This document shows positions 1-64,000 of a stretch of DNA of 64,000 bases, piece after piece. Location of the stretch: assembly GCA_018882895.1 (NCBI GenBank), contig VERF01000006.1, positions 1 through 64,000 of the forward strand, written 5' to 3'. Origin of the DNA: Candidatus Kapaibacterium sp. Lineage in GTDB: Bacteria; Bacteroidota; Ignavibacteria; Kapaibacteriales; Kapaibacteriaceae. The position numbers were made by a program, and so were the translations under genes. Position 1 is the first letter of the stretch; each line of letters begins with the position of its first letter. The notes under the pieces are model-generated. The model ran no database searches, was not told the DNA's origin, and saw only the letters and a list, made by a program, of their open reading frames with translations.

Positions 1-312
1 GCGGCTGTCGACGCTTCAAAGGTTGTCGTGGTCAGCGTTAACGAAGAAGAAGAGCTCAACGCAGATGTGACCATCGCTCCCAACCCTGCACAGGGATCGG
101 CGACGGTGCGAGTGGCATCAGCAAGTTTGGGTGTCATGTCCATCACGGTTCTTTCGTCCATCGGTGAGCGTGTGATGACCTCGACCAGCCCTGGTGCGAT
201 TGGCTCATGGGATGTAACGATCCAGACCGATTCGTTGGCTGCCGGACTCTACAACGTGATCGTCGAGCAAGCAGGTCGTCGCACAGTTCGTGCGCTGTCT
301 GTGGTTCGCTGA
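1..312 (+). CDS. C-terminal fragment of a secreted protein with T9SS type A sorting domain (5' truncated by window edge)
   Basis: Frame is open from base 1; APNPAQGSATVRV...LGVMSITVLSSIGERV...LAAGLYNVIVEQAGRRTVRALSVVR fits a T9SS C-terminal sorting domain. Confidence 0.8.
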   Translation, partial: AAVDASKVVVVSVNEEEELNADVTIAPNPAQGSATVRVASASLGVMSITVLSSIGERVMTSTSPGAIGSWDVTIQTDSLAAGLYNVIVEQAGRRTVRALSVVR

Positions 313-425
313 TCGTAGGCGAGGTGTTCGATCTCCTCACGCGAGAGTTAGGGCCATTCCGTCCGTATCTGTAGCGTGACGTTTCTGAAACAACTGATTC
401 AACTGTGGTTTACAAGGAGTGCACA

Positions 426-3400
426 ATGGCACATCGGTACATCCTCACAATCATCACGCTCTGCTTTGCAGCGACTGCATCGTGGGCTGGCATCACGGGC
501 ATTCTTGCCGGTAAGGTTACCGACAAGGAAGGAAGTCCGGTTGCCGGAGCAGCGATCCGCGTGCTCGGAACCACGCGTGGTGCAAACTCCAAGCTTGACG
601 GGAAGTACACAGTCGTCAATATCAACGCAGGATCGTACGATGTACGCGTCACGGCTATTGGCTACGACACGGTCGTCAAGCGAGTATCGATCGTCGCGGA
701 CCAAACCTTGACCGTCAACTTTGTAATGAACCAAGGCGGCGTTCGGATGCGTGAGGTTGACGTAACCGCCGAGCGTGAAATGGTGCGACCGACTGATGTT
801 GGTTCTACTCGCGCTACCAAGGGTGAGGACCTCGTCAAAATCGGTCGCGATAACATTGCATCTGTACTTTCATTGAGCGCTGGTATCCGTGCTTCCGGCA
901 ACAACTTCGTTGTCCGCGGGGGCCGCACAAACGAAACGCAGGTCATGGTTGACGGTCTCACGGTGACGGATCAGTTCACGGGCGGTCTCGGAAACGTTGG
1001 ATCGACGATCTCGGCTGCCATGCCAAGCCCCCTTGCCACCGAGCAGGTGGTGGCTCAAACTGGTGGATTCAGTGCTGAGTACGGGAATGCCGTTGCTGGT
1101 ATTGTGAACACGGTGGTCAAGACGGGTCGCACGGACCGTTATGAAGGTCAGCTCCGCTGGCGCAAGGACGTTCCATTCCTCTTCGGTACGGCAGGAAATG
1201 GAATTCAGGCCGGTGCCCCCAACGAGGATGTAGTTGACGTCACCCTTGGCGGACCACTCGGACTCGGTAAGTCAACATTCTTCGTCTCAGTCCGCAACAC
1301 GTTCCAATTGTATCGTAATGCCGGTCTGCAAGTGATCGACCCAATTGGCAACAATTGGGGTCTACTTCCGAACAATCGCACATGGGCTCGCAACATCACG
1401 CCGCGTATGCGATTCCAATTCGACGACAATTCAGCACTTCTCGTCGGCGGCTCCTACGGCATGCTGGCCGGAGAGCTTTCGAGCATTGGGTGGCTATACG
1501 CCAAAAACCAGGGTTACAAAACCGACTTTTTCGGGAATCAGGTTCTCGACGCCAATGGGCAGCCGATTGGCAACGGTGTTTACGAACGGATGGCTAAGCA
1601 GCCGATTGTCCAGGAATTCACGACAAACGGCTTTGCGCAACTCAACCAGACGCTTGGTACGAACACATTCTTTGATATTCGTGCTTCGTACAATGCCAAG
1701 GTTACCGAGGTTGGGAAGCGGAAGTCCTTTGAAGCACCTGGGCTCTTCTCGGGCATCGAACTCTACCAGCCAGTTGATGAGTTGGCAATAGATGATATCC
1801 GCTACAGAGTAAACGAGCGCAATACGATTCTTGATGATTACGATTACCTGCGCCAAAACACACTCTCAAATGACGGCTTCAACCCTATTGAGCGCACAAA
1901 GCGTAATCCGATTACAGGGTACTACGAAGGCACATCCGACGCGCAATCAACAAACAACCCATTCGGCCTTATCGGATTCTTCTTCAATCACGGCAACACG
2001 GCGTCCGTTGAGTTTCGGAACGCTGTGTTCCTTCAATTCGATGGTAACATCACTCACAACCTCGAAGTTGGTGATACGCGTCACGTGATCAAGGGCGGAT
2101 TTGAGTTTCGGACCTTTGATCTGTCTCTCTATTCGAATGGGGCTCCGTGGAGCGGTAACAATTTCGCTCAGGCCTACGGTCGTCCGAACGTCACCGACAC
2201 TTCCCGCCCCAGTGGTGTTCGTAAGCCAACGTCGGCATCAATGTTTATTCAAGATCAGATCATGCTCAAGGGGCTTGTTCTTACGGCAGGCCTTCGCATG
2301 GATTATCTGAATGCCAATGCCACAACCTTCGATGTCGGAAATCCAGACTCGGTAACACCTGACGCAACGACAAAGCTGAACTTTGGACCACGGGTCTCGG
2401 TAACATATCCGATCACGCAGCGTCAGAACTTTCAGCTGTCCTATGGTATCTACTATCAGAACCCACCGTGGTCAAACTTCTTTGACGGCGTGTACTCTGA
2501 CCCGAGGTTCCAAGACTTTTTCGGCAACACGAACCTTCAGCCGCAGCGCACAAATCAATTCCAGGTGGCCTACAACCACCAGCTGAACGACGAGCTGGCG
2601 TTGTCGTTCACCGGTTATTACAACGACATTCAAAACCAGCCTTCCGTTCGTATTGATACGTTCGAGGGTCGGCCAAAGTATCAGTACGACCTCGCATCAT
2701 ATGGTACCTCACGCGGTATCGAAATGACATTCATGAAGCGTCTGACGAACAACTGGTCATTCAACATCAACTACACCATTGCAAATGTTCGTGGAAACGC
2801 AAACTCTGCCACACAGCTGCCTCCTGTTGACCCACTGACAGGAGACCTTCAGTTCCCAATCGTTGACTTCCCACTGAGCAACGACCTTCCGCAGCGTATC
2901 AATGCGGTTCTCGGTTTTGCATGGGGTAAGGACGAGGGACCAACGATTGCAGGGATACCGATCCTAGAAAATCTCAATGTGAATGTGTCGGGTTTCTGGC
3001 AGTCGGGTCTTCCTTATACACCTGTCAATATCCGTGGTCAGATCAATGGACAACTCAACTCTGGTCGCTTCCCATCGAATTGGAACACGGAAATGCGTCT
3101 GACGCGTACGATTCCACTGACGAATGTCCTGGGCGGTCGTACAGCAGTCGATCTCATTCTTGACATTGAGAATCTCCTCAACTACACGGGCGCGGTTTCT
3201 TTCTTTCCAGCAACGCGCAGTCCTGACCAAGATGGTTTCAACCTGAATCGTCGTCTTTCAGACTTGACAAGTGCTGTCTATTACCGTGAGGCCGACCCTT
3301 CGAACAAGGCTTCGTTTTCCGAAAATCAATACGATCGCTACGGTAACCGGTACTACCAAGAGCGCGTCGACTTCAATAAGGACGGGCGCGTGTCCCCCGA

Positions 3401-3506
3401 GGAAACCTACCGCGGTTACCAGGAATATGTGTCGATGGTCATTGCACGACGGGTTAACTATCAGTTCCCACGTCGTGTGTTCTTCGCCGTTTCGTTCCGG
3501 TTTTAA
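426..3506 (+). CDS. TonB-dependent receptor with N-terminal carboxypeptidase-regulatory-like domain
   Basis: Signal peptide; GKVTDKEGSPVAGAAIRVLGTTRGANSKLDGKYTVVNINAGSYDVRV; plug (VRGGRTNETQVMVDGLTV); terminal aromatic FAVSFRF; start ATG at 426 behind AAGGAG. Confidence 0.88.
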   Translation: MAHRYILTIITLCFAATASWAGITGILAGKVTDKEGSPVAGAAIRVLGTTRGANSKLDGKYTVVNINAGSYDVRVTAIGYDTVVKRVSIVADQTLTVNFVMNQGGVRMREVDVTAEREMVRPTDVGSTRATKGEDLVKIGRDNIASVLSLSAGIRASGNNFVVRGGRTNETQVMVDGLTVTDQFTGGLGNVGSTISAAMPSPLATEQVVAQTGGFSAEYGNAVAGIVNTVVKTGRTDRYEGQLRWRKDVPFLFGTAGNGIQAGAPNEDVVDVTLGGPLGLGKSTFFVSVRNTFQLYRNAGLQVIDPIGNNWGLLPNNRTWARNITPRMRFQFDDNSALLVGGSYGMLAGELSSIGWLYAKNQGYKTDFFGNQVLDANGQPIGNGVYERMAKQPIVQEFTTNGFAQLNQTLGTNTFFDIRASYNAKVTEVGKRKSFEAPGLFSGIELYQPVDELAIDDIRYRVNERNTILDDYDYLRQNTLSNDGFNPIERTKRNPITGYYEGTSDAQSTNNPFGLIGFFFNHGNTASVEFRNAVFLQFDGNITHNLEVGDTRHVIKGGFEFRTFDLSLYSNGAPWSGNNFAQAYGRPNVTDTSRPSGVRKPTSASMFIQDQIMLKGLVLTAGLRMDYLNANATTFDVGNPDSVTPDATTKLNFGPRVSVTYPITQRQNFQLSYGIYYQNPPWSNFFDGVYSDPRFQDFFGNTNLQPQRTNQFQVAYNHQLNDELALSFTGYYNDIQNQPSVRIDTFEGRPKYQYDLASYGTSRGIEMTFMKRLTNNWSFNINYTIANVRGNANSATQLPPVDPLTGDLQFPIVDFPLSNDLPQRINAVLGFAWGKDEGPTIAGIPILENLNVNVSGFWQSGLPYTPVNIRGQINGQLNSGRFPSNWNTEMRLTRTIPLTNVLGGRTAVDLILDIENLLNYTGAVSFFPATRSPDQDGFNLNRRLSDLTSAVYYREADPSNKASFSENQYDRYGNRYYQERVDFNKDGRVSPEETYRGYQEYVSMVIARRVNYQFPRRVFFAVSFRF

Positions 3507-3556
3507 CTGAAAGGATAGCAGCGATGACAATACCCACGATGAAACTTGGAGAAGCT

Positions 3557-6500
3557 ATGAATTTCTTATGGTGGCGTTCGATCGCGGTCGCGGTTTTTGT
3601 TCTCGGCGCGGTCACTGTCTCGGCTGACATTAATCGAGACACCAAGAACCGCAAGGGCAGCGATGCCGAAGACGTGCAACGGACCCCGACCGGCGTTTTC
3701 GATCAGCAGAGGAACAATAAGTCCAAGATCGACTTTATAACGACGAACTATGGAATCTTCGGATTTGACGTTGTGAACGGTCAGGGTGGCGCATTCTGGC
3801 CAAGGGGGCGTAACAACCAGTACCTCTTTGCTGGTGGCGCTTGGTTTGGTGCGCGGAAGCGACCTCCGGGTTCTGACACGCTTCGTAAGCGTGTAATGAT
3901 CACCTACAATCCAAACTCCGGCCGCTCATGGATGGTACCGGGCTCAGTCAATGATGGCCCGCTGGTCAATTCGGCAGATGCCTTCAAGAACAAGTACAGA
4001 ACATACTTCTCGACAGATTTCTCTGATGAGACGGGCGTCGAAAAGATTAATTCTGAACTTCCGAATTGGCCGATCTGGGACAATGATGCGACAAAGACAC
4101 TCCGAGTAAACAACTACTTCGGTAACTATGTCGATAAGATCGAGGATCGAACAAGGCTGGGTGTGAGAAATGTGCCAGCATTCGTTTCCGGCGAAGATGT
4201 TTTCTGTACATACAAGGACACCGATCTTTCTCGGTACGAAGGTGGTGCCCCACGACGTAGGGCCGAAGGTTTCCCACTAGGATTCCAAATCGAACAGATC
4301 GTCTATTCCTGGGGATTTGGCGATTACGGCGACATTCTTTTCATGAAGTATCTGTTCATCCACCCCGAACAGTTTGGCGACACCCTGTATGACTGTTGGA
4401 TGGCCGCCGTGCAAGATGTCGACATTGCTTTGCGTACCAACAGTGCGGCTGGTGCTGCGAACGACCGTGCCCGTTACTACAACGAGCGTCCAGACCTCAA
4501 TCTTGCTGTGCAGTGGACAAATGGTGATCGTGGAGAGGCAGGACAGGGCTTCGGATATCTTGGATTCAACTTCCTTGAGTCACCAGCAGTTGATGCGGAC
4601 AAATTCATCCGCAACGACAAGAGTCAATTTCCCGTGTCAGAACAGCTTGGTTTGCAAACCATGCGCAACTGGCCTATTGTCGAGGATCCACTCGAAAACG
4701 AAGACCGCTACAACTTTATCTCAAGCCAACGTCGTGATGGTGACCTTGGCCCCGGAGACCGTCGTCTGATGATGGCAACGGGACCATTTAACATGCGTCC
4801 GGGGGATTCCGCTCGTATTGTGATCGGTATCGTGCTTGCTTCTACAGCAAAAGGTGGCGATGCCGACGGAACGGTAGAGGATATGGCAGAACTGATCCGC
4901 AAAGTACAGTTTGCACAGTTCGTCTATGACAATGCCTTTATCGCTCCAGTTCCGCCACGCGAAGCCAATTTCAAGTTCAAACGCACTGGTCCGCCGGCTT
5001 CATCCGTCCCGGTAGGAGAGGATGGGTGGTTCCCGTTCAATAATGGAGTTGCTATTCAGTGGGATTCCGCTTCAGAGCTTTCCGTAGACACACTTGAGCA
5101 AGGCCTCGACTTCATGGGGTATCGGTTGTATCGCGCACGTCGCACAGACCTTGATACCTTTGACACAGATTTCCGTTTGAATGCCCGTAAAGGACCTCTT
5201 GGCTGGAAACAGATCGCTCAGTTTGTGGTCCCATCGCCGTACAGCAAGTTCGGTGAGATTGTCCCTTCTGTCGAAGGTGTTAAGATCGACCAGTTCAGAG
5301 TCGTTGATGTCGTAAAGCCCAATTCACGTCGCGCGCTGGTAGCTCGGACGCTCAATTTTGCCGAACCATGGGGCTCATATTTTGCTCAGCTACAGAATAA
5401 CCGTGATCCGCGCCGTTTGCGTAACGGACAGGTTGTCTATAACACGAATTCAGATGGAACGCTTAAGACAAGCGGGTTCACGAACGGAGTTCCCAACTTC
5501 GACAAGCTTGACTCGATTCAGTTCTGTTACATGCGCAGCAAGATTGATACAATCCCTGCCGTGTCGCGTTTGAACACGGGTGCCGTTGACGACGCTCAGG
5601 CTTTGCGTGCGACCGATTCTCTGATTCGCTTCATCCTTAAGCGTCAGGTAGTCCTAGAGCCATTCCGATTCCCCGAAGTAGACCAGGTCACACTTCCCGA
5701 TGGCTCTGTGGTCGATGAAGTAAAGTTCCGCCCCTTTGAAGAGTTGAATGAAGTTCGCAAGGGGCTGATCGCACGACACATTCGTAGACTCACGAACAAT
5801 CGAACCTTCATCGATATTGGCGACGACAATCGCAATGGGACCGTCGAATTCTCTACAGATCCGGAGCGCAGTGAGAAGTTGATCAACAATGTTGATTACT
5901 ACTATGCGCTGCGGGCCTTCGACGAAGGCGATTATTCGAATGCCACAGAGTCAAAGTTGAATGACAGGGCAAACGCAAACACCATCGCGACTTCGCCTCG
6001 CGGTGCTCGTCCGGGTGAGTCTGTGCAGTTTGAGTTAACAACGGATGCGGAGAATGCAAAGCGTCTCGGAGGCATCTACAATATCCGACTGCTTGTCAAT
6101 GACCAACAGAGATTCAACCAGCTGTTTGCCGGACGCACATTGAACCTGACCTTTAACCGCATCTGGGATGGGTTTCCGTACAAAAACAATCAGAATGATC
6201 TTGTTGGACTTTATGGAGCCTTGTTCACATTGCGTGATTCGGCCACTGGTGACGAAATCGCACAATGGAGCAGCTTACTTCCACCGGTCCTGTGTGGTTT
6301 AGGACGTGAAGGTCGGCCGTTCTCGTACTTCACGGAGCAGACTCGAACATGGGTTGATGCGGCGTTCTATGATGATGGTATTGATTCCATTTTCGATCTA
6401 CGCGACACTAGCCTTATCCGTGTTGATACTGTCACGTTCGGCTTTGATACAAGCCGTGAGAAGAAGGTCCGTGCCGGATCGTACACGACAGATGTTTTCT

Positions 6501-7894
6501 GCGAAAATCCCCAGTATGCATTCGGAACCATAGGTCTGGCATTTGACTATGCGATCGAGCAATGGGGGGGTGTGTATCGTGCTGACACGGCCTACATCGT
6601 TAACGGACCAGCCAACATTGCCGTAACTAGGGCCAATACTGTGGCAGGACTCTACAATTTCTCAAATGCGCTGAACCCGGCACCACCATTTATCGAACTG
6701 CCGTATCCTGGATTCGTTCCACGAGTTCCATGGCCAATTTCATACAACAACGGACCTGGTGTCTATGAGATCACATTCAAGGGCGGTGGCAGAGAGTCTC
6801 TTACAACAAAATTTGCTCTGAACACAACAGACGATGTTGGCAAGGATTCTACAATGACGTTTCCGGATGTTGAATATCTCGAATATGAGATTCGAAACAG
6901 CTACTCGTTCATGCGTGCCGATGCGAAACCCGACGGAACAATTGATTCGGTTGCTGTCTCGTACCCGTTTAATCTTACACCGCAGTCAATCGACTACTCG
7001 AGTGTTCCACCTGCAGAACAGCGGAACTATCCGAATGCCGAACTTGTCACACCTGGCAGTTTTGCTGCCGCATCTTTCGGGTGGCGTAACTCTCGTAACG
7101 GTGAGTGGAGTCCAGCGCGTCTTCGTTTTTACGCAGCGCAAAACAACTCGGGGCGTCCGCTTGGTCAGCAGCTCCGCTACTACAAGTCACGAACTGTATC
7201 AACAACCGGCAAGGACACGTTGGACTTTGTCAACGTGATTTCAATCGGCGGCGCACAGTTTGTCCTTGATGCATCACTGCGAGGCCGCAGAACGTCGAGC
7301 AACTCGGTTGTGCCCAACGCCCCAACTACGGCGAATCCACCAACTGCTTTTCCATCTGAGGACTTCAAGCCAGGTGACAAGGTGGTGGTGTCGACTTTTG
7401 GCGGTGCATTCGGCTTCCCATTTGATAATGCAACTGCCAAGATCCGGGTTAAGCAGTACGACAAATTTGATGCTGCGACGAAGACGGATTCGTACACAGA
7501 CGAAAACATGGAACAGGTGCAGGTAGTGCCGAACCCATTCTATGTCTCGCATGAGGGGATGAGTTCGCCGTTCCAGGGCAAGATCTACTTCACGCGTCTT
7601 CCTCGTGTTTGCACCATCAACATTTACACCGTGAATGGCGAACTCGTCCGTACGATCGAACACAACGAGCTTGACCCTCTTCTCACCGGCAATACCGTTG
7701 AACGCCGTGAAAATTCCGAGCGGGCGCAGATTGGCGCAGACGTTTGGGATCTGCTTACGAGAAGTCAGCAGAGCAAGCGTCGCGCAGTAAGTCAAATGTT
7801 CATCGCGAAGATCGAAACGCCGAGTGGCGCTTCCGTTATTCGCAAGTTCGCAGTTGTTGTCGGCCCAGCCCGATTCGTCGGCGAAGGAGAATAA
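3557..7894 (+). CDS. Very large secreted protein with FlgD/T9SS-like C-terminal Ig-type domain, function unknown
   Basis: Signal peptide MNFLWWRSIAVAVFVLGAVTVSA; C-terminal VVPNPFYVSHEG...INIYTVNGELVRTIEH...MFIAKIETPSGASVIRKFAVV. Confidence 0.7.
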   Translation: MNFLWWRSIAVAVFVLGAVTVSADINRDTKNRKGSDAEDVQRTPTGVFDQQRNNKSKIDFITTNYGIFGFDVVNGQGGAFWPRGRNNQYLFAGGAWFGARKRPPGSDTLRKRVMITYNPNSGRSWMVPGSVNDGPLVNSADAFKNKYRTYFSTDFSDETGVEKINSELPNWPIWDNDATKTLRVNNYFGNYVDKIEDRTRLGVRNVPAFVSGEDVFCTYKDTDLSRYEGGAPRRRAEGFPLGFQIEQIVYSWGFGDYGDILFMKYLFIHPEQFGDTLYDCWMAAVQDVDIALRTNSAAGAANDRARYYNERPDLNLAVQWTNGDRGEAGQGFGYLGFNFLESPAVDADKFIRNDKSQFPVSEQLGLQTMRNWPIVEDPLENEDRYNFISSQRRDGDLGPGDRRLMMATGPFNMRPGDSARIVIGIVLASTAKGGDADGTVEDMAELIRKVQFAQFVYDNAFIAPVPPREANFKFKRTGPPASSVPVGEDGWFPFNNGVAIQWDSASELSVDTLEQGLDFMGYRLYRARRTDLDTFDTDFRLNARKGPLGWKQIAQFVVPSPYSKFGEIVPSVEGVKIDQFRVVDVVKPNSRRALVARTLNFAEPWGSYFAQLQNNRDPRRLRNGQVVYNTNSDGTLKTSGFTNGVPNFDKLDSIQFCYMRSKIDTIPAVSRLNTGAVDDAQALRATDSLIRFILKRQVVLEPFRFPEVDQVTLPDGSVVDEVKFRPFEELNEVRKGLIARHIRRLTNNRTFIDIGDDNRNGTVEFSTDPERSEKLINNVDYYYALRAFDEGDYSNATESKLNDRANANTIATSPRGARPGESVQFELTTDAENAKRLGGIYNIRLLVNDQQRFNQLFAGRTLNLTFNRIWDGFPYKNNQNDLVGLYGALFTLRDSATGDEIAQWSSLLPPVLCGLGREGRPFSYFTEQTRTWVDAAFYDDGIDSIFDLRDTSLIRVDTVTFGFDTSREKKVRAGSYTTDVFCENPQYAFGTIGLAFDYAIEQWGGVYRADTAYIVNGPANIAVTRANTVAGLYNFSNALNPAPPFIELPYPGFVPRVPWPISYNNGPGVYEITFKGGGRESLTTKFALNTTDDVGKDSTMTFPDVEYLEYEIRNSYSFMRADAKPDGTIDSVAVSYPFNLTPQSIDYSSVPPAEQRNYPNAELVTPGSFAAASFGWRNSRNGEWSPARLRFYAAQNNSGRPLGQQLRYYKSRTVSTTGKDTLDFVNVISIGGAQFVLDASLRGRRTSSNSVVPNAPTTANPPTAFPSEDFKPGDKVVVSTFGGAFGFPFDNATAKIRVKQYDKFDAATKTDSYTDENMEQVQVVPNPFYVSHEGMSSPFQGKIYFTRLPRVCTINIYTVNGELVRTIEHNELDPLLTGNTVERRENSERAQIGADVWDLLTRSQQSKRRAVSQMFIAKIETPSGASVIRKFAVVVGPARFVGEGE

Positions 7895-7905
7895 GGAGTA
7901 CACTC

Positions 7906-8976
7906 ATGAAGACAACACGCGTTACATCTCTCCTCGTAGGCGTCGTTACTCTGCTGATGTCGGCATATCATGCCGGTGCGCAGGCGACGATCGCCGCAAC
8001 AGATTTCACGAAGGTTGGCCTTTCCGGAGGTCAGTTCCTGAAGATCGGCATCGGTGCTCGTGCCACAGGTATGGGCGGGGCGTACTCAGCCGTTGCGAAT
8101 GATCTGTCATCCGTGTTCTGGAACGCTGCCGGCATAGCTTCGATCAAGAAGTACTCAGCTGATTTCAGCCAGACATTTTGGTTCGCTGGTATGTCGCACA
8201 ATTACGCGGCAGCCGTCATCCCGGTAAGCGAGAACTATCGACTTGCAGCAAGCCTTACCAATTTCACGAGCGGAGACATTCGTATCACAACGATGGATCA
8301 GCAAGATGGAACTGGTGGTATCTATCAGGTCAGCGATGTTGCCATCGGTCTGACGTTTGCTGGAAACCTAACAGAGCAGTTCTCCTTCGGCGTGACGGCC
8401 AAGTACATCTCCATGGGCTTCACGAATATGAATGCCGGTGGAATCGTCTTTGACGTCGGCACTCGGTACGAAACCGGTTTCGAAGGGATCGTTCTTGGCT
8501 TTAGCATCAACTCCCTTGGGACGCAGATGGAGTACTCCGGATCGGACGTTGCACGCGCGAACAATCCCGTGAACGGCGTCAACACGCAGCCGATCGATAT
8601 GCGAATGCTGACGCAGCCCTTTGACATGCCCCTTTCATTCCGCATGGGACTCTCAACGGACCTGTGCAAGGGGGCACTCTTCGAACCTGAAGTTGATGGC
8701 AGTGGCGTGCTCCAGCACTCACTGATCACGGCAGTTGATTTTGAGACATTCTCAGACGTTGCCGAGCAGTTTGCTTTGGGAGCAGAGTACACCTGGAAAG
8801 AGCTCGTTAGCGTGCGTGCAGGGTATCGCACTGGCACCGATCAATTTGGTCTCAGTGGTGGCGTCGGACTGCGCTACGTCAGTGAGGATTTCTCAGGTCG
8901 CATTGACTATTCCGTGTCTCCGACAAAGAATATTGGTATGATCAGCCGCGTAAGCATCTCGATGCGATTCGATTGA
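7906..8976 (+). CDS. PorV/PorQ family outer-membrane protein
   Basis: FLKIGIGARATGMGGAYSAVANDLSSVFWNAAGIA motif typical of PorV/PorQ/UPF0164; signal peptide at 7906 rather than at the ORF-track start. Confidence 0.85.
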   Translation: MKTTRVTSLLVGVVTLLMSAYHAGAQATIAATDFTKVGLSGGQFLKIGIGARATGMGGAYSAVANDLSSVFWNAAGIASIKKYSADFSQTFWFAGMSHNYAAAVIPVSENYRLAASLTNFTSGDIRITTMDQQDGTGGIYQVSDVAIGLTFAGNLTEQFSFGVTAKYISMGFTNMNAGGIVFDVGTRYETGFEGIVLGFSINSLGTQMEYSGSDVARANNPVNGVNTQPIDMRMLTQPFDMPLSFRMGLSTDLCKGALFEPEVDGSGVLQHSLITAVDFETFSDVAEQFALGAEYTWKELVSVRAGYRTGTDQFGLSGGVGLRYVSEDFSGRIDYSVSPTKNIGMISRVSISMRFD

Positions 8977-9004
8977 TCTCCAGTTTCATGATCCTAGACG
9001 TTTT

Positions 9005-9035
9005 AATGCCGTCGATCGTCGAGATCGGCGGCATT
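9005..9035. terminator. Strong hairpin (13-bp stem with one T-G wobble), possible terminator
   Basis: AATGCCGTCGATC-GTCGA-GATCGGCGGCATT after the porV-like gene; no clear T-tract. Confidence 0.45.
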
Positions 9036-9067
9036 GTCATTTGAACCCCAACATGCGTTGACTAACC

Positions 9068-10474
9068 ATGAAACGTTTGATTCTCCATCTGCTGTGCATC
9101 GTGACATGTACCAGTTTGGCCCGCGCTCAGCGTTCGATTGACGTAACAGCAGATATTGTTCAGTTCCGAGGCGCTAACGGGACTGTGAAGTGGGAGTTCC
9201 AGTACGCGTTTGCCGACACCGCTCTGCGCTATGTGATTGCCCCTTCGGGATTTGTTGGTGAATTGTACTGTCGTTTGGAGCTATCACGTGACACAGGGCT
9301 TGTTCACGTCGATGAATGGGTGGCCTCTGTGCCGAGTCCTGTCGCTACACCTAGTCATCGCCAGTTCTATTCGGGGGTCCGAGCAGTTAACCTGACATCC
9401 GGCAACTATGCGGTCAAGTTCTCCGCTTGTGATGTGAACGACTCGCTGAGACGCACCGCTTTGTCCTTCAAAAGCGTTGTTCCGGTGCAGGGCCTGCGCC
9501 CGACCCTTTCGGATATCATGTTCGTCATGCCCGGCAAGGGGTCGGAAAAGTTCCTGCGTAATGGAGTGTCTGCTGATCCCAATCCGCGACATGAGGTGAT
9601 CGGCGCAGAGCCGACACTTGCCATCTATGCCGAGATCTATAACGCAAGCCAGGCCAAGCTGGGTGACTTCGATGTTGGCGTTTCGGTGATCGACAATATC
9701 CGAGATGAGCAGTTCGTTACCTATTTGCCTATGAAAGCACTGAGCGACGGACTTGTGGTGCGTGAAGAATTCCCGCTGCTCGGCATTTCATCGGGCGTCT
9801 ATTATGTGCGCCTGCAACTGCTGACGAAAGATCATCAGACCGTTCTCGACACGAAGGAAGACAAGTTCTTTCTGCTCAATCCCGAAGAGCCCCCTGCCGG
9901 CCAGAGGATGCTAACTGAAGATGAGCATTTTCAAGCCTCGGAATGGGCGATCTTAGTCGGAGAAAAGCTCAAGTTGGAGATGGAGCTCTCAGATATCCTC
10001 GCAACCAAGGCCGAGCTGGATGTTCGCAAGTCCTGCACGAATGAACGCGCTCAGCAGCGCTATTTATACCGCTTCTGGAAGGTTCGCGACCCCGAATCCA
10101 GCACAAATGCCAACGAACGACTCGATCAGTTCCGTGCCAACTTTAAGCGTGCACAAACCTTCTACAAGAGTCCGACGTACCCGGATGGATGGCGCACAGA
10201 CCGTGGTGTGATCCTTCTCAAGTTTGGCGTCCCGACGCAGATCGAGCGATTCGATCACAACACGGATGCCAAGCCATACGAGAAGTGGTTCTACCAGGAT
10301 ATTCAGGGTGGGGTAGAGTTCTACTTTGTTGACATGATGATGCAGCAGAACTACAAGCTGGTACACTCAACCATGCTTGGACAGATCAGCCAGCCGAACT
10401 GGTTCAATCTCTTTGCAAGGGCGTTCAGTCCCAATCCGAATCCTGTTAACCCACAGCCGGGTCTGCCCAGGTAA
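9068..10474 (+). CDS. GWxTD domain-containing protein
   Basis: C-terminal GWRTDRGVILLKFGVPTQIE...YEKWFYQDIQGGVEFYFVD matches the GWxTD domain; signal peptide. Confidence 0.85.
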   Translation: MKRLILHLLCIVTCTSLARAQRSIDVTADIVQFRGANGTVKWEFQYAFADTALRYVIAPSGFVGELYCRLELSRDTGLVHVDEWVASVPSPVATPSHRQFYSGVRAVNLTSGNYAVKFSACDVNDSLRRTALSFKSVVPVQGLRPTLSDIMFVMPGKGSEKFLRNGVSADPNPRHEVIGAEPTLAIYAEIYNASQAKLGDFDVGVSVIDNIRDEQFVTYLPMKALSDGLVVREEFPLLGISSGVYYVRLQLLTKDHQTVLDTKEDKFFLLNPEEPPAGQRMLTEDEHFQASEWAILVGEKLKLEMELSDILATKAELDVRKSCTNERAQQRYLYRFWKVRDPESSTNANERLDQFRANFKRAQTFYKSPTYPDGWRTDRGVILLKFGVPTQIERFDHNTDAKPYEKWFYQDIQGGVEFYFVDMMMQQNYKLVHSTMLGQISQPNWFNLFARAFSPNPNPVNPQPGLPR

Positions 10475-11379
10475 TGTCGCTCACGGATCGGCTCACGACG
10501 GGCGTCCTACAGGCAATGGGCGGAATCTGCAGGCGCTTGTCTTGGAAGCAGAGGCATGCGCTTGGTGTTCGTCTTGGACGGATCATGCGTGGCATCTCCC
10601 CCAAGCGGGTCGGGATCACGGCCGGCAATATTGCCATGGCCTATCCGGAGCTGCCGCAAGTGCGGCAGCGAGAGATTCTCAATGAATCCTATGAGAACCT
10701 CGGAATCGTGCTTGCCGAGTTACTTGCCACGCCGTCGGTCAGTAGAGCTGATATCGAAGCCCATTTTGAGATCCGTGGCATTGAGCCAATTGTAGAGCGG
10801 CATCGTGCAGGTCTGCCATCGATACTACTTTCGGCGCATTACGGCAACTGGGAACTTGGTGCAATGGCAGCTGGCATCAGTCTAGGAGCACCGGTAAACA
10901 TCGTTTACCATCCGCAGTCGAATGCCGTTGCCGATAAGATCCTGAACTCGTATCGAACCAAATTCGGCAACGTGCTGATTCCGATGGGGAGCGCCGCCCG
11001 CGCAATGGTGAAGCTTCTCTCCGGCGGCGGAACCATAGGCATCATCGTCGACCAGCATGGCGTACCGGAGAAAGATCCCTGGATTCGCTTCATGGGGCGT
11101 CCAACACCCACCTACGAGGCTCCGGCGGCTCTTGCCCTGCGATTCAATGCGCCGATCTACTTCTCGTGTTGTGACCGCCGCGACGACGGACGCTACATCG
11201 TGGAGTTCTCCGAAGTACCGATGAGTGACCTTGACAACTCCCGACAGGGAGTCATCGAGCTCACTAAACGTCACGTCCGTATGCTCGAAGATGTCATCCG
11301 CCGACGTCCGGGACAGTGGGCATGGCAGCATCGCCGTTGGCGCAGTGATCCGCCCCCTGGCGTCGTGGTGGTCGAATGA
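10474..11379 (+). CDS. Lysophospholipid / lipid A biosynthesis acyltransferase family (LpxL/HtrB-like)
   Basis: LLSAHYGNWELGAMAAG, IGIIVDQHG, GRPTPTYEAPAALALRFNAPI, PGQWAWQHRRWR. Confidence 0.85.
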   Translation: MSLTDRLTTGVLQAMGGICRRLSWKQRHALGVRLGRIMRGISPKRVGITAGNIAMAYPELPQVRQREILNESYENLGIVLAELLATPSVSRADIEAHFEIRGIEPIVERHRAGLPSILLSAHYGNWELGAMAAGISLGAPVNIVYHPQSNAVADKILNSYRTKFGNVLIPMGSAARAMVKLLSGGGTIGIIVDQHGVPEKDPWIRFMGRPTPTYEAPAALALRFNAPIYFSCCDRRDDGRYIVEFSEVPMSDLDNSRQGVIELTKRHVRMLEDVIRRRPGQWAWQHRRWRSDPPPGVVVVE

Positions 11380-12437
11380 CCCCTGCCCAGACCATCTACA
11401 TCGTTCAGACGGCGTTTCTTGGCGACGTGGTGCTTACGCTCCCGCTGTGCGCTGCTCTGCGACGGTCGTACCCCGAAGCACAAATCGTATTCATCACAAC
11501 GCCGATGGCTGCGGATTTTCTCAAGGGGCTCTCGGTTGCCGATGACGTTGTGGCCTTCGATAAGAGGCGCACTCACCGGTCGATCTCATCCGTTCGGGCA
11601 CTGGCAGCCTCACTGCGGTGCACGGGCCCGTCTGTTGCCATCGTCCCGCACAAAAGTTTGCGCACGGCCATCTTTGTGCAGGCGCTGCGCGCCGATGTTC
11701 TGGTAACCTTCAAGGATGCCATGTCACGCTGGTTTGCCACGCATACGGTTGAGTATCCTGCCCACAGGCACGATGTCGATCGCCACATGGCGCTACTTCA
11801 GCCCCTTTTCCCTGCGAGTTCCATGGTGCCCGACTCGCATTCGCTGATGCCCATCGATCTGCGTACGCACGATAAGCAGGAAGCCATCAATGTTTGGAAT
11901 GAGGCTCTGAGCGCACCTAGAATTGTCCTTGCCCCGGCCACCGTATGGCCCACCAAGCAGTGGCCGGTTGAACAAATGCGCGGACTGGCCCAGCGTTGCC
12001 TACACGAGGGCTATCAGGTGGCCGTCATCGGGGACGCATCGGTGCACGGGTGCATGGACGGTATTGCGGGAGTCAATGATCAGATCGGCAAGACAACGCT
12101 GCGTCAGGCAGCTACGATCATTGCTACGGCTGACTGTGTGGTTGCAAACGACAGCGCTCCCGTGCATCTTGCTTCACTGCAGAACGTTCCAGTGGTGGCC
12201 ATCTTTGGTCCGACGGTGCCCGAGTTCGGATTCGGACCCCTTGGCCAACGCTCGCGTGTTGTGCAACGCGGCGATCTCGAGTGCCGGCCCTGCAGTTCCC
12301 ACGGTGGGAGGAGCTGTCCAATCGGTACGCATGAATGTATGACCGGAATCTCGGTCGACGCGGTGTTCTCTGCCCTTCAATCAACTCTTGCTCACGATGT
12401 GAATCGCCATGCCAAGCCCAATGAAACGACCTTCTGA
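11376..12437 (+). CDS. Glycosyltransferase family 9 (lipopolysaccharide heptosyltransferase-like)
   Basis: IVQTAFLGDVVLTLPLCAALRRSYPEAQI; LAPATVWPTKQWPVEQ; VANDSAPVHLASLQNVPVVAIFGPTVPEFGFGP. Confidence 0.85.
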   Translation: MTPAQTIYIVQTAFLGDVVLTLPLCAALRRSYPEAQIVFITTPMAADFLKGLSVADDVVAFDKRRTHRSISSVRALAASLRCTGPSVAIVPHKSLRTAIFVQALRADVLVTFKDAMSRWFATHTVEYPAHRHDVDRHMALLQPLFPASSMVPDSHSLMPIDLRTHDKQEAINVWNEALSAPRIVLAPATVWPTKQWPVEQMRGLAQRCLHEGYQVAVIGDASVHGCMDGIAGVNDQIGKTTLRQAATIIATADCVVANDSAPVHLASLQNVPVVAIFGPTVPEFGFGPLGQRSRVVQRGDLECRPCSSHGGRSCPIGTHECMTGISVDAVFSALQSTLAHDVNRHAKPNETTF

Positions 12438-13341
12438 CCGACGAGGAAAGTCCTCGTCCACCAACTCACGTGCGCAGGCCCCTTCGCGCAAACGGTCTGG
12501 TGCTCCGGCTGCCTCCACCAGTTCGCGTACTCAGGCCCCTTCGCGCAAACGGTCCAGTGCCGAGGCCACACCTGCCAGACAGCGGCAACCCAAGCAGCGC
12601 CGCTTGGATGTTGTTGAGCCGGCCCAGCAGGTGCGCCTGAACAAGGCCATCGCCGATGCCGGCGTGGCCTCGCGCCGGCGCGCCGATGAGCTCATCAGCA
12701 GCGGATGCGTGCGCATCAACGGGGCTATCGTGGTCGACCTCGGCACACGTGTCAACATCGATGACATGGTGACGGTTAACGGTGAGCCGATCTCGCGGAC
12801 AAAGCATCTGACATACATCCTGCTGAACAAGCCAAAGGATGTCATCGCAACGTCGCGCGATGAAAAGGGGCGAGCAACGGTGTTCGACATCGTTCGCCTA
12901 AAGACACGACTTTTTACGGTTGGAAGACTTGACCGTAACACGACCGGTGTGCTGGTGATGACCAATGATGGAGATCTTGCCAACCGGCTCATGCATCCCC
13001 GCTACGGCGTCACGCGCATTTACCGTGCTGCGCTAGATCGCCCCCTACGCTCAGACCACATGCGCCAGATCGCCGCAGGGATTGAGCTGGAAGACGGACC
13101 AACGCAGCCAGTCGATATCATGATCGATCCTGAGGACAGGGCGAGTGTTGTACTAGCGATCCGGGAGGGTCGCAACCGGGAAGTGCGACGCATCTTCGAG
13201 CACTTTGGCTATGAGGTCAAGCGCCTCGATCGCAAGGAATACGCCGGCCTATCGACAAGGGGCCTCAAGCGTGGTGAGTACCGTCACCTTACGCGTGATG
13301 AGGTGGATGAGTTGTACCGAGTGGTGAATCTGCAGCGATGA
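12409..13341 (+). CDS. rRNA pseudouridine synthase, RluB/RsuA family, with Arg/Ser-rich N-terminal extension
   Basis: S4 domain VRLNKAIADAGVASRRRADELISSGCVRING; catalytic VGRLDRNTTGVLVMTNDGDLA; start could also be 12421; overlaps the previous CDS. Confidence 0.85.
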   Translation: MPSPMKRPSDRRGKSSSTNSRAQAPSRKRSGAPAASTSSRTQAPSRKRSSAEATPARQRQPKQRRLDVVEPAQQVRLNKAIADAGVASRRRADELISSGCVRINGAIVVDLGTRVNIDDMVTVNGEPISRTKHLTYILLNKPKDVIATSRDEKGRATVFDIVRLKTRLFTVGRLDRNTTGVLVMTNDGDLANRLMHPRYGVTRIYRAALDRPLRSDHMRQIAAGIELEDGPTQPVDIMIDPEDRASVVLAIREGRNREVRRIFEHFGYEVKRLDRKEYAGLSTRGLKRGEYRHLTRDEVDELYRVVNLQR

Positions 13342-15434
13342 ATCTTCTGAATCCGTTTGCGCTTTTTGGTCTTGCAGCAGCGGGGATCCCTCTGCTGCTT
13401 CATCTGTTGAATTTGCGCAAGCTGCGTATCGTGGAATTCGGCAGCATTCGCTTTCTTCTCGAGCTTCAGCAAAAACAAGTGCGGCGCCTGAAGTTGCAAC
13501 AGATCCTGCTTCTGATCCTGCGCACACTCATCATCGTCTTTGCGGTACTGGCCTTGTCGCGGCCCACCATCGAGACAACGCTCCCTGTGCTGTCCTCGGC
13601 GGCTCGCGCCAGCGTCCTGATACTGATCGACAACTCCGCGAGCATGGAAGCGGCCGATGGGCGCGGACCTCGCATTGATCAGGCCAAGAAGGTTGCTCGC
13701 GAGATCATCAATGGCCTGCGTGATGGAGACGAAGTGGTCGTTCTGCCCATGGTAGGGGGCGATGTGCAACGTCGGGTGGATATGACACGTACCTTCGATG
13801 CGGCACGGCGGCAGGTTGATCTCGTGACCGTTGCCGACGGGACGGCCAGCATCGTCGAATCGGTGCGTCGGGTTCGCCCCCTCCTCGATGGGGCACTGCA
13901 TGCACACCGTGAGATCTACGTCATCAGTGACGCCCAAAGATCCCTCGCGTATCGTCAGGCAGATGATACGCTGCGTGCCTTGGAACGTGATGCGACGGTA
14001 TTCCTGGTTCGGATTGGCCAGGGGCAGCTCGGACTCGAGACGAACATCAGTGTTGACTCAGTGGCCACCGTCACCAAGCTTCTGCAACCCGACAGACCGA
14101 TCGAATTCGAAGCGATCGTCCGCAACGGTAGCTCCCGCGACGTCACCGGAGCGGTCGTGTCACTTTCTTTCAACGGTATGCGCGTGGCACAGAAGGCCAT
14201 CGACCTGCCGGCCAACGGCAGCAGAACGATCTTGCTTTCGGCCACGCCGAACAGGCAGGGGGCTATCGCTGCCGCCGTTGAGCTGGAGTCGGATGCTGTG
14301 GACGGCGATAACGTCCGCTGGGCAGGGGTTACCATCCCACGTCGGGCGCGTCTGTGCCTGGTTGGCCCGTCGGAGCGCACACAGCTCGTTCGCACGGTCC
14401 TGGCCCTGCCCGGTGTCGGCTCAGCGGTCGGCGCGATCTCGAGTTTTGAGACCATTACCGCTGCGTCTTCGGCCATGACGGACATCGACGTCTTGATCTT
14501 CTGCGGCACGACTGCCTCCAACGCCGATGCCTCTGTGCTTCGCCAGTTTCTCGAATCAGGTGGCGGGGCAATTCTGTTTGCCTCTGCTTCTGCCGGGACG
14601 CTTTTGCCGCAATGCGGTCTTCAGCCATTGCCGGAAAGAACGACAACAGCAGACGCGCCGTTTGTGATCACCGCCGTCGAAAGAACGCATCCACTCTATC
14701 AGGGTGTCTTCAGAAGTTCGGCCGCCCTGCTGGCCGGTTCCGAGGGAGTGCGCGTGACGCGCCAAACACCTGCCGGCGGTGGATTCGATATCGTGCGCTC
14801 CGGTGCAGGAGGCTTGGTGAGCGAGGCGACGGTTGGTCAGGGGCGAGTGATCTACATTGCCGTACCACCCGACATGTCCTCCGGGACGTTTCCAGTCAGT
14901 GGTCTGTTTGCGGCCACGCTCGTTCGAAGCACACTCTATGTGGTCGCACCGCGTGATCAAGGCGTCAACCTTGGACTCGGGGAATCTGTCAGTATTCCGA
15001 TCCCGCCACGCCTTGCAGGCCGTGACGCGTTCATCGTGGCGGATCAGAACGGCGTGAGTTCGACCATTCAGCCAATACGTATGAGCACGGCAACGCTGCT
15101 TCCGATTCCTGCACAGTTCACCTCGGGAGTCACGGTGGTCTCGACGCGTGACTCTGTTCCGGTTACCACGGTGACCGTGAATGGATCGACCAATGAGTCC
15201 CGACTCGACTTCTTTGAGGAAGGGGCTTGGAAACCTGCCGTTGATACGCTCGTCGTGCGTCCGGATCACGTAACGGAGCTCTCTGCCGGCACATCGGTCC
15301 AGGCCGCCATCCGCGAGGCGCGAACAGGTTCGGAGCTATGGCCATTGGCTACCATGCTTGCCCTTGCCTGCGCCCTGGCGGAGATGCTGGTGGCCCGTTA
15401 CTTCGTGCGTGATGCGGCGGTGACGGCATCGTAA
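13338..15434 (+). CDS. BatA/aerotolerance-type N-terminal membrane domain plus VWA domain protein
   Basis: MNLLNPFALFGLAAAGIPLLLHLLNLRK...FGSIRFLLELQ and VLILIDNSASMEA (MIDAS). Confidence 0.85.
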   Translation: MNLLNPFALFGLAAAGIPLLLHLLNLRKLRIVEFGSIRFLLELQQKQVRRLKLQQILLLILRTLIIVFAVLALSRPTIETTLPVLSSAARASVLILIDNSASMEAADGRGPRIDQAKKVAREIINGLRDGDEVVVLPMVGGDVQRRVDMTRTFDAARRQVDLVTVADGTASIVESVRRVRPLLDGALHAHREIYVISDAQRSLAYRQADDTLRALERDATVFLVRIGQGQLGLETNISVDSVATVTKLLQPDRPIEFEAIVRNGSSRDVTGAVVSLSFNGMRVAQKAIDLPANGSRTILLSATPNRQGAIAAAVELESDAVDGDNVRWAGVTIPRRARLCLVGPSERTQLVRTVLALPGVGSAVGAISSFETITAASSAMTDIDVLIFCGTTASNADASVLRQFLESGGGAILFASASAGTLLPQCGLQPLPERTTTADAPFVITAVERTHPLYQGVFRSSAALLAGSEGVRVTRQTPAGGGFDIVRSGAGGLVSEATVGQGRVIYIAVPPDMSSGTFPVSGLFAATLVRSTLYVVAPRDQGVNLGLGESVSIPIPPRLAGRDAFIVADQNGVSSTIQPIRMSTATLLPIPAQFTSGVTVVSTRDSVPVTTVTVNGSTNESRLDFFEEGAWKPAVDTLVVRPDHVTELSAGTSVQAAIREARTGSELWPLATMLALACALAEMLVARYFVRDAAVTAS

Positions 15435-15436
15435 GT

Positions 15437-16357
15437 TTGCCGCATATGGCCTCTATCACCGTCCACCCCGAGATCGCCCCCTTGCAAGAGCGCGTGCGTG
15501 AACTTCGCACTCAGCTGCGTGAGGCGCTCGATGATTGGCATCAGCTCTCAACGGTGGTCAGGCCAAGGATTCATGCCACATACGCAAGTCATTTTGGAAC
15601 GCTGGAGCGCGAATTGCAGGAGGTGGCTCTTGCAGCGGCCGAGATGTTCCGTCGAGTCGAACTACTGAGCATAAAGCATGAGCGGGGAGAAAAGCTCACC
15701 GCTGAGATCGTCGACCTCATCAACCAGGTCGTTGATAAGGAGTATGCACGCTTCACCATGCGCGTTCAGGAAGCATTTCGCATGAATGAACGGCAAAGGG
15801 AGGATGCGGCGCGTAAACGAGAGTCGGAGGGTTCTGACACCGAGCTCGTGTCGATGTACCGCACCCTCGTTAAACAGCTTCACCCCGATGTGGCTGATGC
15901 TGCAAGCGATGCATCCGCTGACGATGGTATATGGCATCAGGTACAACAGGCTTATGCGACGCGCAACGCTGCTCAGCTTCGGTCGCTTGTGATGCTGCTC
16001 GGTGCTGATGCCGCTCTTGACCGTGAGTCCGATGAGTGGGGGATCGACCGTTGGCAAGACGAGGTCGCCTCCCTAGAAAAGCGCCTCGCGTTGGAGCAAC
16101 GCAAGCTCAGGCGCCTGAGTTCGGAAGAACCATTCACGATGGCAGCCGAGCTGGAAGATGAGATCTGGAGGCAGCGGCATCGTGATGACTTGGTGCGTCA
16201 GATCGCACAGAAGCACAATGAGCTTCGTGAATCGCGACGGAGATATGATGATCTTACAGGGGGCTTGGTGCCTCCGGGCCATAACCCGATGAAGTCCAAG
16301 CAGGACGTATCCTTTGAGGAGGACTTCATGACCAACACCTACTTTGGACAGCGCTGA
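15437..16357 (+). CDS. Coiled-coil protein with internal J-domain-like segment
   Basis: MYRTLVKQLHPDVADAA...WHQVQQAYATRNAAQL: HPD tripeptide (15881-15889) in a J-domain-like context; start may be 15446. Confidence 0.65.
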   Translation: MPHMASITVHPEIAPLQERVRELRTQLREALDDWHQLSTVVRPRIHATYASHFGTLERELQEVALAAAEMFRRVELLSIKHERGEKLTAEIVDLINQVVDKEYARFTMRVQEAFRMNERQREDAARKRESEGSDTELVSMYRTLVKQLHPDVADAASDASADDGIWHQVQQAYATRNAAQLRSLVMLLGADAALDRESDEWGIDRWQDEVASLEKRLALEQRKLRRLSSEEPFTMAAELEDEIWRQRHRDDLVRQIAQKHNELRESRRRYDDLTGGLVPPGHNPMKSKQDVSFEEDFMTNTYFGQR

Positions 16358-18198
16358 TGTATGTAATCGAACAACGGGACGAGCAACTCGTCAACTCAAA
16401 GGCCGGCATCACCTACGAACTTGGCTTCGACCGAGCTCCTCAGCACCTTGTCAGCGTGCGAATGCGTGTTGACAACGTCGCCGCTCCAGAGCTTGCATTC
16501 GTGATGCCCTCGTGGTCGCCCGGCAGTTATAAGATTCGTGACTATGCTGGCTGGCAGGGCAACGTTCGGTGCTATTCGGTGAACGCAGCAGGGCGCACGG
16601 AACTATCCTATCGCTGGCGTGACAAGGCCTCGCTGGTGGTCTCGACTCAAGGTGTCGCCACTGTTGAAGTTGAGTATCTGATCTATGCTCATGAACGGAC
16701 GGTGCGCACCAGTCACGTCAACCGCTTTCATGCCTTTCTCATGCTCACCTCGGTCTGCATGTACGTCGAGGGGCGCACCCAAGAAACACATCACGTTCTG
16801 CTGAAGCATGATCAGTTGAAGTGGCCGTCGACTTCGACAGCGTTGTCGCCGGTCAGCGCGCCAACTTCGCGTGGAATTCTCCTCGGCGCGCTGAACTATG
16901 ACATTCTGGCCGACTCGCCGATCGAGATCGGCGACCACCGCGTCCGGACCTTTACTGCTGCCGGTGCACTCCATGAGGTGGCGGTGGCAACCAACTACGA
17001 CGTGGACATTGATTGGCTCGCTGACCGCGTCAAGCGCATCGTCGAAGTCGAGACCGAGCTCTTCGGAGGTGCGCCATATGATCGTTACGTGTTCATCATT
17101 CAGGCCTATCCCGGGGCAGGGGGCGGGCTGGAGCATGCACGATCCAGCGTCAACGCCGTGGATCCGTCAGCGCTGCTCGACAAGACAAAGGCCATTGGTC
17201 TGTTGTCTCTGCTTTGTCACGAGTACTTCCACCTTTGGAACGTCAAGCGTATCCGCCCGGTTGAGCTCGGCCCCTTCGATTACACTCGAGAGACCTACAC
17301 GCCGATGCTCTGGCTTGCCGAGGGGTTGACGTCCTACTATGATAATCTCTTTGCGTACCGATGCGGCTTCGCGACCGAGAAGGAGTATGTCGACTCAATC
17401 TCGCGTGACGATATCGCTCGGCTGGCGCAGGTTCAAGGGCGATTTGCAATGTCGACACGCGACAGTTCGTATCTGGCCTGGCTTAAGCTCTATTTGCAAA
17501 GTCCTGACGGTTCCAACCGATTCCCTTCATACTACCTGAAGGGCGGCATCATCATCATGCTCCTGGATATCTACATCATCGATCATACTGATGGCAAGTA
17601 CTCGATGGATGATGCTCTTCGCATGATGTGGAAGCGATATCAGGATGACCCATCTCGGGGAATGACCGAGGATGAGTGCATCGCCATCATCGAGCAGGCC
17701 ACTCGAGTTCAAGTCCGTGAGCGTCTGATGAGCTGGCTTGACGGAAAGGACGAGCTTCCTTACGATGAGATCTTGAAGGCTGTCGGCTATCGGGTGAGCG
17801 CAGCACCGAAAAAGGCAGCTGCCGGAACCTTCGGTGAAGCGGTCCCAAGCGCATCTGTCCCCGAAGCGCCCTTTATCGGATGGAGTCTGGCCGATGTCGG
17901 CGGCAAGGTTGTTGTGCGCGCGGTTGATGATGGCTCACCGGCTCAGCTGGCCGGGATTGGAATTGACGATGAGCTTGTGGCTATCGAGGGCATCCGCATC
18001 CTGAATCCGGCACAGGCTGATCACGTATTGGGTGGACGCGTGGGCAAAGCGGTGCAGTTGACGGGGCATTGCGATGGTCGGATATACACCACCACCATTG
18101 AGGCTCGTGAGCGCATGATGCCGGGTCTTGTTGAAATAGACGCCCCGTCTGAGCGTCAGCGTCAAATGCGCAGCCGCTGGCTGCAACGACGTCTGTGA
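16357..18198 (+). CDS. M61 family metallopeptidase with PDZ domain
   Basis: HEYFHLWNVKRIRP zinc motif; LAEGLTSYYDN; C-terminal PDZ-like segment. Confidence 0.88.
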   Translation: MYVIEQRDEQLVNSKAGITYELGFDRAPQHLVSVRMRVDNVAAPELAFVMPSWSPGSYKIRDYAGWQGNVRCYSVNAAGRTELSYRWRDKASLVVSTQGVATVEVEYLIYAHERTVRTSHVNRFHAFLMLTSVCMYVEGRTQETHHVLLKHDQLKWPSTSTALSPVSAPTSRGILLGALNYDILADSPIEIGDHRVRTFTAAGALHEVAVATNYDVDIDWLADRVKRIVEVETELFGGAPYDRYVFIIQAYPGAGGGLEHARSSVNAVDPSALLDKTKAIGLLSLLCHEYFHLWNVKRIRPVELGPFDYTRETYTPMLWLAEGLTSYYDNLFAYRCGFATEKEYVDSISRDDIARLAQVQGRFAMSTRDSSYLAWLKLYLQSPDGSNRFPSYYLKGGIIIMLLDIYIIDHTDGKYSMDDALRMMWKRYQDDPSRGMTEDECIAIIEQATRVQVRERLMSWLDGKDELPYDEILKAVGYRVSAAPKKAAAGTFGEAVPSASVPEAPFIGWSLADVGGKVVVRAVDDGSPAQLAGIGIDDELVAIEGIRILNPAQADHVLGGRVGKAVQLTGHCDGRIYTTTIEARERMMPGLVEIDAPSERQRQMRSRWLQRRL

Positions 18199-20297
18199 CG
18201 CCCCCTCGCATCATATCACTCCTCTTGGTAGCCAGCACCATCGCCGGCCTCTCCGGCTGTGCGTGGTACGACAATCGTATCACGTACTTCAATACGTACT
18301 ACAACATGCAGCGTATCCGCGGCGAGATCCTGGACGAGTTTGATTATCAGGAAGAACTCAAGCGGAACCGTCCACGTGTGCTGATTCCGGGACTGGACAG
18401 TATCAAGCTTACGTCGGGCCCGCCCAAGAATTCGATCTACCAGTTTCTGAGAGGGCTGCAGATCGATCGCACTAAGCTGCAGCCGGTTGCGACAAAGGTC
18501 GACTCGATCCTGATGAAGGGTTCGAAGGTCGTGGCCTTCCATCCGAAGTCGGACTATATCGAGGGTTCGTTGTTTCTGATGGCCGAGGCCTACTTCTTCC
18601 GTTCCGAATGGGTCCCGTCCCAACAGAAGTGCCTCGAACTGATCGAGCGCTTTCCCGATGGCGAGTTCTCTCCTGATGCACACATCCTGCTTGCAAAGGT
18701 CTATCTGATGCAACGCAAGGTCTCGCAGGGTACGCAGGCACTTTCCAAGGCCGTTGACGTTGCTTGGTATCGCGACCGATATGATGTCGCCAGCGAGGCA
18801 TATCGCATTCAGGCTGAAATGGCCATCGAGGACGGAGATATCGAGAAGGCGATCATGCCCTACAAGCAAGCACTCATCATGTGTGAAGATGGAGTGCAGC
18901 GTGCGAAGTGGCAGATCGAGATTGCTTCGATCTATTACCGGATTGGCAAATACGAACTCGCCGAAGCCGCATTCCGAAAGGTGTTTGACGAGAACCCCGA
19001 TGCCCTCGGACAGTTTGAGTCGCTGCTTTACATTGCCTCTTGTCGTGCTCGGCAGGGACAGTTCGACGAGGCCAGCGAGCTGTACGCGAAGCTTGAAGAC
19101 CGCAAGGCTTTCTCCGAGTGGGCATCGTTCATCCAAGCAGAACGCCTTGCCCTAGATCGGCTCCGTCAAGAAAACGCCAAGGACAAGACGCTTCTTGCCC
19201 GCGAGAGGTTTGCCGACACGTCATTTGTCGGCAAGCCGGAGCTAATGGCACAGTCCTTCCAGAAGGGTATGGCCCTGTACAAGACCGGCGAGTATCAGGA
19301 GGCGCTGAAGTACTTCGCAAAGGCCAAGATCATCCGAACGCCAGTCTATGATGTCGCCAACAAGTACTACACTGCCTTGCGCTCGTGGGATGAAGCCAAA
19401 CGCAGACTCTACCTGCTGGACCAGCACCTGGTTGTGGATACCTCGCGCAGGGACTCGATCAATCGTCTCCGCTCGGGCGAGCTCTATTCCATTGGCCGTG
19501 TTCACGAGACCCTCGACAAGGCTGACAGTGCGCGGATATACTATCGTCGGGCCTTCGAGGCCAGTGATCCCGCGTCCGAGGATGCGGGAAAGTGCTTGTT
19601 TGCACAGGCGCGACTGTTGAAGGATTCCGATCCGATCGTGTCCGATTCTCTCTTCGAGGTTATCTCTTTGCGGTGGCCGCGGAGCCCCTTTGCAAAGGAG
19701 GCCGCTGCCAATCTTGGATACACTGCCGATGCGACCATCGATGATGCAGCCGAGTTGTATGCCTCAGGATCGAAGTTCCGCATGATCAAGGACTACTCCT
19801 TCGCTTCGCGGCAGTTCATGACGGTGGTCAACAAGTTCCCTCAAAGTGACATTGCGCCGAAAGCTCTGTATGCGATGGGGTGGATGTTTGAGCGTGATGT
19901 GCAGAGAAACGACAGCGCGCTGTTCTACTATCAGCAGCTGATTGAACGGTATCCTCGTTCGGAGTATGCTCGCGAGATCAGGGCAAGCGTCGAATTTGCG
20001 CTTGCCAAGATGAACGGAGTTGAAGTTTCGGATTCAACGCTCTTGCGCGATCTGGACAAAGAGTTGCTGCAACGTGCGACTGATAAGGACAAGGATGTGA
20101 TGCAGCAACTGATGGATAACAACAGGGACGCTTTTCAGGTTACGGCACCGGGCGTAAATGTGCCGCAGATACCTGGCATGACTCCGGGCGGCTCTCTCAA
20201 CAACATTCTACAGGGTCAGATCCGCGACGCCCAGGGGAATATCATGGGTAACAAGCAGGACAGTACCAATGTGCCGCCACCTCTGCCGAAACCTTAG
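18195..20297 (+). CDS. TPR lipoprotein, PorW/SprE-like (T9SS-associated)
   Basis: Lipobox LSGCAW; NRITYFNTYYNMQRI; many TPR-like repeats. Confidence 0.65.
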   Translation: MTPPRIISLLLVASTIAGLSGCAWYDNRITYFNTYYNMQRIRGEILDEFDYQEELKRNRPRVLIPGLDSIKLTSGPPKNSIYQFLRGLQIDRTKLQPVATKVDSILMKGSKVVAFHPKSDYIEGSLFLMAEAYFFRSEWVPSQQKCLELIERFPDGEFSPDAHILLAKVYLMQRKVSQGTQALSKAVDVAWYRDRYDVASEAYRIQAEMAIEDGDIEKAIMPYKQALIMCEDGVQRAKWQIEIASIYYRIGKYELAEAAFRKVFDENPDALGQFESLLYIASCRARQGQFDEASELYAKLEDRKAFSEWASFIQAERLALDRLRQENAKDKTLLARERFADTSFVGKPELMAQSFQKGMALYKTGEYQEALKYFAKAKIIRTPVYDVANKYYTALRSWDEAKRRLYLLDQHLVVDTSRRDSINRLRSGELYSIGRVHETLDKADSARIYYRRAFEASDPASEDAGKCLFAQARLLKDSDPIVSDSLFEVISLRWPRSPFAKEAAANLGYTADATIDDAAELYASGSKFRMIKDYSFASRQFMTVVNKFPQSDIAPKALYAMGWMFERDVQRNDSALFYYQQLIERYPRSEYAREIRASVEFALAKMNGVEVSDSTLLRDLDKELLQRATDKDKDVMQQLMDNNRDAFQVTAPGVNVPQIPGMTPGGSLNNILQGQIRDAQGNIMGNKQDSTNVPPPLPKP

Positions 20298-20334
20298 GCA
20301 GGGGGCGCCAAGGCCGCCCCGCACCCTGATCATC

Positions 20335-20637
20335 TCAGGTCTCGATCTGCGTCACAAGGCCAATCTCTTCAAGGATCGACGACACGCGCAAGCATGGCGG
20401 GAAGCCGCCCTCGTAGACCATTGCCTTGCCCGAATGGTGGACTTCCAGCGTTAACAGCTCGGCCCGATCCAGAGTGCAGCCGGTGGCTTTCATGATCTGG
20501 ATGATGACCTCGTCGAAAGTGTGGACTTCATCATTGAAAAGTATCACCTTGGCTGTAAGGGCAACCTCCTCTAGTCCAAGAGTCAGCTGATCTTCCTCCA
20601 GTTGGGGAATTCCAAGAAAAACCGTGTCGTTATGCAT
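20335..20637 (-). CDS. clpS: ATP-dependent Clp protease adaptor ClpS
   Basis: VILFNDEVHTFDEVIIQIMKATGCTLDRAELLTLEVHHSGKAMVYEG; ATG at 20637 preferred over GTG at 20646. Confidence 0.87.
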   Translation of the reverse strand: MHNDTVFLGIPQLEEDQLTLGLEEVALTAKVILFNDEVHTFDEVIIQIMKATGCTLDRAELLTLEVHHSGKAMVYEGGFPPCLRVSSILEEIGLVTQIET

Positions 20638-20650
20638 CCTTGCCACGGCG

Positions 20651-20676
20651 CAAAATTATGAAAAGACCTATCTTTG
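20651..20676. promoter_or_regulatory. Closely spaced divergent TAnnTTTG -7 elements for clpS (-) and the CADD-like gene (+)
   Basis: CAAAATTA at 20651-20658 (minus strand TAATTTTG) and TATCTTTG at 20669-20676. Confidence 0.45.
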
Positions 20677-20720
20677 CTCTCCAAACATCAGCCTATTCAC
20701 GCTTACGAGGACCGTCATTT

Positions 20721-21413
20721 ATGACCACGGAAGAATTCCTCCAGAAGCTCGACGAGATCGTCTCCGAGCGCCACATGCTTCAACATCCTTTCTACATCAT
20801 GTGGAACGAGGGTGCACTTACCCTTGAGATGCTCCGAGAGTATGCCAAGGAATACTACCACCAAGTCCACCTCTTCCCAACGTACGTAAGCGCTACGCAT
20901 GCGAACTGCGACGATATGGAAGTGCGCCAAATGCTTCTCGAGAATCTGATCGAAGAGGAGCACGGTCCGGACAACCATCCGGAGCTGTGGCTGCGCTTTG
21001 GCGGTGCACTCGGTGTGAGCCGTGAAGAAATGAAGGATCGCCGCTACCTGCCGCATACGCGCGAATCCGTGCGTATCCTCAAGGAACTGGCAGGACGCAA
21101 GAACGCATACGAAGGCCTTGCCGCGCTGTATGCGTACGAGTCACAGATCCCCGAGATTTCGACCACCAAGATCGCCGGACTGAAGAAGTGGTATGATCTC
21201 GACACCAAGGATGCCCTCGAGTTCTTCGCAGTTCACGAGCATGCCGACGAGATCCATCGTACGGTAACACGCGAAGCACTGGTGCGCATGTGTGAAACAG
21301 ACGACCAGAAGCAAGCCGCACTCGACTCAGCTCGTGAAGCAGCCGATGCATTCAATCTGTTGCTCGACGGTGTCTATAACACCTGGTGCGCGGAAAAGGC
21401 TGCCCTTAACTGA
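20721..21413 (+). CDS. CADD-like (TenA/PqqC fold) di-metal oxygenase, putative p-aminobenzoate synthase
   Basis: HMLQHPFYIMWNEGALTLEMLREYAKEYYHQVHLFPTYVSATHANCDDMEVRQMLLENLIEEEHG; FAVHEHADEIH; start at 20721 because a promoter-like motif lies upstream of it. Confidence 0.8.
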   Translation: MTTEEFLQKLDEIVSERHMLQHPFYIMWNEGALTLEMLREYAKEYYHQVHLFPTYVSATHANCDDMEVRQMLLENLIEEEHGPDNHPELWLRFGGALGVSREEMKDRRYLPHTRESVRILKELAGRKNAYEGLAALYAYESQIPEISTTKIAGLKKWYDLDTKDALEFFAVHEHADEIHRTVTREALVRMCETDDQKQAALDSAREAADAFNLLLDGVYNTWCAEKAALN

Positions 21414-21428
21414 TCCGTTACTGACGCG

Positions 21429-22337
21429 ATGTGCCGCTTCGTTGCCTATATCGGCCCATCAATCCTGGCTGATGATCTGCTCTACAAGCCGAAGTATTCG
21501 CTTGTTACAGCGCAGACCATGAACGCCGGAGAGATGTCTGTATCCGTCAATGGAGATGGCTTCGGAATCGGATTCTATGCGCCAGAGCTCGACAACGAGC
21601 CGTGTGTGTTCAGGAGCATAAAGCCGGCCTGGAGTGACAACAACCTCAAGAGTCTGGCCAAAAAGATCCATTCACCATGCATGTTTGCCCATGTCCGTGC
21701 GGCATCGCCGGGCATGGCCGTTGAAGAGCTGAACTCGCATCCGTTTGCCTGTGGCAACCTGATGTTCATGCATAATGGGGTGGTAGGGGGCTTCAAGCAG
21801 ATTCGTCGGAAGCTGCTTCGAATGCTCAACGATACTGCGTATGACGCCATTCAGGGCAGCACGGATTCCGAGCACCTTTTCGGTCTCGTGCTGAATCATA
21901 TCGCAAATCCGTATGGGCACGTCACCTGCGAAGAGCTCGTTGCCGCGATGCACGGGATGTTCGCGGACCTGAACACGCTGCTAATGGATTCGGATGTGCG
22001 TCAGCACTCGTATCTCAACCTTGCCGTCACCAACGGCACATGTTTGATTAGTGTGCGATACACGACCAATCCGAATGTGCAGCCAGCCTCGCTCTACTAC
22101 ATGCATGGTCGTGAGTATCGATGCGCAGGCGATAACTGCACAATGGAGCAGGCATATGGTAAGCCGAGCGCGATCGTGGTGGCCTCCGAGCCATTCACGG
22201 CGCGGCGCTCAGACTGGATGAAGATGGAACGCAATGCCATGATGGTGGTGGACGAGACGATGACGATCACCTTCCATCACGTTGAAATGGACGTTGAAAA
22301 ACTGGATTTTGAGACAATAGCCCCGGAAATCGGATGA
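21429..22337 (+). CDS. Class II glutamine amidotransferase (YafJ-like)
   Basis: MCRFVAYIG (Cys2); NGDGFGIGFY; FAHVRAASPGMAVEELNSHPFACGNLMFMHNGVVGGF. Confidence 0.87.
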   Translation: MCRFVAYIGPSILADDLLYKPKYSLVTAQTMNAGEMSVSVNGDGFGIGFYAPELDNEPCVFRSIKPAWSDNNLKSLAKKIHSPCMFAHVRAASPGMAVEELNSHPFACGNLMFMHNGVVGGFKQIRRKLLRMLNDTAYDAIQGSTDSEHLFGLVLNHIANPYGHVTCEELVAAMHGMFADLNTLLMDSDVRQHSYLNLAVTNGTCLISVRYTTNPNVQPASLYYMHGREYRCAGDNCTMEQAYGKPSAIVVASEPFTARRSDWMKMERNAMMVVDETMTITFHHVEMDVEKLDFETIAPEIG

Positions 22338-24294
22338 ACTACGCTCTGATACCACTTTTCCCGCTGATCGGGTTCGTTATCGTCGCTCTCTTCGGAAAGC
22401 GCATCAACAACGAAAAGGTCACGGGTTCGATCGCAAGCGCAGCCGTGTTGCTGAGTTTCATCATGGCCGTCATGGCGTTCAATGACCTTCGGGCCATCCC
22501 GGAGGATGTGCCAGCGGCAGAGCAACGCATCATTGCCCCCGTGTATACGTGGATCGCAACGGGCGATTTCTCCGTGAACATCAACTACCAAATTGACCGT
22601 CTTTCGATCCTCTTCACGCTGATCATCACGGGCATTGGCTTTTTGATCCATGTCTATTCGATCGGATACATGCACGGCGATAAGAGCTTCCCGCGCTTCT
22701 TCGCCTACTTGAATCTGTTCGTGTTCATGATGCTCAACCTGGTGCTGGCCGACAACTTGCTCCTGACCTTTCTGGGTTGGGAAGGGGTTGGACTGGCATC
22801 TTACCTGCTGATCGGATTCTGGTATGATCGCAAGTTCGAAGGAACGAACATTACGTGGACCGGTGACGCGGCCATGAAGGCCTTTGTGGTGAATCGCATC
22901 GGCGACTTCGGCGTACTCCTGGCAATGTTCCTACTGTTCACCTCTGTCGGTAGCCTTTCGTACGCGGACATTCATTCGGCTGCCGTTGCGCAGGATCCTG
23001 AACTTGTCTCAAACGTGATGCTCATCACGTTGCTATTGTTCCTCGGATGTACCGGTAAAAGCGCACAGATTCCGCTTGGCGTGTGGTTGCCTGACGCTAT
23101 GGCAGGCCCGACACCTGTCTCGGCTCTCATTCATGCAGCCACGATGGTCACATCGGGTATCTTCCTCATCGCCCGTACAAACGTGCTCTTCGCAATGTCG
23201 CCCACCACGATGGCCGTGGTTGCCGGGATAGGCATCACCACAGCACTGTTTGCCGGTCTTGTGGGTCTGGTGCAGAATGACATCAAGAAGGTCCTTGCCT
23301 ACTCGACTGTTTCGCAGCTTGGATTCATGTTCGTTGCACTCGGCGTTGGAGCATTCACGGCCGGTGTCTTCCACGTGATGACCCACGCGTTCTTTAAAGC
23401 CCTTCTCTTCCTCGGCTCGGGATCTGTCATACACGGAATGCACGAGGAGCAGGACATTCGCAAGATGGGCGGTCTAAAGAAGTACATGCCCATCACATAC
23501 CGCACATTCCTTATTGGTACGCTCGCAATTGCCGGTATTCCGTTCTTCTCGGGGTTCTTTTCCAAAGATGAGATCCTGTTGTATGCTTGGCTCAATGCAG
23601 CCCCGTGCTTTGGGGTGTCGGTGTGTTGGCTGCGCTGACAACTGCCTTCTACATGTGGCGGCTTACCACTCTTACTTTTGGGGGAGCGGAGCGTTTTGAT
23701 CATCATCATGTTCATCCGCATGAATCACCTGCGACCATGACGGTGCCGCTTATCATCCTGGCCGTTCTGTCAGCCATCGGCGGTCTTCTCGGTGTGCCGC
23801 ACGTTCTGGGCCATGCTCTTCACTTCCCGAATCTTCTCGAACATTGGCTTGAGCCAATTTTCCGCGATGGCATGGCCCTTCTGCCAAAGCATGAAGGCGA
23901 CCATACGTCACTCGAGCTGACGCTCATGGCGGTCTCCTCAGTAGTGGCAGTCATCGGCATCATGTTCGCACGTTCCATCTACAGCAAGGGGATGGACACT
24001 GCAGACGCCATCGCCGGCAAGCTTAAGGCCGGTTATAAGCTCCTGCTCAACAAGTACTACGTCGACGAGATCTACCATCTGCTTGTGGCCGGTCCGATCG
24101 TTGCAGCATCACGTGATTTTCTCTGGAAGATTGTCGATGTGCTCGCCATTGACGGACTCGTCAACGGTTCGGCCCGATCCATGGGAGCTCTCTCGGGTGT
24201 TCTGCGTAGAATCCAGAGTGGTGTTGCTCAGAACTATGCTCTGATCATGATGGTCGGAATCGTTGTGCTCATCGGCATCGTGCTGATGCCGTGA
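22334..24294 (+). pseudogene. nuoL: NADH-quinone oxidoreductase subunit L, interrupted by a single-base frameshift near 23601-23604
   Basis: ORF 22334-23638 (LTFLGWEGVGLASYLLIGFWY) continues in ORF 23587-24294 (VLWGVGVLAALTTAFYMWRLT). Adding one C to the CCCC run restores LNAAPVLWGVGVLAALTTAFYMWR. Confidence 0.85.
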
Positions 24295-24338
24295 TCGGAT
24301 TGCTTCGCCCCCTTCGGGGGTCGAACCTGTTATGATCC

Positions 24339-25043
24339 ATGTGCTACACGGTTTCAATATTCTCACAGACGCACGTCATTGAGACGGATCTTGGGCAGGT
24401 CTTTGAGGATGCCACGGAATTTGTGCCCTACGTGCACGTGTCAGGCTTTGTCCACCCCGAACTACCAATTGGCGTGGCCGAAGACGGGATTCGAATGATG
24501 AGATGGGGCTTGGTGCCGCGGTGGACAAGATCGAGGCAGCAGGCGGACGAGATGCGAGGCCGCACGCTGAATGCACGGAGTGAGTCGGCGTACGAAAAGC
24601 CTTCCTACCGTGATGCAGTTCGCAAACGAAGGGGACTTCTACCCGTCAACGGATTCATTGAATGGCGTCACGAGGGTAAACTCAAGATCCCTCATATGGT
24701 CCGCATGCGAAGCTCAGAGATCTTCACGCTCGGATGTATTTGGGAAGAATGGGTCGATCCAGAGTCCGGACAGTGTGAAGAGACGTTCTCGATTTTGACA
24801 ACAGAGGCTAACATCCTCATGTCCCACGTTCACAACTCAGCTATGCGAATGCCGGTCGTGATACCGCATCGTGATCGCTCCGCATGGCTTTTGGCTGACG
24901 ACCGTGAGCAGGTTCAGCCGATGCTGCGCCCGCTGGAGGATGGACTGCTTGAAGCGTTCCCGATAACCAGAGAGGTTTCGAAGATTCGCGTCAACACGAC
25001 TGAGCCTCAGATGATCGAATCGGTTGGTGAGACCGTCGCGTGA
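24339..25043 (+). CDS. SOS response-associated peptidase (SRAP, YedK/HMCES family)
   Basis: MCYTVS catalytic Cys2; MRWGLVPRW; LNARSESAYEKPSYRDA; GLLPVNGFIEW; VHNSAMRMPVV. Confidence 0.87.
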   Translation: MCYTVSIFSQTHVIETDLGQVFEDATEFVPYVHVSGFVHPELPIGVAEDGIRMMRWGLVPRWTRSRQQADEMRGRTLNARSESAYEKPSYRDAVRKRRGLLPVNGFIEWRHEGKLKIPHMVRMRSSEIFTLGCIWEEWVDPESGQCEETFSILTTEANILMSHVHNSAMRMPVVIPHRDRSAWLLADDREQVQPMLRPLEDGLLEAFPITREVSKIRVNTTEPQMIESVGETVA

Positions 25044-25513
25044 TGAGTGTGTTGATGTTGGCCGTGATGGGGATTGTCTTCTCGGGTATTGAGGAGGTCA
25101 ACCTGGCTACGCTCCAGTCGAGAATCAATCGATCGAGTGATACAACCTATGTGGTGAATTTTTGGGCTACGTGGTGTAAGCCCTGTGTTGAGGAGTTGCC
25201 GGCGTTTGAGGCGCTGGCGCGCAAATACGCGGATCAGCCGATGGTCGTGTTGCTGGTGAGTCTCGATTCACCGGAAGACCGAATGAAGAAGGTTGAGCCA
25301 TTCATCCGACGCCGTGGATACACACGCAGTCAGGTGGTGGTGCTGAACGAGCCCAAGCCGCACCTATGGATCGATAGGGTCGATCCTTCGTGGAGTGGTT
25401 CGATTCCGGCAACGCTGTTCATCCGCGGCAATCGTCGCTTGTTTGGTGAGTTTCAGTTCGACGAAGTGAAATTGGATTCAACTTTTCAGTCTTTCAGGAA
25501 AGGTTCGCAATGA
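25040..25513 (+). CDS. TlpA/ResA-like thioredoxin-fold protein
   Basis: VVNFWATWCKPCVEELPAFEALARKY (WCKPC). Confidence 0.88.
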   Translation: MMSVLMLAVMGIVFSGIEEVNLATLQSRINRSSDTTYVVNFWATWCKPCVEELPAFEALARKYADQPMVVLLVSLDSPEDRMKKVEPFIRRRGYTRSQVVVLNEPKPHLWIDRVDPSWSGSIPATLFIRGNRRLFGEFQFDEVKLDSTFQSFRKGSQ

Positions 25514-26136
25514 GGCTTGATCGAATCAGCCTAATGTCGTTTTTCTTCTGCGTGTTTATGGCCCTTCAGGTTCAGCACTCAGCTGCGTTTGGGGACGGAG
25601 TCGCCGTGGGCGATGTCGCCCCTGACTTCAAGCTCATGAATGTTGACGGCCGAATGGTGGAGTTGTCGGACTACAAGACAAAGAAGGGTGCTATCATTGT
25701 ATTCACATGCAATCACTGTCCCTACTCAATCAAGTATGAGGACAGGATCATCCAGCTACATGAGGCATTTGCCCCCTTGGGATTTCCGGTGATTGCGATC
25801 AATCCTAACGATGCAACGAAGGTCCCGGAGGACTCGTTTGAAAACATGAAGGTCAGGGCCAGCGAAAAGAAATTCAGGTTCCCGTACCTTGTCGACGAAT
25901 CACAACAGGTGGCCAAGGCCTACGGCGCCAAGCGCACCCCGCATGTATATGTCGTGTTTAACACAGCAGAGGGCCCGTCAGTGCAGTACATCGGGGCGAT
26001 CGATGATAACGCATCTGATGCTTCTGCCGTAGAGACAAAATTCGTTCGTGATGCAGTCACATCGCTTATCGATGGCAAGCTGCCCTCGACATCACTTACG
26101 AAGGCCATTGGCTGCACAATCAAGTGGAAGAACTAG
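25510..26136 (+). CDS. Exported thioredoxin/AhpC-TSA-like redoxin
   Basis: Signal peptide; GAIIVFTCNHCPYSIKYEDRIIQL; ARRTPHVYVVF-like cis-Pro segment (AKRTPHVYV). Confidence 0.82.
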   Translation: MRLDRISLMSFFFCVFMALQVQHSAAFGDGVAVGDVAPDFKLMNVDGRMVELSDYKTKKGAIIVFTCNHCPYSIKYEDRIIQLHEAFAPLGFPVIAINPNDATKVPEDSFENMKVRASEKKFRFPYLVDESQQVAKAYGAKRTPHVYVVFNTAEGPSVQYIGAIDDNASDASAVETKFVRDAVTSLIDGKLPSTSLTKAIGCTIKWKN

Positions 26137-26139
26137 CAA

Positions 26140-27126
26140 ATGAATGACAGAGATATGAACCGCCGTCGTGGCGGACGTGGTGGCGGTAAGCCGAACGATG
26201 AACGACAGCCGCTGTCGAACGAATCCGCTATCGGCCGCACGGGTCGGCCACAACGGCCTAGAGGACCAGAACCGGCACGTCCACGTTTCGATGACGAACG
26301 GCAACCACTGACAAACGAGAGCCCGTACACGGCACGACGTGGCGACGCAGGCCGGGGCGGACCCCGTGATGACCGTCGGGGCGGACCTCGTGATGACCGT
26401 CGGGGCGGACCCCGTGATGATCGTCGAAGCGGACCCCGTGATGACCGTCGTGGCGGACCCCGTGATGACCGCCGAAGCGGACCTCGTGATGATCGCCGAA
26501 GCGGACCTCGCGATGATCGAAGTGGTGCACCGCGTGATGATCGACGAAGCGGACCTCGCGATGATCGCCGTGGCGGTCCTCGTGATGACCGTCGTGGTGG
26601 ACCGCGTGATGATCGCCGTGGCGCACCGCGTGATGACCGTCGTGGCGCAACGCGTGATGACCGTCGTGGTGCACCGCGTGATGACCGTCGTGGCGGACCT
26701 CGTGATGACCGTCGTGGCGGACCAGGCAGAGATCGACGCTCGGATAGCCGGCCGCAAGCCGGGCGTGATGGTGGCCAGGAGCGCCGCGCATCGTTCTCCG
26801 GTGAGGAGCGCCAGCCCCTTTCCAACGAATCGCCGGCATTGCGTGGACGATCCGGTGGTGGAGCACGAGGCAGAGGCGGCAACCAGCCACGAGGCAGAGG
26901 TGGCAGAGGTGCCGGTCAGGGCAAGGGGCGAGCACAAGGTGGACGCGGTGGTTCCGGATTTGGAAATCCGGCCACTAAGCGCAAAGAGAGCGAATTGCGT
27001 CGGTCAAAGGCCTATGTATCGGACGCCTTTATCTACCGTGAGAATCTCGACGAAGCCAAGCCAACGGAGAGAAAGATGCGAAGTCGGCGAAACAAGCCCT
27101 CCGGTGGTGAGGTCCAAGGCGAGTAG
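26140..27126 (+). CDS. Low-complexity Arg/Gly/Asp repeat protein, probably disordered and nucleic-acid binding
   Basis: 16 x GGPRDDRR-like octapeptide, RGG-rich C-terminal half, three RQPL(S/T)NES motifs; unidirectional with neighbours. Confidence 0.65.
   Translation: MNDRDMNRRRGGRGGGKPNDERQPLSNESAIGRTGRPQRPRGPEPARPRFDDERQPLTNESPYTARRGDAGRGGPRDDRRGGPRDDRRGGPRDDRRSGPRDDRRGGPRDDRRSGPRDDRRSGPRDDRSGAPRDDRRSGPRDDRRGGPRDDRRGGPRDDRRGAPRDDRRGATRDDRRGAPRDDRRGGPRDDRRGGPGRDRRSDSRPQAGRDGGQERRASFSGEERQPLSNESPALRGRSGGGARGRGGNQPRGRGGRGAGQGKGRAQGGRGGSGFGNPATKRKESELRRSKAYVSDAFIYRENLDEAKPTERKMRSRRNKPSGGEVQGE
26356..26739 (+). repeat. 24-bp tandem repeat, about 16 units, encoding (G/S)(G/A)PRDDRR
   Basis: Units such as GGCGGACCCCGTGATGACCGTCGT repeated head to tail in frame. 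Confidence 0.92.
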
Positions 27127-27165
27127 TAATCACGTTCGAGTTCATTAAAGTGTGAGGAGTTGAAC

Positions 27166-28134
27166 ATGAAGGTCGTAGTTAGCTGGACAACCTGTTTGCT
27201 TGCAGTATTTCTGATGAGCACGTTTCAATCAAATGCGCAGACGGCCCAAAAGGATTCTGCGGATGTCATTGACGAGGTCATTGATGATATGCTTGATGAC
27301 TTCGATGTTGACGATGACTCCAAGGAAGAGCGAAAGGCACGCAGGCGTCAACTGAGCTCGTCGCGCAAGCCGCGCCTTGCCGCTACGTATGGTCAGGCAA
27401 TGTTCTCTCGGAGTGGATTTACCGGAGAGACGCATGGTCTGACCCTTTTTGGAGCGACGATCGGCATGGATCAGTCACGCCCCCTGTTCGTTGACCGTGA
27501 CATTCTGAAGGTCAAGAACAATGGTCTCTTTGTTCATGTCGGCCAGAGCGGAAGCATGGCAACAATCGACTCGTCCTATGATGGTGTTCCACTTGCAATG
27601 CATACGTCGGCCAACTTCCTGAACGTCGGCTTTGTTGATGAGTCGGGATATGGATACGTCATCGGCGAGAACTCCTCACTTCGGCTTCTTGTGACCGATC
27701 AGTCAACATGGACATCTGTGAGCCCGCAGACATATGGCACCGATGTTGGACCTGAACAGTGGCAGCACGTGCGTGACTTCACGGGTACTCTTCGCTTTGG
27801 TTCGACCATGGCTCCCACGATCGAGTGGAAGATGGGGTCACTCCTGAGCATTCGAGCCAACTATACTTGGACGCAGGTGTTGCCTCGGCACATGTTCTGG
27901 TACTGGGCCGGTAGCGAACTCATTGAAGGTGTAGCCGACGGGATCGCGTCTGCTGTGGTGTCATCGTTCGGGAAGTCTTCGCCGGCATCCTTGCCGGTCA
28001 TGAATTTCGTGTTGCGCAATGCCATCGCATATGGCTTCAGAGAGCTAAGGCGTGACAAGATGAACTGGCCGTTCAACACAGCCGCACCCCTGAATATCAC
28101 GTCGTGGAACGTCGGACTTAGCCTCACCTTTTAA
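27166..28134 (+). CDS. Secreted/outer-membrane hypothetical protein
   Basis: Signal peptide MKVVVSWTTCLLAVFLMSTFQSNAQ; acidic linker; C-terminal ITSWNVGLSLTF resembling a beta-barrel end. Confidence 0.6.
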   Translation: MKVVVSWTTCLLAVFLMSTFQSNAQTAQKDSADVIDEVIDDMLDDFDVDDDSKEERKARRRQLSSSRKPRLAATYGQAMFSRSGFTGETHGLTLFGATIGMDQSRPLFVDRDILKVKNNGLFVHVGQSGSMATIDSSYDGVPLAMHTSANFLNVGFVDESGYGYVIGENSSLRLLVTDQSTWTSVSPQTYGTDVGPEQWQHVRDFTGTLRFGSTMAPTIEWKMGSLLSIRANYTWTQVLPRHMFWYWAGSELIEGVADGIASAVVSSFGKSSPASLPVMNFVLRNAIAYGFRELRRDKMNWPFNTAAPLNITSWNVGLSLTF

Positions 28135-28141
28135 GGGGCTA

Positions 28142-29362
28142 TTACGTCGGATCTATCTCCGTCCGCACAAGATCATCGATGGTCTCTCGGCGCCGAATCG
28201 GCAGTATCTCTCCGTCTCGGATGAGGACCTCGGCCGGACGTAGACGTCCGTTATAGTTGCTCGCCATCGTGAATCCGTAGGCTCCGGCATTTGAAAATGC
28301 CAGGACGTCGCCTTGTCTGATCTCAGCGATCTTTCTGTCCCACGCAAACGTATCCGTCTCACAGATATAACCCACAACGGAATACACGCGAGGCGTGCCA
28401 GCCGGGTTTGAGATGTTTGTGATGTGGTGATACGAGTTATAAAGCATGGGGCGTATCAGGTGATTGAAACCCGAATCGACTCCTGCAAAAACTGTCGACG
28501 TGGTTTGCTTCACAACGTTGACGCGTGTCAGGAATGTACCGGCTTGGCTCACCAGAAACTTTCCTGGTTCGATCCAGAGGGCTACAGGCTGGCTTCGATT
28601 CGCGTTGAATGCCGCAAGACGTTGGCAGAGCTTTGTGGCAAGCTCCTCTATGTCCGTTGCGATATCGTCCGGCTTGTACGGTACCTTGAACCCGCTTCCG
28701 AAATCCACGAACGTCAGATCAGGGAAAGCCTCGGCAGCATTGAAGAGAAGCTCGGCCCCCTGAAGGAAGACGTCGGCATCGAGAATATCACTGCCTGTAT
28801 GCATGTGCAGACCATTGATGCACATTCCATGGGAGGCGACGATGCGCTCGACGTGGCGCAGCTGATGGATAGAGATGCCGAACTTAGAGTCAATATGTCC
28901 GGTGCTGATCCGCTCGTTCCCTCCGGCCATAATGTGCGGATTGATCCGCACGCACACCGGAATAGTGTTACCAAACGTGCTGCCAAATTGTTCCAGTACG
29001 CTGATGGTGTCGATGTTGATCTGCACGCCGATCTTGGCCACGGCGCTAAGCTCCTCGAAGGAGACCATACTGGGGGTATAGAGAATGCGAGAAGGCTCAA
29101 ACCCTGCCCGTAGTCCCAACTGTACCTCCTGGATCGAGACCGTGTCGAGGCCCGTTCCGAGCTCATTCATATAACGAAGGATCGCGCCCGTCGAAAGCGC
29201 CTTGCACGCGTACATCACGCGAAGGTCGGCGTCAGCGAAGGCAGAGGTAAGCCGTTCGAGCTGGTGGCGTATCACGTCAGCACGATAGACATACACAGGG
29301 GTTCCAGTCCTCTCAACACACTCCAGTAAGTTCAGGCGCTCTTGCTCCGACATCTCGGTCAT
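28142..29362 (-). CDS. lysA: Diaminopimelate decarboxylase
   Basis: TPVYVYRADVIRHQL; VMYACKALSTGAILRYM; GLHMHTGSDI; FVDFGSGFKVPY; EPGKFLVSQAG; AGAYGFTMASNYNGR. Confidence 0.9.
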   Translation of the reverse strand: MTEMSEQERLNLLECVERTGTPVYVYRADVIRHQLERLTSAFADADLRVMYACKALSTGAILRYMNELGTGLDTVSIQEVQLGLRAGFEPSRILYTPSMVSFEELSAVAKIGVQINIDTISVLEQFGSTFGNTIPVCVRINPHIMAGGNERISTGHIDSKFGISIHQLRHVERIVASHGMCINGLHMHTGSDILDADVFLQGAELLFNAAEAFPDLTFVDFGSGFKVPYKPDDIATDIEELATKLCQRLAAFNANRSQPVALWIEPGKFLVSQAGTFLTRVNVVKQTTSTVFAGVDSGFNHLIRPMLYNSYHHITNISNPAGTPRVYSVVGYICETDTFAWDRKIAEIRQGDVLAFSNAGAYGFTMASNYNGRLRPAEVLIRDGEILPIRRRETIDDLVRTEIDPT

Positions 29363-29625
29363 TGATTGTCCTGCGGCTTGTCACCACCATAACGTATGAC
29401 GGCGTAAGGTACAATGACGCAGTAGCCGACGACCAGTACGACGGGAGCAACGTCTACTGCCAGCGGATTGTCCCACTGTCCAATTCCAGTTGCGAGCAAG
29501 AGGAATCCGAGGACGATCGTGGCAACACCGATCCCGAGAACGGTGTAGTTCATCTTTGTCCATGGGCTCGACCAGCGGACGCCTCCGGTGGCCTTTGTTG
29601 TTGTGCGTTTCGTTGGTGCGGGCAT
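29359..29625 (-). CDS. DUF3098-like small membrane protein
   Basis: WTKMNYTVLGIGVATIVLGFLLLATG...VAPVVLVVGYCVIVPYAVI; overlaps the lysA start. Confidence 0.65.
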   Translation of the reverse strand: MPAPTKRTTTKATGGVRWSSPWTKMNYTVLGIGVATIVLGFLLLATGIGQWDNPLAVDVAPVVLVVGYCVIVPYAVIRYGGDKPQDNQ

Positions 29626-29643
29626 GGGAGGTGTATCCTATTA

Positions 29644-29682
29644 AAGAAAAACCTGCCTGTGGCCTTTCAGCCGACAGGCAGG
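29644..29682 (-). terminator. Intrinsic terminator of the minus-strand LuxR-type gene
   Basis: Inverted repeat CCTGCCTGT (29652-29660) / ACAGGCAGG (29674-29682); on the minus strand followed by TTTTTCTTT. Confidence 0.78.
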
Positions 29683-29726
29683 ACGAATCTACAAAGAATC
29701 CGATGACGACTGAAGCTACGCCGAAC

Positions 29727-30245
29727 TCAAACCCGTGACGCCAGAAACATCGTCAGGCTCTCGTGTGGTGAAAGATGAAACTTCTTTCGCATACGCTCTC
29801 TATGCTTTTCGACGCTACGAACAGAGCATGAGAACAGAGACGCAATCTCTTTCGAGGGCATTGGCAAACGCAGAAACGCAGCCATACGAAGCTCAGTCGG
29901 AGTCAGCGTCGGAAAATCCTGGGCGAGCCTTCGCAGGTAGCCATCGTGCATTGAATCCATGATGTGCTCAACGTGAGCAAGGCCATCAGATTCCAGGGCC
30001 TCTCCAACCTCTCGCTGCAGTCGCTTTGCTGTCATTCGATGTTCGGGAGGTAGGACGGACTCCATTTTGGCAAGGTCTTCTGCGACGTGCTTCAGGACGC
30101 CGGTGTAGCGCATCTCGCGGAGCATTGAAGTACGCGACATCTGTTGATCGACTGGTGGCAGCATCACCGGATCTATCGGTGGGTTTGGGATAGTACGCAT
30201 TATCGTCGTTCCTTTCATGAATGGTGATGAATTGTCATCGGCCAT
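29727..30245 (-). CDS. LuxR-type helix-turn-helix transcriptional regulator
   Basis: LTPTELRMAAFLRLPMPSKEIASLFSCSVRSVEKHRERMRKKFHL; start may be ATG at 30200. Confidence 0.8.
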   Translation of the reverse strand: MADDNSSPFMKGTTIMRTIPNPPIDPVMLPPVDQQMSRTSMLREMRYTGVLKHVAEDLAKMESVLPPEHRMTAKRLQREVGEALESDGLAHVEHIMDSMHDGYLRRLAQDFPTLTPTELRMAAFLRLPMPSKEIASLFSCSVRSVEKHRERMRKKFHLSPHESLTMFLASRV

Positions 30246-30408
30246 ATCGTAGCAGCGGTGCTAGCAACCGCAAACGATCCAACCGTCTCTGTTGAGAAGC
30301 GTGATACGTACGCTTCACGCTCACATCAACAAAGGCAATTTCGCACCGTACGTAAGCCGATACTATGACGCACGTCAGGAAGTGCGCTGATAATAGCTAG
30401 AGTAAAAT

Positions 30409-30422
30409 CTGACAAATGTCAG
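30409..30422. promoter_or_regulatory. Palindrome CTGACA-AA-TGTCAG upstream of the LuxR-type gene, possible regulator site
   Basis: Exact 6-bp inverted repeat arms in the intergenic region. Confidence 0.3.
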
Positions 30423-30445
30423 TATCAAGAGTGATAAATAACACT

Positions 30446-31153
30446 TCAATCCCGAATGTTAGCTATGCTAACGAGCGCACGCATGTTCACGAGCTGTATC
30501 GTACGTCCATTTGTCGTGATAAGGTTTTCTGACTTGAATTCCGACAGAGTGCGGATGACGCTTTCAGGTGCCGTTCCAACGATTGAGGCGATCTCTTCGC
30601 GAGTAAGGGGGCTTCGCAGGGTCACTCCGTCAGCGTCGAGTCCAAATGCCTCTTTGATAATGAGCAATGCTTCTGCTACACGCTCGCGAATGGGTTTGTG
30701 TGTGAGCTCCACGATCCGCTGACTGGTTGTTCGAAGCTCCTGAGAAATGTCGTGCATGACGTGCAATGCCATAGATGGATTTTCGCGCACGTTGCGAAAG
30801 AAGATCTCAGAGGGGATAAGGCAGATGGATGAATCCTGGACAGCAATGCAGCTGACATTGTACTTCTCTGCAGCCAAGAGTGTCGCGTACCCTACGATGT
30901 TTCCTGTGCCGGCGAAGCTTATGATGTGCTCTCGTCCGTCAGCCCCCATTTTGCTGATCTTGACGTGCCCCTTGTGGATGCAGTAGATGCCTCTCGGGTA
31001 TTGCCCTTCGGCAAACACGTACGAGTTCCGAGTGAATAGCTGGCTGTGCTTCTGCTGCGAGATCTCTGCAACCTGGTTTGTACCCAGCTCGATGAGGCAG
31101 GTTGAGACTCTCGAACCACAGGAATTACACTCCGGCTGTTTGAACGCATGCAT
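30446..31153 (-). CDS. Crp/Fnr family transcriptional regulator with N-terminal cysteine cluster
   Basis: cNMP fold YVFAEGQYPRGIYCIHKGHVKISK; HTH LTREEIASIVGTAPESVIRTLSEF; CNSCGSRVSTC at N-terminus. Confidence 0.87.
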   Translation of the reverse strand: MHAFKQPECNSCGSRVSTCLIELGTNQVAEISQQKHSQLFTRNSYVFAEGQYPRGIYCIHKGHVKISKMGADGREHIISFAGTGNIVGYATLLAAEKYNVSCIAVQDSSICLIPSEIFFRNVRENPSMALHVMHDISQELRTTSQRIVELTHKPIRERVAEALLIIKEAFGLDADGVTLRSPLTREEIASIVGTAPESVIRTLSEFKSENLITTNGRTIQLVNMRALVSIANIRD

Positions 31154-31288
31154 GCTGCTGCTCCTTTACTGTTCAATATGTACAAGTACAAAGGGGGTGA
31201 ATGATCAACTGTGATCGAGGAAATTATGAACGCTGAGCGTGCGGTTCCGTGCTGGTGAGGGAAATGCCGAATCGATAAATAGATATGC

Positions 31289-33271
31289 TTACCGCACAAT
31301 GAGGGGCATGCTGCACTCGGCAATTCTGATCATGTAGAATCCAGGGCAGAAGGATGCCGTAGGAATGTCCATTCGATCGCCGGTAACGTGGCCGGACCAC
31401 ACTCGTCGTCCGTCCGGCAAGAAAATTTCAAGAGTACTGCCAATAAATGTGTCGAGTCGTGTGATCATCGCCACATCATCCGCTGGATTGGGGTTCACCA
31501 TTGGACGTAGGGTTTGACTGGTTTCCTCTCCGACATTCACAGCCCCTTCTCTGATGAGCAAAGTGTCTGAGCGGCCCGAGGTGGACACGGCCACCACTGT
31601 GCACTCTATCGGGGACTCTCTTGCGGACGAACGAACGATAAGCTTGGTCCCATCACGATACCACAGCGAGTCGCGCAAGCCACTCTTCACGTACAACATC
31701 GCCAACTCAGAGCATGAGTCGGCCTGCCAGGATATCGATGATTGAACAGCGATCTGGCCTGTTGCCCCGTCAGCTGCATACGTCAGCGCGACAGTGTCCG
31801 AGCACTCCAAATGAACGTCCAAGGCAGCAACCGATCCGTAAATCTTGCCCAGCTGAAAACCATCCAACGATCCGTAGGTCCAGCATGCAAATCTCTTTCC
31901 TGAATCAGAAGCTACTTCAAACAGCCCCTCTGGAAAGGAAAAGGTCAGCGTGCTGAACTCTGTTCCCGGTATGGAGACCATTCGTGCCATTGACGTTGCA
32001 CCGCGGCCGTTTACTCGAATGCGAGGAACATCAGTTGTTCGAGCGGCGATAGAAACCACATTGTACATCTCTGGCTGTGTATGGACAGAGGCGTGTGTTA
32101 CCCAGCGCTCAACAGGTGGGATCACCATCAAGAGTGGCATGCCGGCGTCGGTTGTCGGATCGTCTTCGGGCAATGATGCTTGCGACGTGATCCGACCGTA
32201 TGACTTGCCGTACTGTGCTGCTAAGACAGGCTTCGAGGTTTTCCAGAGAGTTCCTGTCTCAACTCTGTCGTTCGTGAACACGTGCCCCTTTTGAATGACT
32301 GTGTCGGTCTCAACCGACCCATCGCTCAGTACATGCATGATCCTCGTTGAGTCTTTAAGAGCGATCATTCGAATCACATCTCCTTGGTCATTGCTGATCC
32401 CCTGATTGCTCAGATCAAGGCCGCGTGCACGAGTCGGTGTGTAGGCCAACGGTAGCGTTACGAACTCCGTCCCTCCCATAGTCTCGGGAAGCATCGCATC
32501 ATGCAGGTTACCTCTGCACCTGTTGGCCGATCGCGCATAAGGGCCGGTCTTTGGCAGCCCGTCCGGGTATGCCGGAACGGCGGCCTTTGCATGACCTGAC
32601 ACGACGCCTATGGGCTTGTCGGCACTGACAACAAGCCCGGTGGGATCCGATACGTACTGACGCACAGTTGATGTGTCGATCTCCTCGCTAACAAGCCAGT
32701 GGTCGCCGGCATTCAAGAGCGAGTCTCGACGTCCGGAGAGTGTTTCGACTGATACGCGCGTTTCGTCATCTCGTGCGATGATGAGTCGCTTTGCGCTGGA
32801 ATACCGCATTGTTGAACTATCCAGACCATTCCGATCTGTCCACCATGCAAACGGTCGATAGCTGCGTCCCCAGGAGCTGCACGGCAGATGCCAAGCTTGT
32901 TCACCGTTGCCGGCAAGGTCCTGATACGAATACACTGATATCGGACGGTTGCTGTTGACTTCAACGACATCCGTTACCGGTAGTTTTATCACAAGTGGAA
33001 CACTTGGCTGAGCAACAAAGGTGCGGGTGCCGATCCTGATAACCGACTCCTGTCGGGCATGGATCACTATGCGATATGAGCTGTCGGTAAGGGGCTCCCC
33101 AGCTGCTCGGTCCGGATGAATGAACCCAACATAGAAGCGAGTACCGGTCGTGAGCTCCGACCTCGCCGAGTCGATATTTCCGGCCAGTCCGACCGTTTGG
33201 AAGCCGAAGATCAGACTCAGAACAAAGAAGATGTTTCGAATCACCCCATCCCCCCTTAAGGCAACACGCAA
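31289..33271 (-). CDS. Secreted IgGFc-binding-N-like domain protein with T9SS sorting domain
   Basis: TGTRFYVGFIHPD, SVYSYQDLAGNGEQAWHLPCSSWGRSYRPF; C-terminal VNPNPADDVAMI...LEIFLPDGRRVWSG...PGFYMIRIAECSMPLIV. Confidence 0.75.
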   Translation of the reverse strand: MRVALRGDGVIRNIFFVLSLIFGFQTVGLAGNIDSARSELTTGTRFYVGFIHPDRAAGEPLTDSSYRIVIHARQESVIRIGTRTFVAQPSVPLVIKLPVTDVVEVNSNRPISVYSYQDLAGNGEQAWHLPCSSWGRSYRPFAWWTDRNGLDSSTMRYSSAKRLIIARDDETRVSVETLSGRRDSLLNAGDHWLVSEEIDTSTVRQYVSDPTGLVVSADKPIGVVSGHAKAAVPAYPDGLPKTGPYARSANRCRGNLHDAMLPETMGGTEFVTLPLAYTPTRARGLDLSNQGISNDQGDVIRMIALKDSTRIMHVLSDGSVETDTVIQKGHVFTNDRVETGTLWKTSKPVLAAQYGKSYGRITSQASLPEDDPTTDAGMPLLMVIPPVERWVTHASVHTQPEMYNVVSIAARTTDVPRIRVNGRGATSMARMVSIPGTEFSTLTFSFPEGLFEVASDSGKRFACWTYGSLDGFQLGKIYGSVAALDVHLECSDTVALTYAADGATGQIAVQSSISWQADSCSELAMLYVKSGLRDSLWYRDGTKLIVRSSARESPIECTVVAVSTSGRSDTLLIREGAVNVGEETSQTLRPMVNPNPADDVAMITRLDTFIGSTLEIFLPDGRRVWSGHVTGDRMDIPTASFCPGFYMIRIAECSMPLIVR

Positions 33272-33343
33272 TTATACGTAATCTTCCGACCTAGGTAGAT
33301 TGTGCCAAATGGACGAGTTTCACAGTCTAACCTCAAGTAACCC

Positions 33344-34588
33344 TTGAACCTACCATTTGTTACAGCGGAGTTCCTTGCATTTCTGCAGCTTCGGTTCTTT
33401 ATGGCCGTGGCTTGGCATATGCAGGCGCTGGTCGTAAGCTGGTACGTATATGACTTGACGCGTGATCCGCTCTGGCTGGCGCTTGTCGGACTTGCCGAGG
33501 CCATACCGGCGATCGGGATGGCCATGCCAATGGGATACGTGGTCGACCGGCTCGATAAGAGACGGGGGATCCGAGTTGCAGTACTCATGTTCTTGGCCTC
33601 CGCCCTTGGTACTGCCACGCTGCTTCAACCCACCACCCTGCAGACGATCGGCATAGGGGCGGTGCTCAACGGCCTGCTGGCGATGATCGTCATCAATGGG
33701 GCGGGGCGAATCGTTTACAGCCCGTCGATGTTCAGCTCCCTTGGCCGAATCGTTGAGCGTGAGCACATTCCGCGTGCATCGGCATTCAACAGTGCCGTCT
33801 GGCAGGCTGCCATGGTCACGGGACCGGTGGTAGGGGGCTTGCTGTACGGATTCTACGGTATAGAGGTGGCTTCGATGACGATCCTCGGTCTGATGGCCAT
33901 TGGCGGAATCGGGGCACTTCGTATCACCCCAAAGCCCCCTGTCAAACATGAAAGTCAGGGCTCCATGCGTGAGGACCTTACCCTGGGGATTCGGTTCATC
34001 TTTTCCCGGCCGGTCATCCTTGGGGCCTTGTCGCTCGACCTTTTTGCGGTGCTCTTCGGAGGTGTCGTTGCGCTTCTGCCGGTGTTTGCCAAGGACATCC
34101 TCAAGACCGACGAGGCCGGCCTGGGGCTGCTGCGGGCGGCTATGGGGCTTGGCAGTATCATCACGATGGTGCTGGTGGCCTGGCGGCCGATAGGTCGCAA
34201 TGCCGGACGTCGGCTGTTATGGTCAGTTGCCGGCTTCGGCATCAGCATCCTCTGCTTTGCTGTCAGCACCTCCTTTTGGCTCAGTATGGCCCTGTTGGTG
34301 CTGGCCGGAGGATTTGATGCCGTGAGCGTGGTCATTCGGCACACTATCCTGCAGCTGCAGACCCCTGAGGAGATGAAGGGGCGGGTGGCCGCGGCAAACA
34401 CAATGTTCATCTCCAGCTCCAACGAGCTCGGAGCCGTCGAAAGCGGCATCGCTGCTCGTCTGTTCGGTACCGTCCCGAGCGTCCTTATCGGCGGCACCGT
34501 AACACTGGCCGTGGTTGCCGTTGTTGCCATAACGAACAAAGCACTACGCCATGCCACGATCCACTCCGAACCAGACAGGCACCAGTAA
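33344..34588 (+). CDS. MFS transporter (EntS/MFS_3-like)
   Basis: 12-TM hydrophobic pattern; VSWYVYDLTRDPLWLALVGLAEAIPAIGMAMPMGYVVDRLDKRRGIRV; TTG start. Confidence 0.85.
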   Translation: MNLPFVTAEFLAFLQLRFFMAVAWHMQALVVSWYVYDLTRDPLWLALVGLAEAIPAIGMAMPMGYVVDRLDKRRGIRVAVLMFLASALGTATLLQPTTLQTIGIGAVLNGLLAMIVINGAGRIVYSPSMFSSLGRIVEREHIPRASAFNSAVWQAAMVTGPVVGGLLYGFYGIEVASMTILGLMAIGGIGALRITPKPPVKHESQGSMREDLTLGIRFIFSRPVILGALSLDLFAVLFGGVVALLPVFAKDILKTDEAGLGLLRAAMGLGSIITMVLVAWRPIGRNAGRRLLWSVAGFGISILCFAVSTSFWLSMALLVLAGGFDAVSVVIRHTILQLQTPEEMKGRVAAANTMFISSSNELGAVESGIAARLFGTVPSVLIGGTVTLAVVAVVAITNKALRHATIHSEPDRHQ

Positions 34589-34625
34589 CTAGTAACTAGT
34601 AACTAGTAACTAGTAACTAGTAACT
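34584..34625. repeat. Heptanucleotide tandem repeat (AGTAACT)x6, overlapping the MFS stop codon
   Basis: Six perfect copies 34584-34625, then degenerate copies. Confidence 0.95.
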
Positions 34626-34667
34626 AGTATCGAGTAGTTGTTAGTACCTAGTACCTGGCTTTCTTCG

Positions 34668-34675
34668 TAGCTTTG
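34668..34675 (+). promoter_or_regulatory. Bacteroidota-type -7 element TAGCTTTG upstream of first fusA
   Basis: TTCGTAGCTTTG, identical to the core upstream of tuf. Confidence 0.5.
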
Positions 34676-34764
34676 CGGTCTTTGCCGCGCTGCACCTCGC
34701 CTTTGGGGGAAATGCTTTGCAGCATCAACGGGTAACTACAAACACACAACATCGGTACACTGCA

Positions 34765-36858
34765 ATGGCAGATTTGTCGAAAGTTCGCAACATTGGTATC
34801 TCGGCGCACATTGACTCCGGGAAGACCACGCTCTCTGAGCGCATTCTTTTTTACACGGGCAAGATTCACGCGATCCACGAAGTCCGCGGTAAGGACGGCG
34901 TTGGCGCCAAGATGGATTCGATGGACCTTGAACGCGAAAAGGGCATTACGATCCAGTCGGCCGCCACGTACTGTACGTGGGGTGATTACAACATCAATCT
35001 GATCGACACCCCGGGCCACGTCGACTTCACGGTCGAGGTTGAGCGCGCGCTTCGAGTTCTCGACGGCGCCGTTCTCGTGCTGTGCTCGGTGGCTGGCGTG
35101 CAGTCGCAGTCGATCACGGTAGACCGCCAGATGCGCCGCTATAGCGTGCCTCGCGTTGCTTTCATCAACAAGTGTGACCGTTCGGGTGCGAACCCTGACC
35201 GTGTGGCAGCACAGCTTCAGGAGAAGCTTGCGCACACACCGGCATTTGTGACCTATCCGATCGGACTTGAGGACAAGCTTGAGGGTGTCATCGACCTTGT
35301 GAACATGCAGGCCCAGTACTTCGACGGTGAAGGGGGCAGCGATGTGCGCAAAGCAGAGATCCCGGCCGATATGGTTGCCAAGGCCAATGAGCTGCGGCAC
35401 AAGCTCATCGAGACGGCCGCCGATTTCGACGACGAACTCATGGAGAAGTTCCTTGGTGATGAGCCTGTGGGAGCCGACGAGCTTGCACGTGCTATTCGCA
35501 AGGGTACGCTATCGATGAAGATGACGCCGGTCTTCTGCGGCTCGGCATACAAGAACAAGGGCGTACAAACGCTGCTTGACGGTGTGGCGACGTTCCTTCC
35601 TTCGCCAACGGACATCAAGAACGAAGCACTTGATCAGGACAACAATGAGCAGAAGATTGTCCTCGAGAGCGAGGGATCAAAGCCCCTTGTCATGCTTGCA
35701 TTCAAGCTTGAGGACGGCCGCTACGGTCAGCTCACCTACATGCGCATCTACCAGGGTACGATCAAGAAGGGCGATTCGATCATCAACATTGCCAATGGCA
35801 AGAAGGTCAAGGTCCCGCGTCTGGTCCGCATGCACTCAAACGACATGCACGAGATCGAGGAAGCATCGGCTGGTGACATCGTGGCGATGTTCGGTGTTGA
35901 CTGTGCTTCCGGTGACACGTTCACCGATGGAAACGTGCGCTACACCATGACGTCGATGTTCGTTCCCGAGCCGGTGATCGAGCTTGCCGTTGCCCCGAAG
36001 GACAAGGCAGGTCAGGTGAACTTCTCCAAGGCTCTGAACCGCTTCACCAAGGAGGATCCGACCTTCCGCGTGATGCGCGACGAAGAGTCCGGCGAGACCA
36101 TCATCAAGGGCATGGGCGAGTTGCACCTTGACATTTACATCGAGCGAATCAAGCGTGAGTACAACACCGAAGTGATCGTCGGACGTCCGAAGGTTGCCTT
36201 CCGTGAGACCATCACGCAGCGTGCGGAATTCAACTACACGCACAAGAAGCAGACGGGTGGTTCGGGTCAGTTCGGACGCGTTGGCGGCTACATTGAGCCC
36301 CTTCCGCCGGATGCCATCGAGAACTACGAATTCGTTGACGACATCGTTGGCGGCGTCATCCCACGCGAATACGTTCCTGCGTGCGATAAGGGCTTCCGCG
36401 AGTCAATCACCGAAGGATCGCTCATTGGTCAGCCGGTTGTGCGCGTACGTGTGACGATCAACGACGGTGCTACGCACCCTGTGGACTCATCGGAAATGGC
36501 ATTCAAGACGGCCGCGATCATGGCCTTCCGTGAAGCATATCCGGCAGCGAAGCCGACGATTCTCGAGCCGATCATGAAGCTTGAAGTGTCCGCACCTGAG
36601 GAGTTCCAAGGAACGGTGATCGGTCAGATCAACCAGCGCCGCGGCGTGATCATGGGTACGGATTCTGATGTTGGATACGTGACCATCGATTCTGAAGTGC
36701 CGCTGTCGGAAATGTTCGGTTACTCAACGGATCTGCGCTCGGTCACCCAGGGTAAGGGAGAGTTCTCAATGGAATTCAAGAAGTACCAGCCCGTTCCGCG
36801 GAACATCCAGGAAGAAATGGTCAAGGAGCACCAGAAGAAGCGCGCCGAAGGCAAGTAA
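34765..36858 (+). CDS. fusA: Elongation factor G paralog 1 (spdEFG1/mtEFG1-like)
   Basis: [62 protein letters not shown]; full length. Confidence 0.93.
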
Positions 36859-36867
36859 GCGCCCATT

Positions 36868-36899
36868 TTTGGTATTTCCACACGAACCTCATAGTTTTG
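36868..36899 (+). promoter_or_regulatory. Bacteroidota-type promoter TTTG-N20-TAGTTTTG upstream of rpsL
   Basis: TTTG 36868-36871 and TAGTTTTG 36892-36899. Confidence 0.55.
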
Positions 36900-36978
36900 C
36901 CGGCTCTGCTGGCGCGTGGGTCCTCCCGGCGTCAGTAAGAGTCCGATTCTCGAACCCTCATTTATCGGCACACAACCA

Positions 36979-37383
36979 ATGCCAACGATCAGTCAGTTAG
37001 TCCGTAAAGGACGCCTCGCCATTACGGAGAAGAGCAAGTCTCCGGCCCTTCAGTCGTGCCCTCAGAAGCGCGGCGTGTGCACACGCGTGTACACCACAAC
37101 ACCGAAGAAGCCGAACTCAGCGCTCCGTAAGGTTGCCCGTGTACGTCTTTCCAACGGCATCGAGGTGACGGCCTACATTCCGGGTGAAGGTCACAACCTC
37201 CAGGAACATTCGATCGTGCTCATCCGCGGTGGCCGTGTGAAGGATCTTCCGGGTGTTCGCTACCACATCATCCGTGGTTCAGCTGACACGCAGGGAGTTG
37301 CCAATCGTAAACAAGCTCGTTCCAAGTATGGCGCCAAGAAGCCGAAGGCTGGACAAGCCGCGGCACCGGCCAAGAAGAAGTAA
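36979..37383 (+). CDS. rpsL: 30S ribosomal protein S12
   Basis: [12 protein letters not shown]...[40 protein letters not shown]. Confidence 0.97.
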
Positions 37384-37392
37384 GGAGAAAAC

Positions 37393-37860
37393 ATGCGTAA
37401 AAAGCGTGCAGAAAAGCGCCGGACGATGCCGGACCCGCGTTTCAACGACGTGATGGTCGCCAAGTTCGTCAACAACATCATGATCCAGGGCAAGAAGAAC
37501 GTTGCCCGTCAGATCGTGTATCAAGCACTGGATATCGTTGGCAAGAAGACCGAGCAGGACCCGATCGAGGTGTTCCGCAAGGCTCTTGTTAATGCTTCGC
37601 CGGCCATTGAGATCCGTCCACGCCGCGTTGGTGGTGCCACGTATCAGGTCCCCATGGAAGTCCGTGAGGAACGTCGTGCAGCACTTGCCATCAGGTGGAT
37701 CAAGAAGTACGCATCAGAGCGTCGTGACCGTTCGATGGCCTCGAAGCTTGCCAGCGAGCTGCTCGCAGCCGCCAACGGTGAAGGGGGCGCAATCAAGCGT
37801 CGCGACGAAATGCACCGGATGGCTGATGCCAACCGTGCATTTGCACACTTCCGCTGGTAA
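37393..37860 (+). CDS. rpsG: 30S ribosomal protein S7
   Basis: MRKKRAEKRRTMPDPRFNDVMVAKFVNNIMIQGKK. Confidence 0.97.
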   Translation: MRKKRAEKRRTMPDPRFNDVMVAKFVNNIMIQGKKNVARQIVYQALDIVGKKTEQDPIEVFRKALVNASPAIEIRPRRVGGATYQVPMEVREERRAALAIRWIKKYASERRDRSMASKLASELLAAANGEGGAIKRRDEMHRMADANRAFAHFRW

Positions 37861-37904
37861 GGGGCAACCCCGTTCTTTGACACACTAAGTTTATTTACGA
37901 CAGC

Positions 37905-39953
37905 ATGACGCGGCCTGTCTCCATCGGTCTTGTTCGAAACATCGGCATCATGGCACACATTGATGCGGGTAAGACCACCACGACGGAGCGGATCCTCTAC
38001 TACACTGGGGTTCTGCACCGCATGGGCGAAGTTCACGAGGGTACGGCCTTCACGGACTACATGGAGCAGGAAAAAGAGCGTGGTATCACCATCACCTCCG
38101 CCGCCGTGTCATGCACCTGGAATGGTCACACGATCAACATCATTGACACTCCGGGACACGTCGATTTCACCGCAGAGGTTCAGCGTTCACTTCGCGTTCT
38201 CGATGGAGCGATCGCTTTATTCTGCGCCGTAGCGGGCGTGGAGCCACAGTCAGAAACGGTCTGGCATCAGGCCAATCAGTATCGTGTTCCGCGTATCGCA
38301 TTCGTTAACAAGATGGACCGGATAGGCGCAAACTTCCCCAGGGTTCTGGAGATGATGCGTGCCCGACTCGGAGCCAATTCTGTGGCGCTTCAAGTGCCGA
38401 TGGGAGCCGAAGACACCTTCCGGGGAGTCATCGATCTTATCGACAGGGTGGCAATCGTTTTTGAAGATGATGACGATGAGCAGTTCACCATCGGTCCCAT
38501 TCCGGAAGAGTTTCGCCAGCAGGCCGACGAGGCGCGATCCTTGCTCGTTGAGGCTGTGGCAGAACAACGGGACGATTTGCTGGAGAGATATCTCTCGGGC
38601 GATGAGATCGAGCCCGATGAACTTCGACAGGCAATTCGACAGGCCACACTTGAACTGAAGATCACCCCAGTGCTGTGTGGGAGTTCATTCAAGAACAAGG
38701 GCGTTCAGCAGCTTCTTGATTCGGTTATTGCCTTTCTTCCTTCACCGGAGGAAGTCGGCGTCACCAACGGGCACAACGTGGCCGATCCTGAGAAGATTGA
38801 GCAACGCAAGCCCCTTGACACAGAGCCCTTTTCGGCACTTGCCTTCAAGATCATCACAGACCCATTTGTAGGCAGGCTGACATTCATCAGGATATACTCC
38901 GGATGCATCAAGGCAGGCGAACAGGTCTTCAACGTATCAAATGATAAGAAGGAGCGCGCTGGCAAGATCTTGCGAATGAGTGCCAACAAGCGCGAAGAGT
39001 TGGAGGGGGCATTTGCTGGAGACATCGTCGCAATCCCATCCATGCGCTTTACTCGTACGGGCGACACGCTGTGCGATCCCAAGCACCCTATCCTTTTGGA
39101 AAGCATCCAGTTCTCGGATCCGGTCATCAACCAGGCGGTTGAGGCGCGGACCCTTGCAGATCAGGACAAACTGACGGAATCCTTACATCGGCTCTCTGAA
39201 GAAGATCCGACGTTTCGATTTCACACGGATGCAGAGTCCGGACAGACAATCATTTCCGGCGTTGGTGAGCTCCACTTGGAGATCATCGTCGACCGGCTTA
39301 AACGAGAATTCAACGTCCCCGTTAAAGTGGGGAAACCTCAGGTCGCCTACCGTGAGTCTATCACTGGCACGACGCGTGCGGAGGGCAAGTTCATCCGCAG
39401 CAACGCCGGTAAGAATCAGTTTGGTCAGGTCACAATTGAGGTACGACCGAATGACCCAGGAAAAGGTCTCGAGTTCTTCAACGAACTCGCACCAGAGACA
39501 CTTCCGGAGTTATACGTCAAGAGTGCAGAGAAGGGCGCATTAGAGGCCCTTAAGGTCGGTCCCATCTCAGGATACCCCATGATTGATGTCATGGCCGTCC
39601 TTGTAGATGCGGCATACAATGAAGATGACGCAACGGAAACGGCTTATGCCGTTGCCAGCTCGATCGCAGTGAAGGACGCTTCCAGAACGGCGAGTCCCGT
39701 CGTTATGGAGCCGGTCTTCCTCGTCGAGGTTGTCACGCCCGAGGAGTATGTGGGCGAGGTCATCGCAGACCTCAGCTCGCGAAGCGGAATGGTGCAGGGA
39801 ATTTCCCAGCGCGATATTCTGCAAGTTGTGACGGCTTTGGTGCCGCTGTCCCAACTATTCGGCTACGTGACACAGTTGCGATCGCTCTCGCAGGGGCGTG
39901 CATCGTACACCATGCAGTTTCATGGTTACGAGCAAGCTCTGCGCCGTTCGTAG
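37905..39953 (+). CDS. Elongation factor G paralog 2 (EF-G I or spdEFG2-like)
   Basis: [62 protein letters not shown]; full length. Confidence 0.92.
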
Positions 39954-39993
39954 TTAAACGAACGGACACGCGACAGTGCGCGCAGCGCGCCCG

Positions 39994-40014
39994 CCAAAAA
40001 GTTTAACTTTTTGG
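39994..40014. terminator. Inverted repeat CCAAAAAGTT-T-AACTTTTTGG after the second fusA, terminator-like
   Basis: Perfect 10-bp arms ending in T-rich sequence. Confidence 0.4.
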
Positions 40015-40032
40015 TGTCGGGAAGGGCTGTGC

Positions 40033-40066
40033 TTTGCATTTACGTCGAAACTTTTTCGTAGCTTTG
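40033..40066 (+). promoter_or_regulatory. Bacteroidota-type promoter TTTG-N22-TAGCTTTG upstream of tuf
   Basis: TTTG 40033-40036; TAGCTTTG 40059-40066. Confidence 0.55.
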
Positions 40067-40194
40067 TTTTCTGTCCCGAAAGCAACGTCCCAACCGAACG
40101 GGGTCGGAACAGACAACAGAACTCGACGACAGCAACACAGACAACAATCGTTTTTCTTCACACCTCAATCAAAGCTTTCTGAGGAGTAGGCACA

Positions 40195-41400
40195 ATGGCC
40201 AAAGAGAAATTTGAGCGGAACAAACCGCACGTAAACGTTGGCACAATCGGCCACGTTGACCACGGTAAGACAACCCTTACTGCAGCAATCACGATGTGTT
40301 TGGCCACGAAGGGTCTGGCACAACAGCGTTCATTCGACTCGATCGACAATGCACCGGAAGAGAAGGCACGTGGAATCACGATTGCCACAGCTCACGTTGA
40401 GTATGAGACGGGTAATCGTCACTACGCACACGTGGATTGTCCGGGCCACGCCGACTATGTGAAGAACATGATCACCGGTGCCGCTCAGATGGACGGTGCC
40501 ATCCTTGTGGTTGCCGCAACAGACGGCCCGATGCCACAAACGCGTGAGCACATCTTGCTTGCTCGCCAGGTTGGCGTGCCTCGTATTGTCGTGTTCATGA
40601 ACAAGGTTGACATCGCCGATCCGGATCTTGTAGATCTGGTGGAGATGGAAATCCGTGAGCTTCTGAGCAAGTACGAATTCCCTGGCGACGATATTCCGAT
40701 CATCAAGGGTTCGGCTCTGAAGGCTCTCGATGCCGCTGCCGGTGGCCAGGGTCCGGATGCCGCAGACATGCAGTGCATCTTTGAACTCATGGACGCTGTC
40801 GACAGCTACATCCCAACGCCGCAGCGTGATGTTGATAAGCCATTCCTCATGCCGGTTGAAGACGTGTTCTCGATCACTGGTCGCGGAACAGTTGCAACGG
40901 GTCGTATTGAGCGTGGAATTGTCAAGGTGAACGAAGAAGTTGAACTCGTTGGATTTGGTCTCCAGAAGAAGACCACGGTCACGGGTATCGAAATGTTCCG
41001 CAAGCTGCTCGACGAAGGTCAAGCCGGCGACAATTGCGGTCTGCTGCTTCGTGGTGTTGACAAGGAAGAGATCGAGCGCGGTATGGTTATCGCCAAGCCG
41101 GGATCGATCACGCCTCACCACAAGTTCAAGGCTCAGGCATACGTTCTGACCAAGGACGAGGGCGGCCGTCACACGCCGTTCTTCTCGAACTATCGTCCAC
41201 AGTTCTACTTCCGCACGACGGACGTCACTGGTATCCTCACACTGCCTAGCGGTGTGGAGATGATCATGCCTGGTGACAACATCGACAACCTTGAGGTTGC
41301 ACTGATCACACCAGTGGCCATGGAAGAAGGACTTCGCTTCGCCATCCGCGAAGGCGGCCGTACGGTCGGCGCCGGCGTGGTTACGTCGATCATCGAATAA
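40195..41400 (+). CDS. tuf: Elongation factor Tu
   Basis: [34 protein letters not shown]. Confidence 0.98.
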
Positions 41401-41422
41401 GAAACAGACAGGACAAGACACG

Positions 41423-41453
41423 CGAGGAGGGGTTAAAATCCCTCCTCGTTTTT
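41423..41453 (+). terminator. Intrinsic terminator of tuf
   Basis: CGAGGAGGG-GTTAAAAT-CCCTCCTCG-TTTTT. Confidence 0.88.
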
Positions 41454-41500
41454 GTCTCCGAACGAACCTCCAAGTGGGAGAATTCCGGGAGAATTACTGA

Positions 41501-41809
41501 GTGGCAACGCAACGCATTCGCATCAAACTTCGCTCGTACGATCACAACCTGATTGATCGTTCGGCAGAGCGCATCGTCCGCACCGTCAAGCAAACCGGGG
41601 CTGTTGTTTCCGGGCCTATTCCATTGCCGACGGAACGTTCTATCTACACCGTGCTGCGTTCGCCGCACGTAGACAAGAAGTCCCGTGAGCAGTTCGAGGC
41701 CCGTGTGCACAAGCGCGTGATCGACATCTTCAGCAGCACGCCGAAGACCATCGATGCGCTGATGCGTCTCGAATTGCCGGCCGGAGTTGATGTGGAAGTG
41801 AAAGTCTAG
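41501..41809 (+). CDS. rpsJ: 30S ribosomal protein S10 (GTG start)
   Basis: [42 protein letters not shown]. Confidence 0.97.
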
Positions 41810-41822
41810 GAGTAAGCGGACA

Positions 41823-42443
41823 ATGAGTGCAATTCTCGGACGCAAATTGGGCATGACGAGCATCTTCTCAGAAGATGGCGTATTCGTACCGTGTACGGTT
41901 ATCGAAGCTGGTCCATGCCCAGTGGTCCAAATCAAAACAAAAGACAACGACGGTTACGACTCAGTGCAGCTCGGTTTCGAACCGATTGCAGAGCGCAAGG
42001 TCAATCGGCCGGAAGCCGGACACTTCGCCAAGCACGAAGTGGAGGCTACTCGGCATCTGAAGGAGTTCCGTCAGCTTGTTGACAAGGTCAAGAACGGCGA
42101 CATCGTAACGGTCGAGTCGTTCGCGGTCGGTGACAAGATCAAGGTCTCGGCTACGAGCAAGGGTAAGGGCTTCCAGGGCGTTGTGCGCCGGCATCACTTC
42201 GGTGGTGTTGGTATGGCAACGCACGGTCAGTCGGACCGTCCTCGTGCTCCGGGTTCGATCGGATCGTCATCGTATCCATCGCGCGTGTTCAAGGGAATGC
42301 GCATGGCCGGTCGCATGGGCGGAACGCGCATTTCGGTGCGCAACCTGACCATCCTTCGTGTGATGCCTGAGCAGAATCTGATCCTCATCAAGGGCAGCAT
42401 TCCGGGCGCCATGAATTCAATAGTTGAAATTGTCAAGCTCTAA
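41823..42443 (+). CDS. rplC: 50S ribosomal protein L3
   Basis: MSAILGRKLGMTSIFSEDG. Confidence 0.97.
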   Translation: MSAILGRKLGMTSIFSEDGVFVPCTVIEAGPCPVVQIKTKDNDGYDSVQLGFEPIAERKVNRPEAGHFAKHEVEATRHLKEFRQLVDKVKNGDIVTVESFAVGDKIKVSATSKGKGFQGVVRRHHFGGVGMATHGQSDRPRAPGSIGSSSYPSRVFKGMRMAGRMGGTRISVRNLTILRVMPEQNLILIKGSIPGAMNSIVEIVKL

Positions 42444-42456
42444 GAAGAACACTACC

Positions 42457-43098
42457 ATGACAGTCGACGTACTGACAAAGGACGGGGCAAAGGCCGGCTC
42501 GATCGAGCTGCCGGCATCCGTCTTCGGCATCGAGCCGAGCGAGCACGCGATGTACCAGGCGGTACGCGCGTACTTGGCAAACCGTCGCCAGGGCACGCAC
42601 AAGAACAAGACGCGCGCCGAGGTGTCGGGTGGCGGCAAGAAGCCATTCAAGCAGAAGGGAACGGGCGGTGCACGTCGTGGAACGAGTCGTTCCCCGCTCA
42701 TGCCGGGCGGTGGAAAGATTCACGGTCCAAAGCCGCACCTGTACACCATTGATCTTCCAATCAAGGTCAAGCGTCTTGCGCGGAAGTCGGCGCTCACGCT
42801 GCGTGCCCGCGAGAACAATCTTGTGGTAATCGAGGATTTCACAATTGCGGCACCAAAGACGCGCGAGATGGCGTCAGTGCTGAAGGCTGTGAACCTTGAA
42901 GGCGCGAAGGTATTGATGCTGTTGCCGAAGGCTGACGACGTGATCGTACGCTCGGCTCGGAACATCGCCGGAGTGTCAACGTTCCCGGCTGATAAGATCT
43001 CTGCATATGACGTGTTGAATCACGGAAAGCTGTTGATCTTCAAGAGCGCAATCGACACTATCGCAAAGTCGTTCGGTGAAGAAGGAGGCGACCAATGA
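42457..43098 (+). CDS. rplD: 50S ribosomal protein L4
   Basis: RQGTHKNKTRAEVSGGGKKPFKQKGTGGARRGTSRSPLMPGGG. Confidence 0.96.
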   Translation: MTVDVLTKDGAKAGSIELPASVFGIEPSEHAMYQAVRAYLANRRQGTHKNKTRAEVSGGGKKPFKQKGTGGARRGTSRSPLMPGGGKIHGPKPHLYTIDLPIKVKRLARKSALTLRARENNLVVIEDFTIAAPKTREMASVLKAVNLEGAKVLMLLPKADDVIVRSARNIAGVSTFPADKISAYDVLNHGKLLIFKSAIDTIAKSFGEEGGDQ

Positions 43099-43397
43099 TC
43101 AATGTATTGCGCAAGCCCCTTCTGACGGAGAAGGCAACCAAGGTTGGACACGCGAACCAGTATGTGTTCGAAGTGGCACCTGAGGCAAACAAGCTTCAGA
43201 TCCGCCAGGCAATCAAGGCAATGTTCGACGTCGATGCTATCAGCGTACGCACTGTGCGTACGAAGGGCAAAGTCAAGACACGCATGACACGTCGCGGAAT
43301 GCAGGTTGGCAGGACCAATCTCAAGAAGAAGGCGTACATCACGCTCAAGCAAGGACAAACGATCGATGTCGTCTCGGGCGAAGGCTCCGAGGACTGA
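43095..43397 (+). CDS. rplW: 50S ribosomal protein L23
   Basis: LRKPLLTEKAT...YVFEVAPEANKLQIRQAIKAMFDV. Confidence 0.96.
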   Translation: MINVLRKPLLTEKATKVGHANQYVFEVAPEANKLQIRQAIKAMFDVDAISVRTVRTKGKVKTRMTRRGMQVGRTNLKKKAYITLKQGQTIDVVSGEGSED

Positions 43398-43427
43398 CCG
43401 TCAATCCAGATACACTGAAGCAGAATC

Positions 43428-44264
43428 ATGGCAACGAGAAATCTCAAACCAATCACGCCGGGAACGCGCTACTACAGCATCAGTACCTTCGACGAAATCA
43501 CAACGTCGAAGCCTGAGAAGAGCCTTCTCGAGCCGATCAAGAAGTCGGGCGGTCGGAACAACACCGGTCGTGTGACGTCACGCCATCGTGGTGGTGGTCA
43601 TAAGCGGATGTACCGCATCATCGATTTCAAGCGAAACAAGCTTGGCATCGAGGCAACGGTCAAGACGATCGAATACGATCCGAACCGCACGTGCCGCATT
43701 GCTCTTCTTGAGTATGCCGATGGTGAAAAGCGCTACATCATTGCTCCGGACAAGGTCAAGGTTGGACAGAAGCTCATGAGCGGTGCAACCGCCGAGCCAA
43801 AGGACGGCAATGCACTTCCACTGAGCAAGATCCCAATCGGTTACTTCGTGCACAACATCGAGATGCGCCCGGGCAAGGGTGGTCAGATGGTACGTTCCGC
43901 CGGAACATCGGCTCAGTTTGTTGGCCTCGACGGCGACAAGGCGCAGCTCAAGCTGCCATCCGGTGAGATCCGTATGGTACCGGCTGTGTGTATGGCTACG
44001 ATCGGAGTTGTCAGCAATGGATCGCACGAGAACATCAGCTACGGCAAGGCAGGACGCATGCGTTGGCTTGGTGTTCGTCCGCAAACGCGCGGTATGGCCA
44101 TGAATCCGATCGATCACCCGAACGGTGGTGGCGAAGGCCGCTCGAAGTCCGGTGGTGGTCGTAAGCATCTGCGCAGTCCTTGGGGTCAGCTTGCAAAGGG
44201 GCTCAAGACACGCAAGAAGAAGAACAAGTCGAATGACATGATCATTCGCAAACGAAACGCGTAA
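43428..44264 (+). CDS. rplB: 50S ribosomal protein L2
   Basis: [40 protein letters not shown]. Confidence 0.98.
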
Positions 44265-44289
44265 TCACGGAATCGGGAGCTTTTAATCC

Positions 44290-44577
44290 ATGCCTCGCTC
44301 ACTCAAAAAAGAACCATTTGTCAGCTACAAGCTCGCCAAGAAGGTTGCGACGCTGAATGACAGCGGAAAGAAGACCGTCGTCAAGACGTGGTCGCGGGCG
44401 TCGACGATTTCTCCGGAGTTCGTGGGACACACATTCGCCGTTCACAACGGCAACAAGTTCATTCCGGTGTATGTAACGGAGAACATGGTTGGTCACAAGT
44501 TGGGCGAATTCGCTCCAACGCGTACCTACCGCGGTCATGCCGGCAACCGGAAGGATCTCAAAACGGGTAAGAAGTAA
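44290..44577 (+). CDS. rpsS: 30S ribosomal protein S19
   Basis: [15 protein letters not shown]...[51 protein letters not shown]. Confidence 0.97.
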
Positions 44578-44586
44578 GGACGTACG

Positions 44587-44925
44587 ATGGAAGCACGCGC
44601 TATCAAACGGTACAATCGATCTTCGCCGCGCAAGATGCGTCTGGTGGTCGATCTCATTCGGGGCAAGTCGGCTCAAGAGGCACTGAATATCCTTCAGTTC
44701 TCGGACAAGGCGGCTGGGTCCGTGGCAGAGTTGACGTTGAAGTCGGCCATCAGTAACCTGACGGCCAAGGATGCGGGCATCGACCCTGAGTCGATCATGG
44801 TCAAGGAGTGCTTCGTCGATCCGGGGCCGACCATGAAGCGGATCTCGCCAGCACCGATGGGGCGAGCCTATCGCATTCGCAAGCGTTCACATCATCTCAC
44901 CATCATCGTTTCGACGAAACAGTAA
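44587..44925 (+). CDS. rplV: 50S ribosomal protein L22
   Basis: RYNRSSPRKMRLVVDLIRGKSAQEALNIL...GPTMKRISPAPMGRAYRIRKRSHHLTI. Confidence 0.96.
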   Translation: MEARAIKRYNRSSPRKMRLVVDLIRGKSAQEALNILQFSDKAAGSVAELTLKSAISNLTAKDAGIDPESIMVKECFVDPGPTMKRISPAPMGRAYRIRKRSHHLTIIVSTKQ

Positions 44926-44940
44926 GCGGAGTCAGCACAC

Positions 44941-45588
44941 GTGGGTCAGAAGACAAATCCAATCGGGCTGCGCCTCGGAATCATTCGCCAGTGGGAAGCC
45001 AACTGGTTTGATGAGAAGAACGTCGCCGAAAAGCTTCAGGAAGACATCAAGGTACGCGAGTACATCAGGCAGCGTCTCAAGAAGGCAAGTGTGGCTCGCA
45101 TCATCGTCGAGCGCACGGCCAAGCAGCTGCGCGTGACGATCAATACGTCTCGTCCTGGTGTGATCATTGGTCGTTCCGGCAAGGACATTGCGCACCTTGA
45201 AGAGGAGCTCCGCAAGCACACGAACAAGGATGTCAAGGTTCTCATCAGCGAGATCAAGCGTCCGGAGTTGGATGCTCAGCTTGTGGCTGACAACATCGCA
45301 GCGCAGTTGGAAGGCCGTATAAGCTTCCGTCGTGCGATGAAGAATGCGGTCAGCAGTACGATGCGAGTTGGTGCAGAAGGAGTCCGTGTAATGTGTTCGG
45401 GTCGTCTCGGCGGAGCGGACATGACACGTCAGGAGCAGTACAAGGAAGGGCGTGTGCCTCTCCATACGCTCCGGGCTGACATTGACTACGCACAAAGCCG
45501 TGCCGAAACGGTGTACGGTTCGATCGGAGTGAAGGTGTGGATTTGCCGTGGCGACGTCATCGGCAAGCAAAAATCTAAGGAACAGTAA
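44941..45588 (+). CDS. rpsC: 30S ribosomal protein S3 (GTG start)
   Basis: GQKTNPIGLRLGIIRQWEANWF; GRLGGADMTRQEQYKEGRVPLHTLRADIDY. Confidence 0.97.
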   Translation: MGQKTNPIGLRLGIIRQWEANWFDEKNVAEKLQEDIKVREYIRQRLKKASVARIIVERTAKQLRVTINTSRPGVIIGRSGKDIAHLEEELRKHTNKDVKVLISEIKRPELDAQLVADNIAAQLEGRISFRRAMKNAVSSTMRVGAEGVRVMCSGRLGGADMTRQEQYKEGRVPLHTLRADIDYAQSRAETVYGSIGVKVWICRGDVIGKQKSKEQ

Positions 45589-45612
45589 AGAAGTCAGGCA
45601 GAAGGCAACGAC

Positions 45613-46032
45613 ATGCTTATCCCAAAACGAGTAAAACACCGCAAAACACAGCGTGGTCGCCGACGTGGCAAGGCCTATCGCGGTTCGACGGTAGCTTTTG
45701 GATCCTTCGGATTGAAGGCTCTTGAGGCCGCGTGGATCACTAACCGCCAGATCGAGTCGGCCCGTATCGCCATCAACCGCTATCTGCGTCGTGACGGCAA
45801 GGTGTGGATTCGAATCTTCCCCGACAAGCCGGTCACGAAGAAGCCGGCAGAAACCCGAATGGGTTCTGGAAAGGGAAATCCAGAGTTCTGGGTGGCTGTA
45901 GTGAAGCCGGGTCGCATCCTGTTCGAGATCGACGGAGTGACCAAGGAGCGTGCTGAAGAGGCCGTTCGTCTGGCGATCAACAAGCTGCCGATCAAGTGCA
46001 AGTTCGTCCAACGTGTTGATTTGGAGGCCTAA
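45613..46032 (+). CDS. rplP: 50S ribosomal protein L16
   Basis: [43 protein letters not shown]. Confidence 0.97.
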
Positions 46033-46034
46033 TC

Positions 46035-46241
46035 ATGAAGTCACGCAAGGCATCGGACCTACGGTCACTTACGACGGAAGAATTGACGTCGTTCATGAAC
46101 GAGAGCATTGAGAACATCACACGTCTTCGTTTTCAGCTTGTGCTCGGTCAGCTGCAGGACTCCGGCAGCATCAAGACGCTCCGCAAGGACATTGCACGGA
46201 TGAAGACGATCCTGCATGAGCGTACAAGCAACGCCAATTGA
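46035..46241 (+). CDS. rpmC: 50S ribosomal protein L29
   Basis: [19 protein letters not shown]...[31 protein letters not shown]. Confidence 0.93.
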
Positions 46242-46255
46242 ACTGGAAGAAAATC

Positions 46256-46537
46256 ATGTCAGAAGAAACGTCAACAACGCAACAGAAGACATCGCGCCGC
46301 AAGATTCGCGTCGGGAAGGTCGTCAGCAACAAGGCTGACAAGACCATAGTGGTTCGCATTGAACGTCAGGTGGCGCACCCGCTCTACCGCAAGTACTTCA
46401 AGCAGTCAACGAAGGTCATGGCACACGATCCGAACAACGAGTGCAACATTGGCGACACGGTCAAGGTGATCGAGCATCGCCCCCTGAGTGCTCGCAAGCG
46501 GTGGGCACTGGTGGAAATCATCCAACGGGCGCAGTAA
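46256..46537 (+). CDS. rpsQ: 30S ribosomal protein S17
   Basis: [44 protein letters not shown]. Confidence 0.96.
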
Positions 46538-46549
46538 GGGAGCAGAACA

Positions 46550-46918
46550 ATGATTCAAGAGGAAACAAATCTTGTTGTCGCCGACAACTCCGGAGCCAGG
46601 AAGCTTCGTTGCATCCGGGTCCTAGGCGGGCATGGCAAGCGCTATGCGTCGGTCGGTGACATCATCGTGTGCTCGGTGAAGGCAGCATTGCCAGCCGGTG
46701 CCGTCAAGAAGGGCGAAGTGGTCAAGGCCGTTGTCGTCCGTACAAAGAAGGAGATCCGCCGCCGCGATGGGTCGTTCATCCGATTCGATGAGAACGCAGC
46801 GGTTGTGATCAACAACAACAACGATCCTCGTGGTACGCGCATTTTCGGGCCAGTGGCCCGTGAACTCCGTGAGCGCGCCTTCATGAAGATCATTTCGCTG
46901 GCACCAGAGGTACTCTGA
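46550..46918 (+). CDS. rplN: 50S ribosomal protein L14
   Basis: [27 protein letters not shown]. Confidence 0.97.
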
Positions 46919-46926
46919 GGAAGATC

Positions 46927-47262
46927 ATGAAGCTGAAGATCAAAAAGGGCGACGAAGTTGTCGTCATCACAGGCAAGAACCGCGGAGATCGTGGACGCGT
47001 CCTTATGGTCATGCCATCGACGATGCGTGTGCTTGTCGAGGGCGTGAACATCCAAAAGAAGGCAGTGCGTCCATCCCCGAAGCATCCAAACGGTGGCATC
47101 ATCGAGATGGAAGGGTCGATCCACTACTCCAACGTGCAGCTAGCCGAAAAGTACGACGGTTCAACCCGTCGGGCATCGGCCAAAGCGGCCACAAAGCCGG
47201 CCGCCAAGACCGCCTCGAAGTCGAAGGCGAAGTCGAAGGCAAAGGCCGAAACCGAAGACTAA
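46927..47262 (+). CDS. rplX: 50S ribosomal protein L24 with Lys/Ala-rich C-terminal tail
   Basis: KKGDEVVVITGKNRGDRGRVLMVMPSTMRVLVEGVNIQKKAVRPS; tail AKAATKPAAKTASKSKAKSKAKAETED. Confidence 0.95.
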   Translation: MKLKIKKGDEVVVITGKNRGDRGRVLMVMPSTMRVLVEGVNIQKKAVRPSPKHPNGGIIEMEGSIHYSNVQLAEKYDGSTRRASAKAATKPAAKTASKSKAKSKAKAETED

Positions 47263-47291
47263 TCCGACAGTGACGAAGGAATCAACTGACC

Positions 47292-47915
47292 ATGGCTAAG
47301 ACAACAACAAAGCGGGATCAATTCAAGCCCGAGGGCCCACGCCTCGAGGAGATCGCCGATGTACGTGTACCGGCCCGCCTCCATGCATTTTATCAGGAGA
47401 CGGTCGTACCGGCACTGATGCAGCGCTTCAACTACTCAAGCATCATGCAGGTGCCGAAGCTGGAGAAGATTGCCATCAACATCGGTGTTGGACAGGCGAC
47501 CCAGGATGCGAAGCTTCTGCAGGCAGCCGTCAACGAGTTGGAACTGATCGTTGGTCAGCGTCCGGCAGTATCACGCGCCCGGAAGTCGATCGCGAACTTC
47601 AAGCTGCGCGAAGGAATGCCTATCGGTGCCCGTGTCACACTGCGCCGTGCGCACATGTTCGAGTTCCTTGATCGGTTCATCAACATTGCTGCGCCACGTA
47701 TTCGTGACTTCCGCGGGTTCTCCGACAAGAGCTTTGATGGTCGGGGCAACTTCACGATCGGTATCAAGGAGCAGATCATTTTCCCTGAGATCGACGTTGA
47801 TAAGGTGTCAAAGATTCAAGGCATGGACATCACGTTTGTGACGTCCGCCAAGAGCGACGAGGAGGCATACGCGCTTCTTCAGGAGTTTGGCTTCCCATTC
47901 CGTAAACGTGACTAA
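47292..47915 (+). CDS. rplE: 50S ribosomal protein L5
   Basis: [20 protein letters not shown]...[36 protein letters not shown]. Confidence 0.97.
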
Positions 47916-47935
47916 CAGAACAGCGAGAACAGTTC

Positions 47936-48205
47936 ATGGCGAAAACATCAATCATCGCTCGCAATAAGAAGCGCATTCGTCTGGTGGCGAAGTATGCCGA
48001 ACGCCGTGCTGCCCTCAAGGCTGCCGGCGACATGGTCGGCCTGCAAAAGCTGCCACGCAACAGCTCACCTACGCGTGTCCGTAGCCGGTGCCTGATGACC
48101 GGACGGGGCAAGGGCGTGTACCGCAAGTACGGCCTCTGTCGCAATATGTTCCGGCTCCTTGCCCTCGAAGGAAAGATCCCCGGAATGCGCAAGGCGAGCT
48201 GGTAA
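47936..48205 (+). CDS. rpsN: 30S ribosomal protein S14 (long form)
   Basis: [51 protein letters not shown]. Confidence 0.95.
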
Positions 48206-48243
48206 TCCAACGGTTTTTTGAACACGACCAACGACGACGAAGT

Positions 48244-48639
48244 ATGCCAGTCACAGACACAATCTCAGACTTTCTGACGCGTATTCGCAACGCTTCAGCC
48301 GCGCGGCACAAGAGTGTCGATATACCATCATCGAACCTCAAGATCGCCATAGCGGAGATACTCAGGGACCAGGGTTACATTCAGGACTTCAGCAAGTCCG
48401 AAGATGGAAAGCAGGGTGTTTTGAGTCTCAAGCTCCGTTACTTCTACGGGCAGCCCGTGATCCGCGAGATCCAAAGGGTTAGCAAGCCGGGACGGCGCAT
48501 TTATGCACCGGTCGACCGACTGCCGCGAGTCCGTAACGGCCTTGGAATTGCGATCATCTCGACCCCTCGCGGCGTGATGACTGACAAGCAGGCACGCCGT
48601 GAGAACGTAGGCGGCGAAGTTCTGTGCACCATCTGGTAA
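48244..48639 (+). CDS. rpsH: 30S ribosomal protein S8
   Basis: TDTISDFLTRIRNASAARHKSVDIPSSNLKIAIAEILRDQGYI; LGIAIISTPRGVMTDKQARRENVGGEVLCTIW. Confidence 0.96.
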   Translation: MPVTDTISDFLTRIRNASAARHKSVDIPSSNLKIAIAEILRDQGYIQDFSKSEDGKQGVLSLKLRYFYGQPVIREIQRVSKPGRRIYAPVDRLPRVRNGLGIAIISTPRGVMTDKQARRENVGGEVLCTIW

Positions 48640-48663
48640 GAAGAGAACGAGGAGCAACACATC

Positions 48664-49203
48664 ATGTCACGAGTAGGTAAAAAGCCCATCACGATCCCGT
48701 CGAACGTCACAGTGAAGTTCGATGCTGGTATCTGCGCGGTCAAGGGGCCGAAGGGCGATTTGACATTTGCTGTCGACGCAACGATCACGCCTCAGCTTGA
48801 GAACGGCACTTTGACGTTCGTTCGGGCGAACGACGACAAGAGAGTCCGTGCACTTCATGGTCTGACGCGTGCACATGTTGCATGGATGGTCGATGGAGTA
48901 GTCAACGGATTCACAAAGAACCTCTCGATCGAAGGCGTCGGATACAAGGTCGAATTGCGCGGAAAGAATCTTCTTCTGTCGCTCGGCTTTTCACATCCGA
49001 TCCTGTTCATGCCCCCTGACGGAGTGGAATTCGCTGTGGCTACGCCGACGGCATTCTCGGTCAAAGGCATCAACAAGCATCTTGTCGGTGAAGTTGCCGC
49101 CAAGGTCCGCAAGCTTCGTCCACCAGAGCCGTACAAGGGCAAGGGTATTCGCTACGAAGGTGAATACATCCGTCGCAAGGCCGGTAAGTCAGCCGGTAAG
49201 TAA
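48664..49203 (+). CDS. rplF: 50S ribosomal protein L6
   Basis: [45 protein letters not shown]. Confidence 0.97.
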
Positions 49204-49217
49204 GGAGAAAGCACGAA

Positions 49218-49586
49218 ATGAATCGCATCAAACTCAAAGGTGTCCGTCACGCTCGTCGCGATCGCCGTGTCCGCAAGGATATCTCGGGTACTCCGGGTCG
49301 TCCACGTCTGACGGTGTTTCGCTCACTGAAGCACATCTACGCCCAAGTGATCGACGATGTGTCGGCGCGCACACTGGTCTCTGCATCAACTGCAGATGCG
49401 GACATCCGCGCCAAGGCAGCCGGTCTGTCGAAGGTCGAAGAAAGTCGCCTTGTTGGTGCGCTCCTTGCCGAGCGTGCAAAGGCAGCGAACGTTACGACGG
49501 TCGCGTTCGACCGCAACGGATTCCTGTATCATGGGCGCGTCAAGGCCTTGGCCGACGCTGCTCGTGAGGGCGGACTTGATTTCTAA
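49218..49586 (+). CDS. rplR: 50S ribosomal protein L18
   Basis: [46 protein letters not shown]. Confidence 0.96.
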
Positions 49587-49612
49587 CGAAGTAAGAAACG
49601 GAGAACAGTTAC

Positions 49613-50116
49613 GTGGCAAAGCAAAAACTCTCTGATCTGAGCCTGAAGGACAAGATCGTCTACGTTGGCCGCACGGCCAAGGTGGTCAAGGGTGGGCGTC
49701 GATTCAACTTCTCGGCCATGGTCGTCGTCGGCGACGAGCAAGGTCATGTAGGCTATGGCCTCGGCAAGGCCGGCGAAGTATCGAACGCTGTTACTAAGGC
49801 AACTGATGCCGCCAAGAAATCGGTCGTTAAGGTTCGTATCGAGAACGGTACAATTCCCCACGAAGTCATCGGACGCTTTGGTGCAGCTCGTGTTCTGATC
49901 CGTCCTGCAACTCCTGGTACGGGTGTTATCGCTGCCGGTGGCGTTCGTGCCATCCTGGAATTGGCAGGAGTCAAGGACGTTCTGACCAAGTCCCAAGGAT
50001 CGTCGAATCCCCACAACACTGTGAAGGCAACGATGGACGCACTCATGCAGCTCGAAGATGCAGCTGCAGTTGCGGCACGCCGCGGCGTAAGCATCGAAAA
50101 GGTTCTACACGGCTAA
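49613..50116 (+). CDS. rpsE: 30S ribosomal protein S5 (GTG start)
   Basis: [39 protein letters not shown]. Confidence 0.97.
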
Positions 50117-50136
50117 GCGAAGGAGCGAACATTACC

Positions 50137-50319
50137 ATGAAACTCAAGATCACACAAGTCAGGTCGTCGATCGGCGCACTGAAGGCTCACAAGGAGACCA
50201 TCAAGGCTCTTGGTCTAGGACGCCCGAACTACGTTTCGATCAAGCCGAAGAACCCCCAGATTTTGGGAATGGTGAACGCTGTTCGCCATCTCGTGACTGT
50301 TGAAGAGATCGCAGACTGA
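50137..50319 (+). CDS. rpmD: 50S ribosomal protein L30
   Basis: MKLKITQVRSSIGALKAHKETIKALGLGRPN. Confidence 0.94.
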   Translation: MKLKITQVRSSIGALKAHKETIKALGLGRPNYVSIKPKNPQILGMVNAVRHLVTVEEIAD

Positions 50320-50327
50320 GGCAAACA

Positions 50328-50789
50328 ATGAAACACATCGGAAATCTTTCGCCCGCTCCGGGCTCACGTCACAAGAAGAAGCGCGTAGGTCGCGGTGCTG
50401 GCTCAGGCCACGGCGGAACGGCTACACGCGGTCACAAGGGACACCAGTCTCGTAGTGGCGGACATCAGAGTCGCGGCTTCGAGGGCGGCCAAATGACGCT
50501 TACGCGTCGCATCCCAAAGTTCGGCTTCACGAACATCAACCGCGTTGAGTATCAGGAAGTGAACGTAGCGACACTCCAGCGCCTGGTTGATGAGAAGAGG
50601 ATCACCGACGGCGTAGTGTCGAAGGATGTGCTGCTCCGCCTCGGGGTGATTCGCATCAAGTCGGCACCGGTGAAGATCCTCGGTAACGGCGATCTTGCTG
50701 CCACACTGAATGTGTCATGCGACAAGATCTCAGCCGCTGCAAAGAGTAAGATCGAATCTGCCGGAGGAGCGGTAACCGTTCATGGCTAA
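50328..50789 (+). CDS. rplO: 50S ribosomal protein L15
   Basis: LSPAPGSRHKKKRVGRGAGSGHGGTATRGHKGHQSRSG. Confidence 0.96.
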   Translation: MKHIGNLSPAPGSRHKKKRVGRGAGSGHGGTATRGHKGHQSRSGGHQSRGFEGGQMTLTRRIPKFGFTNINRVEYQEVNVATLQRLVDEKRITDGVVSKDVLLRLGVIRIKSAPVKILGNGDLAATLNVSCDKISAAAKSKIESAGGAVTVHG

Positions 50790-52134
50790 CATCGTGACCA
50801 CTTTCCGGAACATGTTCCGGATCGACGAGCTTCGCGATCGCATCATCTTTACGCTGATCGCGCTGCTTGCCGTGCGCGTTGGGTCGCTCATCGCGATCCC
50901 CGGCATCGACACGGCATCGCTCAAGGCCGCTGTTGAGGCGAATTCTGCCGACAGCGGCATTTTCCAGATATACAACCTCTTCGTAGGTGGTGCATTCGAG
51001 AATGCCGCCATCTTCGCGCTGGGTATCATGCCGTACATCTCGGCTAGCATCATCTTGCAGATCGGTGGAGTTGTGCTTCCACAGCTCCAAAAGATGCAGC
51101 GCGAAGGAGATGACGGACGCCGTAAGATCAATCAGCTGACGCGTGTTCTGACGATCCCGATTGCTGCTTTGCAGGCATGGGGCGTGACGATCAAGCTTGT
51201 CAATGACTACCCCGGCTCTATCCCAGATCCCGGTTTCTTTTGGACGATCACCAGCGTATTCATCCTGACAGCCGGTACGGTTGGCCTGATGTGGATCGGT
51301 GAGCAGATCACAGATCGCGGTCTTGGCAATGGTATCTCTCTGATCATCTTCATCGGCATTATCTCGCGTCTTCCTGTCGGACTGTATCAGCAGTTCGTCA
51401 CGTCGGCCAGCAGTGGCGCCGGGATGATCGGTCGGGAACTCGTTGTGTCAGCGATATTCCTTGTGCTTTTGCTGGGCATCATTGCCGCGGTTGTTCTTAT
51501 CACGCAAGGGGCTCGCCGGATTCCCGTCCAGTATGCTAAGCGCGTAGTTGGACGTAAGGTCTACGGCGGTACGACGCAGTACATTCCTCTTCGTGTGAAT
51601 ACGGCCGGCGTCATGCCGATCATCTTCGCACAGTCAATTCTGTTCATTCCTGGTACGATCGCGTCATTCTTTCCAGAGGCGGAATTCCTCCGCTCGGTTG
51701 AGATCGCGCTGCGTCCCGACGGATTCCTCTATTCGCTGATCTACGGTCTGATGATCGTCTTCTTCACCTACTTCTACACGGCCATCGCATTCAACCCGAA
51801 GGAAGTGTCGGACAACATGAAGAAGAACGGTGGCTTCATCCCGGGCGTTCGTCCCGGAGAAGCAACCTCTGAATACATTGAAAACATTCTGACGCGAATC
51901 ACGCTGCCCGGGGCGATTTTCCTTGCGATCATCGCCATTCTACCGACGTTCGCGATGAACGTCCTGACCGTGCAACCTGAACTCGCATCGTTCTTTGGCG
52001 GAACTAGTCTTCTCATTGTCGTTGGTGTGGCTCTCGACACGCTCCAACAGATCGAATCTTATCTCTTGATGCGTCATTACGACGGATTCATGAAGACAGG
52101 CAAGATCAGGGGGCGCGCAGGAGTTACGTCCTGA
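50782..52134 (+). CDS. secY: Preprotein translocase subunit SecY
   Basis: MFRIDELRDRIIFTLIALLAVRVGSLIAIPGID; GIMPYISASIILQ; GLGNGISLIIFIGI. Confidence 0.97.
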   Translation: MANIVTTFRNMFRIDELRDRIIFTLIALLAVRVGSLIAIPGIDTASLKAAVEANSADSGIFQIYNLFVGGAFENAAIFALGIMPYISASIILQIGGVVLPQLQKMQREGDDGRRKINQLTRVLTIPIAALQAWGVTIKLVNDYPGSIPDPGFFWTITSVFILTAGTVGLMWIGEQITDRGLGNGISLIIFIGIISRLPVGLYQQFVTSASSGAGMIGRELVVSAIFLVLLLGIIAAVVLITQGARRIPVQYAKRVVGRKVYGGTTQYIPLRVNTAGVMPIIFAQSILFIPGTIASFFPEAEFLRSVEIALRPDGFLYSLIYGLMIVFFTYFYTAIAFNPKEVSDNMKKNGGFIPGVRPGEATSEYIENILTRITLPGAIFLAIIAILPTFAMNVLTVQPELASFFGGTSLLIVVGVALDTLQQIESYLLMRHYDGFMKTGKIRGRAGVTS

Positions 52135-52139
52135 CGTCG

Positions 52140-52934
52140 ATGGCCGCGGCGAACATTCGGCTCCCCGTCCATGACGTGGAGGCGATTCGGAAGATCGAGG
52201 CAGCATGTCGGGTCGTTGCTGATGTGCTCCAACACCTTCGCGAATATGTAGTGCCGGGCGCTGTGACAGTTGAACTTGATGCCATCGCTGAGGATTTCAT
52301 CCGAACGCGTGGTGCCGAGCCGGCTTTCAAAGGGTACGAGGTCGACACGAAAGTCTATCCGTACACGCTTTGCGTAAGCATTGATGAGGAGGTCGTTCAC
52401 GGTATGCCGAGCCAGCGGGTCCTGAAGCCAGGACAGATCGTTTCGGTAGACGTGGGCGTGAAGAAGGACGGTTACTTCGGTGATAGCGCCTACACGTTTG
52501 CGGTAGGGGAGATCTCAGAAGAGAAACAACGTCTGCTGGACGTCACGCAGGAGTCACTCCGGCTTGGCATCGAACAGGCGACGGACGGACACCGGGTCTA
52601 TGACATAGCCCGCGCCGTTCAAACGTGTGTTGAAAATCAAGGATTCTCGGTGGTTAGGGAGCTCGTTGGCCATGGCATTGGTCAGCACCTGCATGAAGAG
52701 CCCCCTGTCCCCAACTTTGTTCCGGGCCTGCTTCATCGCAATCGTTATCCGAATGCGAAACTTCAGACCGGAATGGCTCTGGCGATCGAGCCGATGGTGA
52801 ATTTGGGTCTCTTCCATGTTCACACGGCGCGAGATGGGTGGACGGTGTATGCGGCTGACGGAAAGCCGTCGGCACACTTCGAACACACGATCGTCATTGA
52901 TGGGGCAACGCCGCGAATTCTTACTGAATGGTAA
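52140..52934 (+). CDS. map: Type I methionine aminopeptidase
   Basis: [12 protein letters not shown]-like segment [64 protein letters not shown]. Confidence 0.94.
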
Positions 52935-52959
52935 ACAAACAAAGGCACTGGTTCACAAC

Positions 52960-53178
52960 ATGGGTCGCGAAGACGTCATACGCGTTGATGGTACGATCGA
53001 GGAAGCGCTCCCGAACACCCAGTTTATCGTAAAGCTGGACAACGGGCACAAGATCCTCGCACACGTATCGGGCAAGATGCGTATGCACTTCATCAAGATC
53101 TTCCGTGGCGACAAGGTCACGGTCGAAATGTCACCCTACGACCTGTCTAAGGGTCGGATTGTTTACCGGTACAAGTAA
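52960..53178 (+). CDS. infA: Translation initiation factor IF-1
   Basis: [72 protein letters not shown]. Confidence 0.96.
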
Positions 53179-53206
53179 CAGTCGAAGCTCACTCAAAGGT
53201 GAAGAA

Positions 53207-53323
53207 ATGAAAGTACAAGCATCAGTCAAGAAGCGCAGCCCGGAGGACAAGATCGTCCGCCGCAAGGGTCGGGTCTACGTCATCAACAAGAAAAACCCAC
53301 GCTTCAAGCAACGCCAAGGCTAA
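53207..53323 (+). CDS. rpmJ: 50S ribosomal protein L36 (zinc-ligand-free form)
   Basis: [38 protein letters not shown]. Confidence 0.94.
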
Positions 53324-53338
53324 TTCAGGAGACACAAC

Positions 53339-53716
53339 GTGGCTCGTATCGCAGGGATCGACCTACCAAAAAACAAGCGCGGAATCATCGCGCTAACATA
53401 CATCTACGGCATCGGCCGCTCTGTCAGTACGCAAGTGCTGGACAAGGCAGGCATCGATCACAGCAAGCGTGTGTCGACGTGGACCGATGATGAAGTTGCA
53501 CGTATCCGTCAGGCTATCGCCGACTACAAGGTCGAAGGGCAGCTTCGTTCGGAAGTTCAACTGAACATCAAGCGCCTGATGGACGTAGGATGCTACCGTG
53601 GCCTTCGTCACCGCCGTGGTCTTCCGGCTCGCGGACAACGGACGCGTACCAACGCCCGTACACGTAAGGGCAAGCGCAAGACGGTGGCCGGCAAGAAGAA
53701 GGCAGTGAAGAAGTAA
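53339..53716 (+). CDS. rpsM: 30S ribosomal protein S13 (GTG start)
   Basis: [54 protein letters not shown]. Confidence 0.97.
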
Positions 53717-53734
53717 TACAGGGAACGAATCAGA

Positions 53735-54121
53735 ATGGCAGCAGCAAAAAAGCGCGTCAAGCGCAAGATCGTATCGGACGTCCACGGCAAAGTGTTCGTT
53801 CGCGCAACGTTCAACAACGTCATCGTCACGGTCACGGATACGTACGGCAATACCCTCTCGTGGTCATCTGCCGGAAAGAACGGTTTCCGTGGTTCAAAGA
53901 AGAACACTCCGTATGCATCACAGGTGTCGGCTGACAAGGCCGCTCGTGAAGCGTATGAAATGGGGCTTCGCAAGGTTGACGTCGTCGTGAAGGGTCCTGG
54001 TTCGGGTCGCGAAGCTGCCATCCGTGCCTTGACGCAGGCTGGTTTCGAGGTGCTCTCGATTCTTGATGAGACGCCGCTACCGCACAACGGTTGCCGCCCT
54101 CCGAAGAAGCGCCGCGTCTGA
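53735..54121 (+). CDS. rpsK: 30S ribosomal protein S11
   Basis: [40 protein letters not shown]. Confidence 0.97.
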
Positions 54122-54171
54122 TCGGCCCCCTTACCGTTTATTTACCGTGTGACACTGATCAAAGGAACGTC

Positions 54172-55188
54172 ATGAACATGCAGATGCAGATGCCGGAAGG
54201 CGTCGTCGTCGAAGAATTGGAAAGCGCTTACCACGCGCGTTTCATCCTGAACCCCCTGGAGGAAGGATATGGAACGACGATCGGCAATGCTTTCCGTCGC
54301 GTCTTGTTGTCCTCGATCCAAGGATCGTCGATCGTTGGCGTGAAGATCTCCGATGTACAGCATGAGTTTCAGACCATCCCGGGCGTGGTCGAAGATATGT
54401 GCGAGATCATCCTCAACCTCAAGGAAGTTCGTTTCCGCGTTGTCGACCCTAAGGCGCCAAACCGTGTGAATTTCCGCGTCAAGGGTGTGGCCAACTGGAC
54501 GGCACAGATGATCCAGGATGCATCTGGCGGCGCAATTGAAGTACTGGACCCAGCAAAGAAGATTGCTACGCTGGCAAACGATGCAGATTTCGACGTTGAG
54601 ATTCGCATTGGACGCGGCAAGGGATATGTTCCGGCAGAAGAGCAGAACGTAACTGACTTCCCAGTTGGAATGCTGCCGATCGATGCCATATACACGCCGG
54701 TCAAGAATGTTGTTTTCAACGTTGAGCCGTTCCGTGTTGGTCAGAAGACGGACTATGAGCGTCTGGTCCTTGATGTTTCCACAGATGGATCAATCACGGC
54801 AAAGGAAGCGGTCGAACTATCGGCTGGAATCCTCCGCTCGCACATCGCTCTGCTACTTGGCGTGAACCCGTTGGCTACCGGAAGCGTGGATTCAACAGAG
54901 TCGCCTGTGGCGGATACCGAAGCTGATCGCGAACGCACACGCATTCGCCGGATCCTGCTCCAACCGGTTGATGAGCTCGAGCTAAGCGTTCGTGCCCACA
55001 ACTGCCTGAAGGCTGCAAACATCAAGTCGCTGGCCGACCTCGTTGGCCTGCAAGAGACGGACCTTCTGAAGTTCCGCAACTTCGGTCGCAAGTCCCTCTC
55101 GGAATTGGCAGAAGTCGTCGTGCAGAATGGCCTCCACTTCGGTATGAACGTGGACGAGTACCTGCGTGACGATGTTTCAAAATCGTGA
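54172..55188 (+). CDS. rpoA: DNA-directed RNA polymerase subunit alpha
   Basis: FILNPLEEGYGTTIGNAFRRVLLSSIQGSSI; alphaCTD ELELSVRAHNCLKAANIKSLADLV. Confidence 0.97.
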   Translation: MNMQMQMPEGVVVEELESAYHARFILNPLEEGYGTTIGNAFRRVLLSSIQGSSIVGVKISDVQHEFQTIPGVVEDMCEIILNLKEVRFRVVDPKAPNRVNFRVKGVANWTAQMIQDASGGAIEVLDPAKKIATLANDADFDVEIRIGRGKGYVPAEEQNVTDFPVGMLPIDAIYTPVKNVVFNVEPFRVGQKTDYERLVLDVSTDGSITAKEAVELSAGILRSHIALLLGVNPLATGSVDSTESPVADTEADRERTRIRRILLQPVDELELSVRAHNCLKAANIKSLADLVGLQETDLLKFRNFGRKSLSELAEVVVQNGLHFGMNVDEYLRDDVSKS

Positions 55189-55214
55189 ATTTGACTGGTA
55201 AGGAGTAGAAGAAC

Positions 55215-55922
55215 ATGCGACACGGGTATTCAGGCCGGAAACTGAAGCGTACGGCAAGCCACAAGCGAGCGCTGATGGCCAACATGGCAACGTCACTCTT
55301 CGAGCACAAGCGGCTCGTAACGACGCTGGCCAAGGCTAAGGAGCTTCGCCCATTTGCCGAACAGCTCATCACCCGCGCCCGGAACGCTCATCGTTCAGAG
55401 AAGGCCGGCACGATCACCGGAATCGACGTACACAGTCGTCGTATGGTGGGCCGCTTCATCAAGAACAAGGGCGTTCTCCAGGAGCTTTTCGACACGATCG
55501 CGCCACTCGTGGCCGAGCGCGATGGCGGTTATACGCGCATCACCAAGCTCGGTCTGCGCCGTGGTGACGCTTCGGAAACTGCAATGATCGAGCTTGTTGA
55601 TTGGTCGAACCCACAAGATGGTCGTTCGTCCTCAACGCGCCGCCGTCCTGCAGCAAAGGGTCCAGCCAAGCCTAAGCCGTCTTTCACACCGAAGGCCGCC
55701 CCAGTGGTAGCTGCTCCGGTCGCTGAAGCAGTGGCAAGCCCCGTCGAAGATGTCGTCGAAGAGACGCCGGTAGCAGAAACGCCGGTAGCAGATGCTCCGG
55801 TCGAAGCAGCGCCAGCAGCCGAGACGGCACCTGAGGTCGACGCGCCTGCAGCAGATGCCGGTGATGCCTCCGACTCTTCGGCAGATGCCGGCGCCGATGG
55901 TGGCAGCACCTCGGCAGACTGA
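55215..55922 (+). CDS. rplQ: 50S ribosomal protein L17 with long acidic Ala/Pro/Val-rich C-terminal tail
   Basis: MRHGYSGRKLKRTASHKRALMANMATSLFEHKRLVTTLAKAKELRPFAEQLIT; tail VVAAPVAEAVASPVEDVVEETPVAETPVADAPVEAAP... Confidence 0.95.
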   Translation: MRHGYSGRKLKRTASHKRALMANMATSLFEHKRLVTTLAKAKELRPFAEQLITRARNAHRSEKAGTITGIDVHSRRMVGRFIKNKGVLQELFDTIAPLVAERDGGYTRITKLGLRRGDASETAMIELVDWSNPQDGRSSSTRRRPAAKGPAKPKPSFTPKAAPVVAAPVAEAVASPVEDVVEETPVAETPVADAPVEAAPAAETAPEVDAPAADAGDASDSSADAGADGGSTSAD

Positions 55923-55943
55923 TAACAGAACAACTGACGTTTG

Positions 55944-55984
55944 AAACGCCGGAGGCATCAGCATCCGGCGTTTCTCTTTTTTCA
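55944..55984 (+). terminator. Intrinsic terminator of the alpha operon
   Basis: AAACGCCGGA-GGCATCAGCA-TCCGGCGTTT followed by CTCTTTTTTT-type tract. Confidence 0.9.
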
Positions 55985-55998
55985 TACAACCGCTCTAC

Positions 55999-56616
55999 AT
56001 GGCACACGACCTCCAGATAAATGCCGAGTTCGTGAAAGGGGCTACCTCTTCGGAGCATTTCCCCGTGACCTCGTTGTGCGAGGTTGCCATGGTCGGCCGC
56101 TCAAATGTTGGTAAATCGTCGCTCATCAATGCGATCGTGCGACATGGTCGGATGGCTCGGGTGTCGAACACGCCGGGTAAGACCCAAGAGATAAACTTCT
56201 TTGTGACCGATGCCGGCTTCATGCTGGTCGATCTTCCGGGCTATGGCTATGCCCGTGTGAGCAAGACGCAACGAGAACAGTTCTCGCGGCTTATCCGTGA
56301 TTATGTGACGCGACGTGAGAACCTCGCGCTGACGTGTGTGCTTGTTGATGCCAGACATGATCCGCAGCCGCTTGATCTGGCAATGCTCGAAGAACTGGAG
56401 CTTGCAAAACGCGCCTACGTTGTTGTTCTGACAAAGTGCGATAAGCTCAAGCCCGGGGCCGTAGCAGCCCGACAGGAGCAGCTCCGGCAGGTGCTGTCAC
56501 AATGTCGATACCTGGTGGACGTGATACCTACCTCCAGTCAGACCGCTCTGGGCCGTCATGAACTGATCGGCTGCATGAAACGAATAGTGAATGAACATGT
56601 GAAGGGATCGTCATGA
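55999..56616 (+). CDS. engB: Ribosome biogenesis GTP-binding protein YihA/YsxC
   Basis: [53 protein letters not shown]. Confidence 0.95.
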
Positions 56617-57116
56617 GCACCCAACCCTTGGTCGGAATCATAATGGGTAGTGACACTGACTACCCAACGATGCGCGAAGCCGCTCAGGTCTGCGAAGAGT
56701 TCGGCATTGCAGCAGAAGTCCGCGTCGTAAGCGCTCACCGAACGCCTGCAGACATGGCCGAGTACGCATCCACCGCACACGAGCGTGGACTGAAGGTCCT
56801 GATCGCCGGAGCCGGAGGAGCTGCTCATCTGCCGGGTATGGTCGCATCCTACTCGCCCCTTCCCGTGATCGGTGTGCCGATAGCTACCAAGCAGCTCCGA
56901 GGTCTTGATTCGCTGCTCAGCATTGTCCAAATGCCGGCAGGTGTGCCCGTGGCCACGGTAGCGATCGGTGGTGGCCGCAATGCCGGCATACTTGCCATGG
57001 AGATCCTCTCAGTGGCCATGCCTGAGCTTCAGCAGAGATTGATCGAGTTCAAGGGGGCGATGGCCGAGGCCTCGCGCGCGAAGAACACCTCGCTGGGTGC
57101 TTCGGTGATCATTTGA
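56613..57116 (+). CDS. purE: 5-(carboxyamino)imidazole ribonucleotide mutase
   Basis: [26 protein letters not shown]...[40 protein letters not shown]. Confidence 0.95.
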
Positions 57117-57133
57117 TGACGAAGCATTTACTG

Positions 57134-57164
57134 TTGAATAATCGGCCGCACGTGCCGATGTTTG
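57134..57164 (+). promoter_or_regulatory. Candidate arginine-operon promoter, TTG-N20-GATGTTTG
   Basis: TTG 57134-57136; GATGTTTG 57157-57164 (one mismatch to TAnnTTTG), about 30 nt before the leader ORF. Confidence 0.35.
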
Positions 57165-57194
57165 CTCCCCCTCGATCAGAACAAACTTTCTGAG

Positions 57195-57281
57195 ATGAAA
57201 CTGCGACGCATCCGATATGACCGACGACGACTGCCGCTGCGAGAATTCCGGCAGGTCGCACGCGTGTGCATTCGGATCTGA
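57195..57281 (+). CDS. Candidate arginine-rich leader peptide MKLRRIRYDRRRLPLREFRQVARVCIRI
   Basis: 28 codons, 10 Arg (CGA/CGC/CGG), ATG to TGA, directly upstream of the arginine operon; absent from the ORF track because of size. Confidence 0.6.
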   Translation: MKLRRIRYDRRRLPLREFRQVARVCIRI

Positions 57282-57317
57282 CCCCTCTCGCAGCCAAACT
57301 ATCTCGAGGTGCCGCCA

Positions 57318-57370
57318 TCATCCGTTGAGCTACTCCGGATGACGTCGCCAATCGCCCCCTGTCAGGGCGA
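57318..57370 (+). promoter_or_regulatory. Two consecutive hairpins in the putative arginine leader
   Basis: TCATCCG (57318-57324)/CGGATGA (57336-57342); TCGCCC (57352-57357)/GGGCGA (57365-57370). Confidence 0.5.
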
Positions 57371-57403
57371 ACATGTTTCAGAACTATCATCACTACAACG
57401 TCC

Positions 57404-57985
57404 ATGAACGATCCGCTCGTTGACGTTGGCGTGGAAGTGTTCCATGCCAATGAGTCACACACCCTGTACGCAGAAGAGATCTGCGAGACGATATTCGTTG
57501 CCGCACAGCAACGGGGAACCGGCATTGCCCGGCGCACACCGGAATACATCATCGGGAAGATGATGGAAGGCAAGGCCATCATTGCGCTGACGCAGGATGG
57601 ACGCCTCGCCGGATTCTGCTACGTTGAGACATGGGAACACGGCAGGTATGTGGCCAACTCGGGACTGATCGTCAAGCCCGAGTTTCGGAAACAAAACCTG
57701 GCGCGTCGAATCAAGAAGGCCGCCTTCGACCTGTCGAGAGAGCGCTACCCGAGCGCGAAACTCTTCGGCATCACAACAAGCGCCGCCGTGATGAAGATCA
57801 ATTCGGAACTCGGATATCGCCCCGTGCATTTCTCTGAGCTCACCAGCGACGAGGCCTTCTGGAGCGGATGCCAGTCGTGTCCGAACTACGACATACTTCA
57901 GCGAACAAATCGTGCCATGTGTCTTTGCACGGGTATGCTTGCCGACTCCGCATCGCAGACCAATTCATCGTCGGAGGATGCATGA
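57404..57985 (+). CDS. GNAT N-acyltransferase, candidate N-acetyl/N-succinylglutamate synthase of the operon
   Basis: LIVKPEFRKQNLARRIKKAAFDLSRERYPSAKLFGITTSAAVMKINSELGYRPV (GNAT fold); first gene of the arg cluster, overlaps argG. Confidence 0.75.
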   Translation: MNDPLVDVGVEVFHANESHTLYAEEICETIFVAAQQRGTGIARRTPEYIIGKMMEGKAIIALTQDGRLAGFCYVETWEHGRYVANSGLIVKPEFRKQNLARRIKKAAFDLSRERYPSAKLFGITTSAAVMKINSELGYRPVHFSELTSDEAFWSGCQSCPNYDILQRTNRAMCLCTGMLADSASQTNSSSEDA

Positions 57986-59184
57986 ACAAGGTGCTGCTTG
58001 CCTTCAGTGGCGGACTAGATACGTCATACTGTGCCCGCTATCTGGCCGTTGATCAAGCCATGGAGGTCCACTCGGTGGTCGTCGACACCGGCGGCTTCAC
58101 CACCGATGAACTGGCGCACATCGCTGAACGCGCACGCGCCTGCGGTGTGGCATCACATTCGACACTCGATAGAACGCAAGTACTCTTCGACACAGTGCTG
58201 CGCCATTGCATCGCAGGGAACATTCTAAAGAATGCTAGCTATCCGCTGAGCGTCAGCGCCGAACGCGTCGTGCAGGCCATCGCCATCGCCGAACATGCAC
58301 GCTCAATCGGTGCAACTCATCTTGCCCATGGCTCTACCGGAGCCGGCAACGATCAGATCCGGTTCGATACGATCTTCCGGATCATGACGCCACAGCTGCC
58401 CGTGCTGACGCCGATACGCGACAATCGACTATCTCGGCAGGACGAGATCGAGTACTTGCTCAAACACGGCGTGGAGGGTGACTGGACAAAGGCGAAGTAT
58501 TCGATCAATCAGGGGATCTGGGGAACAACCATCGGTGGACGCGAAACGCTGACGTCGCATGAGCCCCTTCCCGAAGCAGCATGGCCATCGAACATTCATG
58601 CAAAGCACCCTGCCGATGCCTCGCAGGTTGTGCAACTGCATTTTGATAAGGGGCTTCCCACACGCCTCGATGGGGAGGCACTCGACCCCGTAGCGCTGCT
58701 GCGTCGGCTGAACGACATCGGCTCGCAGTGGCACATTGGCCGTGATATGCACGTGGGTGATACGATCCTTGGCATCAAGGGGCGCGTGGCCTTTGAAGCG
58801 CCGGCAGCATTGATGACCATCAAGGCGCATCACGCTCTTGAGAAGCACACGCTTACCAAGTGGCAACTGAATCTTAAGGACCAGCTCTCGCTCTGGTATG
58901 GGCAGCTTCTGCACGAGGGACAATTCCTCGAACCCGCCATGCGAAGCATCGAAGCTTTCTTCGATCAAACGCAGCAACACGTCAACGGTGAGGTGACGCT
59001 TCGCCTGCGCGAAGGGGGCTTCTTCGTCGAGGGCATCACTTCGGCGCATGACCTTATGAGGTCGTCCTTTGCCACCTACGGCGAGGAGAACCTGGCCTGG
59101 AGTGGCGACGACGTCAAGGGCTTCGCAACCATCGGCGCGATCGCCACCTCGATCTGGTCGAGCGTCAACGGAGACCCAACATGA
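57982..59184 (+). CDS. argG: Argininosuccinate synthase
   Basis: MNKVLLAFSGGLDTSYCARYL; THLAHGSTGAGNDQIRFD; YSINQGIWGTTIGGRE. Confidence 0.93.
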   Translation: MNKVLLAFSGGLDTSYCARYLAVDQAMEVHSVVVDTGGFTTDELAHIAERARACGVASHSTLDRTQVLFDTVLRHCIAGNILKNASYPLSVSAERVVQAIAIAEHARSIGATHLAHGSTGAGNDQIRFDTIFRIMTPQLPVLTPIRDNRLSRQDEIEYLLKHGVEGDWTKAKYSINQGIWGTTIGGRETLTSHEPLPEAAWPSNIHAKHPADASQVVQLHFDKGLPTRLDGEALDPVALLRRLNDIGSQWHIGRDMHVGDTILGIKGRVAFEAPAALMTIKAHHALEKHTLTKWQLNLKDQLSLWYGQLLHEGQFLEPAMRSIEAFFDQTQQHVNGEVTLRLREGGFFVEGITSAHDLMRSSFATYGEENLAWSGDDVKGFATIGAIATSIWSSVNGDPT

Positions 59185-60131
59185 TCCGCGCCGCCGTCAT
59201 TGGCGCCGCCGGCTACACGGGCGGCGAGCTCATACGTCTGCTGCTGCGGCATCCAAACGTCGGACAAGCAGGCCTGACGGCCGTTAGCACCTCGTCGGCC
59301 GGACGACGCATCGGAGAAGTTCATCCGGATCTGAGCGGCAGCACTGACCTGCGCTGCACGGATCATCATGGTGAGCCTGACGTTGTCTTTCTTTGCCTCG
59401 GCCACGGTCAGAGCTCACGATGGCTTGCCGAAAACACACTTGCGGCACACGTGCGCGTTGTCGACCTCAGCACGGACCATCGTGATCTGACAGCTAATCC
59501 GGGGTGGACCTATGGTCTGCCCGAGAAGTACCGTCAGGCGATACGTGGCTCATCGCGTGTTGCCAATCCCGGTTGCTTTGCCACAGCCATTGAACTGGCC
59601 CTTCTGCCGCTGGCCGAAACCGGTCTTTTAACCGGTGACGTTGTGGTGCACGCCATCACAGGATCGACAGGTGCGGGCGCGCAACCGTCGGAGACAACCC
59701 ACTATGCGTGGCGTGAATCCAACGTCAGTACCTACAAGACGTTTGCCCACCAGCATGAGGCCGAGATCCGCCAGGTGCTGGGGGATGTGCGACTGCACTT
59801 CGTGCCGCTGCGTGGACCCTTCACACGGGGCATTCATGCCACATCGGTCATCCCCGGGATGCACGATCTGCAACAGGCCATATCCGCCATCACCACGCGC
59901 TATGCCGAGGAGCCCTACGTGCACGTGGTATCGAACGAACCGGCAATGAAGGCCGTCGTCAACACCAACAACTGCCACATCGGCCTCACGGGTTCGAATG
60001 GTACGCTCTGCATCGTCAGCTGCATCGACAACCTCCTGAAAGGGGCTAGTGGTCAGGCCGTGCAGAATATGAATCTGATGTTCGGTTTTGATGAGACGGC
60101 CGGACTCAACCTCAAAGCATCGGTGTATTAG
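59181..60131 (+). CDS. argC: N-acetyl-gamma-glutamyl-phosphate reductase
   Basis: IRAAVIGAAGYTGGELIRLLLRHPNV; VANPGCFATAIELALLPL; HQHEAEI. Confidence 0.93.
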   Translation: MIRAAVIGAAGYTGGELIRLLLRHPNVGQAGLTAVSTSSAGRRIGEVHPDLSGSTDLRCTDHHGEPDVVFLCLGHGQSSRWLAENTLAAHVRVVDLSTDHRDLTANPGWTYGLPEKYRQAIRGSSRVANPGCFATAIELALLPLAETGLLTGDVVVHAITGSTGAGAQPSETTHYAWRESNVSTYKTFAHQHEAEIRQVLGDVRLHFVPLRGPFTRGIHATSVIPGMHDLQQAISAITTRYAEEPYVHVVSNEPAMKAVVNTNNCHIGLTGSNGTLCIVSCIDNLLKGASGQAVQNMNLMFGFDETAGLNLKASVY

Positions 60132-60143
60132 GAGCCCCCTTCC

Positions 60144-61103
60144 ATGAAGCGTTTCACCTCGGTACAGGATATCATTGGCGGACCCGGTCTTATGGCGGCG
60201 ATGAAGCGAGCACTCGACTATGCGGCCGATCCGTGGATGCATGAGGGACTTGGACGTCGGCGCACGGTGGGTCTGCTCTTCATGAACCCTTCGCTGCGTA
60301 CGCGTATGAGCACGCAGAAGGCTGCCTCGCTGCTGGGTGCGGAGACGATCGTGCTGAATGCCGGCAGTGACTCGTGGACGCTCGAGACGCGCGATGGGGT
60401 GGTGATGGACGGTTCGACAACTGAGCACATCAAGGAAGCGGCCGCCGTGATGGGCGCGTACTGCGACGTGCTTGGCCTGCGCACGTTTGCCGGCCTAACG
60501 GACCGCGCTCATGATTACCAAGAAACGGTACTCGAAAAGTTTATCACCTATGCCGGCGTGCCGGTCATCAGCCTCGAGAGTGCCACACGTCACCCCCTGC
60601 AAAGCTTTGCCGATCTCATCACCATCGAGCAGCATAAGACACGTCAGCGTCCAAAGGTGGTGCTGACCTGGGCACCCCATCCCAAGGCCCTGCCACAGGC
60701 AGTGGCCAACTCATTCGTTGAATGGATGCGTCATGCAGACGTAGAGCTGGTGGTGACGCATCCGGAAGGTTATGAGCTTGATCCGTCATTCGTCGGCGAT
60801 GCCACGGTCATGTACGATCGTGATGCTGCCTTTGAAGGCGCCGACTTCATCTACGCCAAGAACTGGTCGGCCGTTGAGCCTTATGGGGCTATCCTGTCGC
60901 AGGACAAGCACTGGACCGTTACGCCGGAAGCGATGTCGCATACCAGCAATGCCAAGTTCATGCACTGCCTACCGGTGCGACGTAACATGATCGTTGACGA
61001 TGCGGTGATCGATGCGCCAACGTCCATCGTGATCCCACAAGCCGCCAACAGGGTTGTCTCTGCCCAGACGGTTCTGTCCTTTATGCTTGAAGGACTCGGC
61101 TGA
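60144..61103 (+). CDS. N-acetyl/N-succinylornithine carbamoyltransferase family (ArgF')
   Basis: NPSLRTRMSTQKAA; ESATRHPLQSFADLITIEQHK; KVVLTWAPHPKALPQAVANSF; FMHCLPVRRNMIV. Confidence 0.92.
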   Translation: MKRFTSVQDIIGGPGLMAAMKRALDYAADPWMHEGLGRRRTVGLLFMNPSLRTRMSTQKAASLLGAETIVLNAGSDSWTLETRDGVVMDGSTTEHIKEAAAVMGAYCDVLGLRTFAGLTDRAHDYQETVLEKFITYAGVPVISLESATRHPLQSFADLITIEQHKTRQRPKVVLTWAPHPKALPQAVANSFVEWMRHADVELVVTHPEGYELDPSFVGDATVMYDRDAAFEGADFIYAKNWSAVEPYGAILSQDKHWTVTPEAMSHTSNAKFMHCLPVRRNMIVDDAVIDAPTSIVIPQAANRVVSAQTVLSFMLEGLG

Positions 61104-61873
61104 TGAAAGTGATCAAGATCGGTGGGGCCGTGCTCGACGAACCGTACCTGCGCAAGCAGATGCTTGATGCGGTCCCGCGTCTGGCAGAGCCCTGCATTCT
61201 TGTTCACGGTGGGGGAGTGATCGCTACGAAGCTCGCTCGCGAGTTGAACGTTCCACAGACCATGGTCGACGGACGTCGTGTCACCGATGCGGCCACGCTG
61301 GAGATCGTGGTGATGGCCTACGCCGGCAGCGTCAACAAGTCCCTTGTGGCTGAACTCTACGCGCTGGGACGTCCCGCAATTGGCATCACCGGCGCCGATG
61401 CAGACGTTGTGCGCGCGCATCGGCGGGAGCATCCGACGCTGGACTTCGGCTTTGTGGGTGACATTGATCACATCAACACCAAGCAGCTTCGCTCATTCCT
61501 GGATCAAGGCATGAGTGTTGTCGTAGCGCCCATTACGCACGACGGCGGCGGACAGCTGCTGAATACCAATGCCGACACCATGGCGGCAGAGATCGCCATC
61601 GCTCTTGTGAAGTCCGCCGATGCTGATGCAGAGCGCGTGTCGCTCCACTTCGTCTTTGAGCACCGAGGTGTACTGGCATCGGTTGATGATCCCGATTCGG
61701 TCTTCGAATGTATCGAGTCGGCAGACGTACCTTCACTCGTTAGCCAGGGAGTGATAACAAAGGGTATGATGCCCAAGATCTCCAACGCCGTACGAGCCGC
61801 AGAGGCCGGGGTAGAGGTTGTGATCCAGCACGTAGGTGATTGCGGCACAACGGGTGGGACGCGCATCGTATGA
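61103..61873 (+). CDS. argB: Acetylglutamate kinase family
   Basis: VIKIGGAVLDE; CILVHGGGVIATKLARELNVPQTMVDGRRVTDAATLEIVVM; LLNTNADTMAAEIA. Confidence 0.93.
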   Translation: MKVIKIGGAVLDEPYLRKQMLDAVPRLAEPCILVHGGGVIATKLARELNVPQTMVDGRRVTDAATLEIVVMAYAGSVNKSLVAELYALGRPAIGITGADADVVRAHRREHPTLDFGFVGDIDHINTKQLRSFLDQGMSVVVAPITHDGGGQLLNTNADTMAAEIAIALVKSADADAERVSLHFVFEHRGVLASVDDPDSVFECIESADVPSLVSQGVITKGMMPKISNAVRAAEAGVEVVIQHVGDCGTTGGTRIV

Positions 61874-62925
61874 TCGAGCTACTGCAACGACTCATTGCTA
61901 CGCGGTCATTCTCCAGAGAGGAGAATGTGACGGCGGATATTCTCGAGGACCATTTACGCGGCTGTGGTCGCCCCGTTCAGCGTTTCGGCAACAACGTGCT
62001 GTCGTTGCCGGAACCGGATGGACGTCCGATATGGCTGCTGAACTCTCATCACGATACGGTGCGTCCGGGCGGTGGCTGGAGTCATGATCCGCTCGTCCCA
62101 ACGATCGTTGACGGACGTCTCTACGGTCTGGGCTCCAACGATGCCGGTGGGGCGCTTGTGATGATGCTCGCTGCGTATCTGCACATGTCGGAGAAGTCCG
62201 ATACTCCGGTGCAGTTTGCCTTTGCCGCTACTGCCGAGGAAGAGGTAAGTGGCGATGGCGGCATGGCGCTGCTTGCGCGCGAGGTCTTCGACAAGTATCC
62301 TCTTGCCTGCGCTCTTGTGGGCGAGCCCACACAGATGCAGATGGCGGTGGCCGAGAGGGGGCTGATGGTGCTTGACTGCACATGGCACGGCCGGACGGGA
62401 CACGCAGCCCGCAAGGAGGGCATCAACGCCATCTATGCGGCGCTGGCCGACATCGAATGGTTCCGCACGTTTGAGTTTACCGATATCACCGGTGACCTCG
62501 GTGAGGTGTCGATGACCGTCACGCAGATCAATGCCGGTACGCAGCACAACGTCGTCCCCGACGTCTGCACGGCCGTTGTTGATGTGCGCGTGCCCGGCTC
62601 GCATACGCACGAGGATGTGCTGGCGGTTATCCGCGCGCACGTGAGCTGCGACTGTCAGCCCCGTTCCATGAGGTTGCGTTCCTCATCCATCGCGATGGAT
62701 CATCCTCTTGTTCAGTCGGGCCTCGCGCTCGGCATGAAGGCCTATGCCAGCCCCACAATGTCTGACCAGGCTCTGCTGCCATCGGGCGTTCCGTCGCTCA
62801 AGATCGGTCCGGGCAACAGTGCGCGCTCGCACACGCCTGACGAGTGGATCGGCATCGACGAGGTGGAGTCGGGCATTGCCACATTCATTCATCTGCTCGA
62901 AACAACCATGCGGAGTCTGCAATGA
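61870..62925 (+). CDS. M20 family deacylase (ArgE-like)
   Basis: LLNSHHDTVRPGGGWSHDPL; LYGLGSNDAGGALVMM; TAEEEVSGDGGM; VGEPTQMQMAVAERG. Confidence 0.85.
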   Translation: MIELLQRLIATRSFSREENVTADILEDHLRGCGRPVQRFGNNVLSLPEPDGRPIWLLNSHHDTVRPGGGWSHDPLVPTIVDGRLYGLGSNDAGGALVMMLAAYLHMSEKSDTPVQFAFAATAEEEVSGDGGMALLAREVFDKYPLACALVGEPTQMQMAVAERGLMVLDCTWHGRTGHAARKEGINAIYAALADIEWFRTFEFTDITGDLGEVSMTVTQINAGTQHNVVPDVCTAVVDVRVPGSHTHEDVLAVIRAHVSCDCQPRSMRLRSSSIAMDHPLVQSGLALGMKAYASPTMSDQALLPSGVPSLKIGPGNSARSHTPDEWIGIDEVESGIATFIHLLETTMRSLQ

Positions 62926-64000
62926 AGCCATGGGATAAAGGGGCTCCTATCGATGCGTTGATGGAGCAATTCACTGTTGGACGAGACCGTGACGTTGACG
63001 CGCGTCTAGCGCGCTGGGACGTTGTGGGCTCCATCGCCCATGCCGAGATGCTCGGCACGGTTGGCCTCATCTCTGATGACGAGCGACGTCAGCTGACGGC
63101 GGCGTTATCGGAGCTGCTCGAAGAGATCGACCGCAACGGAATTGTTATCGACCCGGCCTGTGAGGACATCCACTCACACGTCGAGGCCGTGCTGACGCAG
63201 AAGCTTGGTGATGTGGGCAAGAAGATCCACACCGGGCGCAGCCGCAACGACCAGGTACTTGTGGACCTCAAGCTCTTCCTGCGTCACGAGCTCCGCAGCA
63301 CGCGCATGCGCGTTAAGGAACTTGCCGATCTGCTCATCACGCTTGCCGAGAAGTACAACACCGTGGAGCTGCCCGGCTACACGCACTTCCAGATCGCCAT
63401 GCCCTCGAGCTTTGGTCTATGGTTTGGCGGCTATGCCGAGGCCCTCATCGAAGATCTGCGCGTGCTGGACATGGGCATTGATGCTGCAAATGCCAACCCT
63501 CTTGGCAGTGCTGCAGGCTATGGCACGTCGCTTCCGCTTGATAGGGGGCTTACCACGCGCGCGCTGAACTTCGATCGCGTACACGTCACCAGCACCTTTG
63601 CTCAAATGTCGCGCGGGCGCACCGAAAAGCTCGCAGCCATTGCGCTTGCTCAGCCCCTTTCCACTCTTGCGCGTTTCGCTGCCGATGTGGTGCAGTATGC
63701 AAGTCAGAACTATGGCTTCATCACCTTGCCCGAGGCCTTTACCACCGGCTCGAGCATCATGCCGCACAAGCGCAACCCTGATGTCTTCGAAGTACTTCGT
63801 GCGCGGTGCAATCGCCTGCAGTCCGCGGCGCACGAGATCGCGACCATGCTCACCAATCTTCCGTCGGGCTACCACCGCGACATGCAGTTCATCAAGGACG
63901 TCATCGTCGACGCCATCGACGAAGCCCAGCTTCTGTTGGACGTTGCCCTGCATGTTGTGCCGCACATCACGCCCGTTCAGAATCTGCTCCAAGACCCTTC
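62922..64000 (+). CDS. argH: Argininosuccinate lyase (3' truncated by window edge)
   Basis: MKPWDKGAPIDALMEQFTVGRDRDVDARLARWDVVGSIAHAEML; HTGRSRNDQVLVDLKL; GSSIMPHKRNPDVFE; open to end of window, so absent from ORF track. Confidence 0.95.
   Translation, partial: MKPWDKGAPIDALMEQFTVGRDRDVDARLARWDVVGSIAHAEMLGTVGLISDDERRQLTAALSELLEEIDRNGIVIDPACEDIHSHVEAVLTQKLGDVGKKIHTGRSRNDQVLVDLKLFLRHELRSTRMRVKELADLLITLAEKYNTVELPGYTHFQIAMPSSFGLWFGGYAEALIEDLRVLDMGIDAANANPLGSAAGYGTSLPLDRGLTTRALNFDRVHVTSTFAQMSRGRTEKLAAIALAQPLSTLARFAADVVQYASQNYGFITLPEAFTTGSSIMPHKRNPDVFEVLRARCNRLQSAAHEIATMLTNLPSGYHRDMQFIKDVIVDAIDEAQLLLDVALHVVPHITPVQNLLQDP

Follow-up and report, generated by a model that had tools for sequence, protein, structure and literature searches.

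Arginine Operon and Upstream ORF

The window, that is, the whole analyzed stretch of 64,000 nucleotides from Candidatus Kapaibacterium sp., carries an arginine operon of the order GNAT-argGCF'BEH on its forward strand. The first gene encodes a GNAT acetyltransferase (57404–57985, ATG at 57404) that matched Pfam PF13508/PF00583 above the cut-off. It was followed by argG (57982–59184, TIGR00032), argC (59181–60131, TIGR01850), argF' for N-acetylornithine carbamoyltransferase (60144–61103, NF003384), and argB (61103–61873, TIGR00761), all above the respective cut-offs. Further downstream on the same strand were an ArgE/DapE-like deacylase gene (61840–62925, start codon unsettled), for which TIGR01910 was the best match below its cut-off, and an argH-like frame, judged by eye from its translation, which runs off the window. 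GNAT adjoins argG across Bacteroidota. The best NCBIfam matches of the GNAT protein were far below their cut-offs and no named NCBIfam type fits it; it is plausibly an N-acetylglutamate synthase of a type unnamed in NCBIfam.

Directly upstream of the operon, downstream of purE (56613–57116), an ORF of 28 codons was found on the forward strand, from the ATG at 57195 to the TGA at 57281 (57195–57281). It encodes the peptide MKLRRIRYDRRRLPLREFRQVARVCIRI with 10 Arg, including a CGA-CGA-CGA triplet at 57222–57230. An earlier note on this DNA had regarded this ORF as the leader peptide of an arginine attenuator, and all its coordinates for the ORF, the Arg codons and the triplet were correct on recheck. 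The promoter-like TTG-N20-GATGTTTG that it placed at 57134–57164 was also there on the forward strand (TTG at 57134, GATGTTTG at 57157–57164). The box would mark a predicted start and resembles the Bacteroidota -33/-7 type. In ten genes around the locus, CGA accounted for 22 of the 176 Arg codons. The densest 8-codon Arg cluster of the ORF (5 Arg) was equalled or exceeded in 3% of the dinucleotide shuffles of the window locus alone, and the whole leader folded no better than shuffles (z -0.32). Since a single-locus p of about 0.03 is only marginal and would also suit a chance ORF in GC-rich spacer DNA, the lone sequence could not carry the claim, and the comparison with relatives decides.

The 7-bp hairpin TCATCCG/CGGATGA (57318–57342) and the 6-bp hairpin TCGCCC/GGGCGA (57352–57370) on the forward strand, the latter without a U-tract after it, are present as the earlier note described, but neither is conserved in the nearest relatives. 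The segments at 57210, 57272, 57318 and 57336, from which 1:2, 2:3 and 3:4 pairings had been drawn, are not conserved either, and 57318–57342 is unsupported as 3:4. The ATCCGA/TCGGAT scheme was rejected, as its CGGAT/ATCCG partners change without compensation in L002–L004. The caveat in the same note that a U-tract is lacking was right for the window's family: no intrinsic terminator with a U-tract was found before the first gene in the window, and none was conserved in its family. In positions 1–20000 of the window, terminator matches were no more numerous than in shuffles, a simple scan of this type being weak evidence. This genome may have few U-tract terminators.

Conservation of the Leader in the Window's Family

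Of 61 related genomes, 40 had the GNAT gene, which was also located at 64 loci of a species collection. The leader was present in one copy in 14 of the 25 genomes of the window's family; these 14 sequences are mutually related, and counts among them are not independent events. A small ORF with clustered Arg codons is therefore conserved upstream of the operon in relatives, as the attenuator reading had called for. The 14 genomes share the peptide core [D/A]RRRL(P/T/V)LRE, with the variants DRRRMLLRE (L011) and VRRLPLRE (L016). The core is encoded by CGACGACGACTnnnGCTGCGRGAA, and YYCGCAGC(GAAGCC) follows after the stop. At the regulatory codons, 13 of the 14 have CGACGACGA and L016 has CGTCCGACGA. 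An in-frame start codon stands 9–12 codons 5' of the Arg triplet in all 14 (ATG in 11, GTG in 2, and TTG in 1), and the stop lies 16–23 codons 3' of it. The remaining two frames mostly lack such a start codon. Furthermore, a TTTGC box occurs 41–61 nt 5' of the triplet in 11 of the 14 genomes, which would put the ORF very close to the transcript's 5' end.

The leader copies always sit before GNAT, and argG is next in almost all loci with the flank covered (in L020 it had no match). As a rule, purE lies upstream, and the leader is kept where purE was undetected upstream (L010, L015) or lies further off (L011, L013). This conservation in 14 genomes, with frame and start phase, and the attachment to the operon make a chance ORF hardly credible. 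The same holds for the conserved hairpin, which beats shuffles in all 14 genomes, and for the Arg enrichment in other clades, which is far above that of other amino acids (both described below).

The leader was missing in 11 of the 25 family genomes, 3 of which belong to the same genus as the window. In six of the family genomes (L134 of G011, G001, G003, G014, G021 and G023), the leader is gone and purE nearly abuts or runs into GNAT, which suggests that fusion of the operon to purE may bring a loss of Arg control. GNAT and argG are mostly not neighbours in family f7, and there no Arg leader was found before GNAT or argG.

RNA Folds over the Leader ORF

RNAalifold returned a single conserved hairpin, P1, in which GCTGCGRGA within the ORF pairs with YCYCGCAGC past the stop. 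In the window, its 5' strand is GCTGCGAGA (57236–57244, forward strand, inside the ORF) and its 3' strand is TCTCGCAGC (57286–57294, forward strand), with a C-rich ACCCC just 5' of the latter. For the eight counted pairs, standard pairs were found in 14 of 14 genomes. Seven of the eight lower pairs are invariant and thus give little information. A compensatory change was observed, A-U in the window and three relatives and G-C in ten. The upper P1 stem is predicted to join segment 2, CGGCAGGTC (57249–57257), with GATCTGACC (57275–57283), both on the forward strand, the latter containing the leader stop codon (57279–57281). Here 84% of the cells were paired, with both-sided change at 3 pairs. 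P1 had 93.3% of its cells paired vs 34–53% with the partner slid, and in each of the 14 genomes it was stronger than shuffled partners (p of about 0.05 or lower). The covariation looked for in the leader stems of relatives was thus found as compensatory changes in P1, and not in the stems of the earlier note.

The covariance model of P1 had exactly one strong match in each of the 14 genomes. The rest of the genome and 299 genomes of the class had no convincing copy, only weak matches with E values of 0.005–0.01. A search downstream of P1 for another partner of its 3' strand found nothing consistent. In seven loci (L007, L008, L009, L010, L013, L015 and L016), representing one subset of genera, a second structured element, GAAGCCC(C/A)CTCGA...TCGACCGCGACTTC, was seen 3' of P1, its inner stem being variable and apparently covarying.

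A local hairpin over the Arg codons, H12, was predicted at 57225–57258 on the forward strand (57225–57228:57255–57258 plus 57231–57236:57249–57254). It would take the role of segments 1:2, and segment 2 could pair either with the H12 5' arm or with 57275–57283. H12 was predicted in 14 of 14 relatives at -12 to -27 kcal/mol, for example as CGAC..TGCCG/CGGCAG GTCG in the window and GACTC/GAGTC in L008. H12 and P1 are both strong in all 14 and exclude each other, because they share bases. The predicted folds hence contain what marks an attenuator, namely mutually exclusive hairpins, one of them over the regulatory codons.

The nucleotide conservation is strong and extends to third codon positions (almost only CGA), with GCTGCG/CGCAGC invariant. 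This would also fit an operator or a structured RNA with a protein or small-molecule ligand, the ORF being incidental and CGACGACGA and the stem being conserved for that other reason. Such an element is quite improbable, as a start codon in a single frame stands at a fixed distance in 14 of 14, the unrelated RNAs of other clades have only Arg codons in common, and no Rfam family matched. The conserved non-Arg residues of the window's family (L-x-L-R-E) might in turn point to nascent-chain stalling, with free arginine halting the ribosome on the Arg peptide, as with the fungal arginine attenuator peptide. L-x-L-R-E is encoded by the P1 5' strand, however, so its conservation is explained by RNA pairing, and the peptides of other clades are unrelated except for Arg; stalling of this kind is very improbable.

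Probable Complete Attenuators in Genus g9 and Marinifilum

The sister genus g9 belongs to family f3 of the same order as the window and was represented by five genomes (loci L022 and L137–L140). Arg leaders stand before the same operon there, such as those beginning MTSLLRRRSLRRRPCQQWHG, MFCGNCRRRTLRRPCLLWHGKARVLS and MTSLLRRRSLRRRPCQQWHGTAAVLS. Hairpin 1:2 is CCCTGCC/GGCAcrGG, with the Arg codons immediately before segment 1, and just before GNAT lies a strong terminator, GCCGCTTCC...GGAAGCGGC, with a T-rich run behind it. Segment 2 (GTGGCACRGG) is complementary to the 5' arm and loop of the terminator, and the 2:3 duplex was calculated at -16 to -22 kcal/mol. Between species, the pairing of segment 2 with the terminator changes from CAG/CTG to CGG/CCG. 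The complementarity of leader and terminator was reached in only 0–3 of 500 shuffles. Judged from sequence, g9 has the geometry of a textbook Arg attenuator, with an Arg leader, 1:2, 2:3, 3:4 and a U-tract.

In Marinifilum, the Arg leader ESRRHLRS is accompanied by the terminator AAGCTTACCG-ttcctg-CGGTAGGCTT-U7 and by an antiterminator formed by AGGGACGGATGAGCTT; this attenuator is an independent-looking version. In this group (L045; also L043, L046, L050, L051 and L094), two Arg ORFs were seen in the region of about 400 nt upstream of GNAT, the first with the U7 terminator and the antiterminator, the second containing RRR and stopping about 10 nt short of GNAT. In family f3, L018 and L019 have a possible leader pair, MDTISRIIARRRVVRYSEIIISNIIITSYY and MNAQYVLIVVLRSRPCAECIVSTIINSSYY, each ending at its stop, 41–131 nt upstream of GNAT; the two have the ending SYY before the stop and AGCTATTATTAA in common.

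The Arg leader-peptide attenuator proposed in the earlier note is thus supported by the conserved ORF and Arg codons, the compensated stem and the complete versions in close relatives, but the segments named there are not supported.

Arg Leaders and ArgR in Other Bacteroidota

Short ORFs ending in an Arg cluster were found before the operon in Cytophagales, Sphingobacteria-like, Chitinophagaceae and Flavobacteriaceae loci. The remark that an Arg leader would be unusual in this lineage understated the case, as such leaders stand before the operon in much of Bacteroidota. The peptides are unrelated and have little in common but Arg, for example MVKINLPISPFRRMRSARTQA, MKYEVKFISYSYLPTPIFRCTFFRRV, ...FTFSPRPRRRPVC and ...VRRFFTRRP, each running to its stop codon.

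The enrichment of all 20 amino acids in short upstream ORFs was tested with about one locus per genus. In 21 ArgR-lacking Bacteroidota loci, Arg stood out upstream with a combined p of 7e-11, the next amino acid being proline (0.013). In nine ArgR-bearing loci, Arg did not stand out (0.085). An Arg leader was present in 14 of the 21 ArgR-lacking vs 2 of the 9 ArgR-bearing loci (Fisher p 0.046, which ignores phylogeny, so that the association of the leader with the absence of ArgR is suggestive only). ArgR (PF01316) was missing from the genome of the window and 40 relatives, 41 genomes of the window's order, with positive results for the controls. It was also missing from 37 of 46 other genomes, positive controls included, and present in nine, which were Bacteroidales of the Rikenellaceae/Odoribacteraceae type and one Calditrichaceae.

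The Calditrichaceae locus (L048) has ArgR and an Arg-containing short ORF, MAFKNLHNYYHHNPFIRPMPRPVFRRII up to the stop, before the operon, and possibly both systems, ArgR and an Arg leader, are found together there. In the Flavobacteriaceae loci L044 and L047, two tandem Arg-rich short ORFs were observed 350 nt upstream of GNAT, ending before their stops in ...GRRRRS/...VRIPPRRP and ...PTRRRRR/...VRRFFTRRP. Moreover, a hairpin with apical CUAYGUGG/CUAUGUGA and a covarying stem follows the leader stop in L058, L054, L068, L074 and L070–L084, recurring among otherwise different leaders (Spirosoma-like, Arcicella-like).

Proposed Mechanism of Control

At the sequence level, the comparison supports the ORF, its frame, the Arg codons, the compensated P1, the exclusive hairpins and the linkage to the operon. 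The leader is most probably an Arg-sensing, ribosome-mediated leader-peptide attenuator of the GNAT-arg operon, and it probably does the job of the ArgR repressor, which is missing in these bacteria.

As regards the promoter, ribosome pausing, the direction in which control acts and the output, we infer the following scheme. Starting at the transcript's 5' end, a ribosome would translate the short ORF of the leader. Under a shortage of charged tRNA-Arg, it would pause at CGA-CGA-CGA (57222–57230), and its leading edge, about 12–14 nt ahead, would cover the H12 5' arm (57225–57236), so that H12 could not form. P1 would then form (57236–57244:57286–57294 plus 57249–57257:57275–57283) and hide the C-rich strand past the stop. 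When Arg is plentiful, the ribosome would reach the stop (57279–57281) and cover the P1 3' strand, with H12 folding behind it. The C-rich strand and the following leader would be exposed, and transcription would be cut short.

Of the possible outputs, Rho-dependent termination within the untranslated leader of about 120 nt, gated by P1, seems the most likely. The strand hidden by P1 is ACCCCTCTCGCAGC in the window and CCGCCCCCGCAGCGAAGCCCCC in other genera, and gating of Rho is proposed because this strand is C-rich and no U-tract follows. Rho as the output in the window's family is put forward tentatively, with somewhat more doubt than confidence.

The lack of a U-tract in the window's family would also suit translational control, in which a ribosome stalled at Arg refolds the leader and frees the GNAT start codon without premature termination; an Arg-sensing leader acting on translation initiation is known from S. 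aureus (PMC13009471). Translational control is unlikely: with P1 masked, the GNAT start region of the window is predicted to be unpaired, and the spacing between P1 and GNAT differs widely among relatives, from about 85 to 200 nt. In addition, g9 and Marinifilum employ terminators.

Extending the attenuation reading to the phylum, ArgR-less Bacteroidota may control Arg biosynthesis by Arg-coded leader attenuators whose sequences differ by clade, possibly with several origins. Some would have intrinsic terminators and some, such as that of the window, would gate Rho without a terminator. The reasons for and against this broader view are about evenly balanced.

Comparison with Known Systems

Operons for arg genes are treated in textbooks as controlled by ArgR and are the standard example of control by a repressor only.

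Like the trp, his and leu attenuators, the present leaders have a short ORF with codons for the end product and exclusive hairpins, and g9 has the full 1:2, 2:3 and 3:4 with a U-tract. Unlike them, the leader of the window senses Arg and would control an arg operon, and its family has no U-tract terminator. Arg T-boxes of Firmicutes are also RNA leaders that sense Arg-tRNA charging for arg genes, but a T-box lacks a leader ORF and binds the tRNA itself. The T-box covariance model gave no match at E up to 1, nor at the gathering threshold in 17 loci, and no relevant Rfam family matched the leader of the window or the 17 loci.

In the speF leader of Salmonella, orf34 contains consecutive Arg codons, a ribosome that pauses when Arg is low brings about an alternative fold, and Rho-dependent termination is involved (PMC6386406). 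It resembles the present leader in the consecutive Arg codons of an upstream ORF and in the alternative fold, and is a precedent for Rho and Arg codons together; no sequence likeness is claimed, and its target is ornithine decarboxylase of polyamine synthesis, not Arg biosynthesis (PMC6386406). In the rbfL leader of S. aureus, rare Arg codons in an upstream ORF likewise sense Arg limitation, but there stalling leads to repression by blocking the ribosome binding site downstream, and the target gene is unrelated (PMC13009471). Within the same phylum, leader-peptide attenuators have been proposed upstream of amino-acid operons in Flavobacterium psychrophilum; the main text of that study names pheA and hisG among the conserved 5' elements and no Arg leader (PMC9723704). 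A survey of Actinobacteria reported no RNA element at arginine operons there. In the open-access literature searched, Arg-codon leaders were found only for speF and rbfL, and no element of the present kind was found; the priority of an Arg attenuator for an arg operon is not certain.

The attenuator offers a case in which the sensing half is conserved and the output half differs between sister families. It also yields concrete predictions for a large phylum, along with several candidate RNA families that Rfam lacks. In a lineage without ArgR, leader-peptide attenuation appears to have replaced the repressor, in several RNA forms at one operon.
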